Shown here: piece after piece, positions 1 to 42,581 of the stretch
How positions within the stretch are numbered: position 1 is the stretch's first letter
Layout: each line of letters opens with the position of its first letter
Virus record (IMG/VR): IMGVR_UViG_3300025327_000577
Span: 1 to 42,581 of that record
DNA length: 42,581 nt
Strand: one strand, 5' to 3'
From: a virus
Program-made: the position numbers and the translations under genes
The notes under the pieces: model-generated
What the model was told of the DNA's origin: nothing
Databases searched by the model: none
The model's input: only the letters and a program-made list of their open reading frames with translations

Positions 1-479
1 CTCAAGGAAATGTTGCGGCAATAGGCACACAATCTGTGGTGCGGACCTTCGGACAAAAATCGTTTCCGGCAGCACATGCAGGACCTGGTGGAGATGGTTC
101 GCCCTGGGCCAGGCCGAGGCGCGCGCGGTGCAGATGGCTGGGCCGGTATATCGGCCATGCGCCGAGCCATGAGACGAGAGGGCTCGCGCAGCTTTTCGAG
201 TCGGGCGAGCACCGCCGTCGGTGTCCGGCCGAGGCGGCGCGCGATTTCTGCGATCGGCATACCTGCGGTGCGCCAGATGCTGGCTGAGGCATTCTCGATG
301 CTCGTCCAAGAATTTCCTCGCGCGCCACGTTTCAGGCCGATGCGCCTGGCTTTCTCGTTGACGGCAAGCTCGGTGCGATGCAACCGTGCGGCGATTTTTG
401 CGGGACCGATATTTGCCGCGGATAATCGGCGCAAGACACACACGTCGCGCTCACTCCAGCCGAGTTTGGCTGCCATCAT
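1..479 (-). CDS. HTH/zinc-finger protein, early-left copy (3' end beyond window edge)
   Basis: The start is the ATG at 479, which overlaps the stop of the upstream gene as ATGA. At least 159 codons are present and the frame is open at position 1. The N-terminus (about residues 5-55) looks like two short helix-turn-helix repeats of the SANT/GcrA kind ('LGWSERDVCVLRRLSAANIG', then 'IAEIARRLGRTPTAVLARL'). The C-terminus carries a zinc motif, CMCC...HHRLCAYCR. The same architecture and zinc motif occur in the gene at 4036-4368, so the two are paralogs. If the window is circular and one G at the joint is redundant, the protein ends LSPYAI, matching VSPHAL in the paralog. Probably a DNA-binding regulator; exact role unknown. 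Confidence 0.75.
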   Translation of the reverse strand, partial: MMAAKLGWSERDVCVLRRLSAANIGPAKIAARLHRTELAVNEKARRIGLKRGARGNSWTSIENASASIWRTAGMPIAEIARRLGRTPTAVLARLEKLREPSRLMARRMADIPAQPSAPRAPRPGPGRTISTRSCMCCRKRFLSEGPHHRLCAYCRNISL

Positions 480-745
480 GCCGCCTTCGCCGTCGTCTTG
501 ATCGGCTCAGCGCGTTCGATCTGGGACTCGAAGGGCCTGGCGCTGAAAAGTTCTTCTAGCTGCGCCAAAAATTGCGCGTCGGCACGCATCTTCTGTTCCA
601 TGTAGGCGAGCACTCGGATCAGTTCGTCGAGACTGCGTCCCTCCTCTTTCACGGATTGGACGATTTCGGTGGCGTCGCGCATACCGTGGCAATGGAAATC
701 CACCGCCATCTCCGCGAGCTCGCGGGCGCTAATCGTGCGCAGCAT
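476..745 (-). CDS. Hypothetical early protein, 89 aa
   Basis: Unrecognised helical protein of 89 residues with an acidic middle. It contains one H-x-C-H cluster (FHCHGM, about residues 18-22), too little to call a zinc site. It overlaps the CsrA-like gene upstream by 17 bp and the HTH/zinc gene downstream by 4 bp (ATGA), so translation is probably coupled in the PL operon. The overlaps and codon use support it as a gene; function is not visible. Confidence 0.6.
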
Positions 746-974
746 CGGCCGTCTCCCGCTTTTCGTCCTGGATGCGCGCGTAGACTTCCTCGCGGTGCAC
801 CGGAACGCTCTTCGGCGCGTTCACACCGATGCGCACCTGGTTGCCGCGGATGCTCAGCACCGTGACGGTGATGTCGTCCCCGATGTTCAGCGTCTCTCCG
901 ATACGTCTCGTCCTTGTTCCGGCTTGCATCGCTTCGGCAGCGTCTTTTGCCATCTGTTCTGGTGTCATTTCCAT
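729..974 (-). CDS. csrA: CsrA/RsmA-like translational regulator
   Basis: An 81-residue protein whose residues about 23-72 match CsrA closely: [20 protein letters not shown] then [20 protein letters not shown], including the conserved [11 protein letters not shown] stretch and the VHREEVY C-terminal strand. CsrA dimers bind GGA motifs in mRNA leaders and block or stabilise translation. Unlike cellular CsrA (about 61 residues starting near MLILTRR), this one has an N-terminal extension of about 20 residues ([20 protein letters not shown]). The ATG at 974 is preceded by an AG-rich Shine-Dalgarno (ACGGAGA). It lies in the leftward operon, 20 bp from an attC-like site. It may remodel host mRNA translation or time phage genes; which is not known. 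Confidence 0.85.
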
Positions 975-993
975 TCTCCGTAGTTACGTTAGC

Positions 994-1056
994 ACCTAAC
1001 CCTGCGTTGAACCCGGACTCCGCAAAAGCGCGGAGCCGGTTAACTCCACGTTAAAG
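994..1056 (+). repeat. attC-like site (integron recombination site)
   Basis: An imperfect palindrome with attC layout. The left core is ACCTAAC (994-1000, a perfect RYYYAAC), the right core is GTTAAAG (1050-1056, near GTTRRRY), and the inner arms are GTTGAACCCGGACTCCGC and GCGGAGCCGGTTAAC. The left inner arm has extra unpaired bases relative to the right, as in true attC sites. The stop codon of the minus-strand gene 1051-1293 lies inside the right core. Confidence 0.65.
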
Positions 1057-1293
1057 CGCGCTGCGAGGCCGTTCCCGCCGTTTTGATATCGCTTCCGCTT
1101 CGCACGCAGCGATCTTGAGTCGGTCGGCGAGAAGGCGCGCGTCGGCGATGGTCAAATTAAATGCCTCATGCAGATCCATCTCGTCGATGATTAGAAACAC
1201 GCGCGGGCCGATGTTGGGGACATAATGCGGCACGAAGGTAAGCGAGCGCGCACCGATGTACATGGGCTTTATTGATTCGGCTGCGGTATTCAT
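1051..1293 (-). CDS. Hypothetical early protein, 80 aa
   Basis: Starts at ATG 1293, overlapping the previous stop (ATGA), rather than at the longer in-frame start at 1344. It reads as a small mixed alpha/beta protein (MYIGARSLTFVPHYVPN, then a helix LTIADARLLADRLKIAACEA). No family recognised. Its TAA stop is the TTA of the attC-like right core at 1050-1056, so the gene ends exactly at a recombination boundary, the same arrangement as the gene at 41646-41825. Confidence 0.6.
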   Translation of the reverse strand: MNTAAESIKPMYIGARSLTFVPHYVPNIGPRVFLIIDEMDLHEAFNLTIADARLLADRLKIAACEAEAISKRRERPRSAL

Positions 1294-1619
1294 GCGGCAT
1301 CGGGCCCGTCTGGATTCCCGGCCAGGGCGTGATAGACCGCGCACTCGATCGTTCCGCCGCCGGAGATCACGCGCGAGGCGCGCATTAACGCCTGGTCGAT
1401 GGCATCAGATGGATATTTGCACATGATCGCACGGACGGTGCGCGCGGCGAGGCAATATCGGCGCGCGCGTAATTCGGCGAGTTTGATGTGGTATTCATTC
1501 AAGCGCCTGGTGTTGCGCTTTTCCTCCCAAGCGTCGCGTTGCAGTTCGGTTGAAGCACGATGGCCGTGCGCAGGATCTTGGCGGAGGCGATACGCAGCAA
1601 AATCAACAATGGCATTCAT
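1290..1619 (-). CDS. Hypothetical early protein, 109 aa
   Basis: A 109-residue, Arg/Ala-rich, mostly helical protein (MNAIVDFAAYRLRQDP start). It overlaps by ATGA with the genes on both sides (stop at 1290 over ATG 1293; start 1619 over the stop of 1616-1765), which is strong evidence for a translationally coupled phage operon. Function not recognised. Confidence 0.6.
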   Translation of the reverse strand: MNAIVDFAAYRLRQDPAHGHRASTELQRDAWEEKRNTRRLNEYHIKLAELRARRYCLAARTVRAIMCKYPSDAIDQALMRASRVISGGGTIECAVYHALAGNPDGPDAA

Positions 1620-1765
1620 GTGGCCTCGATATAGGCGATTTCGCCCTCATCCGCTGGAGCGATGCCGATATGATTGACGGATACGAAATCTCCCCAAGGC
1701 GTGCCGATGGTGATCGGCATATCCTGGGGTAAATCTTTCAGCATCTCGATCATCTCGCGCGTCAT
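1616..1765 (-). CDS. Hypothetical small early protein, 49 aa
   Basis: A 49-residue reading frame beginning MTREMIEMLKDLPQDM and containing ITIGTPWGDFVSVNHIGIA. An AAGGAG sequence lies directly against ATG 1765, so the in-frame ATG at 1753 may be the real start. The stop overlaps the next ATG (ATGA at 1616-1619). The position fills the space between 1772 and 1619 exactly, as expected for a compact phage operon. Function unknown. Confidence 0.55.
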   Translation of the reverse strand: MTREMIEMLKDLPQDMPITIGTPWGDFVSVNHIGIAPADEGEIAYIEAT

Positions 1766-1771
1766 CTCCTT

Positions 1772-2182
1772 TCAGAATTGTACTTTCAATCCTGCTCGGT
1801 AATTCCACCCAACCGTCGCCGCCTGGGCGCCGATAGTGAAATATTGAAACGCATGCCGCCAATCCGCTGGCAGCGTATAAGCAATCCCGGTGTGGATGAT
1901 GGCGGTCGCGAAAAAATAACGATCCACATCTGCGATGCTCGGATGCTCACCGAGGATCGGGTTGAGTTCGTAATATTTGTCCGGGTTGGCTGCGATCTGG
2001 CGCGTTTGATTCCAGTCCGCAAAATGGAAAACATAATAAGCACTCTCGCGGATCGTGTCGGCGCGGGTCCATGCATCCGGATCGGCGCGCGAGATCGTGA
2101 GGCTCAGCGCAAACAACATGCCCAGCACAAAGCCAGCGGCGAGGCCGGCGTAGAGTGCGAGCAGGTTGCGATGGGTGTTCAT
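1772..2182 (-). CDS. Membrane-anchored phage protein, 136 aa
   Basis: The N-terminal segment (about residues 7-30, LLALYAGLAAGFVLGMLFAL) is a clear transmembrane helix or uncleaved signal. The rest contains DWNQTRQIAANPDKYYELNP and HPSIADVDRYF, a pattern I associate with small inner-membrane proteins of proteobacterial phages and prophages of unknown role. It is downstream of the second CsrA-like gene in the PL operon. Superinfection exclusion is possible, but nothing in the sequence proves it. Confidence 0.6.
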   Translation of the reverse strand: MNTHRNLLALYAGLAAGFVLGMLFALSLTISRADPDAWTRADTIRESAYYVFHFADWNQTRQIAANPDKYYELNPILGEHPSIADVDRYFFATAIIHTGIAYTLPADWRHAFQYFTIGAQAATVGWNYRAGLKVQF

Positions 2183-2186
2183 TTTC

Positions 2187-2387
2187 CTAGTCGGCTTGTT
2201 TCCGTAAAAAAATACTGCCGGTCGTGTCTATGGTCTGCTGCGCCGAAATCTGGTTGCGCACACTGAACAGCACGCGGTCGTTATGAACTTTCAACACAGT
2301 GATCTCGACCGAATCCCCGAGATTGGCGATTTTCTGCGGCTTACCGATGGTGCCGATCAAAAGAAGTGTTCGGATATTCGAGGTCAT
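2187..2387 (-). CDS. Divergent CsrA-like protein (tentative)
   Basis: A 66-residue protein in which LLLIGTIGKPQKIANLGDSV and EITVLKVHNDRVLFSVRN follow the CsrA pattern (strand, GE-like turn, iGD.V.ITVL, loop, rVr.gv). The diagnostic GNQVRIG and VHREE residues are missing. RNA binding at the usual Arg44-equivalent is therefore doubtful; it may be a heterodimer partner of, or a decoy for, the canonical copy at 729-974. ATG 2387 lies 4 bp after the previous stop. The call rests on a fold-like pattern only. Confidence 0.45.
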   Translation of the reverse strand: MTSNIRTLLLIGTIGKPQKIANLGDSVEITVLKVHNDRVLFSVRNQISAQQTIDTTGSIFLRKQAD

Positions 2388-2391
2388 GGCG

Positions 2392-2574
2392 TCACGGCAT
2401 CAGCGTCTTGGCCCGCTTGCGGACATCTCCGGATTTCCCCCAGAACAACGCAGCGGCGTAGTTATGATGCGTTGCCGCGCGCCGGTGGTATTCAGCATCA
2501 TCGAGTAGAGAATCGGCCCAGCGGTTCAAGCGCCAGGCGCGGAAGCCGAACCAGATTTTGCGGAGAAATCTCAT
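2392..2574 (-). CDS. Hypothetical small basic protein, 60 aa (first gene of PL operon)
   Basis: A 60-residue Arg-rich protein (MRFLRKIWFGFRAWRLNRWA). GGAG lies 8 bp before ATG 2574. It is the first gene after the PL promoter at 2610-2638. Function not recognised; it could be a membrane-surface or nucleic-acid-binding peptide. An N-like antiterminator would suit the position and the basic character, but no motif supports that. Confidence 0.55.
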   Translation of the reverse strand: MRFLRKIWFGFRAWRLNRWADSLLDDAEYHRRAATHHNYAAALFWGKSGDVRKRAKTLMP

Positions 2575-2609
2575 CGAGTGGTCTCCATTGTGTGGATTGC
2601 CATGAATTC

Positions 2610-2647
2610 AGGCTAAACCAAAGGTTAATAGAAGTCAACCCCCGGTT
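2610..2647 (-). promoter_or_regulatory. PL promoter with two repressor operators
   Basis: On the minus strand: -35 TTGACT (2638-2633), 17-bp spacer, -10 TAGCCT (2615-2610). Two operators of the form AACC-N3-GGTT sit at 2616-2626 (in the spacer) and 2637-2647 (over the -35), exactly 21 bp apart. The arrangement superimposes on PR at 3404-3441 almost base for base. Drives the leftward early operon; expected to be silenced by the repressor at 2970-3383. Confidence 0.8.
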
Positions 2648-2724
2648 AAGTGCTGGGCGCACAAAAATATACCCAGCCAATAAGCTGGATTTCAGGGCAA
2701 ATCAGAAACGCCTATAAAATGTAG

Positions 2725-2958
2725 CTACTGGAATTTTTCCACGAGCTGGCGACCGCCCGGGGAATCAGTGGGGACCATATTGGGAGCGCCGCAAGATGGG
2801 CAAACTTTCGTGCGGGTCGTCAGTCGCCAAAGAGAATAAATTAAACCTGGGAGGATGAATGCAAGCCACAAAACAAATTCAATCAAAATACTTCCTCGAG
2901 TTACATTCTTCGGCTTGCCTTGGTGGCCACAATTCGGACAGATAAAAATATTCGCCAT
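2725..2958 (-). CDS. Zinc-ribbon membrane protein downstream of repressor
   Basis: 77 residues: an N-terminal CPNC (residues 8-11) and a later CPSC form a zinc ribbon split by a hydrophobic segment (ILIEFVLWLAFILPGLIYSL), one or two membrane passes. AAGGAG precedes ATG 2958 by 7 bp. It lies 11 bp after the repressor gene and before PL, so it would be expressed in the lysogen with the repressor. That position suits a lysogenic-conversion or exclusion function, which is inference. Confidence 0.65.
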   Translation of the reverse strand: MANIFICPNCGHQGKPKNVTRGSILIEFVLWLAFILPGLIYSLWRLTTRTKVCPSCGAPNMVPTDSPGGRQLVEKFQ

Positions 2959-2969
2959 TGATATTCTCC

Positions 2970-3383
2970 TTAGCGGTTCGATCTCGCAAGTATCTTCGCA
3001 AGTGTCAGTATATGGCTTTCCACAGACTCCGCCACCGGCGTCGGCAACGTGCGTAAGGTTTGGATTAGAACGCGCTCCCGCACGCTGATTTCTATTCGGT
3101 AGGGGGATTCGGGCTCTTGGATTTCTGTAAAATCGTAGAGCAACCAGTCTCGATGTTCTCCGAAAAAGCTCGTGACTGCCGGAATATTATCCCGGCTGAT
3201 TTTGCCGGAATGACGCCATTTATAAACAGCTTGCTCAGTCACGCCGCAATGGTCCGCTAGCGCCTTACTGGTTTTTTCTGTATGCCGCACGAACGCCTCA
3301 TTGAGTCTGCGCTTTATGATCTCGGCACGATTCTGCCTGTGGCCGGGTTTTTGATATTGAACCATTGGTTTAAGTCTGAGCAT
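2970..3383 (-). CDS. CI-type phage repressor (no protease domain)
   Basis: 137 residues from ATG 3383 (GGAG 8 bp upstream). The HTH is at about residues 30-65: KTSKALADHCGVTEQAVYKW followed by RHSGKISRDNIPAVTSFFGE. The C-terminus is short and helical (VRERVLIQTLRTLPTPVAES) and lacks the Ser/Lys LexA-type autoprotease, so induction must differ from lambda CI, for example an antirepressor or direct sensing. It faces the Cro-like gene across operators at 3360, 3404 and 3425. It is expected to bind AACC-N3-GGTT and hold both PL and PR off in the lysogen. Confidence 0.8.
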   Translation of the reverse strand: MLRLKPMVQYQKPGHRQNRAEIIKRRLNEAFVRHTEKTSKALADHCGVTEQAVYKWRHSGKISRDNIPAVTSFFGEHRDWLLYDFTEIQEPESPYRIEISVRERVLIQTLRTLPTPVAESVESHILTLAKILARSNR

Positions 3384-3443
3384 TGAATGATCTCCATGCA
3401 ATGAACCGGCAGTTGACAAGACTGAACCGCAGGTTTAGTCTTG
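3360..3443 (+). promoter_or_regulatory. PR promoter and OR operators
   Basis: -35 TTGACA (3413-3418), 17-bp spacer, -10 TAGTCT (3436-3441). Operators: AACC-ATT-GGTT (3360-3370, inside the start of the repressor gene), AACC-GGC-AGTT (3404-3414, one mismatch, touching the -35) and AACC-GCA-GGTT (3425-3435, in the spacer). The last two are 21 bp apart, the same as at PL. The last one is the centre of a longer dyad, AAGACT...AGTCTT (3419-3443). Confidence 0.8.
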
Positions 3444-3448
3444 CCGCC

Positions 3449-3694
3449 ATGGAGACCGCAATCGAGAAAGCGTGCCGTCTGGTTGGTGGACAATCAGAGA
3501 TGGCGCGGCTGGTTACTGGGGCTGGCGAGAAGGTCTCGCCTCAGGCAGTACACAAATGGATCAAGTCCGGCCGGACACCTCCTGACAAAGCTCCGATCAT
3601 CGAGCGAATCACGAAGGGCGCAGTTACGGCCGAGATTCTATGCCCCGATTTTCCGTGGCCTAACCGCAAAATCCATTGCGGGAAAGCCGCATGA
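3449..3694 (+). CDS. Cro/YdaS-family regulator
   Basis: 81 residues, METAIEKACRLVGGQSEMAR at the start, then the recognition part VSPQAVHKWIKSGRTPPDKA, characteristic of the YdaS/Cro-like family. It is divergent from the repressor and the first gene of PR. ATG 3449 is only 8 nt after the -10 box and no Shine-Dalgarno fits, so the mRNA is probably leaderless. Expected to compete for the AACC-N3-GGTT operators and favour lytic growth. Confidence 0.85.
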   Translation: METAIEKACRLVGGQSEMARLVTGAGEKVSPQAVHKWIKSGRTPPDKAPIIERITKGAVTAEILCPDFPWPNRKIHCGKAA

Positions 3695-3717
3695 AACCCT
3701 GTCTCCTCCCAGCAGTA

Positions 3718-3774
3718 ACTTGCGCCGCCGGAGCCCGAAAGGCCGAGGCGGCTATTTTTTTTGCTGACGCAAGC
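3718..3774 (+). terminator. Intrinsic terminator after cro (tR1-like)
   Basis: Stem GCCGCC / GGCGGC followed by TATTTTTTTT (up to 3762), enclosed by a second pair CTTGCG (3718-3723) and CGCAAG (3769-3774). It sits between the Cro-like gene and the next PR gene, where lambda has tR1, so some antitermination or read-through is implied. Confidence 0.7.
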
Positions 3775-3776
3775 CT

Positions 3777-4010
3777 ATGAGTATTCGCGGGAGAGATTTC
3801 CGGTGCGAGATCGAGGCGGAGCTTTATGAACAACTTCGGATGATTGCCGATCACTCCGGTAAAACTATCCAGATGCTCGGGGCGGAATTGCTCGAAAAAA
3901 TGATCGTCGGCGAATTTCATGCGTTCAGGATAATGGTTGATAGATTGGAGCACAGCGGAATGTTGCGGAATTGTGCGGAATCATGCGGAAAGCCGCGGAA
4001 TCCAGCGTAA
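3777..4010 (+). CDS. Small DNA-binding candidate (ribbon-helix-helix-like)
   Basis: 77 residues. FRCEIEAELYEQLRMIADHS then GKTIQMLGAELLEKMIVGEF has the short strand plus two helices typical of Arc/MetJ/CopG ribbon-helix-helix proteins. The last 20 residues are encoded by five 10-bp-spaced GCGGAA repeats, so the gene overlaps what looks like a DNA-level binding array; it may bind it itself. Family membership is inferred from pattern only. Confidence 0.6.
   Translation: MSIRGRDFRCEIEAELYEQLRMIADHSGKTIQMLGAELLEKMIVGEFHAFRIMVDRLEHSGMLRNCAESCGKPRNPA
3951..4010 (+). repeat. Iteron-like array: GCGGAA x5 at 10-bp spacing
   Basis: GCGGAA occurs at 3955, 3965, 3975, 3985 and 3995, with a degenerate sixth unit (GCGTAA) at 4005. 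The four bases between units vary. The period is one helical turn and not a multiple of three, so protein coding does not explain it. Candidate operator array or replication-initiator iterons. Confidence 0.8.
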
Positions 4011-4035
4011 CGCAGAGAAAAAGGGAGGGCAGGAC

Positions 4036-4368
4036 ATGCCGCGAACCAATCTTTGGACCGAGCGTGAAGAACGATTGCTCAAGGCGCTGAGCTCAAAAGG
4101 GGTAAGCAAAACGCTCATTGCATCGCGGGTGCGGCGCAGTGTCGAAGCGATACGCATTAAGGCGAGCGCGCTCGGTTTGCGTCTGCCGGACATGAGAAAA
4201 GAAAAGATTGACCGTCCACCGGTCCTGGGCGCACGGCCAAAGGCCAGCCGGCGCAAGACCACGATGCGACCTTGCATGTGCTGCCGTTGTTCCTTCCCCT
4301 CGGAGGGCGCGCACCACCGGCTGTGTGGTAATTGCCGCCACAATTCGGTCAGCCCTCACGCGCTATGA
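4036..4368 (+). CDS. HTH/zinc-finger regulator, PR-operon copy
   Basis: 110 residues from ATG 4036 (AGGA upstream). The N-terminal SANT/GcrA-like helices are NLWTEREERLLKALSSKGVS and TLIASRVRRSVEAIRIKASA. The C-terminal zinc motif is CMCC (about residues 79-82) ... HHRLCGNCR. It is a paralog of the gene at 1-479, which shares the zinc motif nearly residue for residue. It ends ATGA into the transglycosylase gene, an arrangement repeated in the other copy. Probably a transcription regulator, perhaps acting with sigma-70 as GcrA does; that analogy is weak. Confidence 0.7.
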   Translation: MPRTNLWTEREERLLKALSSKGVSKTLIASRVRRSVEAIRIKASALGLRLPDMRKEKIDRPPVLGARPKASRRKTTMRPCMCCRCSFPSEGAHHRLCGNCRHNSVSPHAL

Positions 4369-4835
4369 GATTCCTCGCCGCCGCGGTCGCGCTCACCCTT
4401 GCCGCCCCGATCGCGGCAAGCAACAAATTCGATGCGCTGTTTCAAAAACATGGAGCAGCCTATGGCGTAGACTGGAAACTTCTGAAAGCGGTCGCACAAG
4501 TGGAATCTAACCTGGACCCGCGCGCAGAGAATCGCCGGGATCCGAGCATCGGCATCATGCAAGTCTTCTGCCGCCCCGCTGGCAACACGTGTGCCAATGC
4601 GCTCGACGCGCTCGCGTGGCCTCCACCACACCGCGACCGTCTGCTAGATCCAGACTACAACATACAGATCGGCGCACAGATATTAGCCGCGAACATCCGC
4701 AGCTTCGGCTTGCGCAAGGGAATCGCCACCTATAACCAATGGGGAGCACGCACCACGCACAAGGGCCGACCGTTTCCGAACCAGCGATATGTGGACAAGG
4801 TCATGCGCGCCTATCGGATGATGGCGAAACCATGA
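4365..4835 (+). CDS. Secreted lytic transglycosylase (SLT family)
   Basis: 156 residues with a signal peptide (MRFLAAAVALTLAAPIAAS). The SLT domain has the catalytic Glu47 in AQVESNLDPRAENR, then the GIMQV motif, YNIQIGAQILA and TYNQWGA. It would cleave periplasmic peptidoglycan. It lies among early regulatory and replication genes, not in the lysis cassette, and overlaps both neighbours by ATGA. A VirB1-like or entry-related role is possible. A paralog with the same neighbour is truncated at 42410-42568. Confidence 0.85.
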   Translation: MRFLAAAVALTLAAPIAASNKFDALFQKHGAAYGVDWKLLKAVAQVESNLDPRAENRRDPSIGIMQVFCRPAGNTCANALDALAWPPPHRDRLLDPDYNIQIGAQILAANIRSFGLRKGIATYNQWGARTTHKGRPFPNQRYVDKVMRAYRMMAKP

Positions 4836-7129
4836 CTTGCGCTTCTCTTCGCGCCAAGGTGTTGCAATCGAGTTTGCCCGGAGCAAGGGAGGCTGATTTG
4901 GGGTACGCAGAATTTATTGAATCGAAAAAGATCATCGAAGTGCCGACTGGGCACCAGATCACACTCAAGCAAATCAACAATCAGCTATTCGACTTCCAGA
5001 AAGTTCTGGTGCGTTGGGCGGTCGGTCGGGGACGAGCGGCGATTTTCGCCGACACCGGACTCGGGAAAACCGCCATGCAGACCGAATGGGCGCAGCAGAT
5101 AACACGCCAGACTGGCAAGCCAATACTGATCCTGGCACCGCTTTCGGTCGCGCACCAGACCATCCGCGAGGCGGCCAAGTTCGGCATCACGGCCAGCTAT
5201 CACCGCAGCCAACCAGATGATCCGCACGGCATCATCGTGACCAATTACGAGATGATGGATCGCTTCAATTTCGCAGGCTTCGCCGGTTTGGTGCTGGATG
5301 AATCATCCATACTGAAATCGCACGATGGCCGGACCCGCACGGCGATTCTCGAGTCATCCAGCAAGGTTCCCTATCGGCTGTCCTGTACCGCGACGCCATC
5401 GCCAAATGATTTCATGGAGCTCGGCAACCAAGCCGAGTTCGTCGGCGTCATGAGCCGCGAGGAAATGCTCGCCATGTTTTTCGTCCACGACGGCGGCGAC
5501 ACGGCGAAGTGGCGGCTCAAGGGCCACGGCGAGGAAAAATTCTGGGAATGGCTCTCCACTTGGGCGGTGGTCATCCGCAAGCCATCCGATATCGGCTTCG
5601 ACGATGCCACCTACGACCTGCCGCCGCTACATATTCACGAGCACATTCTGGAGGTGGACCGGCCCGCACCTGGGCAACTGTTTTCGCTGCCGGCGATATC
5701 GCTGACCGACCAGCGGGCCGCCAAGCGTGAAAGCCTGGATGATCGAGTAAATGCTTTGTCCGCCATCGTGAACCAGTCCCATGAACCGTGGCTTGTCTGG
5801 TGCCACATGAATGCCGAGAGCGATGCACTCGGAAAGTCCATAGACGGTGCGGTAACTGTTTCCGGTTCTGACTCCATCGAACACAAGGAAGAATCAATGG
5901 ACGGTTTCACAGATGGAGATATACCCGTGTTAGTCAGCAAGCCATCCATCTGCGGTTATGGGATGAATTGGCAGCATTGCCACAACGTCGCTTTTGTCGG
6001 ACTAGATCATTCGTTTGAATCGTTCTATCAGTCCATCCGCCGCTGCTGGAGATTTGGCCAGACAAAGCCAGTCAATGTGCATGTTTTCTTGTCAGACGTA
6101 GAGCGCCCGATTCTGGATAACATCAAACGGAAAGAGGCGCAGCACAACGAAATGAGCGCGCGAATGGTTGAGCACATGCGCGAATTCATGAAGCGGAGGG
6201 TTTTTGGTATGCAAGCCGAGAAATCAGAATATGTCCGTGACGTGGCCGAAGGGCAGGGGTGGAAGATTCATCTAGGCGACTGCGTAGAGGTGGTCGGAGA
6301 GATTGAATCGAACAGCATAGATTTTACTATTTTCAGCCCGCCGTTTTCATCCCTGTACACCTACAGCAACAGCGACCGCGACATGGGCAATAGCCGTACC
6401 CACGATGAATTCTTCGCGCATTTCGGCTATCTGGTCAAAGACTTGGTGCGGACCACAAAGCCTGGGCGGCTGTGCTCGGTGCATTGCATGAACCTGCCTA
6501 CCAGCAAGCAGAGAGACGGGGTTATCGGCATCCTAGACTTCCGCGGCGACATCATCCGCCTGTTTCAGTCGCACGGCTGGATCTACCACTCCGAGGTTTG
6601 TATCTGGAAAGACCCGGTGACCGCCATGCAGCGCACGAAGGCATTAGGCCTGTTGCACAAAACAATCCGCAAGGATTCGAGCATGAGCAGACAGGGCATT
6701 CCCGACTACCTGGTGACATTCCGCAAGCCGGGCGACAACCCTTGCCCCATCGCGCACACGCATGAATCGTTCCCAGTAGATCTGTGGCAGAAATATGCCT
6801 CGCCGGTTTGGTTTGATATCAACGCCACCCGCACGCTGCAATATCGCGCCGCCCGCGAGAACGAGGACGAGCGCCATATCTGCCCATTGCAACTGGACGT
6901 GATCGAGCGCGCCATCGAGATGTGGAGCAATCCTGGCGACCTGGTGTTATCTCCATTCACCGGCATCGCCAGCGAGGGCTACACCGCAGTGAAGATGGGC
7001 CGACGCTTCGTCGGTGCCGAGTTGAAACGCAGTTATTGGGATATGGCGATCAAAAATATGGAACACGCCGTATCAACCCAGCATGACCTATTTAGCCCAC
7101 AAGAATCGCAAGGCGGCGATGACGAGTAG
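4832..7129 (+). CDS. SNF2-type helicase fused to DNA methyltransferase
   Basis: 765 residues from ATG 4832 (ATGA overlap). The N-terminal half is a superfamily-2 SNF2-like ATPase: Walker A DTGLGKT (about 74-80), DESS box (about 156), TATP (about 186), and motif VI QSIRRCWRFGQ. The C-terminal half is an amino-methyltransferase: SPPF catalytic motif, followed much later by LSPFTGIASEG (AdoMet-binding motif in permuted order) and FVGAELKRSYWDMA. Probably methylates phage DNA, coupled to translocation, which would protect against host restriction. No nuclease motif is seen, so it is not a type I/ISP restriction enzyme by itself. It is co-transcribed with the replication genes. Confidence 0.85.
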   Translation: MTCASLRAKVLQSSLPGAREADLGYAEFIESKKIIEVPTGHQITLKQINNQLFDFQKVLVRWAVGRGRAAIFADTGLGKTAMQTEWAQQITRQTGKPILILAPLSVAHQTIREAAKFGITASYHRSQPDDPHGIIVTNYEMMDRFNFAGFAGLVLDESSILKSHDGRTRTAILESSSKVPYRLSCTATPSPNDFMELGNQAEFVGVMSREEMLAMFFVHDGGDTAKWRLKGHGEEKFWEWLSTWAVVIRKPSDIGFDDATYDLPPLHIHEHILEVDRPAPGQLFSLPAISLTDQRAAKRESLDDRVNALSAIVNQSHEPWLVWCHMNAESDALGKSIDGAVTVSGSDSIEHKEESMDGFTDGDIPVLVSKPSICGYGMNWQHCHNVAFVGLDHSFESFYQSIRRCWRFGQTKPVNVHVFLSDVERPILDNIKRKEAQHNEMSARMVEHMREFMKRRVFGMQAEKSEYVRDVAEGQGWKIHLGDCVEVVGEIESNSIDFTIFSPPFSSLYTYSNSDRDMGNSRTHDEFFAHFGYLVKDLVRTTKPGRLCSVHCMNLPTSKQRDGVIGILDFRGDIIRLFQSHGWIYHSEVCIWKDPVTAMQRTKALGLLHKTIRKDSSMSRQGIPDYLVTFRKPGDNPCPIAHTHESFPVDLWQKYASPVWFDINATRTLQYRAARENEDERHICPLQLDVIERAIEMWSNPGDLVLSPFTGIASEGYTAVKMGRRFVGAELKRSYWDMAIKNMEHAVSTQHDLFSPQESQGGDDE

Positions 7130-7141
7130 AGGTTCAGCACA

Positions 7142-7630
7142 ATGCATAACGCCGATGTCAGGCCCAAGCTCCCTCCCTACGGCCGCGCCTTATTAGCCGC
7201 ACGCGATGCCGCTGCTGCGCGCAGAGAATGCCTAGAGCCCGTATGCGTATTTTATGGGACCGATCCATGGCGACACGCAAAGGATTGTTTGTCGATCATA
7301 ATGCCGGCGCAGGAATATGAAACTGGTAAATATGACTGGACCTTAATTGCCGGATTAAAAATCGAGGTGATTTGGATTGGTGGTGACAGGGTGCAGGAGT
7401 TGGCCGCCGAGATCGCGGCCCATGCGGCACCGGTCACGATAATCACGAAAGGAAAAAAACGAGACGTGGCCGATTTTTTATTCACATATCGTCCTCGCCC
7501 ATGCTGGTGGTCGATCGAGGATGAGGCCGATTATGAACGCCGGGCGAGGCTCTACAACCGATTCCTGGCGGCCGATCTTGGCGCGCTGGATCTGACAGAA
7601 GATGACAGACGAGAAGCCGTCGGAGATTAA
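7142..7630 (+). CDS. Hypothetical replication-region protein, 162 aa
   Basis: 162 residues, AGAGG about 8 bp before ATG 7142. It contains KLPPYGRALLAARDAAAARR and a middle region predicted as alternating strands (WTLIAGLKIEVIWIGGDRVQ). It overlaps the helicase gene by 29 bp, so the two are probably coupled. No family recognised; the position next to the helicase suggests a replication accessory role. Confidence 0.6.
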   Translation: MHNADVRPKLPPYGRALLAARDAAAARRECLEPVCVFYGTDPWRHAKDCLSIIMPAQEYETGKYDWTLIAGLKIEVIWIGGDRVQELAAEIAAHAAPVTIITKGKKRDVADFLFTYRPRPCWWSIEDEADYERRARLYNRFLAADLGALDLTEDDRREAVGD

Positions 7631-9305
7631 GGTGGCCACGAGCAATGTCGCGATTCTGGCCGAGGCGGCGCTCAAAAAGGCCCGCAAGAAAAAGGCCAAA
7701 GGAGATATTCCTTCCGGCGGCGCTGCGAATGGAGACGATCGACCGGTAATCGAGATCGTGCGCGGCAAATTGCCGCGCGTGCTGGATGAGGCCGATCGCG
7801 CACTCGGGGAGCGCGATCCTACGATTTACGCACAGCATTCGCGACTGGTGCGGATTGTATCGTTCGACGCCGACGATGCCGCCCAAGAAAAACGCATTCA
7901 TCGGCGCCCGGGGGCGATTGTGATTCAGCAGGTCTCGCCGGCGCACTTGGTGGACCGGTTGGCGTATGTGGCTAGTTGGAAACGCTGGGACAAACGTGAA
8001 GGCGACTGGATATCGGCCGATGTCCCGCACATGATCGCCGAGAGTTTTATCGCACGCGCCGGCGCATGGAAACACGTGCCGCCGCTGACCGGCGTGGTCG
8101 AGGCTCCCACGCTGCGCATGGATGGATCGGTGCTTGATCGGCCGGGCTACGATGCCGCCAGTGGGATTTATTTCGCGGGCCGGCAGCTTGTCGGATACGT
8201 TGCGCCGCCGGAAAATCCGACCCGGGACGATGCCAGGAAAGCGCTCGATCTGTTATGGGACATGGTTTCAGATTTTCCCGCCGTCGGTTTTGAGGATCGC
8301 GCGTCGATGATCGCCGGCATTTTGACCGTTTTGTTGCGGCGCTCTTTACCGTCCGCGCCGATGCTCGCAATCACGGCGCCGATGCCGGGGACGGGGAAGA
8401 GCAAACTCGCCGATGTGATTGCATTGATTGCTACTGGACGGCAGGCACCTGTGCTGAGCATAGGCGAGGACCAGGCCGAGGGAGAGAAGCGCCTCGCGGC
8501 CGCGTTGCTGTCCGGCGATGCGATCGTCAATCTGGATAATATCGAACGGCCACTATTCGGCGATTTGCTGTGCCAGGTGCTGTCGCAGCCGGCGGTGCAT
8601 TTGCGACCGTTGGGTGGATCGGTGCAGGTGACTATTGTATCGAACAGCGCATTTCTCGCGACGGGCAATAATCTCGACATCCGCGGCGATCTCAAACGGC
8701 GCATCGTTCTGGTACGCATGGATGCAAAAATGGAGCGCCCTGAGCAGCGTAAGTTCGCGCACGACATAGTCGATATCGTCCGCGAGCGGCGAGGGGAATT
8801 GATAACTGCATGCTTAATCATCGTGCGCGCGTATATCACGGCCGGTTATCCGTCAATAGAAGCCGTGCCGTTCGGCGGATTCGAAAGCTGGGATGCGTGG
8901 TGCCGGCGGCCGCTAATCTGGCTGGATATCCCGGACCCATTGCTGGCAAGTGAAGAAGTGCGCGCAGAAGACCCCGATATAGCCCTACAGCGCGCCCTGT
9001 TCACGGCGTGGGACAAGGAAATCGGGCAAGCGGAGGTAACTGCATCAGTTATCACGGCACGCGCCGTAGAAGCGACGAGAGGAGTGGAGGGGCAATCGGT
9101 GCACATGAACCCTGATCTGCATGAAGCTATTCTGGCTGCGTGCGGAGAGAAGATCACAACCAAGCGGTTCGGGTATTGGTTAAGGCGGCATCAAATGCGG
9201 GTGTGCGATGGGTACAGGTTGGAGCGTGCTGGGTTAGATGATCATTCGAAGATCGCACGATGGCGGTTGGTTAGGATTTCCGGCAATGCGGGTAATGGCG
9301 GGTAA
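7602..9305 (+). CDS. Phage replicative helicase (P4/D5-like ATPase)
   Basis: 567 residues. ATPase core: Walker A MPGTGKS (263-268), Walker B AIVNLDNIE (about 308-315), sensor region ATGNNLDIRGDLKRR with an Arg finger candidate. The N-terminal 200 residues lack a visible primase motif. This layout is common for proteins of proteobacterial phages that act as origin helicases in place of DnaB recruitment. The C-terminus ends ISGNAGNGG, encoded by the left arm of a 17-bp inverted repeat (9280-9296). Confidence 0.75.
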   Translation: MTDEKPSEIKVATSNVAILAEAALKKARKKKAKGDIPSGGAANGDDRPVIEIVRGKLPRVLDEADRALGERDPTIYAQHSRLVRIVSFDADDAAQEKRIHRRPGAIVIQQVSPAHLVDRLAYVASWKRWDKREGDWISADVPHMIAESFIARAGAWKHVPPLTGVVEAPTLRMDGSVLDRPGYDAASGIYFAGRQLVGYVAPPENPTRDDARKALDLLWDMVSDFPAVGFEDRASMIAGILTVLLRRSLPSAPMLAITAPMPGTGKSKLADVIALIATGRQAPVLSIGEDQAEGEKRLAAALLSGDAIVNLDNIERPLFGDLLCQVLSQPAVHLRPLGGSVQVTIVSNSAFLATGNNLDIRGDLKRRIVLVRMDAKMERPEQRKFAHDIVDIVRERRGELITACLIIVRAYITAGYPSIEAVPFGGFESWDAWCRRPLIWLDIPDPLLASEEVRAEDPDIALQRALFTAWDKEIGQAEVTASVITARAVEATRGVEGQSVHMNPDLHEAILAACGEKITTKRFGYWLRRHQMRVCDGYRLERAGLDDHSKIARWRLVRISGNAGNGG

Positions 9306-9391
9306 TGGTTACATCTAACGCGTAAGAATGGCAAGGATGACATATATATATAAGGGGCTGAAACATCCCCCGCGATTACCCGCATTGCCGG
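9280..9391. repeat. 17-bp perfect inverted repeat around the end of the helicase gene
   Basis: CCGGCAATGCGGGTAAT (9280-9296) and its exact reverse complement (9375-9391) are separated by 78 bp containing GGCGGGTAATGG and an AT-alternating tract (ATATATATA near 9342-9352). Candidate replication origin structure or a large mRNA hairpin ending the early operon. Confidence 0.65.
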
Positions 9392-9586
9392 TGATTCCGG
9401 CCGGGCTCTCGCGCCTGAATGGTGCGATCTTATTCTGTGCAATCGCGTCGCGGGTCCTTCCCGCGATCATAAACGCGAGTAATTCAAACCTCGTTTTTTT
9501 TGTAGTGGAGGGGTGCTATGGGCCTTCCTTACTGAGTAAGATCAACGAGATAGACCAGAAAAGAACGAAATCTGGAACATGAAAAT
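9306..9586. other. Intergenic region before terminase, no convincing gene
   Basis: Besides the right arm of the inverted repeat, it holds a 7-bp hairpin TCGCGGG/CCCGCGA (about 9448-9466) and a run TTTTTTTT after CCTCG (about 9492-9500), perhaps a weak terminator. An open frame at 9328-9582 has no Shine-Dalgarno or recognisable domain and is not called. Confidence 0.5.
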
Positions 9587-10087
9587 ATGATCGTAAACAA
9601 AAATCAGCTGGCGGGCGTGGTGGGGAAATCTGAGCGGACGTTGACGGAGTGGCAGGACGATGGTTTGCCGATTGAGTCTGTGGGCGGGCGCGGGATGGAG
9701 AATCAATACGACACCGCTAAAGTGATCGAATGGATTGTGCAGCGGTCGCTGTCCGGTAAAACGGTGATGCCGCCGAAGGAGCTAAAAGATTTTTACGAGG
9801 CGCGGTTGCGTGAAATGGACGTGGCGGAACGAGCTGGGTTACTGGTATCAGTCGAGGAAGTAGCGCCGTTGTGGGAGGGGGCAGTATTGGCGGCGCGGAC
9901 GGATTTACTTGGTATGGGTCCCAGGCTAAAAGCCGCGATGGATGCGCGCTACGGGATTAACGTGGATATGGAAATGATTGAGGCAGAGATTCATCACGCG
10001 CTGACTAAGTTGAGCGAAAAACCGCCGTCGCCGAACACCGACGACGACGAACCAGAGGGAACGGACGTGGAGGAAAATCCGGAATGA
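9587..10087 (+). CDS. Terminase small subunit (Nu1 family)
   Basis: 166 residues. The N-terminal winged-helix DNA-binding part is VNKNQLAGVVGKSERTLTEW with GLPIESVGGRG, the family signature. Then come a helical segment (LKDFYEARLREMDVAERAGL) and an acidic tail. Binds the packaging site and recruits the large subunit, whose gene overlaps by 4 bp. A cos site is expected nearby but was not identified. Confidence 0.85.
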   Translation: MIVNKNQLAGVVGKSERTLTEWQDDGLPIESVGGRGMENQYDTAKVIEWIVQRSLSGKTVMPPKELKDFYEARLREMDVAERAGLLVSVEEVAPLWEGAVLAARTDLLGMGPRLKAAMDARYGINVDMEMIEAEIHHALTKLSEKPPSPNTDDDEPEGTDVEENPE

Positions 10088-12231
10088 TGCCAGCCTCGGC
10101 ACGGGTGATAAATCGCGCGGATTGGGTGCCGCAGGTCCCGCCCTGGCTATCAACACGCACCGTGGCGATCGCCATGCTTGGCCGCGCCTGGCGCCATTGG
10201 ACACCTCCGCGCAAACAAAATACGCGGGAATGGGCGGACGAGAATCTGTATCTGTCGCCGGACGCAGGCTCGGCGCGCCCGGGAAAATATCGCTCGGACG
10301 TGACGCCATGGTTGTGGGCGATTCAAGAGGCCATTGACGACCCAGCCGTGCAAGAGATCGTGTGCATGAAATCCAGCCAGATCGGTTGGACCATGGGCGT
10401 GGTGATGGCGTACATCGGAAAGCGGATCGACCTCGACCCCTGCCCGATCGTGGTCATGTTCCCCACCGCCGATGCCGCCCGTGAGTTCAACCAAGAAAAG
10501 TTCATGACCACGGTAAGCGTGACACCACGCATGCGCACCAGGGTTGATCTGCGGTCACGCAAGGACGGCAATCGCGCCACCTTCAAACGATTCGCTGGCG
10601 GGTTCCTAAAGTTCGTAGGCTCCAATTCGCCGCGTTCGGTGAAATCATCATCTGCGCCAGTATTGATTGTGGAAGAACCGGACGACGCCAGCCAAGACGT
10701 GAAAGGCCAGGGTGATTCAATTCGACTGCTCAAAGACCGAGCCAAAACATATCCGCGTTTCAAGGTGGTCATCGGCGGCACGCCGACGATCAACGATTTG
10801 TCGAATACCCAGGAGGCCTATCGAAATAGCGACCAACGCAAACTGTTTGTGCCTTGCCATCACTGCGGCGAAGATCACGTGCTCGATTGGGAGAATGTGC
10901 GCTGGACCGAAGACCCAAACCAGCGTCATGAAATCTATGGCCACGCGCAGCCCGAGACGGCGCGCTATGCGTGCCCGCATTGCGGCACGCTGTGGAACGA
11001 TTACGAAAAAAATCAGAACGTCCTGCGCGCCTGCACCGAAGGACGCTGGCGCGCGACGGCTGCCTTTAACGGCGCGGCCGGTTTCGGCTATCTCGGAGAA
11101 ATGTATGTATCGTGGCCGAATTCCGGCATAGTTTATTTGGTACGGCGCTTCTTGGTGGCAAAGCGCAAGGCCGACAACGGTGATGATCGCGAGATGGTGG
11201 CGTTTTATAACTCCACGCTCGGTTTGCCCTACGAATATGGCGGCAAGGCGCTGGACGTTGAGGGGATTCGCAAGCAATGCACGCTGGATCAATTCTACGC
11301 TGAGGGCACAGTGCCGCGAGGTGGGTTAGCGGTGACGATCGGCGTGGATGTACAGCACGATCGGTTCGCAATCATCGTTCGCGCATGGGGCCGCGGCGAG
11401 GAATCGTGGCTGGTGAAGTTCCACGAAATCTATGGCTCCGTGAATGACAGCAGCGATCTCGTCTGGCAGGAGCTCGAGCAAAGCGTGTTCAGATCGTTCC
11501 AGCACGATTGCGGACGCGACCTATATGCGGTGGCGGTATCGGTGGATAGCTCCGACGGCAACACATCGGATGCGGTTTATACCTGGGTGCGCGCAATGAA
11601 GCGCAAGTATCGGCGTGTGCATCTGATGGCCATCAAGGGCGATAGCTATCGCAACACCGATAAAGAAATTTTCACGCTGCCAAAGCAATCGGTGGATCAC
11701 AAGACTACGACCAAAGCGTGGAAGTACGGTCTGCGGCCGTTCATCGTCGGCACGAATAAGGCCAAAGATCTGCTGCTCGGTGGCGAGCAGCAGCGTGGGC
11801 GCATCCATCTGGCCGGTATCGGATCGGGGCGATTCCACGTGTATCCCTCAGTGCGCGAGGATTATTTCGATCAACTCACGGCCGAGGTCAAGGCACCGTC
11901 GCGCAAAATGCGCGGTAAATTGGTATGGCAGAAGCGCGCCGGGCGCAACAACGAGGCGCTGGATGGCGAGGTCTATGCGTTGCACGCCGCGCGAGCGATC
12001 AAGACGCACGTGCTTACGCCGGCGCAATGGGACTCAATCGAACAGCGCATCGTGCAGTCAGACCTGTTTCATCCGTCGGCAGATCTGCCAGCGGCGGAAG
12101 ATTTGGCTGTTTCGTCTCCGGATGCTGAGAAAAAACCGAAAGCCGAAGTCACCACGCCAACATCGCCAGCATCGACTGCTGGTAAATCGTCGCCGCGGCG
12201 GCAGATCAGCAAGGGGTTTGTGAACAGATGA
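10084..12231 (+). CDS. Terminase large subunit (GpA family)
   Basis: 715 residues. ATPase motif KSSQIGWT (about residue 96) in the GpA style, Walker B-like VLIVEEPDD, zinc ribbon CHHCG ... CPHCG in the middle, and nuclease-domain aspartates in IGVDVQHDRF and VSVDSSDG. Packages DNA into the prohead and cuts it. Overlaps both neighbours by 4 bp. The C-terminal about 50 residues are Ser/Pro/Lys-rich and low complexity. Confidence 0.9.
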   Translation: MMPASARVINRADWVPQVPPWLSTRTVAIAMLGRAWRHWTPPRKQNTREWADENLYLSPDAGSARPGKYRSDVTPWLWAIQEAIDDPAVQEIVCMKSSQIGWTMGVVMAYIGKRIDLDPCPIVVMFPTADAAREFNQEKFMTTVSVTPRMRTRVDLRSRKDGNRATFKRFAGGFLKFVGSNSPRSVKSSSAPVLIVEEPDDASQDVKGQGDSIRLLKDRAKTYPRFKVVIGGTPTINDLSNTQEAYRNSDQRKLFVPCHHCGEDHVLDWENVRWTEDPNQRHEIYGHAQPETARYACPHCGTLWNDYEKNQNVLRACTEGRWRATAAFNGAAGFGYLGEMYVSWPNSGIVYLVRRFLVAKRKADNGDDREMVAFYNSTLGLPYEYGGKALDVEGIRKQCTLDQFYAEGTVPRGGLAVTIGVDVQHDRFAIIVRAWGRGEESWLVKFHEIYGSVNDSSDLVWQELEQSVFRSFQHDCGRDLYAVAVSVDSSDGNTSDAVYTWVRAMKRKYRRVHLMAIKGDSYRNTDKEIFTLPKQSVDHKTTTKAWKYGLRPFIVGTNKAKDLLLGGEQQRGRIHLAGIGSGRFHVYPSVREDYFDQLTAEVKAPSRKMRGKLVWQKRAGRNNEALDGEVYALHAARAIKTHVLTPAQWDSIEQRIVQSDLFHPSADLPAAEDLAVSSPDAEKKPKAEVTTPTSPASTAGKSSPRRQISKGFVNR

Positions 12232-12890
12232 AAACGCGAATGATGAAACTTCCGCGGCAGAACTTCGTCACCGGCTATCAGGCCGGCATCCGCGATCTGC
12301 CCTACGTCAAAGGCGCATGCGAATCTTGGGCGCGGTGGTGCGGTGGCAGCCGCAACAGCGGGATCTCGATGACCGGCCGGCTGATGCAGGGGGCACGCTC
12401 GAATGTCTGCCCGGGCTGGATCGTGGACATGCAGGCCGGGCACGCGCACGATCCGTGGTGCCCGCAGTGCCACGGCACCGGGCGATTGCTGCTCAAACTC
12501 ACGGCCACGCAACGTGCGGTCTCGCGCGTGTGCCCGATCTGCGAGGGCAGTAAGAAATTCGCGGGCGATCACTGCTATCGGTGCAAGGGCGCCGGGAGCG
12601 TGCGGATCATCGATCTCAAGGTGAACCCGATCGGCATCCGCAGCACGCGCCCTGGTTCCGGCGTTGGCGATTGGCAATCGCTGGTTCTCGATAATCTCAT
12701 TACTGGCTGGCGCGAGCGCGATGAGACGTTTTGGATGAATCGCGTGGTAGTCCGCGAATATTTCTGGAACGGCACGCAGCAGATGAAGGCGAGGCAGCTC
12801 CGGGTATCGGAAAGTTTTTTCAAAAAAACGCTGCGTGTGGCATATAGTGAGATTGATCGGGCACTGTTCAGAAAAATGCCACGGGGATAA
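12228..12890 (+). CDS. Putative late antiterminator (lambda Q-like, zinc-binding)
   Basis: 220 residues. Zinc motifs CPQCHGTGR, CPICEGSKK and CYRCKGAGS resemble the CRDCHGTGR ... CGRCKGVG domain of lambda Q. The C-terminal half (YSEIDRALFRKM) is helical and basic. About 230 bp downstream are a promoter, a short leader and a strong terminator arranged like lambda pR'-tR', the target Q acts on. It is unusual that both terminase genes lie upstream of it. A DnaJ-type zinc chaperone is the alternative. Confidence 0.55.
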   Translation: MKTRMMKLPRQNFVTGYQAGIRDLPYVKGACESWARWCGGSRNSGISMTGRLMQGARSNVCPGWIVDMQAGHAHDPWCPQCHGTGRLLLKLTATQRAVSRVCPICEGSKKFAGDHCYRCKGAGSVRIIDLKVNPIGIRSTRPGSGVGDWQSLVLDNLITGWRERDETFWMNRVVVREYFWNGTQQMKARQLRVSESFFKKTLRVAYSEIDRALFRKMPRG

Positions 12891-12920
12891 CGACCGAAGA
12901 GAGCGGCGTTGGGCGCCGGA

Positions 12921-13048
12921 TTAGAGCGCATACAAGGGACTACGGAGCATGTGCAGTAATGCCTGCACTCGGGAACTGGCGGGAAGAAGTTGAGAACAAT
13001 CTCAGACCGACGATGCCGTCCGACCGTAGTGCTCTGTATGCGCTCTAA
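12921..13048. ncRNA. Candidate structured RNA or palindromic element (three-way junction)
   Basis: The outer helix pairs TTAGAGCGCATACA (12921-12934) with 13035-13048, continuing after an internal loop as ACTACGG (12939-12945) with CCGTAGT (13024-13030). Inside are a hairpin GTGCAG/CTGCAC (12951-12968) and a second arm from 12969 to 13023 (TCGG/CCGA, GGC/GCC) capped by TGAGA-ACAA-TCTCA (12991-13004). No poly-T follows, so it is not a simple terminator. Strand undecided because the pairing is symmetric. Confidence 0.5.
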
Positions 13049-13122
13049 CTAGTACTAGACAACCTATTTCCTGAAATTACTACACAAAATCAGTCAACTA
13101 TTATAACGCGAACAAAAAAGCA

Positions 13123-13152
13123 TTGACATCCGTACACTTTTTCGATCATGCT
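13123..13152 (+). promoter_or_regulatory. Candidate late promoter (pR'-like)
   Basis: -35 TTGACA (13123-13128), 18-bp spacer, weak -10 CATGCT (13147-13152), with an AT-rich upstream region. Transcription would start near 13159 and run about 80 nt to the terminator at 13206-13240. Confidence 0.55.
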
Positions 13153-13158
13153 TAACCA

Positions 13159-13240
13159 AGCTGGTCGTAGTATCCCTCAAGGGAAAATCGCCAGCATCCA
13201 GACCGAACCCGGCCGCCTGATTCAGGGCCGGGTTTTTTAT
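13159..13240 (+). ncRNA. Short leader RNA ending in a strong terminator (tR'-like)
   Basis: Nested stems GCTGG (13160-13164)/CCAGC (13191-13195) and CCCT/AGGG (13174-13183) precede the terminator stem AACCCGGCC (13206-13214)/GGCCGGGTT (13226-13234) and a T run. This resembles lambda's 6S leader that Q reads through. The 5' end is estimated from the promoter. Confidence 0.55.
13206..13240 (+). terminator. Intrinsic terminator upstream of tRNA/late genes
   Basis: 9-bp GC-rich stem, 11-nt loop, TTTTTTATT tail. Late transcription must pass it, implying antitermination. Confidence 0.85.
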
Positions 13241-13321
13241 TGCCGATTTTCCGCCGCCCCCGGCCACCACACCCATCGTCTCAGCGACACGTCATGGCGT
13301 CAGGCGGGCGGCGTTTGTTTC

Positions 13322-13396
13322 AGCGGGATAGATCAGAGGTAGATCGCTGCGCTCATACCGCAGAGGCCGCTGGTTCGACCCCAGCTCCCGCTTCCA
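13322..13396 (+). tRNA. tRNA with anticodon CAT (Met, or Ile2 if modified)
   Basis: 75 nt, complete cloverleaf: acceptor AGCGGGA/TCCCGCT, D stem GATC/GATC, anticodon stem CTGCG/CGCAG with loop CTCATAC (anticodon CAT), variable AGGCC, T stem GCTGG/CCAGC with TTCGACC. CCA is encoded (13394-13396). All stems pair perfectly. The discriminator base is T, which is unusual. It lies between two intrinsic terminators in the late leader. Confidence 0.9.
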
Positions 13397-13401
13397 TTCG
13401 T

Positions 13402-13427
13402 AACCCGGCCGCGTGCCGGGTTTTTTG
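13402..13427 (+). terminator. Intrinsic terminator directly after the tRNA
   Basis: Stem AACCCGGC (13402-13409)/GCCGGGTT (13415-13422) with a TTTTTT tail; nearly the same stem as the terminator at 13206. It defines the 3' end of the tRNA unit and is a second barrier before the late genes. Confidence 0.8.
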
Positions 13428-13441
13428 TTGCATGGAATTAT

Positions 13442-13657
13442 ATGCCGACCGGAAAAGTTAAGTGGTTCAACACCGCCAAGGGGTTCGGATTCATCGCGCC
13501 CGATGATGGTAGCGCGGATGTGTTCGTGCATTACAGCGCGATCGAGATCAGGGGCTACAAACAACTGAACGAGGGCGATCGGGTGGAGTTCGACGCGGCG
13601 GCGGGGCCGAAGGGATTGCAGGCCGGACGCGTGCGGCCGCTCGCCGCTCGCGCCTGA
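13442..13657 (+). CDS. Cold-shock domain protein (CspA family)
   Basis: 71 residues: [15 protein letters not shown] (RNP1) and DVFVHYSAI (RNP2), [10 protein letters not shown], full length for the family. GGA lies 6 bp before ATG 13442. An RNA chaperone; at the head of the late genes just after two terminators it could act as a transcript antiterminator, as CspA-family proteins do in E. coli. The phage role is inference. Confidence 0.9.
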
Positions 13658-13664
13658 CGCCGCC

Positions 13665-14396
13665 GTGCTGCAAATCGGCGTCAAGGCCGATGTCGATGCG
13701 GTCCGGATGAAACTGCTGTATTTGCAGAACGAGGGCGTGCGCAAGGCCGCCGCGGTGGCGCTGAACGATACCGCCTTCGCCGCCCGCAAGGACGTGCAGT
13801 GGTTTATCGGGCAGGTGTTCGATAGACCGACGCCCTGGACGCTGAACGCTCCCTGGGTGGAGAAGGCGCGGCCTGCGCACCTGGCGGCGATGGTGACGTT
13901 GCAGGGGAAAAACTGGCGCCATCGCGCCTCGGCGTTTGAATATCTCGGCCCGCATATGGATGCCGGCCCGCGATCGCCGAAACGCATGGAGAAGCTGCTC
14001 GCCGATCGCGGACTGCTCGGCGCGAACGAATATCTGGTGCCGTCCAAGTTCCAGCCGCTCGATCAATACGGCAACGTGCCGCGCAGCGTCGTGCAGAAAA
14101 TCCTCGCCAATCTGCAAGCACACTTCGACCCGCACCAGCATACGCCATGGGGCGGCGCGCGCGGTGGCAAGAAGAAGGGCGAATATTATTTCACCCGCCG
14201 CGGCGTGCGCGGCGCGCGACTGACCGCGATCTGGCGGCGCCTCTCGGACAACAACGCCGTGCCGGCGTTCATCGTCGTCACGGGCGCGCCGCGTTACCGC
14301 AAGCGTCTGCCATTCGAGAAAATCGTGCAGGCCGCCGTCGCCCGCGTGTGGCCGGTGGAGTTCGAGCGCCAGGTGCTCGCGGAAATCAGGCGCTGA
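13665..14396 (+). CDS. Minor tail protein Z-like
   Basis: 243 residues from a GTG start at 13665. The sequence (KAAAVALNDTAFAARKDVQW, later FDRPTPWTLNA and WRRLSDNNAVPAFIVVTG) fits the prophage minor tail Z family, which is needed for DNA injection or tail completion in lambda. The position before the portal is usual in phages of this type. Moderate confidence in the family name. Confidence 0.55.
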   Translation: MLQIGVKADVDAVRMKLLYLQNEGVRKAAAVALNDTAFAARKDVQWFIGQVFDRPTPWTLNAPWVEKARPAHLAAMVTLQGKNWRHRASAFEYLGPHMDAGPRSPKRMEKLLADRGLLGANEYLVPSKFQPLDQYGNVPRSVVQKILANLQAHFDPHQHTPWGGARGGKKKGEYYFTRRGVRGARLTAIWRRLSDNNAVPAFIVVTGAPRYRKRLPFEKIVQAAVARVWPVEFERQVLAEIRR

Positions 14397-14663
14397 ATGA
14401 ACTGGCGGCCGATTTCCTCCGGCGCGTGGGAAGCGGAGAATTATCGCATCGCGGCCGTCCGGCTCGAGGGCGAATCTATCTACGGCCTATTCGCGCCGCC
14501 GCTGCCTGAGAAAATATTCGAGGGCCGATTAAAAATCCGCTACGCACTCGGCGAGCTGGTGCCGCAGCGGCGCGCGCTGCTCGGCCATTTCGCCACGCCC
14601 GAAGCGGCGCGCGCGGCCGCGGAGCGGCATCGCGATGCGCCCGCTGGCTTAACCACGAACTGA
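14397..14663 (+). CDS. Hypothetical protein, 88 aa
   Basis: 88 residues starting directly after the previous stop (TGA-ATG). It has a beta-rich start (RIAAVRLEGESIYGLFAPPL) and a C-terminal Ala/Arg helix. No family recognised; probably a head or connector accessory by position. Confidence 0.5.
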   Translation: MNWRPISSGAWEAENYRIAAVRLEGESIYGLFAPPLPEKIFEGRLKIRYALGELVPQRRALLGHFATPEAARAAAERHRDAPAGLTTN

Positions 14664-14677
14664 TCGGAGATCGAAAC

Positions 14678-14911
14678 ATGGCGGGTATCACGTTGGCGCA
14701 GGCCGAGGCGAAGCTCGCCACCTGGATGGCGGCGCTGGACAAAATCGCCGTGGGGCAGAGTTACAGCATCGCCACCGGCACCGGCAGTCGGTCGGTTAAT
14801 CGGGCCGATCTGGCGGAGGCGCAAAAGCAAGTCGAATACTGGGACCGGCAGGTCAAGCGGCTGACGCGCGGCGGGATCAGTGTGCGCGGTGTCACAATCA
14901 TGCGCGGATAA
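14678..14911 (+). CDS. Head-tail connector candidate (gpW/DUF6148-like)
   Basis: 77 residues: GITLAQAEAKLATWMAALDK, then SYSIATGTGSRSVNRADLAE and helix VEYWDRQVKRL. This small alpha-beta pattern before the portal gene matches gpW/DUF6148 proteins that complete the head. GGAG lies upstream of ATG 14678. Confidence 0.7.
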   Translation: MAGITLAQAEAKLATWMAALDKIAVGQSYSIATGTGSRSVNRADLAEAQKQVEYWDRQVKRLTRGGISVRGVTIMRG

Positions 14912-14921
14912 GGCGCACTTA

Positions 14922-16745
14922 ATGGCGCGCAAAGTCGAAGTCCGGTCGAATTTATTCGACCGGCTGGTGGAGATCGTCGATCCGGTGCGCGCCGCGCGCC
15001 GATTCCAGGCGCGCGCCATGCTGTCGCTCGCCGGTGGCTATGTTGGGGCGTCGAAAAAACGCCGTTCGATCGGTCAGTGGAAAACCACCGGCGGCAGCGC
15101 GGATGCCGATCTACTGCCGGATCTGGCGACACTGCGCGAGCGCTCGCGCGACCTGAACCGCAATTCGCCGATCGCCTGCGGCGCGATCAACACGGTGGTG
15201 ACGAGCACCGTCGGGCCCGGCCTGAAAATGACGAGCGTCATCGACCGCCGGACGCTGAAACTCGACGATGCGACGGCGGACGCCTGGCAGGACCGCGCCG
15301 AGATGCTGTGGTCGTTGTGGGCCGATACCACCGAGTGCGATGTGACGCGCACGCAGGTGCATGCCGAGATGCAGTCGCTGGCGTTCCGCTCGACGCTCGA
15401 AAACGGCGATATGTTTTCGCTGCTGCCGACGATTCCGCGCCGCGGCTCGCCGTTCGATTTGCGTATCCTGATGATCGAGGCCGACCGGGTTACGAACCCG
15501 GGCGGGCGGTCGGATACCGATGCGCTTGCCGGTGGCATCGAGATCGATGAGCACGGGGCCCCGAAAAATTATCATATCCTCAAGTCGCACCCAGGCGGAC
15601 TGAGCCGCCGCGCCCGTGAGTGGGATGTGATCCCGGCCTTCGGCGAAAAAACCGGACGGCGCAACGTACTGCATCATTTCGACCGCCGGCGCGTCGGACA
15701 AACGCGCGGCGTGCCGTATCTCGCGCCGGTGGTCGAGTCGCTGAAACAACTCGAGGATTACACCGAAGCTGAATTGATGGCGGCGGTGGTCTCCGGCATG
15801 TTCACGGTTTTCATCAAATCCGAGGATGGCGACGGCAGCCTGGGTCCGATGATGCCGACCGGCGAGACCGGCGGCAAAACCTCGGACGAGGATTACCGGC
15901 TCGGCAACGGCGCGATTATCGGACTGGGCCAGGGCGAGGCTATCGAGACCGCAAATCCCGGCCGGCCGAATACCGCCTTCGATCCGTTCGTCAAGGCGAT
16001 TCTGGATCAAGTCGGAGTCGCGCTGGAATTGCCGCGCGAAGTGTTGATTAAAAGTTTTATGGCTTCGTATTCCGCATCGCGCATGGCGATGCTCGAGGCC
16101 TGGCGGTTTTTCAAGACGCGCCGCGCCTGGCTGGTGCGGTCTTTTTGTCAGCCGACCTACGAGGCATTCATCACCGAGATGATTGCGCGCGGGATGCTGT
16201 CCGCGCCGGGATTTTTTACCGATCCGGTGGTGCGGAATGCGTATCTGTGTACCGAATGGATCGGGCGCCCCATGGGCCATATCCAGCCGCTGCAAGAGGC
16301 GAACGCCGCCCAGGTGCGCGTCGAAACCGGCCTGTCGAGCCTGACCAAGGAGATCTCCGAATACGATGGCGGCGATTTCGACGACGTGCACCGCCAGCGC
16401 GTCAAGGAAATGAAACGCCGCCGCGAGGATGGCGTCGAACGCGCCGCGCCGGAGACGACAAAACCGGAGAACCCGAACCCGCCGAAACCGGACGAGGATG
16501 CGGAAGAAGAAAAAGACAAGCAGCAAGAGGCCGATCGTACACTGCTGCGTGCCGCTGTGGCGGCCGCCATCGGCGCCGCCAACCGCGAATCGCCGGCGCC
16601 GGTGGTCAATGTCGCGCCGCCCGCGATTACGGTCGAGGCGCCGGTGGTCAACGTCACGCTTCCCGGCCGGCGCGGCGTGAAGGACGTTAAATACAATCTG
16701 GACGGCAGCATTTCTCAGATCGTCGAACAGGAAGGTGACGCATGA
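14922..16745 (+). CDS. Portal protein (lambda family)
   Basis: 607 residues from ATG 14922. Typical lambda-portal segments: NSPIACGAINTVVTSTVGPG, DRVTNPGG, GVPYLAPVVESLKQLEDYTE and ASYSASRMAMLEAWRFFKTR. The C-terminal about 120 residues after KEMKRRRED are low complexity (Pro/Glu/Lys-rich) with two VVNV repeats and a KDVKYNLDGSI tail. Forms the dodecameric channel through which DNA is packaged. Confidence 0.9.
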   Translation: MARKVEVRSNLFDRLVEIVDPVRAARRFQARAMLSLAGGYVGASKKRRSIGQWKTTGGSADADLLPDLATLRERSRDLNRNSPIACGAINTVVTSTVGPGLKMTSVIDRRTLKLDDATADAWQDRAEMLWSLWADTTECDVTRTQVHAEMQSLAFRSTLENGDMFSLLPTIPRRGSPFDLRILMIEADRVTNPGGRSDTDALAGGIEIDEHGAPKNYHILKSHPGGLSRRAREWDVIPAFGEKTGRRNVLHHFDRRRVGQTRGVPYLAPVVESLKQLEDYTEAELMAAVVSGMFTVFIKSEDGDGSLGPMMPTGETGGKTSDEDYRLGNGAIIGLGQGEAIETANPGRPNTAFDPFVKAILDQVGVALELPREVLIKSFMASYSASRMAMLEAWRFFKTRRAWLVRSFCQPTYEAFITEMIARGMLSAPGFFTDPVVRNAYLCTEWIGRPMGHIQPLQEANAAQVRVETGLSSLTKEISEYDGGDFDDVHRQRVKEMKRRREDGVERAAPETTKPENPNPPKPDEDAEEEKDKQQEADRTLLRAAVAAAIGAANRESPAPVVNVAPPAITVEAPVVNVTLPGRRGVKDVKYNLDGSISQIVEQEGDA

Positions 16746-17146
16746 CCTTGCTCGTCCCGAATAACGGCGAAGGCGATTTTCTCGCCTACGCACTCAACAA
16801 GAGCGCGCCGGAGAACGTCGTCCTGCGGCTCTGCCAGAACAACATCACTCCATCCGAGACCGATGTCGCGGCGACCTACACCGAGGCGACCTGGACCGGA
16901 TATGCCGCGCTCACGCTCACCGGCGCGAGCTGGACGATCGTCGAAGGCGCCCCGACCGAGGCAAGTTACGCGCAGCAGATTTTCACCTCTACGGCCGGCG
17001 CGCAGAGCCAGAATAATTACGGCTACTATCTGACGCGCGCCACCAGCGGGCGTATCGCCTGGGCGGAGCGTTTCTCGGACGGGCCGTATCAGATCGTGAA
17101 TAATGGCGATCAAATCAAAGTCACTCCGAAAATCACGCTCGACTGA
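16742..17146 (+). CDS. Structural protein of unknown function, 134 aa
   Basis: 134 residues, beta-rich (TWTGYAALTLTGASWTIVEG, NNYGYYLTRATSGRIAWAER, KVTPKITLD). This pattern is common next to portal genes in marine and proteobacterial siphophages and is probably a capsid or virion-surface protein. Overlaps the portal gene by 4 bp. Confidence 0.6.
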   Translation: MTLLVPNNGEGDFLAYALNKSAPENVVLRLCQNNITPSETDVAATYTEATWTGYAALTLTGASWTIVEGAPTEASYAQQIFTSTAGAQSQNNYGYYLTRATSGRIAWAERFSDGPYQIVNNGDQIKVTPKITLD

Positions 17147-17155
17147 AGGTGAGCC

Positions 17156-17389
17156 ATGACAGGAATCCGGAAAGGCATGTGGGTGAAATACAAGGGCAAG
17201 CTCGGCATCGCCAACTCGATCGACGGCGATACCGCCGAGGTGCATCTGGTCGATGAGCGAGGATTGACTACGCTCGTCATCCCGGCCGCGGCCGTCGCCT
17301 CGCTTACGCAAGCGGCATTCGCGGATATCCCCAAGCCGCGGCGGCCGGATGCCGGGCTCGCGCGCAAACTCGGATATGAGGTGATCTAG
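17156..17389 (+). CDS. Hypothetical protein, 77 aa
   Basis: 77 residues with an SH3-like start (MWVKYKGKLGIANSIDGDTA, EVHLVDERG). GGTGAG precedes ATG 17156. A small beta-barrel by appearance; no family assigned. Its TAG overlaps the GTG start of the next gene. Confidence 0.55.
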   Translation: MTGIRKGMWVKYKGKLGIANSIDGDTAEVHLVDERGLTTLVIPAAAVASLTQAAFADIPKPRRPDAGLARKLGYEVI

Positions 17390-18075
17390 TGGCCCTGCCA
17401 ACCGCAAGCAACATTCGCACGCCGGACGACGCAGGCAACCTCGGCAAGAGGGTCCGCACGCACACGCGCGTAGTCGGCTCGGATACCGTCCATACGCATT
17501 ACATGTGGAACGAGGAAACCATTCCGTACACGTTCTCAGGAAACTATCAATTTCACTCCGGCACATTGTCGGTGCAGGCGTCGGCTCAGAACGGGACAAC
17601 GACCGGGTTTCTGTGGCTGTTCATGCCGATCGGAGCATCGTTGAAATGCGGTATTCACCGCGCGAAAGTCCAAACAACCATCACGACGAATTTATCCGCG
17701 CCCACGGCTCCGCGACTTGTGACGCAGCGGTTCACCTACACCGGGACGCCCTCGGGGGCCGCGATCAGCCCATGCAAATCACGCAGCACTTATCCGGCGG
17801 CTGCTTGTAGCGTGCGTACGGCCTCGACCGGCATGAGCGTGACGCTGGAGCAGATCGCGCGCTCGACGCTGCCGCCGGTCACCGCCGGAACAGCAGGATG
17901 GACTTTTGCCATACCTTATCGCGACGAGCTGGCGGCGAACTCTCATTCCGCGCACGCCGACGAATTGGCATTCGCGGCGGGTGAGGGACTGGTGTTCTAC
18001 CAGCCGGACGCCGGCACGGCGGCGGACACCAGAAAGGCCCAGATGGACTGGGAAATTTCCGAGTTTGAAGAGTAA
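17389..18075 (+). CDS. Putative virion protein, 228 aa
   Basis: 228 residues from GTG 17389 (TAGTG overlap). Beta-rich, Thr/Ser/Ala-rich (HTHYMWNEETIPYTFSGNYQ) with an acidic end. Lies in the structural block; probably a head fibre or decoration. No recognisable domain. Confidence 0.5.
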   Translation: MALPTASNIRTPDDAGNLGKRVRTHTRVVGSDTVHTHYMWNEETIPYTFSGNYQFHSGTLSVQASAQNGTTTGFLWLFMPIGASLKCGIHRAKVQTTITTNLSAPTAPRLVTQRFTYTGTPSGAAISPCKSRSTYPAAACSVRTASTGMSVTLEQIARSTLPPVTAGTAGWTFAIPYRDELAANSHSAHADELAFAAGEGLVFYQPDAGTAADTRKAQMDWEISEFEE

Positions 18076-18093
18076 CCACAGAGAGGCCATGAA

Positions 18094-18474
18094 ATGAAAA
18101 AACTCACAGCAGTATTCTTGTTTGTCGCCGCGATACTCACCGCCCCCCTGGCGTCGGCGCAATGGTTCACGAACGGCATCCAGACCAATCCGACCGCAAA
18201 CCAGATCGTCGCGGATACAGGGGCCGTCGGCGACGGCGCCGGCCACGATTTCGATGTCTACGTGTCATCGACCGTTGCGGTGGCGATCGTCGTCGAGTGG
18301 CGCAACGCAGCGAACGACGCCAACGTTTTCGCCTACATCATTCCCGTTCCCGCCAACGGCTTCGCCTACTGGACCTCGCGCGGGGCGCTTGCATTTCAAG
18401 GCAACGAACGGGTGCGGCTGCGCATGAACTCAGGGGTGACCGGCAGCGTTCAGGGCGCGATCAACTTTTTCTGA
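18094..18474 (+). CDS. Signal-peptide-bearing protein in the head operon
   Basis: 126 residues with a classic signal peptide (MKKLTAVFLFVAAILTAPLA then SAQ, cleavage near residue 23) followed by a beta-rich domain (VAIVVEWRNAANDANVFAYI). A secreted protein among head genes is odd: it could be exported during infection or be a lysogenic-conversion gene. AGAGAGG upstream of ATG 18094. Confidence 0.55.
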   Translation: MKKLTAVFLFVAAILTAPLASAQWFTNGIQTNPTANQIVADTGAVGDGAGHDFDVYVSSTVAVAIVVEWRNAANDANVFAYIIPVPANGFAYWTSRGALAFQGNERVRLRMNSGVTGSVQGAINFF

Positions 18475-18481
18475 GGCGAAC

Positions 18482-18700
18482 ATGGCGCGCAAAAAAATCT
18501 GTGATTGCTGCAGTAAACCCGGGGCGAAACTGACCCAGGTGCAAATCCTGGTATTCGGCGACATCGAACCGGATCGCTTCACTGAGACCACAGCCGAGCA
18601 GGATTTGTGCGATACCTGCCGCGATGGCGAGTGCGACAAGATGTTGACTGCCGCGAAGGTGTCGCACCACGCCAAGATCAAGGAGAAGGCCAGTGGCTGA
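18482..18700 (+). CDS. Small zinc-binding protein, 72 aa (tandem copy 1)
   Basis: Starts ICDCCSKPGA and later has LCDTCRDGECDK: two Cys pairs forming a probable zinc ribbon. The next gene has the same frame of residues (ICDCCGKPGA ... LCDACRDGECDK), so the pair arose by tandem duplication. Function unknown. Confidence 0.6.
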   Translation: MARKKICDCCSKPGAKLTQVQILVFGDIEPDRFTETTAEQDLCDTCRDGECDKMLTAAKVSHHAKIKEKASG

Positions 18701-19160
18701 ACAGCGAATTTGCGACTGCTGCGGTAAACCCGGCGCCCGCGAGACCATCGTCGGTTATGTCGTTGTCGGGGAGGTGATCGAAGGGCGGCCCACCGGAACC
18801 TCGTTCGGAGCCGATCTCTGCGATGCCTGCCGCGACGGCGAATGCGACAAGCTGCTCGCCAAGGCACGGGATCAGCAGAAGCGGCACGCGCCGATCCACA
18901 AGAAGATCATCGCCATCAAGGACGATCTCGCCGCGCTGCTCCAGGAGAAGGACAAGGCCGTGCGGGCCCGCGACGAGATCGAGGAGCAGAACACCCGTGC
19001 GCTCCCAGCGACGCGAGATGCGCCTGCCCTGCGCCAGTGGGCCTCTCAGGACGCCAGGCAACAGCATGAAAAATTGTCCGTGACCGTAAACGATATGATG
19101 AGCGAAATCGCCGCGAAACATCGGCGCATCGCGGAGCTGAACGAATCCGCCAGGAGTTAG
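18693..19160 (+). CDS. Zinc-ribbon plus coiled-coil protein (tandem copy 2)
   Basis: 155 residues from GTG 18693. The N-terminal 50 residues duplicate the previous gene's zinc ribbon. The C-terminal 100 residues are a long coiled coil (HKKIIAIKDDLAALLQEKDK, EIAAKHRRIAELNE). Perhaps an oligomerised virion or assembly protein. Confidence 0.6.
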   Translation: MAEQRICDCCGKPGARETIVGYVVVGEVIEGRPTGTSFGADLCDACRDGECDKLLAKARDQQKRHAPIHKKIIAIKDDLAALLQEKDKAVRARDEIEEQNTRALPATRDAPALRQWASQDARQQHEKLSVTVNDMMSEIAAKHRRIAELNESARS

Positions 19161-19164
19161 GCCG

Positions 19165-20037
19165 GTGACTGAACGTAACTGGCAGCTCTTCGACAGTTTT
19201 CCGGTTTCCCTGGCGCAGGAACCGCAGGCCGCTCCGGCGGAGCAGGGCTGGACGCTCAACGATAGTTTCCCGGTTTCCCTGGCGCAAACATTCTCGGCAC
19301 TACAGGCGGAGTGGTCGGCGGCCTACTGGGGCCTGTTCGAGCCCGCATTCAACGCCGCGCAGAGCGGCGGCGCGGTGTATACCTATGTCGCGTCCGGCGG
19401 GGCGACATCGAGCGGCGCGGCCGCGGTGGCGAAGGTCAAAGTGCCGGCGGTTTCGGGCGGCACGCAAAGCAGCGGCCTGGCGCCGGTCGCCAAGACAAAG
19501 AATTTTGTCGCCGCCGGCGGTGCGGTATCTGGCGGCGCGGCAGGTCTGGCGAAAACCACGGCAATTATCGCAATCGGCGGCGCCGTCGTCGGCGGCGCCG
19601 CGGACTTCGCGAAAATCAAAATTTACGCAGGCGCCGGCGGCGCGCAAACCGCCGGCGCGGCGCTGACGCAATTTATCTCAGGCGGTGCTGCGCAGGAATT
19701 TGTCTATATCGCCAGCGGCGGCGCCGCGATCTCCGGCGCAGCCCAGACGATTTACGAATCGGCCGCAGTATCGTTGCCATCCGGCGATGGCCGGACCTGG
19801 CGGCGTCTCAGCGCCGAACCGCTCCCGCGCACACGCGGATACGCGGCACGCGGCGGGCTGCACGCGGGAGGGCGCGCGCAGAGCGGTTTTATTGCGGGGC
19901 CGGAGGTTGATATTTACGACTACACCGCCACCGGCGGCGCGCGTGCGGGCGGCGCGGCGGAAATTCTCTATATGGACGCCGGGAAAATTCGCCGGCGCCG
20001 GCAGGCCGAGTTGCTGCTGCTGCTCGAGGCCGCATGA
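19165..20037 (+). CDS. Gly/Ala repeat protein, putative virion fibre
   Basis: 290 residues from GTG 19165. NWQLFDSFPVSLAQ and GWTLNDSFPVSLAQ are a 30-residue N-terminal duplication. Then come about seven repeats of roughly 22 residues of the type SGGA..SGAA..AK (residues about 70-190), and a Lys/Arg-rich end. Regular beta-strand repeats suggest a fibrous or glycine-rich structural protein. No family recognised. Confidence 0.55.
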   Translation: MTERNWQLFDSFPVSLAQEPQAAPAEQGWTLNDSFPVSLAQTFSALQAEWSAAYWGLFEPAFNAAQSGGAVYTYVASGGATSSGAAAVAKVKVPAVSGGTQSSGLAPVAKTKNFVAAGGAVSGGAAGLAKTTAIIAIGGAVVGGAADFAKIKIYAGAGGAQTAGAALTQFISGGAAQEFVYIASGGAAISGAAQTIYESAAVSLPSGDGRTWRRLSAEPLPRTRGYAARGGLHAGGRAQSGFIAGPEVDIYDYTATGGARAGGAAEILYMDAGKIRRRRQAELLLLLEAA

Positions 20038-20243
20038 CGCCCTCCGAACGCGAGAGAGCTTTCCGCCGCGCGCAGCTTGACGTGCTCAGGCTGCGCACCG
20101 ATATCCAGCGCGGCATGGCAACCGAGATCACGCAGCTCCTGAAGAGCGCGCCGCCCGCGGCCGCGTCCGGCGTCGCCGTAATCACTCATCGCAGCCGCGC
20201 AATCCGGCGGCGCGAGGAAGAATTCCTGTTGCGTGCGGCATAA
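20034..20243 (+). CDS. Hypothetical basic helical protein, 69 aa
   Basis: 69 residues, Arg-rich helices (ERERAFRRAQLDVLRLRTDI). ATGA overlap with the previous gene. No family recognised. Confidence 0.5.
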   Translation: MTPSERERAFRRAQLDVLRLRTDIQRGMATEITQLLKSAPPAAASGVAVITHRSRAIRRREEEFLLRAA

Positions 20244-20266
20244 CCGCCATTCCAAGGAGCCAAACG

Positions 20267-21175
20267 ATGCGTGTGATCGACGTGCTGAATGCCCCTTGGG
20301 CCATCGTCCCGGACAAGTTGCGGGAGATTCAGGCGATCTACGCCACGCATCTGCGCGGCGAGAAGATCGACATCAAGGGTATCGAGGCCAAGCTCGGCAA
20401 GCCGCTCGTCAACAACGAGCAGGGCTATGACACGGTCGATGGGGTGGCGGTAATCCCGATCGACGGCATCATCAGCAAGCGCATGAACTTGTTCTCGCAA
20501 ATCAGCGGCGGGGCATCGACCGAGTTGATCGGGCGCGATATCCGCGCGGCGCTCGCGGACCCAGATGTGCATTCGCTGCTGCTGCAAGTGGATTCGCCCG
20601 GCGGTACGGTGGATGGGACGCAGGTGCTGGCACAGGCGATTCACGGCGCACGCGGCAAAAAACCCATCGTGACCTACGTGGACGGCATGATGGCGAGCGC
20701 GGCCTACTGGATCGGCTCGGCGGCGGATGCGATCTATATCGGCGCCGACACGGTGCAGGTCGGCTCGATCGGCGTGGTCGCGAGCCATACGGATTATTCG
20801 CGGCGCGAGGAAATGCTCGGCGTGAAAACCACCGAGATATTTGCCGGCAAATTCAAGCGCATCGCGTCCAGCCACAAACCCCTGTCCGAGGACGGTAAGG
20901 GGTACATTCAGGAAATGGTTGATTATCTCTATTCCGTTTTCGTGGCCGATATTGCCAAACAACGCGGCGTGGACGCGGAAACGGTACTCAAGAACATGGC
21001 CGATGGACGCATTTTCACCGGCCAGCAGGCGGTCAGCGCGGGCCTCGTGGACGGTGTCGCCACGATGGACCTCCTGATCGCCGATCTCAACGCGGGCACG
21101 ATCGGCCAGCAGGGCCGCAAGGCGCGTCTGGCCGCGCTGAATGCCGCACTCCAATCGGCGCCGGTGCGCGCCTAA
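20267..21175 (+). CDS. Head maturation protease (S49/SppA-like)
   Basis: 302 residues. VAVIPIDGIIS start, LLLQVDSPGG, catalytic Ser144 in VDGMMASAAYWIGSAAD, VGSIGVVASH, and a Lys candidate in FAGKFKRIASSHKPLSE. Cleaves scaffold and portal during prohead maturation, as lambda gpC does. The scaffold candidate is the next gene. AGGAG precedes ATG 20267. Confidence 0.9.
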   Translation: MRVIDVLNAPWAIVPDKLREIQAIYATHLRGEKIDIKGIEAKLGKPLVNNEQGYDTVDGVAVIPIDGIISKRMNLFSQISGGASTELIGRDIRAALADPDVHSLLLQVDSPGGTVDGTQVLAQAIHGARGKKPIVTYVDGMMASAAYWIGSAADAIYIGADTVQVGSIGVVASHTDYSRREEMLGVKTTEIFAGKFKRIASSHKPLSEDGKGYIQEMVDYLYSVFVADIAKQRGVDAETVLKNMADGRIFTGQQAVSAGLVDGVATMDLLIADLNAGTIGQQGRKARLAALNAALQSAPVRA

Positions 21176-21198
21176 CCCAACATGATGGAGAAACGAAC

Positions 21199-21717
21199 AT
21201 GACCATGACAGTTGCATCGTTTAAGGCGGAATATCCCGCCATCGCCGAGGCCTTGCTGGCCGAAGGCCGCAACGGCGCGAACGCCGAGGGTATCGAGAAA
21301 GGTAGGACCGAAGGCATCGCGAAGGGCGCCGAGGCCGAGCGCGCGCGCATACGAGGCGTGCTGGATCATCGTATGGCCGGTCACGAGGAATTGATCGACC
21401 GGCTGGCGTTCGACGGCACAACCTCGCCGGACGCCGCCGCGGCGCAGATTCTGAAGGCCGAGAAGGCCGCGCGCGTGACGACGCTCGGTAATCTGCTGGA
21501 GGACGGCAAGGTCCCTGCGCGGGTAAAGCCATCGAGCTCCATCGAGGATCGAGGCGCGGAAAGTGACAGCCATCTCTCGGTGGAGGATCGCTGCAAGGCC
21601 AAGTGGGACAAGGACTCCAATGTGCGCGACGAGTTCATCGATTTGGCGTCGTACACCGCCTTTGAAAAGGCGCAGGCGGCGGGCCAGATCAGAATTCTCG
21701 GCAAGAAGTCCGCTTAA
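21199..21717 (+). CDS. Capsid scaffold candidate
   Basis: 172 residues, helical and Glu/Ala-rich (GIEKGRTEGIAKGAEAERAR, IRGVLDHRM), with a C-terminal EDRCKAKWDKDSNVRDEF. The composition and the place between protease and cement/capsid genes match scaffold proteins. GAGAAACGAAC precedes ATG 21199. Confidence 0.65.
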   Translation: MTMTVASFKAEYPAIAEALLAEGRNGANAEGIEKGRTEGIAKGAEAERARIRGVLDHRMAGHEELIDRLAFDGTTSPDAAAAQILKAEKAARVTTLGNLLEDGKVPARVKPSSSIEDRGAESDSHLSVEDRCKAKWDKDSNVRDEFIDLASYTAFEKAQAAGQIRILGKKSA

Positions 21718-21725
21718 CGTCTCGA

Positions 21726-21775
21726 CGAAATCGCCGCGCTTCGCGGCGAAACACGCGCCCGGTGCGGCGTTTTTT
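21726..21775 (+). terminator. Hairpins and T-run between scaffold and capsid genes
   Basis: TCGCCGCG/CGCGGCGA stem (about 21729-21747), then GCGGCGTTTTTTC. The T-run follows a second, weaker stem. Could be a partial terminator or an RNA-processing site that sets capsid-gene dosage. Confidence 0.5.
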
Positions 21776-21807
21776 CATTCCCAATGAACCCGAATGAGGA
21801 CATTTCC

Positions 21808-22719
21808 ATGAAGATCATGAAGAGCATTTTGGTGGCTTTCGGTTTGCTGGCTGGGTGTCTGGCGTTGTTCGCCGGCGCCCAGGCTGGCCCGGAGCCGTTG
21901 TCGCTGGAGTTCGTGCAGACGGCGCTGTTGCCGTCGCTTGCGATCTTCGGCATGACCACGCTGGCGGCAAACTCGAACCGCACGTTCGAGATCGGCAGCC
22001 GGAACGAATTTCCGGTCATCGCCGCGGATATCATTTACGAGGGCGCGGCCATCGGTCTGGTTATCGGCACCGGCCATGCCCGGCCGCTGGCGGCTACCGA
22101 TCGCTTCTCCGGCTTCGCCGAGGCCAAGGCGGATAATTCGGCCGGCGCCGCGGCGGCGATCAATGTGCGCGCGGTCGAATCCGGCAAGATCCAGCTTGCC
22201 GTCACGGGTGCGGTCATCACCGATATCGGCCAACCGGTCTATGCCACCGATGACAACGCCTTTACGTTCAGCCCGGTGGCGGCCGTGTTCGTCGGTTTCG
22301 TGCACCGGTTCGTGAGCACCGGCGTGGTGGTGGTCGCGTTCGACGCCCTGAACTATCGCGATCCCTACGGTGACTACACGATCCGCGAAACGATCTCGGC
22401 CAACAAGACGCTGGACATCGAGGACAACGGTAAGATTTTCTTCATCGATACCGACGCCACGGTCACCACGCTGCCGGCGACGGCCACACCGGTCAACGCC
22501 AAAATCGTGAATATCGGCGCCTATGGTGCGGTGGCTGTCAACCTCAGCCCGCAGGCGGTGGACAAGGTGCAGGGTCCGGATTTGCCCGGCACCGACAACA
22601 AGGACCTCATCAACACCAAGGCCACCGCCAAGCGCGGCGACTTCGCCGTGCTGACCACGGGTGACGCCAATGGTCCGGTGGTGGCCGAGTTGCGCGGGAC
22701 CTGGGCGACCGAGGTCTAA
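21808..22719 (+). CDS. Capsid cement/decoration protein with N-terminal signal-like segment
   Basis: 303 residues from ATG 21808, chosen because GAGGA lies 7 bp upstream; ATG 21784 is an alternative. Residues about 5-40 form a hydrophobic leader (ILVAFGLLAGCLALFAGAQA) containing an LAGC lipobox-like site. The rest (EFPVIAADIIYEGAAIGLVI, DRFSGFAEAKADNSAG, YATDDNAFTF) is a DUF2190-like cement protein. A leader on a cytoplasmic decoration protein is unusual. Confidence 0.7.
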   Translation: MKIMKSILVAFGLLAGCLALFAGAQAGPEPLSLEFVQTALLPSLAIFGMTTLAANSNRTFEIGSRNEFPVIAADIIYEGAAIGLVIGTGHARPLAATDRFSGFAEAKADNSAGAAAAINVRAVESGKIQLAVTGAVITDIGQPVYATDDNAFTFSPVAAVFVGFVHRFVSTGVVVVAFDALNYRDPYGDYTIRETISANKTLDIEDNGKIFFIDTDATVTTLPATATPVNAKIVNIGAYGAVAVNLSPQAVDKVQGPDLPGTDNKDLINTKATAKRGDFAVLTTGDANGPVVAELRGTWATEV

Positions 22720-22775
22720 GTCGGGCGATCCGATACCGAACTTTATCGAAACGAATTAACATCGAGGACTAAACA

Positions 22776-23726
22776 ATGGACGAAAGCATTCTGTCGAGCC
22801 GCGCCGTTATCGGCGCGTATTATGCACGGCTCGAGGCGAGCCCGGGCCTGGCCTGGGTCAACGGCGTCTCGAATATGTTCAACTCTGACCAGGTAAGCGA
22901 AACCTATCCGTTCCTGGGCCAATCGCCGGCCATGCGCGAGTGGATCGGCGGTCGCCAGCCGAAGGGCTTGCGCGACAATTCGCTCATGATCGTCAACAAG
23001 CACTACGAGGCCACGCTGGAAATCGCCGTGCGCGACGCGCGACGCGACAAGACCGGGCAGATCGTCGCCCGGGTGAACGAGTTCGCCGACCGCGCGCTCA
23101 CCCATTGGGCAAGCCTGCTCTCCACGCTGATCCTGGCCGGCACCTCGACCGTGTGCTACGACGGGCAATATTATTTCGACACCGATCACAGCGAAGGCGA
23201 TTCCGGCACGCAGGATAACGACATCGTGGTGGACATCTCGCTGCTGCCGGCGGCGGTGCACGGCGTAGTCACGGCACCCTCGGTCGAGGAGATGCAGCAG
23301 TCCATCCTTAAGGGCATCACTCAGGTCCTGTCGTTCAAAGACGACCGCGGCGAACCGCTGAACGAGGGCGCGCGCGAGTTCCTGGTGCTGGTGCCGGTCG
23401 GTCTGTACATGACCGCCGTCGCTGCGTGCAGCACTCTCACCACCGCCGCGTTGCAGCAGAACCTCAACCCGAACCTGGTCGCGGGTCTGCGAGTGGACAT
23501 ACAGATGGATGCGCGTTCGACATGGACCGACTCGTTCGCGGTATTCCGCACCGACAGCCCGATCAAGGGGCTCATCCGGCAGCAGGAGACCGAAAACGAG
23601 ATGAAGGCGAAGGCCGAGGGATCGGAGTTCGAGTTCGATAACGACGCCTGGCAGTTCGGCATCGACTCCTGGCGCAACGTCGGCTACGGTTACTGGCAGC
23701 GCGCCTGCTACGTGACGATGACCTAA
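22776..23726 (+). CDS. Major capsid protein (Mu gpT family)
   Basis: 316 residues: KGLRDNSLMIVNKHYEATLE, ARRDKTGQIVARVNEFADRA, YYFDTDHSEGDSGTQ and SPIKGLIRQQETENEM are characteristic of Mu-like gpT major head proteins. The combination with a lambda-type portal shows a mosaic head module. A strong terminator follows. Confidence 0.9.
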   Translation: MDESILSSRAVIGAYYARLEASPGLAWVNGVSNMFNSDQVSETYPFLGQSPAMREWIGGRQPKGLRDNSLMIVNKHYEATLEIAVRDARRDKTGQIVARVNEFADRALTHWASLLSTLILAGTSTVCYDGQYYFDTDHSEGDSGTQDNDIVVDISLLPAAVHGVVTAPSVEEMQQSILKGITQVLSFKDDRGEPLNEGAREFLVLVPVGLYMTAVAACSTLTTAALQQNLNPNLVAGLRVDIQMDARSTWTDSFAVFRTDSPIKGLIRQQETENEMKAKAEGSEFEFDNDAWQFGIDSWRNVGYGYWQRACYVTMT

Positions 23727-23755
23727 GTTATTGCCGAATAATCTTTCCGGTAGCG

Positions 23756-23788
23756 ATGCAGGGCGGCTTCGGCCGCCCTGCATTTTTT
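23756..23788 (+). terminator. Strong intrinsic terminator after major capsid gene
   Basis: Perfect 12-bp stem ATGCAGGGCGGC/GCCGCCCTGCAT with a TTCG tetraloop and TTTTTT. Probably limits read-through from the highly expressed capsid gene into the tail genes. Confidence 0.9.
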
Positions 23789-23800
23789 GAGGGACAATCA

Positions 23801-24109
23801 ATGAAAACTTTCAAAGTCATCGGCCACGTCGCGGCGGTGCACGCGGGGCTGGTGAAGCTCGGCGACGATCAGGCACGTCCGCGCAAGCATCTGCTCAGAC
23901 CGCGCGGCGACGGCGTGTACGAAGTGCTCAGACCGATCCAGTTCAAGCAGGGCGAACAGTTCGGCTACGATGGGGAATTTCCCAAGGCCATGGCGACCGT
24001 CATCATGACGACGGAACAGATCGAGAAAGCCGCGGATGCCAAGGCCAAGACCGAGAAGAAATCAAAGACCAAAGGCCACGTGGCCGAGGAAGACGACAAA
24101 CTCATTTAA
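23801..24109 (+). CDS. Head completion candidate, 102 aa
   Basis: Starts at ATG 23801 (GGGACAATCA upstream), not at 23756, which would translate through the terminator. 102 residues: a KTFKVIGHVAAVHAGLVKLG beta start and a Lys/Glu-rich C-terminus. By position a head-tail accessory; family unknown. Confidence 0.55.
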   Translation: MKTFKVIGHVAAVHAGLVKLGDDQARPRKHLLRPRGDGVYEVLRPIQFKQGEQFGYDGEFPKAMATVIMTTEQIEKAADAKAKTEKKSKTKGHVAEEDDKLI

Positions 24110-24118
24110 CGGATCTCC

Positions 24119-24415
24119 ATGGCCATCGAAGACGACACCGACCGCGCGACATTTTTCGCGACGGACGAGCACGGCGAGACGGTCGTTATCGCCGGCGGCA
24201 ACGTCAACGGCATTTTCGATAACGCCTATTTCAGCATTGCCACCGGCAACGCCGATGTCGCATCGATCAAGCCGGCGTTCATCTGCCTGGCGGCCGATGT
24301 CTCGGCGATCGTCATCGGCACCTCGACGCTGATCCGATTCGGCACCACGTACAGAATCGTCAACCAGGAACCGGATGGCACCGGCATGACGGTGCTGATT
24401 TTGGAGAGGCAATAA
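24119..24415 (+). CDS. Head-tail joining protein (FII-like)
   Basis: 98 residues. ATFFATDEHGETVVIAGGNV start and FGTTYRIVNQEPDGTGMTVL end; size and pattern suit the head-tail joining family (lambda gpFII fold). It directly precedes the tail terminator candidate. Confidence 0.6.
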   Translation: MAIEDDTDRATFFATDEHGETVVIAGGNVNGIFDNAYFSIATGNADVASIKPAFICLAADVSAIVIGTSTLIRFGTTYRIVNQEPDGTGMTVLILERQ

Positions 24416-24416
24416 C

Positions 24417-24860
24417 GTGGCCAATCATCGCGCCGAACAAATCGTCGTCGCCGTGCTGGCGAAAGTCACCGGCCTCACGACCACCGGTGCGCGCGCGTTT
24501 CGCGGGCGATTGTATCCATTGCAGGCATCCGATCTGCCGGCGGTGTTGGTCTACATGGGCGCGGATACCGACCCCATGGTGCACAGCCAGTCGCTGCGCG
24601 ACAGCACGATCGAGATCGGCCTCGACGCCGTTGTCCAGTCGGTTACGACCCAGATCGACACGCTGCTCAATCAGGTTCGCAAGGAGATCATCATCGCGCT
24701 CGCCGCCGATTACACCCAGGGGCTCGGATTCGTGCTCGATTCCACCGAGGGTGACGCCGATGAGCCAGATCTTTCCGGCGCGGCGGATCAGCCGATCGGG
24801 CGCATGCGGTTGCGCTGGCGAATCCGTTATCGGCGTTCGCGCACCGACCCAAGTGCATAA
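24417..24860 (+). CDS. Tail terminator candidate (gpU-like)
   Basis: 147 residues from GTG 24417. AEQIVVAVLAKVTGLTTTGA, YPLQASDLPAVLVYMGADT and RMRLRWRIRYRRS are typical of minor tail U/tail completion proteins that cap the tail tube. The position fits. Confidence 0.65.
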   Translation: MANHRAEQIVVAVLAKVTGLTTTGARAFRGRLYPLQASDLPAVLVYMGADTDPMVHSQSLRDSTIEIGLDAVVQSVTTQIDTLLNQVRKEIIIALAADYTQGLGFVLDSTEGDADEPDLSGAADQPIGRMRLRWRIRYRRSRTDPSA

Positions 24861-24875
24861 CCAGGAAAGAGCCCC

Positions 24876-25046
24876 ATGAACGATATCGACCAGGTTCCCC
24901 GGTTTACCGTGGAGCCGCGGGATGCCGTTGTCCCGGAAATCGCAACGACCCACGCCCCGGCGCCGGTGAAAAAGCCGGTCCGGGCGAAACCCGCATCGGA
25001 GACCGATAATGCTGAAAATCCGGGAAGTCCTGCTCGCCAAGATTGA
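24876..25046 (+). CDS. Small proline-rich phage protein, 56 aa
   Basis: AGGAAAG lies before ATG 24876. It reads MNDIDQVPRFTVEPRDAVVP then a Pro/Lys-rich tail. It overlaps the tail tube gene by 38 bp in another frame. Small proteins of this kind are common at this place in siphophages; role unknown. Confidence 0.5.
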   Translation: MNDIDQVPRFTVEPRDAVVPEIATTHAPAPVKKPVRAKPASETDNAENPGSPARQD

Positions 25047-26157
25047 AACGACCTACGGGATCGACCCGGGCTTGACCGGGGCCGCGAACGCAATCCTGGT
25101 GGAGAATCTCGCGTGGTCGCACGAGGGTGCGCGCATGCACGAGCGCAACCCAATCAAGTCGAGCATGGCGCCGCTGAAGCCCGTATTCGGCGGCACGCTC
25201 AAGGCGATCAGTTTCGAGGTTGAGATCAAAGGCAGTGGCACCGCCGACGTTCCGCCGGAGCTCGGCGTACTGTTGCGCGGCTGCCGCTTCGCCGAGGCCA
25301 CCAATGCCGGTGTATCGGTTGTCTATGCACCGGCCTCTGGGGCCAACGCGAGTCTGACGCTACATTACTACCAGGATGGTGTGCTGCACGTCCTGACCGG
25401 CGCGCGCGGCAAGGTCACGTTCAATTGCGAGACCGGCGCCCCTGGCAAGGCATCGTTCAATTTCACCGGCCACACCAAAATGCGCGGCACCGCCGTCTCG
25501 GCCACGTCCACTACGATCGTGCTGCCGTCCACGTTCTCCGCGACCGACGATGTTTACAACGGCCGTACGCTGCGCATCACCGCCGGCATCGGCCTCGGCC
25601 AGTCGAAATCGATCGCCGACTACACCGGCGCGACCAAAACCTGCACCGTCACGACCTGGACCACGACCCCCGACAGCACCAGCATTTTCGAGATCGACAA
25701 CGGCCCGATCGACACCGCGCTCGCCACGCCGACTTATTCCGCCATTGTGCCCGTGCCGCTGATCGCGGTCCCGTTTTCGGTGGATTCCTACGCCGCCGTG
25801 ATCTCGAAACTCGCATTCGACGTGGGTCTCAATCTGGTCACCCCGCCCGATATCAGTTCTCCGGACGGGTTCGGTGAATTGCAGATCATCGGGCGCAAGC
25901 TCACCGGATCGTTCGACCCCGAGGCGGTGCTGGTGGCGACGCACGATTTTCATGGCAAATGGAAGGCCGGCAATGCCATGGCGCTCGATACCGGCCAGAT
26001 CGGCACGACCGCCGGCAATCGCTATCGCATCCAGATGCCGGGGATCAGTTACACCGGCGTCGGCAAGGGCGATCGCGACGGCATCACGGTCTACGAGACG
26101 CCGTTCATGGCGGCCGAGACCGGGACCGACAACGAAGTGTCTCTTACATTTTCGTAG
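25009..26157 (+). CDS. Major tail tube protein
   Basis: 382 residues, beta-rich: LLAKIETTYGIDPGLTGAAN, ISFEVEIKGSG, PPELGVLLRGCRFAEATNAG and a C-terminal GNRYRIQMPGISYTGVGKGD. This pattern is a siphovirus tail tube family. Residues about 165-230 (FSATDDVYNGRTLRITAGIG) look like an inserted extra domain exposed on the tube. Confidence 0.8.
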   Translation: MLKIREVLLAKIETTYGIDPGLTGAANAILVENLAWSHEGARMHERNPIKSSMAPLKPVFGGTLKAISFEVEIKGSGTADVPPELGVLLRGCRFAEATNAGVSVVYAPASGANASLTLHYYQDGVLHVLTGARGKVTFNCETGAPGKASFNFTGHTKMRGTAVSATSTTIVLPSTFSATDDVYNGRTLRITAGIGLGQSKSIADYTGATKTCTVTTWTTTPDSTSIFEIDNGPIDTALATPTYSAIVPVPLIAVPFSVDSYAAVISKLAFDVGLNLVTPPDISSPDGFGELQIIGRKLTGSFDPEAVLVATHDFHGKWKAGNAMALDTGQIGTTAGNRYRIQMPGISYTGVGKGDRDGITVYETPFMAAETGTDNEVSLTFS

Positions 26158-26166
26158 AGGATTAAC

Positions 26167-26508
26167 ATGGCAACCGCCGCACCCAAGCTCGCCCCGTTCG
26201 AGTTCCCGCTCGATTCCGATGCCGGAACCGCGAAACCCACGCTATTTCGCGTGCGTCCGCTTTCGGGGATCGAGTATCTGCATTCCGGCGAGATCATGAG
26301 CATGCGCTCGCGCGCCGAGAGTTTCGAGTTCGTGCTTCAGACCGCGCTGCTCGGCTGGTCGCATTTCACCGCTCCCGAGGGCGGCGAGATCGAGTTCGCG
26401 CGCACGCAATCGGAAAATCTCGCGCGCTTGACGGTGGGGCAGATAAGCGAGCTCGTGAACCGCATCTTCGCGGCCTCCGCGCTCGGGGAGGATGAAAGAA
26501 AAAACTGA
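26167..26508 (+). CDS. Tail assembly chaperone (gpG-like)
   Basis: 113 residues. FRVRPLSGIEYLHSGEIMSM and helical middle, ending ...DERKN just at the slippery site. Its last codons AGA-AAA-AAC contain the heptamer A-AAA-AAC (26499-26505), immediately before the TGA stop. Binds tape measure during tail assembly with the frameshifted GT form. Confidence 0.75.
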   Translation: MATAAPKLAPFEFPLDSDAGTAKPTLFRVRPLSGIEYLHSGEIMSMRSRAESFEFVLQTALLGWSHFTAPEGGEIEFARTQSENLARLTVGQISELVNRIFAASALGEDERKN

Positions 26509-26539
26509 CCATCGCCGTCCATGTCGCGATGGGCGGCGA
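26499..26539 (+). promoter_or_regulatory. Programmed -1 ribosomal frameshift signal (G/GT)
   Basis: Slippery heptamer A-AAA-AAC in the zero frame (26499-26505), 6-nt spacer (TGACCA), and an 11-bp stem TCGCCGTCCAT (26512-26522)/ATGGGCGGCGA (26529-26539) with loop GTCGCG. The -1 frame is open from 26505 to 26849. Confidence 0.9.
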
Positions 26540-26849
26540 GAATTTCAACTGCGCGCAATGCCGGTTCGGCCACCATTGCGATGACGCCGGCGCGATGCCG
26601 GGCTCGCGCGGCCCGGCTCCTTATCCGATCTGGACCATCGCCGGCGTCGTCGAGTCGCGCGTATGCCTGCTGCCCCTGGTCAGTGCCGCATCGCGCGAAT
26701 GGCTGCGCCTGCACGCCGACTGGAAGGCCGGATTTCTGCCCTTCGCCGGCGGCGCAATGGAACAGCCGGCCGCATACCGTGAAGCAATCATGTTGGTCGA
26801 AACGCTGATAGCGCAACTGCACCGGGATCGTAAGCATACTCATGGCTGA
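26505..26849 (+). CDS. T extension of tail chaperone (gpGT), reached by -1 frameshift
   Basis: After the slip at 26505 the -1 frame adds 114 residues (LTIAVHVAMGGENFNCAQCR...) giving a 227-residue GT fusion with the 26167 gene. It contains CAQC and GHHC clusters (possible zinc site) and an amphipathic end (AIMLVETLIAQLHRDRKH). An internal ATG at 26529 lies inside the stem-loop and is probably not used. Confidence 0.8.
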   Translation: MTIAVHVAMGGENFNCAQCRFGHHCDDAGAMPGSRGPAPYPIWTIAGVVESRVCLLPLVSAASREWLRLHADWKAGFLPFAGGAMEQPAAYREAIMLVETLIAQLHRDRKHTHG

Positions 26850-28119
26850 CGCAAAAATCGTTATCAGCGCCGAAGATCGCACGGCGGCGGCGTTCGCCTC
26901 GATCGAGCGCAGCCTCAGCAAGACCGCGATGGCGACCACCAAGCTCGCGAGCAACATGCTCAAGCTCGCCGGCGTCGGATCGCTCATGGCATTTTTCAAA
27001 AAAGGAGCGGAGGGCACCGATAAGTGGCGAGATGAAATGGCTCGGCTCGACGCTGTCACGCAAAAATTCTTCAACACCGCCGCCGAGACCGGCATCCTCG
27101 ATTCGATGATCGCTGCCGTCAAGACGGCAACGGTGGCCGCCATCGGCGGGGCGATGGCACTCGAGACGCTCGGCAAGGGCATCGGCGCAGTCGCCGCCGC
27201 CAGCGTCGCCCTGGTCACCGGAAAATTTTCCGAAGCCAAAAATATCCTCAAGGATTTCGGCAGCGATGCCGAAAATACCTATCGGCGCTTCACGACGATT
27301 AGCGCAGATATGTATGCCGCAGCCCCGCGCGGTTCGGCCCCGGCAAGAGGCAAAATTGACGATACCGAATCCAAAGAACAGGAACGGCTGCAACAGCAGG
27401 TTATCGCCCTCGACGAATCCCTGCTCGGCCAGGAACAGCGGCTGCAACTCTCCTACGACCAGCGCAGCATGATGCTCGAAGACGCCTGGATGCGGGACAT
27501 CATCTCGACGGAGACCTACCAGCAGATACAACAGCAACTCGAACTCGATCACCAAGCCAAGCTCGGCGACGCATCCGCCAAAGGTATTCTTCAACGGCAG
27601 AAATTGGAGCAGATGACCGCCGGCCAGCAAGTGGCATTCTATTTCGGCTCTCTGCAAAAAATCACCCAGGGCGCGGCCGCCCACAACCGCTCGATGTTCG
27701 AACTGAACAAGGTCGCCGGCATCGCGAACGCTGTCATCGCCGCCAACCAGGGCGCGGCCGAGGCGCTGAAATGGGGCTATCCCATGGGACCGATCTTCGC
27801 CGGCATCATCTGGGCCGCGGCCGCGGCCAACATCGCCCAAATCCAGTCCGCGCAATTCGGCACCAGCACCAGCGCCCCGTCGGTCGCCGGCGGGACCGCG
27901 ATCCCGGTGCAGCCGGTCGAGCCTATCGGCTCCGCGCTCTCCGCGTCGGCGTCGCAGCAATCCCCGAATATCATCCAGGTCACCATCCAGGGCAACGTCT
28001 TCGGCAATGAGGAATTCGTCAATCAGACGTTGATCCCCGCCCTGCAGGATGCGATCAACGATCGGTCGGTGGTGATTATCCAGTCCGGCTCGCGCCAGGC
28101 GCAGGAGCTCGTGACATGA
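26842..28119 (+). CDS. Short tape measure protein
   Basis: 425 residues: DAKIVISAEDRTAAAFASIE start, hydrophobic centre, a coiled coil (EQERLQQQVIALDESLLGQE) and a membrane-active segment near GYPMGPIFAGIIWAAAAANI. Tail length scales with this protein in siphophages; 425 residues implies a short tail. Overlaps the GT frame by 8 bp. Confidence 0.75.
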   Translation: MADAKIVISAEDRTAAAFASIERSLSKTAMATTKLASNMLKLAGVGSLMAFFKKGAEGTDKWRDEMARLDAVTQKFFNTAAETGILDSMIAAVKTATVAAIGGAMALETLGKGIGAVAAASVALVTGKFSEAKNILKDFGSDAENTYRRFTTISADMYAAAPRGSAPARGKIDDTESKEQERLQQQVIALDESLLGQEQRLQLSYDQRSMMLEDAWMRDIISTETYQQIQQQLELDHQAKLGDASAKGILQRQKLEQMTAGQQVAFYFGSLQKITQGAAAHNRSMFELNKVAGIANAVIAANQGAAEALKWGYPMGPIFAGIIWAAAAANIAQIQSAQFGTSTSAPSVAGGTAIPVQPVEPIGSALSASASQQSPNIIQVTIQGNVFGNEEFVNQTLIPALQDAINDRSVVIIQSGSRQAQELVT

Positions 28120-28760
28120 GTCTCCTGACCTACGCCGCCAAGCGCGAAATACAGAAAACGGCCTACCTCAAGACCGGCACCGACATCTCGGCCGCCGCGT
28201 CCGACGATTCGTTCAACGCCACCAGCACCAATCTTTCCGGCCTGCTCGACAACGAATGGGTGCTGACGAGCGGATTTGCCAACGCCGCGAACAACGGTTG
28301 GTTTCAGGCGAGCGGAAATTCCACCTCGACCAAAATCAACCAGGACACGACTACCAGCCTCGTCACCGAATCCGCGGGTCCGAGCGTGACCATCCAGGGC
28401 TACAAGCGCGGTTACGGACAGAACTACAACCTCGAATTCGGCCCCCAGCAATTAACCCGCGGCGTCAAGGTCACGCGCAAAGAACATGAATCCATCAGTG
28501 GCTCGCTCGAAACCCTGCTGCACCGCCGCACGGTGACCTGGGACATCAAAACCGACCTCCTCGAAGAATCCGATCTCGCGCAATGGCGCGAGTTTCAAGC
28601 CTCCGCCGAGGGCGGCGAGACCTTTACCTTCGACCCCTACGGCACCGGCGCCTCGCCGGATAACCAGTTGACCTGCACGCTGGACAACGAGTCCTACACC
28701 GAAGCGCGCATGGGTGCATCCAAGTTCTACGAAATCGCGTTCCGCGCCCGCGTCGCATGA
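28116..28760 (+). CDS. Minor tail protein, distal tail-like, 214 aa
   Basis: 214 residues with alternating strands (VKVTRKEHESISGSLETLLH, TVTWDIKTDLLEESDLAQWR, FYEIAFRARVA end). Lies between tape measure and hub, where distal tail proteins occur. Overlaps both neighbours by 4 bp. Confidence 0.6.
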   Translation: MSLLTYAAKREIQKTAYLKTGTDISAAASDDSFNATSTNLSGLLDNEWVLTSGFANAANNGWFQASGNSTSTKINQDTTTSLVTESAGPSVTIQGYKRGYGQNYNLEFGPQQLTRGVKVTRKEHESISGSLETLLHRRTVTWDIKTDLLEESDLAQWREFQASAEGGETFTFDPYGTGASPDNQLTCTLDNESYTEARMGASKFYEIAFRARVA

Positions 28761-31700
28761 GAGCCGACACCGCCAATTTCGCCGCGAAGAATCTCGCCCC
28801 GGCGAAAGAGCCGCGCTACACGGTCGAGATCGCGTTCGATTCGGACAACACGATCTTGCGGTATTTCACCAGCCACACCGACGCCGCCACGCCGCCGGGC
28901 GCGACGGTGGTCTCGGGAGTGGTTGCGAATATCTCCGGCACCAGCCAGACCCTCAATCCCGACCGCGCGAACGCCACCATCGGCGCGCTCTCGTTCGATA
29001 TCGTGGACAAATCCTCGCAGATCACCACGACGCTCGGCGGCCAGCTCGCGCTCGGGCGCAGCACGCGGTTGATGCGCGTGCGGGTCTACATGGGCTACGA
29101 GGGCCTCGCCTGGGCGGATTACGTGCTGGTGCAGACGCAGCTCGTGGACGAGATCCGCTTTCGCGACGGCGCCTACACATTCCGTTGCCTGGACATCCAG
29201 CGCGAGGGTCGCAAGGATATTTTCGAGCTGGCGACGACGACGCTGCAAACATCGGTCACCGATACCGACACCACGATCACGGTTTACGACACCTCGGCAT
29301 TCAGCCTGGTCGCGCATGGCACGAGCTATTCCGATGCGCCGAGCCAGACCGTCGGCTACATCAGGATCGAAGCCGAGGTGATCCGCTATACCGGCAAGAC
29401 CGCGACTACGTTCACCGGCTGTATCCGCGGCGCACTCAATACGAGCGCCGCCGAGCATAAAGTGGACGCCGACCAATCCGCCGACCGCCGTCCCGAGGTC
29501 GAGGAATTCGTCTACCTCGAACTGCCGGCCGCCAAGCTCATCTACGCGATCCTCACCGGATCGCTCTACGGCCAAGGCGGTGCGACGCTGCCGACGAAGT
29601 GGCATCTCGGCATCCCCGCCGCCTATGTCCGCACCGCCGATTTTACTGCAATCGGCGCGGATCTCTGGGATACCGCCGACGACAACGCCGGATTCGTCGT
29701 GCGGTTCAGCGGCCTCGGCAAGCGCGCGGGCAAGGAGTTCATCGAAAAAGAATTGCTTTTGCTGACGGGACTATTCATGCCGGTCTACGGCGACGGCGCG
29801 CTCGGCCTCAAGCGCATGGCATCGGTCCTCGCCGGCGCGGGTTACGTCAAGCAGCTCGATGAATCGAATATCATCTCGCACGGCGAGCTGACGCACGATT
29901 TCCGCGCCCTGCACAACGTGATGCAGATCGACTGGAATTACGAGCCGCAGAAGGAAGAGACGACACGCACGAACATCCTGATCGACTCCGATTCGATCGG
30001 CATCTACGGCAAGGCCGATCTCTATAAGCTCAAATTCCTCGGCCTGCATGGTTCGCGCCATACCTCGGTGATGCTCGCGCGCCGCTTCGACGCGCTACGC
30101 GATCGTTATTCCGGCCCGCCGCTCAGGGTGCAGGTGAATTGCCTGCCAAGCCTCAACACGATCGAGGTCGGCGACGTGGTGCGCGTCAAGCTTGACGATG
30201 TGCGCGATTATGTCACCAATGCCTCGCTCGACCGCTCGTTCGAGGTTCAGAATGTTTCGATCAACTGGATCACGGGCGAGGTGAGCCTGCGACTATTCGC
30301 CAGCTCACGCGCCGCGAAAGGGCTCGCGGCATCGAGCGATGCAACCGCAATCGGCGACGGCTGGTACACGAGCGCCGGCACCGCGCTCTCCTCTGTGCTG
30401 ACGATCACCGGCAGCAACCCGGGTCATGTGAGCGCAAATGGCACGCTCACCGGCGGCTCCGATCTCAACGCCTCGGGCTCGATTTTCTACTATGCCGGCG
30501 ATCTCGTGATCGATTCCGGCGTGACGGTGGCGCTGCTCAACAATGTGCAATTGCGCATCAAGGGCCACCTCACGATTAACGGCAAGCTCGACGGGAAAGG
30601 CGGCGGACACGCGGGGGCGGTGGCGCCGAATCCACCGACTAGCCCAGAGCACCATACCGACGGAACGATAGGGGCGATCGGAACCACGATTTCCGCCGGC
30701 GGCATGACCGCTACACCGACATCGATGCCGCCGTTCTATTTCGACAGCATTAGCGATCGCGAGGGGTATACGCGCGCGGCGGTGAACGCGACCGTGCCAG
30801 AATTCAATATTGCGTGGAATGGATCTGTGCTTATCGGTCTGCCGACCGATTTGCGCGGCTCATCCGGTTCATCCGGCCGGGTCTCGTACTGGGGCACGCT
30901 GATGGGTGGATACACCTACGCGCGCGCCGGCGACGGCGGCGCATCCGGTGCCGGTCTGGCGGTCGTCTGCCGCGGCGCGTCATTCGGCGCGAGCGGAAAA
31001 ATCGACGTCAGCGGAGCTGATGGCACCCTGGGCAACAAGGTCACGTCGGCGAATGCTAACGCGGCATACCATTCTGGTGCCGGCGCCGGTGGATCGTTCG
31101 CCGCCGCGCTCGTTTTACTCGACGGGCAGACCGCGGTATATCCAGACATCACGACCGCAACCGCGGTTGGCAAACGCGGCTCTACGCCAAAACCGAATGC
31201 GACGATTACCGATGCCCAAACCTGGACGCGGAACAACGGTGCCTATGAGGAATTCTGTTCGCGCAATCGCGGCACCGGCGACGGAACCGTAGTCCCGATT
31301 CTCGACGCATCGGGTCCAAACGGTGCTTTTCGCGTGCAATACGTTCCCGCGAATCAAGCCCCAGCCGTAGATTCTCCGACCTACGCCACCAAACCGATCT
31401 CCGTCGCGCTCGCGGAATACCCCAACACCCCGAAATCCCCCGGCGCGAATCTGAGCACCATCGAGGTCACGGTCACCCCGCCCTCGGACACGCAATACGA
31501 CTACGCGAATATCTACGTTCGCAAGCTCGCGGATGTGGTCTGGCAGTACAGCGGCCCGGCGAACGACGAGTGGACGTTCGTCGTCCCATCCGACGGCGCG
31601 ATCTATGTCGTCCAGGCGCGCGCGGTCTCGCTCGTCGGCGGCGAGCGCGCGGACGGCCCCACGGCGCAGATCACTGTCGCCGCCGTCGCCGCGACCCCGA

Positions 31701-33430
31701 GCCAGTCGGTCACGGTGCCGAACGTCACCGGCCTCGAGCTCACCGGCCAAGGCAACGACACCGAATTCGTCGGCCGCGAGGCGCGCTTTTCCTGGCGCAA
31801 GACTTCGATTACCGAATGGGTCGCATTCGGCGCCGAGCCGAACGCAATCGGCGCCGACGCCGGCGCGCTCGATCAATATTTCCTCGACTACGAGGTCCGC
31901 ATCTTCGACGCCGCCGGCGTCGAGCTGCGCCTTGAGCACACGACCGATAATTTCTACGTCTACAGCTACGAACGCAACGTCCTCGACGGCGGCCCGCGTC
32001 GCGAGATCTCGATCGAGGTCCGCATGCGCAGCCGCCAGGGACTATTGAGCCCGAAGGCCGCGAGGCTCTCCGTCAACAACCCCGCGCCGGCCGTCCCCGG
32101 CGGGCTCGCGCTCGCGGCGACGTTCCGCACCTTGTGGCTCGAATTCACCCCGCCGTCGGATCTCGATTACCAGGGATTCCGCGCCTATCTCGGTACATCG
32201 AGCGGATTCACCAAAAACGCCAGCTCGCTCGTCTACGACGGCGATGGCAACGCACTCGGCATCACCAAGCTCCCGAGCGGCGCCGCGCTCGCCGCCGGCA
32301 CGACCTATTACGTCGCGATCCAGACCTACGATTCGTTCGGCCCGGAAGGGACGAATTCGGTGGAGCTCTCGGCGACGACGCTCAAAATTGTCGGCGAGTA
32401 CGATATCGAAGCGCAGTCGATCAAGAGCGCGCAGATCGGCCTATTGCAGGTCGTCAACGCGCTGATCGGAGACATGAGCGCCGACAAGATCAACGCCGGC
32501 GCGATCAACATTGCGTGGTCCGGCGGCAACATCCGCAGCGGCCAGACCGCATACAACACCGGCACCGGCTGGTGGGTCGGCAACGACGGCGGAACGCCGA
32601 AATTCAGCATCGGCAATCCCGGCGCGAGCAAATACATCACCTGGGACGGGTCTGCGCTGACGGTGCGCGGGGCGTTGAATGCGGATGATATTACGGCCGG
32701 CGCGATCCGTGGCATCAGTGTGAGCGCCGCGAGTCATATGACTAAGGGCAGCTACCTGACCGCGGCGCTCAGCGGCGGGGAGAGCACCGTCACGGTCAAG
32801 GATACAACCGATTTCCCGAGCTCCGGTTCCGGCTGGTTCATCGACGTGACCAACGATCGCAACACATTCTCGTGGACAGGGAAGGCCGCGACGACGTTGA
32901 CGGGATGCTCTGGGGTGCTGGCGCATAATAATGGTGCCACCGTGGTTCCGCCGGGGAAGAGCATCGTGATCGACGCCGCAACCAATGAGATGCGGTTTTT
33001 TGGCGATCGCGGGGATGGGACAACAGATGAATTAGGCAGCATCGGCGTCAGTCAGGTCGGGTCTGATTATATCGTCGCAAATTTTGGAAGCTCTGGATCA
33101 ACCAGAATTGGGGTGCTAGGAAGGAGCAATAGTTATTATGGCGTCTATGGCCTGAGCGCCTCCGCATCCGGAGTATATGGATATTGCACTGCTGCATCTG
33201 GCACGAATCTCTCTGGAGTAAAAGGCGGTGCTGCGGCTGGTGGAGGTGTAGGTGGATTATTTTTTGCGACCTCCGACACTCAGGGCGCGCCTATACGGAT
33301 AGTGCCCAAAGGCAGTGCCGGGGCACCAACTCATTCGATGGGCAAAGGATCACTCGCCGTAGACAGCGACGGAATTTTATATATCAACACGAGCGACTCA
33401 ACGACATGGCAAAAAGTAGGTGCGCAATGA
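28757..33430 (+). CDS. Tail hub/host-specificity protein (gpJ-like), 1557 aa
   Basis: The N-terminal about 550 residues form a hub-like region (FDIVDKSSQITTTLGGQLAL, YTFRCLDIQREGRKDIFELA, SRHTSVMLARRFDALRDRYS). A Gly-rich fibre follows (about 600-830), then fibronectin-like modules (about 890-1210; TWLEFTPPSD-type strands) and a DISAGAI-like central-tip repeat (IKSAQIGLLQVVNALIGDMS). The tail end is Gly/Ser-rich and ends LYINTSDSTTWQKVGAQ. It positions the receptor-binding Mtd encoded next. Confidence 0.8.
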   Translation: MRADTANFAAKNLAPAKEPRYTVEIAFDSDNTILRYFTSHTDAATPPGATVVSGVVANISGTSQTLNPDRANATIGALSFDIVDKSSQITTTLGGQLALGRSTRLMRVRVYMGYEGLAWADYVLVQTQLVDEIRFRDGAYTFRCLDIQREGRKDIFELATTTLQTSVTDTDTTITVYDTSAFSLVAHGTSYSDAPSQTVGYIRIEAEVIRYTGKTATTFTGCIRGALNTSAAEHKVDADQSADRRPEVEEFVYLELPAAKLIYAILTGSLYGQGGATLPTKWHLGIPAAYVRTADFTAIGADLWDTADDNAGFVVRFSGLGKRAGKEFIEKELLLLTGLFMPVYGDGALGLKRMASVLAGAGYVKQLDESNIISHGELTHDFRALHNVMQIDWNYEPQKEETTRTNILIDSDSIGIYGKADLYKLKFLGLHGSRHTSVMLARRFDALRDRYSGPPLRVQVNCLPSLNTIEVGDVVRVKLDDVRDYVTNASLDRSFEVQNVSINWITGEVSLRLFASSRAAKGLAASSDATAIGDGWYTSAGTALSSVLTITGSNPGHVSANGTLTGGSDLNASGSIFYYAGDLVIDSGVTVALLNNVQLRIKGHLTINGKLDGKGGGHAGAVAPNPPTSPEHHTDGTIGAIGTTISAGGMTATPTSMPPFYFDSISDREGYTRAAVNATVPEFNIAWNGSVLIGLPTDLRGSSGSSGRVSYWGTLMGGYTYARAGDGGASGAGLAVVCRGASFGASGKIDVSGADGTLGNKVTSANANAAYHSGAGAGGSFAAALVLLDGQTAVYPDITTATAVGKRGSTPKPNATITDAQTWTRNNGAYEEFCSRNRGTGDGTVVPILDASGPNGAFRVQYVPANQAPAVDSPTYATKPISVALAEYPNTPKSPGANLSTIEVTVTPPSDTQYDYANIYVRKLADVVWQYSGPANDEWTFVVPSDGAIYVVQARAVSLVGGERADGPTAQITVAAVAATPSQSVTVPNVTGLELTGQGNDTEFVGREARFSWRKTSITEWVAFGAEPNAIGADAGALDQYFLDYEVRIFDAAGVELRLEHTTDNFYVYSYERNVLDGGPRREISIEVRMRSRQGLLSPKAARLSVNNPAPAVPGGLALAATFRTLWLEFTPPSDLDYQGFRAYLGTSSGFTKNASSLVYDGDGNALGITKLPSGAALAAGTTYYVAIQTYDSFGPEGTNSVELSATTLKIVGEYDIEAQSIKSAQIGLLQVVNALIGDMSADKINAGAINIAWSGGNIRSGQTAYNTGTGWWVGNDGGTPKFSIGNPGASKYITWDGSALTVRGALNADDITAGAIRGISVSAASHMTKGSYLTAALSGGESTVTVKDTTDFPSSGSGWFIDVTNDRNTFSWTGKAATTLTGCSGVLAHNNGATVVPPGKSIVIDAATNEMRFFGDRGDGTTDELGSIGVSQVGSDYIVANFGSSGSTRIGVLGRSNSYYGVYGLSASASGVYGYCTAASGTNLSGVKGGAAAGGGVGGLFFATSDTQGAPIRIVPKGSAGAPTHSMGKGSLAVDSDGILYINTSDSTTWQKVGAQ

Positions 33431-33636
33431 CCGACATCAAATCCCACCACGAATCCGAAGCCGCCGCGCTGGCGCTTGAGCTTTACAACCTCAACCGCCG
33501 CCGCGAGCAGCTCCAGACCCGGCTCAACGAAATCTCGGTGATCCTCCAGACCGTCGCGGTCATGGAGCGCAGCACCCCGCACCCCTCATCCCCTACCCCT
33601 AACGCCGTTGCAGGAGCCCACAATGAGCCAATATAA
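33427..33636 (+). CDS. Small coiled-coil protein, 69 aa
   Basis: ATGA overlap with the hub gene at 33427. 69 residues: ALALELYNLNRRREQLQTRL coiled coil and a Pro-rich end. Probably a fibre-associated helper; overlaps the Mtd gene by 14 bp. Confidence 0.55.
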   Translation: MTDIKSHHESEAAALALELYNLNRRREQLQTRLNEISVILQTVAVMERSTPHPSSPTPNAVAGAHNEPI

Positions 33637-34918
33637 AACCGGCACCGTCGCCATCACCAACGGCTCCGCCACCGTCACCGGCACCGGCACCGCCTGGCTC
33701 GCGAACGTCTCCGCAGGTCAGTTCTTCGGCGTCGATGGTGACGGCGTTTTCTACACCGTTGCCTCGATCGCTTCGGACACCTCGCTCACGCTCTCCGCCA
33801 ACTACGGCGGCACAACCGGCAGCGGCAAAACCTACAGCATCGTGCGCGACTACACCTCGCCCGACTCGATCCCCCTGCTATCCGCCAACGACATCCAGAC
33901 CGCCACCGTGTTCGCCCGCGCGATGACGCGCGTGCAGGAATTATTTCTCGCCGGCAGCCGGGGCCTCTTTCGCAAGGACAACCCCACCATCGTCGCGTTC
34001 GCGAAAACCGGCGCCTTCGCCGCGAGCACTGCGACCGCGCTCTATATCGAAGTGAACGGCACGATCAAAACCATCTCCGCCTCGACGGCTATCGCCATGC
34101 CGGGCTCGCCTATCGCCGGCACCGACTATGCGATCTGGGCAAAAACCAACGGCACACTCGAAGCGACCAACGACCACGCGACCCCGCCCACAGCCAATGC
34201 GCGCAAGATCGGCGGCTTCCACTACGCCCCGGGCGGCAACGCGCCGGCGCAGTCCGGCGGCGACACGACCCCCGCGATCAATGCCTATTCGTTCTGGGAC
34301 CTCAAGTTCCGACCAGCCTGTCCCGACCCGCGCGGCATGGCTCTGGTGGCCGATGGTTTTTGGTCGTGTATTTATCTGCTCGGCGTGGAGCACCTAACCA
34401 ACGGCCCGAGCAAATACAATGTCACGATAGCCGACGGATCCAGCCCGCCAAAAATCCCGACGAAATTCGGCGGCAACGGCACCACGGCCTATGCCGATGG
34501 CAATTGGTGGAATATGCACGAGGCGCTGCGGTCCCACGGCCTTCGCTTCCCGACGTACTCGGAATTTGCCGCGCTGGCCTACGGCACAACCGAGGCCGCG
34601 TCGGCAACCGCCGGCACAGATCCAGTCAGCACTATTCTGCGCGCCGAATCCACGAGTAAATGGGGCATGTTATTGTCAACGGGGAACCTGTGGGTCTGGG
34701 GGGACGAATTCGGCGGTGGCGCGGCAGGGGCGGGATGGACGGCAAACACCCAGGGCCGCGGATCGACATATCAAATGGAAAACGCCGTGCCATTCGGCGG
34801 CTACTGGAGCGACGGGGTGAACGCCGGTTCGCGTTGTTCGAACTGGAGCAACTCGCCGGCGTACTCGTCCGGCATCATCGGGGCCCGCGGCGTCTGTGGC
34901 CACTTAATTCTTGATTAG
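33623..34918 (+). CDS. mtd: Mtd-type receptor-binding protein (C-type lectin fold)
   Basis: 431 residues from ATG 33623 (GGAG 8 bp upstream). Residues about 1-100 are a phage fibre N-terminal domain (GTVAITNGSATVTGTGTAWL). From about residue 120 on it follows the major tropism determinant of Bordetella phage BPP-1: ARKIGGFHYAPGGNAPAQSG, YSFWDLKFRPACPDPRGMAL, LLGVEHLTNGPSKYNVTIAD, TSKWGMLLSTGNLWVWGDEF. The C-terminal variable region (about 391-431) ends GARGVCGHLILD against GARGVCDHLILE as I recall it. It would bind the host receptor as a trimer at the tail tip. Confidence 0.9.
   Translation: MSQYKTGTVAITNGSATVTGTGTAWLANVSAGQFFGVDGDGVFYTVASIASDTSLTLSANYGGTTGSGKTYSIVRDYTSPDSIPLLSANDIQTATVFARAMTRVQELFLAGSRGLFRKDNPTIVAFAKTGAFAASTATALYIEVNGTIKTISASTAIAMPGSPIAGTDYAIWAKTNGTLEATNDHATPPTANARKIGGFHYAPGGNAPAQSGGDTTPAINAYSFWDLKFRPACPDPRGMALVADGFWSCIYLLGVEHLTNGPSKYNVTIADGSSPPKIPTKFGGNGTTAYADGNWWNMHEALRSHGLRFPTYSEFAALAYGTTEAASATAGTDPVSTILRAESTSKWGMLLSTGNLWVWGDEFGGGAAGAGWTANTQGRGSTYQMENAVPFGGYWSDGVNAGSRCSNWSNSPAYSSGIIGARGVCGHLILD
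34793..34918 (+). other. DGR variable region (VR) of Mtd
   Basis: Codons from FGG (34793) to the stop. At the positions equivalent to BPP-1 variable residues the codons are TAC, AGC, GAC, AAC, AGC, AAC, TAC, TCC, ATC and ATC: all NNC, as expected from adenine mutagenesis of AAC template codons. The flanking constant codons end in other bases. Confidence 0.8.
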
Positions 34919-34919
34919 A

Positions 34920-34935
34920 GGGGGCGAAAGCCCCC
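34920..34935 (+). promoter_or_regulatory. DGR target-recognition hairpin (GNRA)
   Basis: GGGGGC-GAAA-GCCCCC directly after the Mtd stop. In BPP-1 a hairpin with a GNRA-type loop just downstream of VR stimulates mutagenic homing; this one has the same position, a 6-bp stem and a GAAA loop. Confidence 0.75.
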
Positions 34936-34936
34936 G

Positions 34937-35107
34937 ATGGAACCGATTAAAGAGGCGGGCGCATGTTACGACCAAATGGCGGTTGTCGAGAAATACGAGA
35001 GGGTGATCTCGTATCTCTATCCCCTCGCCCAAAGTTTGCCGAGGAAGCATGGGGTGGCACGGGATATGTTTCTCGCCGCCCTGCTCGCGGCGCTTCAAGG
35101 AGAGTAA
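34937..35107 (+). pseudogene. avd: Truncated Avd (DGR accessory variability determinant)
   Basis: 56 codons. MEPIKEAGACYDQMAVVEKY and ERVISYLYPLAQSLPRKHGV match the start of BPP-1 Avd (about 128 residues) almost residue for residue, as recalled. After about residue 46 (RDMFLAALL) it runs into an unrelated AALQGE end and a stop. In BPP-1 the template repeat and reverse transcriptase gene follow; here the next gene begins 7 bp later. It lacks most of the helical bundle, so it is unlikely to function. Confidence 0.8.
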
Positions 35108-35113
35108 ATCCTC

Positions 35114-35431
35114 ATGGGTAACCCCATGCCGGAACTAAGCCAAGCCGACATAAATCGCATTGTCAGCGCTCTTGTACCGCAGATCGTCGCCTCAATCCGC
35201 GAGACGCCGCCGGATTTCAAACTTACCCAAGAGGAACATTTTAAAGCACATCTCGTTATAGACAAACTTGCGAAATGCTTAGACGATGAAACGCTTCAGT
35301 CGCTACGTGATCTGCTCGGAGCGTACCGCAAGGGTCGCAGCATGTTCTTCGTTTCATTCGTCGGGCTGATGATCGCGGGCGCCATGGGCCTCGTCGCACT
35401 TGCGCTCGGAATGAAAATACCGTGGCGCTGA
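35114..35431 (+). CDS. Single-pass membrane protein near lysis genes
   Basis: 105 residues: soluble helices (ELSQADINRIVSALVPQIVA), then one transmembrane helix (FVSFVGLMIAGAMGLVALAL) close to the C-terminus. AGGAG about 11 bp upstream of ATG 35114. Holin-accessory or virion-membrane protein by position. Confidence 0.6.
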   Translation: MGNPMPELSQADINRIVSALVPQIVASIRETPPDFKLTQEEHFKAHLVIDKLAKCLDDETLQSLRDLLGAYRKGRSMFFVSFVGLMIAGAMGLVALALGMKIPWR

Positions 35432-35841
35432 TTCTGCTCCTGCGTCGCGACATCTTCACCGACCGCTCGGTGACGGGCCAGCTATCTGCGGGTGGCGCGT
35501 TCGAGTGCTACACGCTGGAGGACACCGACCGGCGGCTGGAGGCGGGCGGAGCGAAGATCAAGGACCGCACTGCGATCCCGCGCGGCACGTATCCAGTAGT
35601 GCTCGACTTCTCACCGCGTTTCCAGGTCGTTATGCCACACGTACTCGACGTGCCTGGGTTCTCCGGCGTGCGTATTCACTCCGGCAACCGCCCTGAGGAT
35701 ACCGAGGGCTGCATACTGGTCGGACGGACACGTGCGGCGGATTTGGTCGGCGAATCGCGCGCGGCCTACAACGCGCTGTACGCGAAGTTGCTCGCGGCCC
35801 AAGGCCGCCAAGAAGCCATCACGCTGGAGGTGCTCCAATGA
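35422..35841 (+). CDS. DUF5675 family protein, putative lysis-associated
   Basis: 139 residues from GTG 35422. LLRRDIFTDRSVTGQLSAGG, GTYPVVLDFSPRFQVVMPHV, FSGVRIHSGNRPEDTEGCIL: the IHxGN...GCI pattern of DUF5675, a domain resembling L,D-transpeptidase-like folds and frequent in phage lysis regions. It may be the endolysin or a cell-wall modifier; catalysis unproven. Confidence 0.75.
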   Translation: MALILLLRRDIFTDRSVTGQLSAGGAFECYTLEDTDRRLEAGGAKIKDRTAIPRGTYPVVLDFSPRFQVVMPHVLDVPGFSGVRIHSGNRPEDTEGCILVGRTRAADLVGESRAAYNALYAKLLAAQGRQEAITLEVLQ

Positions 35842-36224
35842 TCGACCCGATTTTGCAATGGTTCATGAACCTGTTCTCCCTGGCCGAATGGCGCGCAATG
35901 GCCTGGCTGCTCCTAGCCACGCTCACCGCAACCCACACGCTCAAGATCATCTGGCGGCGTTCTCCTGTGCCTGGCGGGGGCGGACGACAGGTCGCGTTGA
36001 TCGCGGCCATCCTGTCCGTGGCATTCTCCTATTTCCTCTGGCCCCCTGATGGCATCCCCTGGTGGATCGCCGGCATCGTCGGCGGTCCCACGTCGAACCT
36101 CGCATTTATGGCCGGATTCGCACTAATCAAGAAATACGCCCCGGACATCGCGGCCACCATGAACTGGGACCGACGCAAAACCTACGGCCTCCCGCCGAGC
36201 GGAATTCCCGAGCGCCGCCAATGA
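35838..36224 (+). CDS. Holin-like membrane protein
   Basis: 128 residues with three hydrophobic segments (AMAWLLLATLTATHT, VALIAAILSVAFSYFLW, WIAGIVGGPTSNLAFMAGFA) and a charged C-terminus, typical of a class I-like phage holin. Overlaps DUF5675 and the spanin gene by 4 bp. Confidence 0.65.
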   Translation: MIDPILQWFMNLFSLAEWRAMAWLLLATLTATHTLKIIWRRSPVPGGGGRQVALIAAILSVAFSYFLWPPDGIPWWIAGIVGGPTSNLAFMAGFALIKKYAPDIAATMNWDRRKTYGLPPSGIPERRQ

Positions 36225-36592
36225 TTCGGATCTACGCCATCCTCATCAGCCTGACCGTCGCCGCGGCGCTGCTCTGGTGGTACGGTGGCGCCCGCTACAA
36301 TGCCGGCTACGCCGCCGCCTCCGCCGAACAAGCCGCCGCCGTATCCGCCATGCAGCAACGTATGGTCGACGCCCGCACCGAATCCGCTCAGCGCCTGACG
36401 GCGGCCGAAGACCATCTACGACAAAGAGAGGTGAAATACGATGCCGAACTCGCCCGACTCAAAACCAAAGACGATTCATTCCGTGCCTGGCTGGAGATTC
36501 CTGTCCATCCTGCTGCTCTCGACCTTATCCGCGGCCTGCGCAACGAGACCGCTGCCAATCCCCTGCCAACCCGACCGCATCCTGATCCGTGA
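36221..36592 (+). CDS. Inner-membrane spanin (Rz-like)
   Basis: 123 residues: N-terminal anchor (IRIYAILISLTVAAALLWWY) and a periplasmic coiled coil (VDARTESAQRLTAAEDHLRQ). Starts ATGA over the holin stop. Spans the periplasm with the Rz1-like lipoprotein whose gene starts inside it. Confidence 0.8.
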   Translation: MIRIYAILISLTVAAALLWWYGGARYNAGYAAASAEQAAAVSAMQQRMVDARTESAQRLTAAEDHLRQREVKYDAELARLKTKDDSFRAWLEIPVHPAALDLIRGLRNETAANPLPTRPHPDP

Positions 36593-36734
36593 GATCCACT
36601 TGCCCGAGCTTCCGCCAACAGCCACTAACCTCGATCTCCTCGATCTCCTCCGCGCCATCACCCACGATCTCACCATCGATAATACCCGCAAACGCGAAAT
36701 CCATGCCCAATTAGATTCCTGCCTCGCGCGCTAA
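36441..36734 (+). CDS. Outer-membrane spanin lipoprotein (Rz1-like), nested in Rz
   Basis: 97 residues in a different frame, starting inside the Rz-like gene and running 142 bp past it. Signal with lipobox LLLSTLSAAC, then a Pro-rich stretch. Longer than classical Rz1, with a helical C-terminus. Nested spanin pairs are characteristic of lambda-like lysis cassettes. Confidence 0.8.
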   Translation: MPNSPDSKPKTIHSVPGWRFLSILLLSTLSAACATRPLPIPCQPDRILIREIHLPELPPTATNLDLLDLLRAITHDLTIDNTRKREIHAQLDSCLAR

Positions 36735-36819
36735 CCCCCCCATCAGACGAGTGGCCCGAAATAGCGCGTATTTACGTGGTTTCCCCGCATACCGTTCGTC
36801 GGCTGCCATAAAATGGGGG

Positions 36820-36847
36820 TTGACAGGAGCGGTATCATATATATAAT
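36820..36847 (+). promoter_or_regulatory. Consensus sigma-70 promoter for accessory block
   Basis: TTGACA (36820-36825), 16-bp spacer, TATAAT (36842-36847): both hexamers perfect. Inverted repeats AACCCCC..AT/ATGGGGGTT (36733-36743 and 36813-36821) flank the upstream side. Drives genes from 36928; expected to be strong and independent of late antitermination, as for a moron. Confidence 0.85.
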
Positions 36848-36927
36848 GATGCTCATGGATAGGCGATTTGCCGATCCACCTGATCCCGGCCAGGAGCGCC
36901 TCGGAGCTAAGATAGGAGCAACAGATC

Positions 36928-37515
36928 ATGATTATCGCGCACACCCCGAGCGGAAAAGAAATCAATCTGCAGATCATCGGTGGCAAACTACTGGCAGAGA
37001 TAGCAGCCGCTGGCATCACTGGCTCGATCAGCGGAGCCTATAAGCTCACCCGCCCCAAAATCGGCTGCACGCATTATGCAGAGTGCGCCGGCAAGCAGAT
37101 CGGCCTGGATGCGGCCAATTATCAGATCATCCGCGGCATGCTGGATGAGATCAATGCGGCCGCTCGCAAGGCCGAGCAGGATCGCCTCTCCCTCCACGTG
37201 CCCGGCATGGATGTGCTGTGCGCCGCGCACAACGCCGAGGAGTATTATCAGCGCGGATTTGAGCGCATGATGGAGGATGGGGATAATGATGGTGTCCGCC
37301 CGCCGCGCCGGCCAGCAACCGATGCCGCCGAGATCGCACGCCAATACCCGCGCGCGGCCGTCTATCTCAGGGCCGAGGCCTACGAGTGCGCCAGCCACGA
37401 TGCCAAGGCCAGCGCAGGCCGCAAGGCCAAGGAGCTGCTGGCCTCCGGCGGCAGCATCGAGGAGGCCAAAAAAATCCTCGCGAACTGGCTACCGATCAGC
37501 GCGCAGTGGGATTGA
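36928..37515 (+). CDS. Hypothetical moron-like protein, 195 aa
   Basis: First gene after the consensus promoter, AGGAG 9 bp before ATG 36928. 195 residues, helical, with one cluster C-T-H-Y-A-E-C (residues about 47-53) and a C-terminal helix (KELLASGGSIEEAKKILANW). No family recognised. Likely expressed in the lysogen; could affect host behaviour. Confidence 0.6.
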   Translation: MIIAHTPSGKEINLQIIGGKLLAEIAAAGITGSISGAYKLTRPKIGCTHYAECAGKQIGLDAANYQIIRGMLDEINAAARKAEQDRLSLHVPGMDVLCAAHNAEEYYQRGFERMMEDGDNDGVRPPRRPATDAAEIARQYPRAAVYLRAEAYECASHDAKASAGRKAKELLASGGSIEEAKKILANWLPISAQWD

Positions 37516-37518
37516 TAG

Positions 37519-37621
37519 TCCTGTCTCCCTGCGCTCTCGCCCGAGAGCGCAGCGGGGCGGAAACTCCGCCAGCCCTTACATGCGGGCAAGCGCATGCACA
37601 GGATTCCGGCCCTGAGAGCCG
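37519..37621 (+). promoter_or_regulatory. Structured 5' leader: four-way junction candidate
   Basis: Closing stem TCCTGT (37519-37524)/ACAGGA (37598-37603) encloses hairpins CTGCGCTCTC/GAGAGCGCAG (37529-37552), GGCGG/CCGCC (37556-37570) and CATGCG/CGCATG (37579-37596). A further CGGC/GCCG hairpin (37607-37621) lies just before the AAGGA Shine-Dalgarno of the gene at 37636. Cis-regulatory leader or riboswitch-like element; ligand unknown. Confidence 0.6.
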
Positions 37622-37635
37622 AAAGGATCAATAAA

Positions 37636-37920
37636 ATGAAAATCACAGAAAAATTATTGCTCGACAACTACTCCTACACTTGCAATGGCGGCTCGAAAGT
37701 ATCCGCTGTCGCGGGCCAGCATATCTGGTGGGAGTACCGCACCGGCCAAGATAGCGATGGTTACAACCCTGTGTGCTCGCGAGAGTCAGCCAGCGGAATC
37801 ACGCTTGAGTATGGTCGGGATGCAACGATCGGTCTGGGCGATCATGCCGATCATCCGGCATTATCTCAGATCGCCTCCGATGAGGCGGCGATGTGGGGAT
37901 CGGAGGTGGCCAATGCGTAG
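37636..37920 (+). CDS. Hypothetical protein, 94 aa, under a structured leader
   Basis: 94 residues, ITEKLLLDNYSYTCNGGSKV and GQHIWWEYRTGQDSDGYNPV. Hydrophilic, acidic; no family. AAGGA 7 bp before ATG 37636. Its 8-bp overlap with the next gene and GGAGGTGG inside its end suggest coupling. Confidence 0.6.
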   Translation: MKITEKLLLDNYSYTCNGGSKVSAVAGQHIWWEYRTGQDSDGYNPVCSRESASGITLEYGRDATIGLGDHADHPALSQIASDEAAMWGSEVANA

Positions 37921-38155
37921 CACCATCATCATCTCCAAGCGTGGCGAAGGCTACATCAGCACGGTATCCGGCAAGTTCGGCGGCGGGCATCAAGGCGCTC
38001 GCGCCGGCCTCACGCCTTACGATGCCGCCGCCACCGCTGCCCGCTACATGATCGAGTACGCGCGGAGCAATCCGGAGGGTGGCGATTTGATGGCCCCGCC
38101 TGAAGTGCTCGATCTGGTGCCCGAGCACCTGCGTAGCATCGATGGCCAAGCCTAA
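37913..38155 (+). CDS. Hypothetical protein, 80 aa
   Basis: 80 residues from ATG 37913 with GGAGGTGG upstream. RSTIIISKRGEGYISTVSGK then DAAATAARYMIEYARSN: a small strand-helix protein resembling double-stranded RNA-binding or HicB-like folds only loosely. Function unknown. Confidence 0.55.
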   Translation: MRSTIIISKRGEGYISTVSGKFGGGHQGARAGLTPYDAAATAARYMIEYARSNPEGGDLMAPPEVLDLVPEHLRSIDGQA

Positions 38156-38306
38156 AAAATTCATCCGCACCAACCACCTCGGCGCTGACGGCGCCGAGGT
38201 GGCCTTACTTCCGCCGTTCGTATATTGCGAACGCTGCGAGCACGTGGTCACGCCGCGCATGGATCGCGGCGATACTCTGTGCCCGCGCTGTGGGCTGGTG
38301 CTGTGA
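38142..38306 (+). CDS. Small zinc-ribbon protein, 54 aa
   Basis: MAKPKKFIRTNHLGADG then CERC ... CPRCG: a compact zinc ribbon. The ATG at 38142 overlaps the previous gene by 14 bp, and the stop overlaps the next ATG. A probable small regulator; role unknown. Confidence 0.6.
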   Translation: MAKPKKFIRTNHLGADGAEVALLPPFVYCERCEHVVTPRMDRGDTLCPRCGLVL

Positions 38307-38365
38307 TGGGCAATGAATTCACCCGCCGCGCCGCACTCACCAAGATGCGCGGTCGTTCGCTATAA
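38306..38365 (+). pseudogene. Remnant N-terminus of KorA-like gene
   Basis: 19 codons, MGNEFTRRAALTKMRGRSL, then a stop. They match the start of the full gene at 38689 (NRAEFSRRAALTKMHGRAL) at protein and DNA level. Looks like a partial duplication; the gene at 38382-38702 lies between the two copies. Confidence 0.6.
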
Positions 38366-38381
38366 TTCCCGGAGAAAAATC

Positions 38382-38702
38382 ATGAGGAAAAAACATGCCG
38401 ACGGCAGCCTGGAAATTTCCGGCGCCGATCTCGCCGATCTGAAAATCATCGCGGACGAAGATACGGTGCTCAACCTCGCCGGCGCGGCGGCGCGGCGAGC
38501 GTTGGCGGGGAGGAATCGTCGTGCCGGCGCGAGTGTACGTACCGCCGAAAAACTCGCATCCGGTGCGCGCCCGACCGCAGAAATGATCCGTGTTGTTCGG
38601 TCGATGCTGGGGCGAGGAAATTGCTATGAGGTTGTCATCCGCGCGGCGATGCGAGCCGCTAATTTTACCCTGCTGGGTTTGCCCCCACGTGAACCGCGCT
38701 GA
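38382..38702 (+). CDS. Hypothetical protein, 106 aa
   Basis: 106 residues, MRKKHADGSLEISGADLADL, with an Arg/Ala-rich centre. GGAG lies 8 bp before ATG 38382, and a TATAAT-like box sits at 38361. It lies between the truncated and complete KorA-like copies. No family recognised; coding status is moderate. Confidence 0.45.
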   Translation: MRKKHADGSLEISGADLADLKIIADEDTVLNLAGAAARRALAGRNRRAGASVRTAEKLASGARPTAEMIRVVRSMLGRGNCYEVVIRAAMRAANFTLLGLPPREPR

Positions 38703-38946
38703 GTTCAGCCGGCGCGCCGCGCTTACCAAAATGCACGGCCGCGCGCTCGATGCCGCGCGGCTGGTGCTGGTGGAGGGGTTGTCGCGCTACGCGGCGGCCG
38801 AGCGCCTGGGCATCGATATCGCGGCCGTGTCGCGGGCGGCGAAAAAAATCACGGAGTTGAAAACCTGCCGCTGCTGCGGCCAGGTGACTGGCTCCCATTC
38901 CGCGGCGAGTATTCGATCGAGGATTGGGGGGTATTCGACCAGGTGA
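38689..38946 (+). CDS. KorA/TrfB-like HTH regulator
   Basis: 85 residues from GTG 38689, a start supported by the truncated copy upstream. HTH: RLVLVEGLSRYAAAERLGID then IAAVSRAAKKI, as in TrfB/KorA plasmid repressors. Then CRCCG, a possible zinc pair. Probably controls expression of the accessory block or integration module. Confidence 0.65.
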   Translation: MNRAEFSRRAALTKMHGRALDAARLVLVEGLSRYAAAERLGIDIAAVSRAAKKITELKTCRCCGQVTGSHSAASIRSRIGGYSTR

Positions 38947-39001
38947 GATTATTCGCATGGATGCGCCAGCGGAGGAGGCCAGAATGATTTTGGGCGAAAT
39001 G

Positions 39002-39195
39002 TGTCAAATATCCACGTCCAACATATCCCAAGTTATTGATTTTAAAGTCACCAATAAATCATAGAATTTTGGACAAAATGCGTCTAATCTATTGTTTTTG
39101 CTGGAAAACAACACTGATTCGTAATCAGTAGGTCCGCGGTTCGAGTCCGCGCACCGGCACCATTTGTCCAATATTCTGTCTGCGCTGTCCAATAT
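39002..39195. other. attP: tRNA-Thr(CGT) 3' half with integrase arm-type repeats
   Basis: The core at 39111-39162 is the 3' half of tRNA-Thr: anticodon stem ACTGA/TCAGT with loop TTCGTAA, T arm CGCGG-TTCGAGT-CCGCG, acceptor end and CCA. There is no D arm, so it is the phage copy that restores the host gene on integration. Arm-like TGTCCAATAT occurs at 39165 and 39186 (21 bp apart), inverted at 39066-39075 (ATTTTGGACA), with variants at 39002 and 39015. Confidence 0.85.
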
Positions 39196-39212
39196 AATTG
39201 CCTAAAAAATAA

Positions 39213-40178
39213 TCAGCGGGCGGGCTTCACGCGGCGTGGGCCGCGGCGGTAGATGCGGCTGGTGGTGCGGGGGTCGTCGTGGCCGAGGAGCTCCGAGGGG
39301 TTTTCGGCGCGATGTGCCGCGAAGGCGCGGAGATCGTGGAAATGGAATCGTTCGGCGAGTTTGCCGCTCGATATCGCCTTAGCCATGATGCGTTGCCACA
39401 GCGATTCGAATCCGCTCACGGTGTAGGATTGGCCTTCCTGATTGGCGATCAGGTAGATCGAGCGCACGGAACCGCGCAATGATCGGGCGCGCGCAATGGC
39501 ATCGCGTAAATTATCTGTCCATTCAATAAGCAAGCGCTTGCCGGTTTTCCCGGTTTCGATGTAGACACCTTCGTCGCGGATATGCTCGCGCTCATTGAGC
39601 CGCAAGATGTCGCCGAGTCGCAGGCCGGTGAGACGGGCGATATCCATGGCGCAGCGAATTACCGGTGTAGCGGTCTCATAGACGGCTGCGAATTCATGAT
39701 CCTCGATGTGGCGCCGGCGCGGGCGTTCAGGATTGCGGGTGACCTGGCGGCAAGGGTTGTCGGTCGCGAGCCCCCATCTGATGGCGTAACGAAAGATGCG
39801 CGAAAGTAATGCGACCTCCCGGTTCGCTGCGATTCGCGGTCTCATGTCCATGTAAGCATAAATATCCTGGGAGGTAATTTCGCCCGGTTCCATGTGGCCG
39901 AAAACACGTTTGAGCGGAATGATTTCGCGCGCGTTGTTCTGCTGGGTTCGCGGTGCTTTGGTCGGCGTGACTTCGCGCATGTGGCGCTCGATGATCGCGG
40001 CCATGCCGCCGGCGATTGGCGAGGCGTTGATATCGGCATATTTTTTGAGTGCAATTGCACGATCGCGCGCGAGCCAGATCCATTCGCCATTTCGGGCGAC
40101 GAAATAATAGGCGTTGTGGCGAAAATAAACCCGCTCTGGTAAGTCCCGGCGGTGCTGGCGGCGGCGGCCCATCGGCAT
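39213..40178 (-). CDS. int: Tyrosine integrase
   Basis: 321 residues. The catalytic set is visible: Arg187 (TGLRLGDIL), Lys about 211-214 (TGKTGKR), His281-x-x-Arg284 (FHFHDLRAF), His300 (LLGHDDPRTT) and Tyr310. The N-terminal core-binding domain includes AREIIPLKRVFGHMEPGEIT. It is the last gene of the leftward transcript, 51 bp from the tRNA-Thr attP core. No IntI-specific insertion is seen, so it is not an integron integrase. Confidence 0.95.
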   Translation of the reverse strand: MPMGRRRQHRRDLPERVYFRHNAYYFVARNGEWIWLARDRAIALKKYADINASPIAGGMAAIIERHMREVTPTKAPRTQQNNAREIIPLKRVFGHMEPGEITSQDIYAYMDMRPRIAANREVALLSRIFRYAIRWGLATDNPCRQVTRNPERPRRRHIEDHEFAAVYETATPVIRCAMDIARLTGLRLGDILRLNEREHIRDEGVYIETGKTGKRLLIEWTDNLRDAIARARSLRGSVRSIYLIANQEGQSYTVSGFESLWQRIMAKAISSGKLAERFHFHDLRAFAAHRAENPSELLGHDDPRTTSRIYRRGPRRVKPAR

Positions 40179-40180
40179 AG

Positions 40181-40381
40181 TTAACCAGCCTTTTTGAGCG
40201 CGGCAAAGTCGGGAATATTAAACCGTTGTTTTTGCGCAGTATCGAGATCGGTGCGGAGCACCCTCGGATGGCCGTCAGCGGCAATAAAAAAGCGCAAGCC
40301 ATATTTACGCAGCCAGGCGATCTGCTTGCCTGGGCGGCGATAGCCGGTGAAGGCCCTTAGCTCGGTATCGCTAATCAGCAT
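40181..40381 (-). CDS. DUF4224 protein (excisionase-like)
   Basis: 66 residues from ATG 40381: MLISDTELRAFTGYRRPGKQ and WLRKYGLRFFIAADGHPRV match DUF4224, small proteins usually paired with integrases and presumed directionality factors. It overlaps the upstream zinc-finger gene by 11 bp and ends 2 bp before the integrase start. Confidence 0.8.
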   Translation of the reverse strand: MLISDTELRAFTGYRRPGKQIAWLRKYGLRFFIAADGHPRVLRTDLDTAQKQRFNIPDFAALKKAG

Positions 40382-40643
40382 AGTCCCGTAAATTCGCGTC
40401 TGAACGCGGGATAGCGCCAGTTTCGAGGCGGACAACGGAGCCGATTACGAGCCCGCCCGGTTGGTTTGGGTAGTGGACCGTGAACGCCCATCCGCCGCGC
40501 TTGAGGGCTCGGATCGAGGATATTTTGCCGGGGCAGGTTTGCTCGCGGTGCCAGGCGGCGCGGCAGGCGTCGGAATGGAAGCGATGCCCGCATCGCGTCG
40601 GGGTAAATTTGATTCCGCAGGGCGGATAGGCGCAGGGGGTCAT
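40371..40643 (-). CDS. Zinc-finger protein, 90 aa
   Basis: 90 residues: CAYPPCGIKFTPTRCGHRFH with SDACRAAWHR is a C...C...H...C zinc finger seen in many phage and plasmid proteins. The C-terminal half is beta-rich (WAFTVHYPNQPGGLVIGSVV). Overlaps both neighbours. Probably nucleic-acid binding; role unknown. Confidence 0.65.
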   Translation of the reverse strand: MTPCAYPPCGIKFTPTRCGHRFHSDACRAAWHREQTCPGKISSIRALKRGGWAFTVHYPNQPGGLVIGSVVRLETGAIPRSDANLRDYAD

Positions 40644-40951
40644 GCGACGCTACCCATCCTCACAAAACTCTTTCCCGCCAATTCAATCGTATCCGTCCAT
40701 CCCTTTCGGCCTATCAGGCAAATTTCACCATCCACTATTACCCGGAAACTATCTCTACGTTCCCGCGAAACGTACAGATCAAAAACATGCTCAACGCCCA
40801 GGATCAGATCGCGCACGATAATTTGCTTGGCATGCTTGCCGGAATGATCTGGCGGTCGTGGCTCCACTGGCCGTTCCATGCGCACACGTTCCTTGCCGGC
40901 CTGCATGGCGGCTTGATTGAATTTTCGGCTTCCTCTGCGTTTTCTGTACAT
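40640..40951 (-). CDS. Hypothetical protein, 103 aa
   Basis: Start taken at ATG 40951 (MYRKRRGSRKFNQAAMQAGK); a GTG at 40978 is possible. Basic N-terminus, then strands (FRVIVDGEICLIGRKGWTDT). ATGA overlap with the next gene. Its upstream side ends at the boundary of the attC cluster. Function unknown. Confidence 0.55.
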   Translation of the reverse strand: MYRKRRGSRKFNQAAMQAGKERVRMERPVEPRPPDHSGKHAKQIIVRDLILGVEHVFDLYVSRERRDSFRVIVDGEICLIGRKGWTDTIELAGKSFVRMGSVA

Positions 40952-41047
40952 GGCGATCTTCGGAAGTACGGATAACACTAGTTATGGCGCTCGCCAATCC
41001 CCGAAAACGCCAGAAATATAGGCATTTCACGAGCCGACGAACGGTAG

Positions 41048-41075
41048 TTGCATATACACGCAATGCGTGTATAGT
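41048..41075 (+). promoter_or_regulatory. Promoter with 21-bp perfect palindromic operator
   Basis: -35 TTGCAT (41048-41053), 16-bp spacer, -10 TATAGT (41070-41075). A palindrome centred on A41063, arms 41053-41062 and 41064-41073, fills the spacer. A second dyad GTAGTC-ACC-GACTAC lies at 41084-41098. Suggests autoregulation by the XRE protein at 41375. Confidence 0.7.
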
Positions 41076-41130
41076 CTGAGTCGTAGTCACCGACTACACC
41101 GCGCCTCGGGAACAGGGGCTGGAGAATAAA

Positions 41131-41382
41131 ATGAGCGACTTCACACCAAAATCTGCTGTAGAGGCGATGGGCTGCAAATATCCACAAGTTACGCTCGCTC
41201 GCGCTATTGGAGCGACCGGAACACATACTGAGGAGGCGCTCGCTGCATGGTTCAGCGAGGGTTTTTCCGCCTACCACGAAATGGATCGGACTCGTGGTGG
41301 AAATTCTGATGACGCGGACGTGGTGCGCGCCCGCGCCGCTGGTTACGAAACCGCTATGGAGTCGGAAATTATCGATGACTAA
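41131..41382 (+). CDS. Acidic partner protein of an XRE-type pair, 83 aa
   Basis: GGAG 7 bp before ATG 41131. 83 residues, acidic, MSDFTPKSAVEAMGCKYPQV. Overlaps the XRE gene by 8 bp and shares its promoter, an arrangement typical of toxin-antitoxin or regulator pairs. No toxin motif recognised. Confidence 0.6.
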   Translation: MSDFTPKSAVEAMGCKYPQVTLARAIGATGTHTEEALAAWFSEGFSAYHEMDRTRGGNSDDADVVRARAAGYETAMESEIIDD

Positions 41383-41596
41383 CCATCCAAACAGGGGCCG
41401 CGGAACACCGGCGGCGTCGCCAACACCAGAGAGAGTCCGAGCCGCCCGCGAGGCGGCCGGACTCTCGCAGTCGTCCGCCGCCGAGCTTATCCACTCCGGC
41501 TTGCGTGCGTGGCAGGAGTGGGAGGCCGGCAATCGGCGGATGCATCCTGCATTTTGGGAACTGTTCAAATTAAAATCCTCGTCAAGAGCGCCATAA
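41375..41596 (+). CDS. XRE/HTH regulator ending in an attC site
   Basis: 73 residues from ATG 41375. HTH: RVRAAREAAGLSQSSAAELI, then LRAWQEWEAGNRRMHPAFWE, a common DNA-binding fold. Its TAA stop (41594-41596) is part of the left core of attC1 (CCATAAC), the usual layout of an integron cassette gene. Confidence 0.75.
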   Translation: MTNHPNRGRGTPAASPTPERVRAAREAAGLSQSSAAELIHSGLRAWQEWEAGNRRMHPAFWELFKLKSSSRAP

Positions 41597-41651
41597 CAAG
41601 GCGCTGGAGAGGGACGCGCCTTACGGCGCGCCCCTCAGCTTTTCGTTATGC
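41591..41651 (+). repeat. attC1-like site
   Basis: Left core CCATAAC (41591-41597), right core GTTATGC (41645-41651). Inner arms GCTGGAGAGGGACGCGCC and GGCGCGCCCCTCAGC pair with extra bases on the left, apex TTAC. Resembles Vibrio VCR-type attC. Confidence 0.75.
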
Positions 41652-41825
41652 CGTAGGGTTTCCGACATCAGAATCAAGTTCAATCCTGAATTGGTCGCTC
41701 AGTCCAGACGCTTCGCGTTTAACGCTAGTTACTTTTGGTGCAGACACCATCTGCGCATTCAGCCAGTATTGAATGGCCTCGATCATGGTGTCTTCGTTCA
41801 GAATCAAATCGTTTGAACCTTTCAT
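41646..41825 (-). CDS. Cassette gene, 59 aa, hypothetical
   Basis: MKGSNDLILNEDTMIEAIQY from ATG 41825 (GAGGA 5 bp upstream), 59 residues, ends GNPTA. Its stop is the TTA of the attC1 right core. Unknown function; short acidic protein with a helix (EAIQYWLNAQMVSAP). Confidence 0.55.
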   Translation of the reverse strand: MKGSNDLILNEDTMIEAIQYWLNAQMVSAPKVTSVKREASGLSDQFRIELDSDVGNPTA

Positions 41826-41843
41826 GGTGTCCTCAGCCTCTCG

Positions 41844-41928
41844 GCATAACAAGCAGTTCAAGCCGACGCCGTTAAGCGTGGCACCCTTTCAATCACCGTG
41901 GCGGCGCGACTTAACCGCGGCGTTAGCA
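41844..41928 (+). repeat. attC2-like site
   Basis: Left core GCATAAC (41844-41850), right core GTTAGCA (41922-41928). Left inner arm GTTCAAGCCGACGCC is nearly the classical attC L'' sequence; right arm GGCGGCGCGACTTAAC. An extra unpaired C lies in the left arm. Confidence 0.8.
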
Positions 41929-42113
41929 CGATCCAAGTTGCATGATGGGCACCTTGTTCGCCCGTCTTTGTATAATCTCCATCCGCACTTTCTGGCCTCT
42001 CTCCGGCAGTAGCTTCGGTTAGGCCCAGTAAACTGTTCGCGTGGCGGTTTCTCGTGTTGGTGCCTTGCGAGAAAATCACACTGAACGTTGAGCACGTAGC
42101 ATTCTGCAAGCAT
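41889..42113 (-). CDS. Cassette gene, zinc-ribbon-like, 74 aa
   Basis: AGAGG 8 bp before ATG 42113. CYVLNVQC...CRREARKCGWRLYKDGRTRC...C: Cys pattern and GWRLYKDGR-RCPSC ending typical of small phage/cassette zinc-ribbon proteins. Its last 11 residues and stop lie inside attC2, so excision at attC2 would change its C-terminus. Confidence 0.6.
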   Translation of the reverse strand: MLAECYVLNVQCDFLARHQHEKPPREQFTGPNRSYCRREARKCGWRLYKDGRTRCPSCNLDRANAAVKSRRHGD

Positions 42114-42115
42114 CG

Positions 42116-42198
42116 TTCCAACCTCTTAATCGAGCCGACCGGGATAGTCGGCGCCATTCTAATCTTTCGTGGCCGGGCGGCTCATTAAGCCGTTAGGG
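42116..42198 (+). repeat. attC3-like site
   Basis: Left core TTCCAAC (42116-42122), right core GTTAGGG (42192-42198). Arms CTTAATCGAGCCG and CGGCTCATTAAG pair with one extra C on the left. Start codon of the minus-strand gene at 42113 lies 3 bp away. Confidence 0.75.
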
Positions 42199-42413
42199 GC
42201 GGCCTTCATTGCGTTGCCACAGCCGGAAGCAAATCTCCGTTGTCCTCGAAATCTTCCCGGAGAATTTCCAGCGTTTTTCGGTCTCGCCTTGTCTGCCTCA
42301 AGTCTTTTGGCTTCGAGCACATCACAGTCAACGTGATGGTGTTCACCAATCGTTGTGCCACAACCACGGCAATAACCAGTGCCGTCTGAATCTTCATGTG
42401 TGGCCGTGCTCAT
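42159..42413 (-). CDS. Cassette gene, zinc-binding-like, 84 aa
   Basis: ATG 42413 follows an excellent GAGGAGGT and overlaps the stop of the truncated transglycosylase (ATGA). 84 residues: GYCRGCGTTIGEHHHVDCDV suggests a zinc site, then a charged helix (LEAKRLEADKARPKNAG). Stop inside attC3. Confidence 0.6.
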   Translation of the reverse strand: MSTATHEDSDGTGYCRGCGTTIGEHHHVDCDVLEAKRLEADKARPKNAGNSPGRFRGQRRFASGCGNAMKAAPNGLMSRPATKD

Positions 42414-42568
42414 AAGTTACCTCCTCGCCCAACAAGGCGCGCCGGGATGCCGCGCTTTGCGGCGGCGATATCCGCATGGCGTTCGAGATCGGCGCGCGTC
42501 CAGGTTGTTTGTGCCGGGACCGGCGCAGAAACCGCCAGCGCGAGCACCAGGATGGTTGCGCGCATCAT
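42410..42568 (-). pseudogene. Truncated lytic transglycosylase paralog
   Basis: 52 residues: signal peptide (MRATILVLALAVSAPVPAQ), then LERHADIAAAKRGIPARLV, the start of an SLT domain matching FDALFQKHGAAYGVDWKLLK of the gene at 4365. After LV it runs into GRGGNL and a stop; the catalytic Glu region is lost. The break is at CTTG-TTGGGC, an integron-core-like heptamer. Across the window joint it follows the HTH/zinc gene, as at 4036-4835. Confidence 0.65.
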
Positions 42569-42581
42569 ATCGCGTAAGGGC

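Follow-up and report, generated by a model that had tools for sequence, protein, structure and literature searches.

A candidate structured leader RNA between two genes of a probable temperate phage

Phage transcripts can carry strong hairpins just after a stop codon, between two genes, which act in mRNA processing or stability, and in position these hairpins are like the element described here. Translational riboswitches with multi-helix junction aptamers are similar in another respect, since in both a closed helix bundle is followed by an alternative stem able to mask the Shine-Dalgarno sequence. The putRNAs of phage HK022, outlined in PMC9378689 as RNAs of ~70 nt with two stem-loops, like our locus place stem-loops side by side in the transcript of a phage operon. 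The candidate cis-regulatory RNA motifs found by comparative genomics, at least as presented in PMC2864571 and PMC8040213, for example, likewise consist of a structured non-coding stretch before a small gene without assigned function.

A gap with a predicted RNA fold between two phage genes

The element lies in a record of an uncultured bacterial virus (IMG/VR virus record IMGVR_UViG_3300025327_000577, 42,581 bases), the whole of which was analysed and is called the window below. The record carries terminase, portal, head protease and tail genes (PHROGs), a Mu-like head subunit (Pfam) and a tyrosine integrase gene at 39213-40178 on the minus strand (Pfam), and the phage is therefore likely temperate and tailed. 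The polymerase-to-terminase block (7602-12231) is akin to a prophage in Thioalkalivibrio sulfidiphilus ALJ17, with terminases 57-69% identical; this is the closest terminase prophage, and outside the block its region (L186-L188) has no similarity to the phage contig. A phage-borne tRNA-Met (cat) gene is present at 13322-13396 (ARAGORN/Rfam). The detrended cumulative GC skew has its minimum at 36750-38750, though the neighbouring genes remain on the plus strand.

The leader region is the 120-nt gap from P0002 (36928-37515) to P0001 (37636-37920), both on the plus strand, with the following features.

36820-36847, plus strand: presumed sigma70-type promoter of the P0002-P0001 transcript, TTGACA-16-TATAAT, 12/12 hexamer letters, a consensus match only
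36928-37515, plus strand: P0002, the upstream gene, 195 aa, codon score 0.458 against an in-frame mean of 0.400, ending in TGA with TAG directly after it
37517-37524, plus strand: 5' arm of the closing stem P1, AGTCCTGT, core-pair probability 0.84-0.99 by context, not above shuffled flanks
37529-37552, plus strand: H1, a perfect 10-bp hairpin with loop GCCC, pair probability 1.00
37556-37570, plus strand: H2, a 6-bp hairpin with loop AAC, pair probability 1.00
37579-37596, plus strand: H3, a 6-bp hairpin (CATGCG/CGCATG) with loop GGCAAG, probability 0.52
37598-37605, plus strand: 3' arm of P1, ACAGGATT, whose GAT is common to this arm and to the alternative stem masking the Shine-Dalgarno
37607-37621, plus strand: H4, a 4-bp hairpin (CGGC/GCCG) directly 5' of the Shine-Dalgarno, probability 0.99 in 37516-37636
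37623-37627, plus strand: Shine-Dalgarno AAGGA, read from the sequence, 8 nt before the ATG at 37636
37636-37920, plus strand: P0001, an orphan acidic protein gene, 94 aa, codon score 0.23, inside the in-frame range (0.40, sd 0.23)

The initial annotation had described three perfect hairpins within a closing stem and a further hairpin beside the Shine-Dalgarno, and all of these are present in the sequence: H1, H2, H3 and the P1 core TCCTGT/ACAGGA (37519-37524/37598-37603), and CGGC/GCCG directly before AAGGA. The P1 core can be extended to the pair A37517-T37605, and the second P0002 stop, TAG (37516-37518), overlaps its 5' arm. H1 can be lengthened by CC/GG (37527-37528/37554-37555) outside a bulged C. 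A rival pairing of H3, GCCC (37572-37575) with GGGC (37584-37587), has a probability of 0.48, and H4 is displaced in the MFE structure of longer sequence contexts. The alternative stem pairs GATTC (37602-37606) with GGATC (37625-37629), which alone is worth -7.2 kcal/mol.

P0002 belongs to a small family without assigned function (26-34% identity), with members in MT835717, of human faecal origin, and in two IMG/VR contigs; the family conserves a C-terminal QYPxA..YL..A together with WD-stop. Three distant relatives were found, all of which share the C-terminal WD-stop, and the end of the P0002 gene is thus fixed. The P0002 profile had no match among 369 Gammaproteobacteria. P0001 has a net charge of -7, and its structure prediction from the single sequence (mean pLDDT 35) is not usable. 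The promoter-like site is the sole 12/12 sigma70 consensus within 35000-42581.

Coding in another frame was considered for the gap and rejected, the three leader frames or parts covered by the codon-score test giving -0.33, -0.28 and -0.13 against 0.40 (sd 0.23) in frame and -0.66 (sd 0.29) off frame. Since these leader parts have no in-frame codon signal and the WD-stop of P0002 is conserved, the gap is truly intercistronic.

Fold strength and the search for relatives

By computation, the H1-H2 core is very stable, and the RNA fold goes beyond what composition explains. For 37516-37605 the MFE was -50.2 kcal/mol (z -5.3, 0/200 shuffles as good), and a separate shuffle set gave z -5.4 (0/500). 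The 103-nt span delimited in the initial annotation, 37519-37621, reached z -4.2 (1/200) and, on repetition, z -3.9 (3/500). Among 708 plus-strand 90-nt segments, roughly scored with 25 shuffles each, the leader had the most extreme z. When raw energy is the measure, stability as high is reached by 38 of the 3400 103-nt segments sampled on both strands, a consequence of the G+C richness of the phage. The plus strand is the more significant of the two (z -5.3 vs -3.6). H1 on its own has z -4.3, and when it is held fixed and the remainder shuffled, the remainder still scores z -3.2 (7/1000).

The outer parts of the structure are less secure. When only the flanks were shuffled around the fixed core, the bundle was closed at least as well by 119 of 1000 sequences, and P1 therefore does not reach significance by itself, despite a predicted core-pair probability of at least 0.84. 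The exact four-way junction (-55.6 kcal/mol) lies 0.5 kcal/mol above the MFE (-56.1 kcal/mol), and the hairpin adjacent to the Shine-Dalgarno is weak (37603-37640, 170/500 shuffles as good). The two-hairpin core is firm, and of the four-way junction first annotated, H1 and H2 are near-certain, whereas H3 (0.52 vs 0.48) and the closing stem leave the complete junction plausible but unproven. A second strong fold lies 0.6 kb downstream, at 38141-38210 (z -4.5), where the hairpin 38174-38202 falls inside a small zinc-ribbon-like frame (38142-38306, letters CERC/CPRC).

Known RNA classes do not account for the leader. Rfam 15 gave no leader match at the gathering score, in agreement with the initial remark that no match could be named, and a search of 37400-37750 up to E=10 returned four irrelevant minus-strand matches only. 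An intrinsic terminator was rejected, as H1-H4 carry no terminator-scan prediction and no T run, H1 being followed by CGGGGCGG; in the same phage, T runs do follow the hairpin at 23756-23783 and others folded around 13.2 and 21.7 kb. The leader was not called as a tRNA or tmRNA either, the only such ARAGORN/Rfam call being the tRNA-Met at 13322-13396. Hammerheads are included among the Rfam models, and hammerhead-like letters near H4 (CUGAGAG..CGAAAGG) had no Rfam match and did not fit the core. A repeated palindrome or mobile element was also dismissed: the H1 palindrome pattern occurred in two unrelated IMG/VR stretches, for H1 only, and the pattern of the H2-H3 linker matched one unrelated contig.

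No homologous leader was found among phages and plasmids at the DNA level. A distant blastn search of 50,697 phage records (E<=1) gave three short chance matches only, none of them HK022, and one BLAST match covering H1, in MT835574, was discarded because it lies inside a long open frame without such a fold. The best E was 1.3 against 87 loci, with no homologue. Seven records with related terminases had no match, none of them extending to the leader, and the nearest IMG/VR kin (L003 and L004, terminase 100% identical) are fragments with no match to the leader region.

The initial annotation had proposed an Infernal covariance search, and a covariance search was run with R1, a model built from the one sequence. 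It recovered the window copy at 157 bits and no credible second copy: there was no second whole copy within the window, no match in 92 loci, and only 18-bit matches outside the window in 19 terminase-related genomes, which are not credible. In the 369 Gammaproteobacteria its matches of 26.1 and 23.7 bits, both within open frames, are at chance level for that many genomes. These results are those of a single-sequence model with stricter filters above 40 genomes, with which diverged copies could be missed.

P0001 relatives were likewise absent from viral contigs, genome contigs, phages and plasmids, from 20/80 terminase-related genome loci and from the 369 Gammaproteobacteria. What the initial annotation described, a structured leader with an orphan gene behind it, therefore stands, with a fold unmatched in 200 shuffles and no P0001 relative in the collections searched.

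The spacers next to the P0002 relatives differ from the leader: that of L094 has z -0.1, and those of L092 and L093 are nearly gapless. Elsewhere in L094, at 4365-4510, a multi-hairpin spacer is predicted (z -2.0, 5/200) whose outer stem extends over the next gene's ribosome site; the R1 search showed no resemblance in sequence between this spacer and the leader described here. The related gut phage contigs L092 (4745-4890) and L093 (3750-3900) share a stretch of strong predicted folding (z -4.2 in L092) with no Rfam match; it separates the gene after the P0002-like one from a gene whose product is helix-turn-helix-like.

Proposed control of access to the P0001 ribosome site and rival readings

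We hypothesise, tentatively, that the leader is a cis-acting intercistronic RNA structure which may set access to the P0001 ribosome-binding site, whereby P0001 output could be uncoupled from P0002 translation or run against it; this is possible, and we give it somewhat less than an even chance. The element would act on a P0002-P0001 mRNA. When the P0002 stop is unoccupied, the P1 5' arm would pair with 37598-37605 and take up GATTC, and the AAGGA of P0001 would stay open while emerging from the polymerase. A ribosome finishing P0002 would instead cover the 5' arm, and GATTC, once freed, would pair with GGATC over the Shine-Dalgarno. The outcome would be production of P0001 that is independent of, or inverse to, that of P0002. 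A small-molecule ligand is unnecessary for this coupling, and none is indicated.

Folding predictions are compatible with such coupling at some transcript lengths. For 3' ends at 37640, 37650 and 37660, the predicted probability that the Shine-Dalgarno is open was 0.81, 0.60 and 0.67 in the free RNA and 0.12, 0.12 and 0.16 when 37516-37528 was masked to mimic a ribosome at termination. Shuffles of the 5' arm only reached the observed openness in 6, 3 and 6 of 300 cases, respectively, 1-2% figures that are uncorrected for the choice of these three ends, which were picked after the transcript-length results had been seen. At 37670-37680 the Shine-Dalgarno was closed either way (0.05/0.04 free vs 0.13/0.07 covered), the contrast returned at 37690 (0.45 free vs 0.09 covered), and from 37700 to 37760 there was no consistent difference (0.55 vs 0.56 at 37700; 0.06 vs 0.05 at 37740). 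Since the contrast is limited to some transcript lengths, the ribosome-coupled model is a hypothesis with modest support. Selection on any leader pair is likewise unproven, because the searched data hold no homologous leader.

Other readings share part of this evidence. H1 and H2 could protect the 3' end of the P0002 mRNA or mark a nuclease cut separating the P0002 and P0001 messages, which we regard as rather unlikely. The leader immediately follows a stop codon and precedes a ribosome site, H1 and H2 resemble in position the intergenic hairpins of other phage early operons, and these most secure helices (1.00 each) are those that such a role needs. H1 has only 10-12 bp, which is short for a typical double-strand nuclease site; the perfect 12-bp hairpin at 38174-38202, 0.6 kb downstream, could speak for a role of this kind in the same region but sits in a coding frame, and no homologue of the leader was found. 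The initial annotation had read the leader as riboswitch-like, that is, as a ligand-binding junction aptamer with P1 as the switching stem. The closed multi-helix domain does adjoin an alternative Shine-Dalgarno-masking stem that shares P1 nucleotides, but riboswitch classes are normally known from many conserved copies and no second copy was found anywhere searched, nor any Rfam match; H3 and P1 are the uncertain helices, the orphan P0001 gives no metabolic hint, no expression-platform-like terminator is present, and the sequestering alternative is predicted for some transcript lengths only. We consider this reading very unlikely, and with no relative found, a ligand-sensing switch is not a justified label for the leader. 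It is just as improbable that the locus is a once-seen RNA switch class, in which a junction domain beginning in the upstream stop codons would sense ribosome release (or a ligand) and open or mask the ribosome site of the next gene.

The folding could also be the by-product of palindromes acting at the DNA level, whether in protein binding or within a replication origin. All of H1, H2 and H3 are inverted repeats, the opposite strand has a good fold too (z -3.6), and the broad detrended GC-skew minimum over 36.75-38.75 kb includes them; the three palindromes nevertheless have no common sequence and no recurrence in the window, the skew minimum is a wide plateau, and the plus-strand fold is the more significant, which makes this reading quite unlikely. 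Nor does it seem likely that the gap is a neutral G+C-rich stretch with one strong hairpin arisen by chance and no function. Much of the signal does come from H1 (z -4.3 alone), the closing stem is not significant, 38 of 3400 segments are equal by raw energy and no conservation could be shown, but the remainder keeps z -3.2 (7/1000) when H1 is fixed and the z is the most extreme of 708. Finally, H1 and H2 follow each other directly in a phage operon, as would suit a put-like antitermination RNA with two adjacent stem-loops modifying RNA polymerase in cis, as in phage HK022. This is extremely unlikely: the three short chance matches among 50,697 phage records (E<=1) did not include HK022, the leader lies ~0.67 kb downstream of the promoter-like site, behind a whole gene, and H1 is an unbroken stem.

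Comparison with known systems

The locus is most likely of an ordinary kind, a structured intercistronic leader that influences how P0001 is used, with a sequence that is new and has no second example so far. Compared with phage intercistronic processing hairpins, its stem is shorter than usual nuclease sites, and it differs from translational riboswitches in having no conserved aptamer, ligand or Rfam match. From the HK022 putRNA, as far as PMC9378689 describes it, the leader differs in its place relative to the promoter and in having more helices, and no sequence similarity between the two was found. The comparative-genomics motifs, in the examples that PMC2864571 and PMC8040213 present, are known from many homologous copies with covariation, whereas the leader is one copy. 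Known from one copy without covariation, it counts as a well-defined candidate rather than as a riboswitch discovery. The connection of the P0002 stop codons with the P0001 ribosome site supplies a coupling model open to direct test, and if the leader does work as a regulator, it would add to the RNA controls that act in cis in temperate phages, without belonging to a described family.

Follow-up and report, generated by a model that had tools for sequence, protein, structure and literature searches.

A phage record with attC sites near both ends

The window analyzed here is an entire IMG/VR record, listed as linear and 42,581 bp long, and carries phage genes for a helicase-methylase, terminase, head protease, major head protein, tape measure and tail. 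Minus-strand genes run from 2574 to 3 at the left end and from 42565 to 39213 at the right; joined ends would make a single early region of the two runs. The left run includes a D5-like transcriptional regulator that runs off the record (3..479, minus strand; phrog_323, E = 1.5e-14) and a csrA-like gene (729..974, minus strand; PF02599, E = 2e-22; phrog_9500, E = 1e-27), and the right run includes a tyrosine integrase gene, int (39213..40178, minus strand). The integrase is of the phage type and not IntI, matching PF00589 (51 bits) and phrog_1 (E = 1e-38) without a TIGR02249 match, and a TIGR02249 search for an integron integrase across the whole record at E ≤ 10 likewise returned no match, as the preliminary description of this DNA had supposed in naming a phage-type integrase as the only recombinase.

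An attP, formed by the 3' half of a tRNA-Thr(CGT) including CCA, lies at 39111..39162 on the plus strand (partial tRNA match of 24.8 bits, D arm missing), between the late genes and int. Late genes and int are expected at opposite ends of an integrated prophage. The position of attP therefore indicates a temperate phage captured here in its excised or packaged form, and it follows that what lies to the right of int is phage DNA and not flanking host chromosome. The 49-mer of this attP occurs exactly in one gammaproteobacterial genome and with one mismatch in three more, two of which are intI-positive.

Neither a repeat at the record ends nor a contig spanning them was found, and circularity is thus unproven. 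Two other contigs from the same phage span approximately 3631-28810 and 9478-24283 (computed from their lengths), and the attC array described below lies outside both. Pattern searches of IMG/VR gave no relatives for the integrase or for two early proteins that flank the array, and no sister phage that has or lacks the cassettes was found. By blastn, the array region had no match among annotated phages, and among plasmids it matched only through an HTH domain and one further weak hit. Elsewhere in the record, a helicase-DNA methyltransferase fusion (4739-7129) has 47 relatives in IMG/VR, from 100% to 45% identical, some of which lie on contigs that also carry attC pairs (L004, L025 and L027), and a phage-encoded tRNA with anticodon CAT is present at 13322-13396 (64.6 bits).

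Four attC sites

We searched the record with a covariance model (CM) built from 65 attCs of integrase-linked chromosomal and plasmid integrons, in which 91% of pair cells are standard pairs. The training DNA consisted of the flanks of strong TIGR02249 integron integrases in gammaproteobacterial genomes and of plasmid class 1 integrons, and its attCs were preselected by a structural scanner, which biases the model toward canonical attCs. A second scorer, a sequence profile from the same training set, ignores loop length and treats R'' and R' as unlinked. It took the place of a structural scanner scoring R''-R' pairing within one attC, which missed attC2; arrays need not obey such pairing.

With default filters, the CM identified four attCs, all on the plus strand, and no others up to E = 10, the E-values for the record being rough: attC1 at 41591-41651 (CM 38.1 bits, E = 1.5e-6; profile 48.9 bits), attC2 at 41844-41928 (CM 35.8 bits, E = 5e-6; profile 53.7 bits), attC3 at 42116-42198 (CM 24.9 bits, E = 0.0016; profile 36.3 bits) and attC4 at 994-1056 (CM 25.0 bits, E = 0.0015; profile 41.8 bits), the last between the csrA-like gene and a minus-strand gene at 1051-1293. 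The preliminary description had reported three attC-like palindromes at the positions of attC1 to attC3. All three are real by both scorers, although the count was incomplete, since attC4 at the opposite end of the record had been missed. It had also proposed that covariance scores at background level would speak against its reading, and the scores obtained, from 38 to 25 bits, are not at that level.

The profile found no further site of at least 6 bits in the record, and in 60 first-order Markov copies of the window its maximum was 18.0 bits and never reached 20. Essentially all of its matches in integrase-linked loci fell on the expected strand, and across 689 kb of viral DNA other sequence scored at most 12 bits, except for L004, L025 and L027. 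It is not fully sensitive, in that it found no attC in P12002L, where PMC9892861 reports two. The CM detected the sites of MW202573 and PH101, which are outside its training set, and the attCs of TJE1 and PH101 received 24-37 bits from the same model, a range like that of the window. When the CM was run with its filters off, attC2 and attC3 were lost as full sites, probably due to the length limits of that mode.

All four attCs possess R'', L'', L' and R' boxes and a spacer of 5 nt, and in each of them position 4 of L'' is extrahelical. The bottom strand of attC1 is predicted to fold at −20.4 kcal/mol (z = −5.1), and the bottom strand is predicted to fold better than the top for attC1, attC4 and, by 0.5 kcal/mol only, attC2, whereas for attC3 the top strand is slightly favoured. 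Core identity among the four is 48-64%, compared with 51% for random attCs. No Rfam family matched at the attC positions, and a search with the exact attC2 pattern yielded nothing from IMG/VR and two genome contigs. Over 56 nt, attC4 shares 91% identity with an attC of another viral contig, L148. By sequence and predicted folding geometry, the four are confirmed as genuine integron attC sites.

Cassette boundaries and cassette genes

IntI cuts at G/TT, so the R'' of the attC closing a cassette should complement the R' that opens it. Among 92 adjacent pairs in chromosomal arrays, complementarity was 7/7 in 80 and 6/7 in 11, with random pairing giving 7/7 in 8%; viral arrays showed 7/7 in 69 of 89 pairs, where 9.6 were expected. 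Two cassettes in the window follow this rule perfectly: the R'' of attC1 complements GTTATGGC at 40981 at 7/7 (cassette 1), and the R'' of attC2 complements the R' of attC1, GTTATGCC at 41645, also at 7/7 (cassette 2). The R'' of attC3 matches the R' of attC2 at only 5/7, a level seen once in the 92 chromosomal pairs, and the boundary of cassette 3 therefore appears lost or changed and the cassette not intact. Across the record ends, attC3 and attC4 match at 6/7; continuity from attC3 to attC4 is suggested by this match together with gene direction. The rule shows cassette structure and cannot alone tell which end of an attC was crossed over. Shared cassettes were compared for which attC travels with a cassette gene, but pairs were few and the pattern used to find attCs biases the outcome.

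The start of cassette 1 is GTTATGGC at 40981-40988, exactly where a boundary-like sequence had been noted earlier, and this is its single plus-strand copy in the record. It forms part of an inverted R-box pair, GGATAAC-ACTA-GTTATGGC (40970..40988, plus strand), that marks the left border of the array. Inverted GTTRRRY motifs are reported at the borders of integrase-less cassette arrays (CALINs) in PMC9892861.

Cassette 1 holds two plus-strand ORFs. The first (41131..41382) encodes 83 aa and has no family match, and the second (41375..41596) encodes a 73-aa HTH protein (HTH_31, 28.4 bits) whose TAA stop lies inside the R'' of attC1. The HTH protein also matches MqsA (22.6 bits) and the VC1465 family (36.1 bits against a cut-off of 70) below their cut-offs. 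The VC1465 family comprises Xer recombination activation factors, and the match to it is sub-threshold. Distant homologs of this protein occur in four chromosomal attC arrays, and its closest relatives in three genome loci are not beside attCs. Cassette 2 carries a 59-aa gene on the minus strand (41646..41825), antisense to its attC, with its TAA stop inside the R' of attC1. The ORF of cassette 3 (41889..42113, minus strand; 74 aa) is likewise antisense, matches phrog_926 (E = 2e-8) and enters attC2 with its 3' end; a codon-based gene finder made no call for it, and a search of 369 gammaproteobacterial genomes, run without a positive control, did not find it. The gene at 1051-1293 beside attC4 has its TAA stop inside the R' of attC4. 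No resistance gene was found among the cassette proteins.

Cassettes 1 and 2 are thus intact, and the earlier picture of attCs separating short genes is corrected on two points: the boundary of cassette 3 is not intact, and the genes of cassettes 2 and 3 read antisense. A cassette gene in the direction of its attC is usual but not obligatory. In the window, cassette 1 reads in the sense direction, and cassettes 2 and 3 and the genes on both sides of attC4, including the csrA-like gene that adjoins it, are antisense and thereby aligned with the minus-strand early genes of the phage.

Antisense genes in other viral arrays

To compare the window with other viral DNA, an attC consensus pattern was run on IMG/VR and returned 28 stretches, most with several attCs. 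An IntI1-like protein was present in one of them (L159), and the scanned flanks encoded terminase, RecE, Bet/RecT, DNA polymerase, tail, baseplate and integrase proteins as well as several proteins without a match. The viral group for counting included the window, L004, TJE1 and MW202573, and the control group consisted of integrase-linked arrays, L142, L159 and three array loci. Judged by the best confined ORF, antisense and sense cassettes numbered 43:13 (29 undecided) in viral arrays and 4:89 (17 undecided) in controls, with the grouping set by the analyst and L142, L159 and L161 removed from the viral group as chromosome-like before counting. Fisher's exact test on these counts gives 4e-21, a value that treats cassettes as independent though they are not. 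A second caller gave 58:18 for viral and 5:84 for control arrays, and a per-contig sign test on majority counts made by eye was weak (16/21, p = 0.03). The median gap from attC to attC was 290 bp in viral arrays versus 493 bp in integrase-linked or chromosome-like ones.

Several of the antisense ORFs are real genes, as indicated by family matches to N6/N4 methylases (L146, L148 and L164) and to PHROG families (L151, L153, L157 and L166). One antisense N6/N4 methylase cassette gene is 87% identical between L146 (9361-10008) and L164 (276-920), contigs that are otherwise unrelated. L149 resembles the window in layout, with int on the minus strand, a small plus-strand gene, four plus-strand attCs with antisense genes and then a minus-strand operon (8697-12910). 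In L004, which encodes terminase and NinB, attCs at 3861-3941 and 4257-4320 enclose a 101-aa antisense gene with a boundary of 6/7.

The antisense layout seems frequent among phages and infrequent in bacterial chromosomes. Phage CALINs themselves are already known from Qi et al. (2023; PMC9892861), who describe TJE1, PH101/H101, MW202573 and others and report that two attCs each from TJE1 and PH101 recombined with attI1. In the text consulted there, the direction of genes with respect to attC goes unmentioned, and within the openly available literature covered the antisense layout in most phage arrays examined is new. According to the GenBank annotations, genes in PH101 and MW202573 are antisense to the attCs, as in the window, and those of TJE1 are sense. 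The window further resembles the published phage CALINs in having at least two attCs without IntI in a phage genome (here three attCs within 0.6 kb and a fourth at 994-1056), in CM score range and in the inverted GTTRRRY at the border. It differs in that the phage is temperate, the array lies in the early/lysogeny region near int, and all cassettes but one are antisense.

Origin and maintenance of the array

These observations are, with high probability, best explained by a temperate phage whose early/lysogeny region carries a CALIN, with four co-oriented attCs that separate small genes. The likeliest mechanism of assembly would be a host-encoded IntI that acts in trans on single-stranded attC bottom strands, the first capture having used an attC or a secondary (attG-like) target carried by the phage. 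Cassettes that read with the early operon would be retained and expressed from a phage promoter rather than from the integron Pc promoter; we propose that antisense-reading cassettes are kept because the phage promoter, and not Pc, expresses the cassette genes. The phage might then carry cassettes to further integron-bearing hosts or swap them with co-resident phages. The idea in the preliminary description that such a phage is a vehicle for moving cassettes between cells is consistent with this scheme as an extrapolation from it.

Alternatively, the attCs might be genuine but dead, an integron block captured once by illegitimate recombination whose members are now fixed phage genes. We consider this distinctly less probable, though it is the most serious competitor. 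Decay of the cassette 3 boundary to 5/7, the several genes between attC3 and attC4 and the phage-type genes such as csrA around attC4 would all fit it, and illegitimate capture is suggested for some phage CALINs in PMC9892861. Against it, perfect boundaries and strong attC scores persist in cassettes 1 and 2, and two otherwise unrelated viral contigs share the 87% identical cassette gene. The near-random mutual identity of the attCs also does not suggest that a uniform array supplied them as one block, although many chromosomal arrays show as much diversity.

It is improbable that the right end derives from a chromosomal integron of the host, joined to the phage through assembly chimerism or at a prophage edge. 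Such an origin would account for the clustering of attCs in the final 1.6 kb of the linear record and for the lack of a second contig covering the array. However, attP is internal, between the late genes and int, and the genes on its far side are early genes of a phage-like kind; attC4 lies at the opposite end amid phage-type genes (csrA and D5-like); and antisense genes are a trait of viral and not chromosomal arrays, L149 even matching in layout. The surrounding phage genes and the internal attP also bear out the earlier placement of the array within a phage. Convergence on the attC form by phage terminators or RNA hairpins is more improbable still. In its favour, the palindromes are intergenic hairpins and attCs are believed to terminate transcription weakly (PMC9892861), but a terminator needs no unpaired left-arm bases, R boxes, GAC/GC motifs or 7/7 boundaries, and, L004, L025 and L027 apart, other sequence in the 689 kb of viral DNA stayed at or below 12 bits on the profile.

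The record extends the small set of phage-borne cassette arrays by one on a temperate phage, with attCs that withstand strict controls, and the orientation bias of 43:13 versus 4:89 suggests that phage arrays are more than scraps of host integrons. Tentatively, and with less than even confidence, phages may hold a cassette pool of their own that is distinct from the chromosomal one, composed of short cassettes with small phage genes and orphan methylases antisense to attC, fitting early operons and swapped between unrelated phages by host IntI. If this is true, host integrases would be a gene-shuffling tool for phages, and phages would offer a route for cassettes between bacteria by which small early genes, including anti-restriction methylases, might spread among unrelated phages. 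More speculatively, the antisense layout could make the recombinogenic strand the template for lagging-strand synthesis while the phage replicates.

Loot et al. (2024, as cited in PMC12901181) offer a lead only: insertion at attG sites, which are non-classical, would account for cassettes outside an integron platform. No attG site was identified in the window. With sedentary chromosomal integrons the window shares attC architecture and the cassette boundary rule, but it is without IntI, no attI was identified and genes are antisense. Compared with class 1 mobile integrons, the window is without IntI1 and no attI1 was identified, but attC2 shares the L box GTTCAAGCCG of class 1 cassettes, and the best plasmid blastn match of attC2, weak at E = 2, falls on an attC of an intI1 array.
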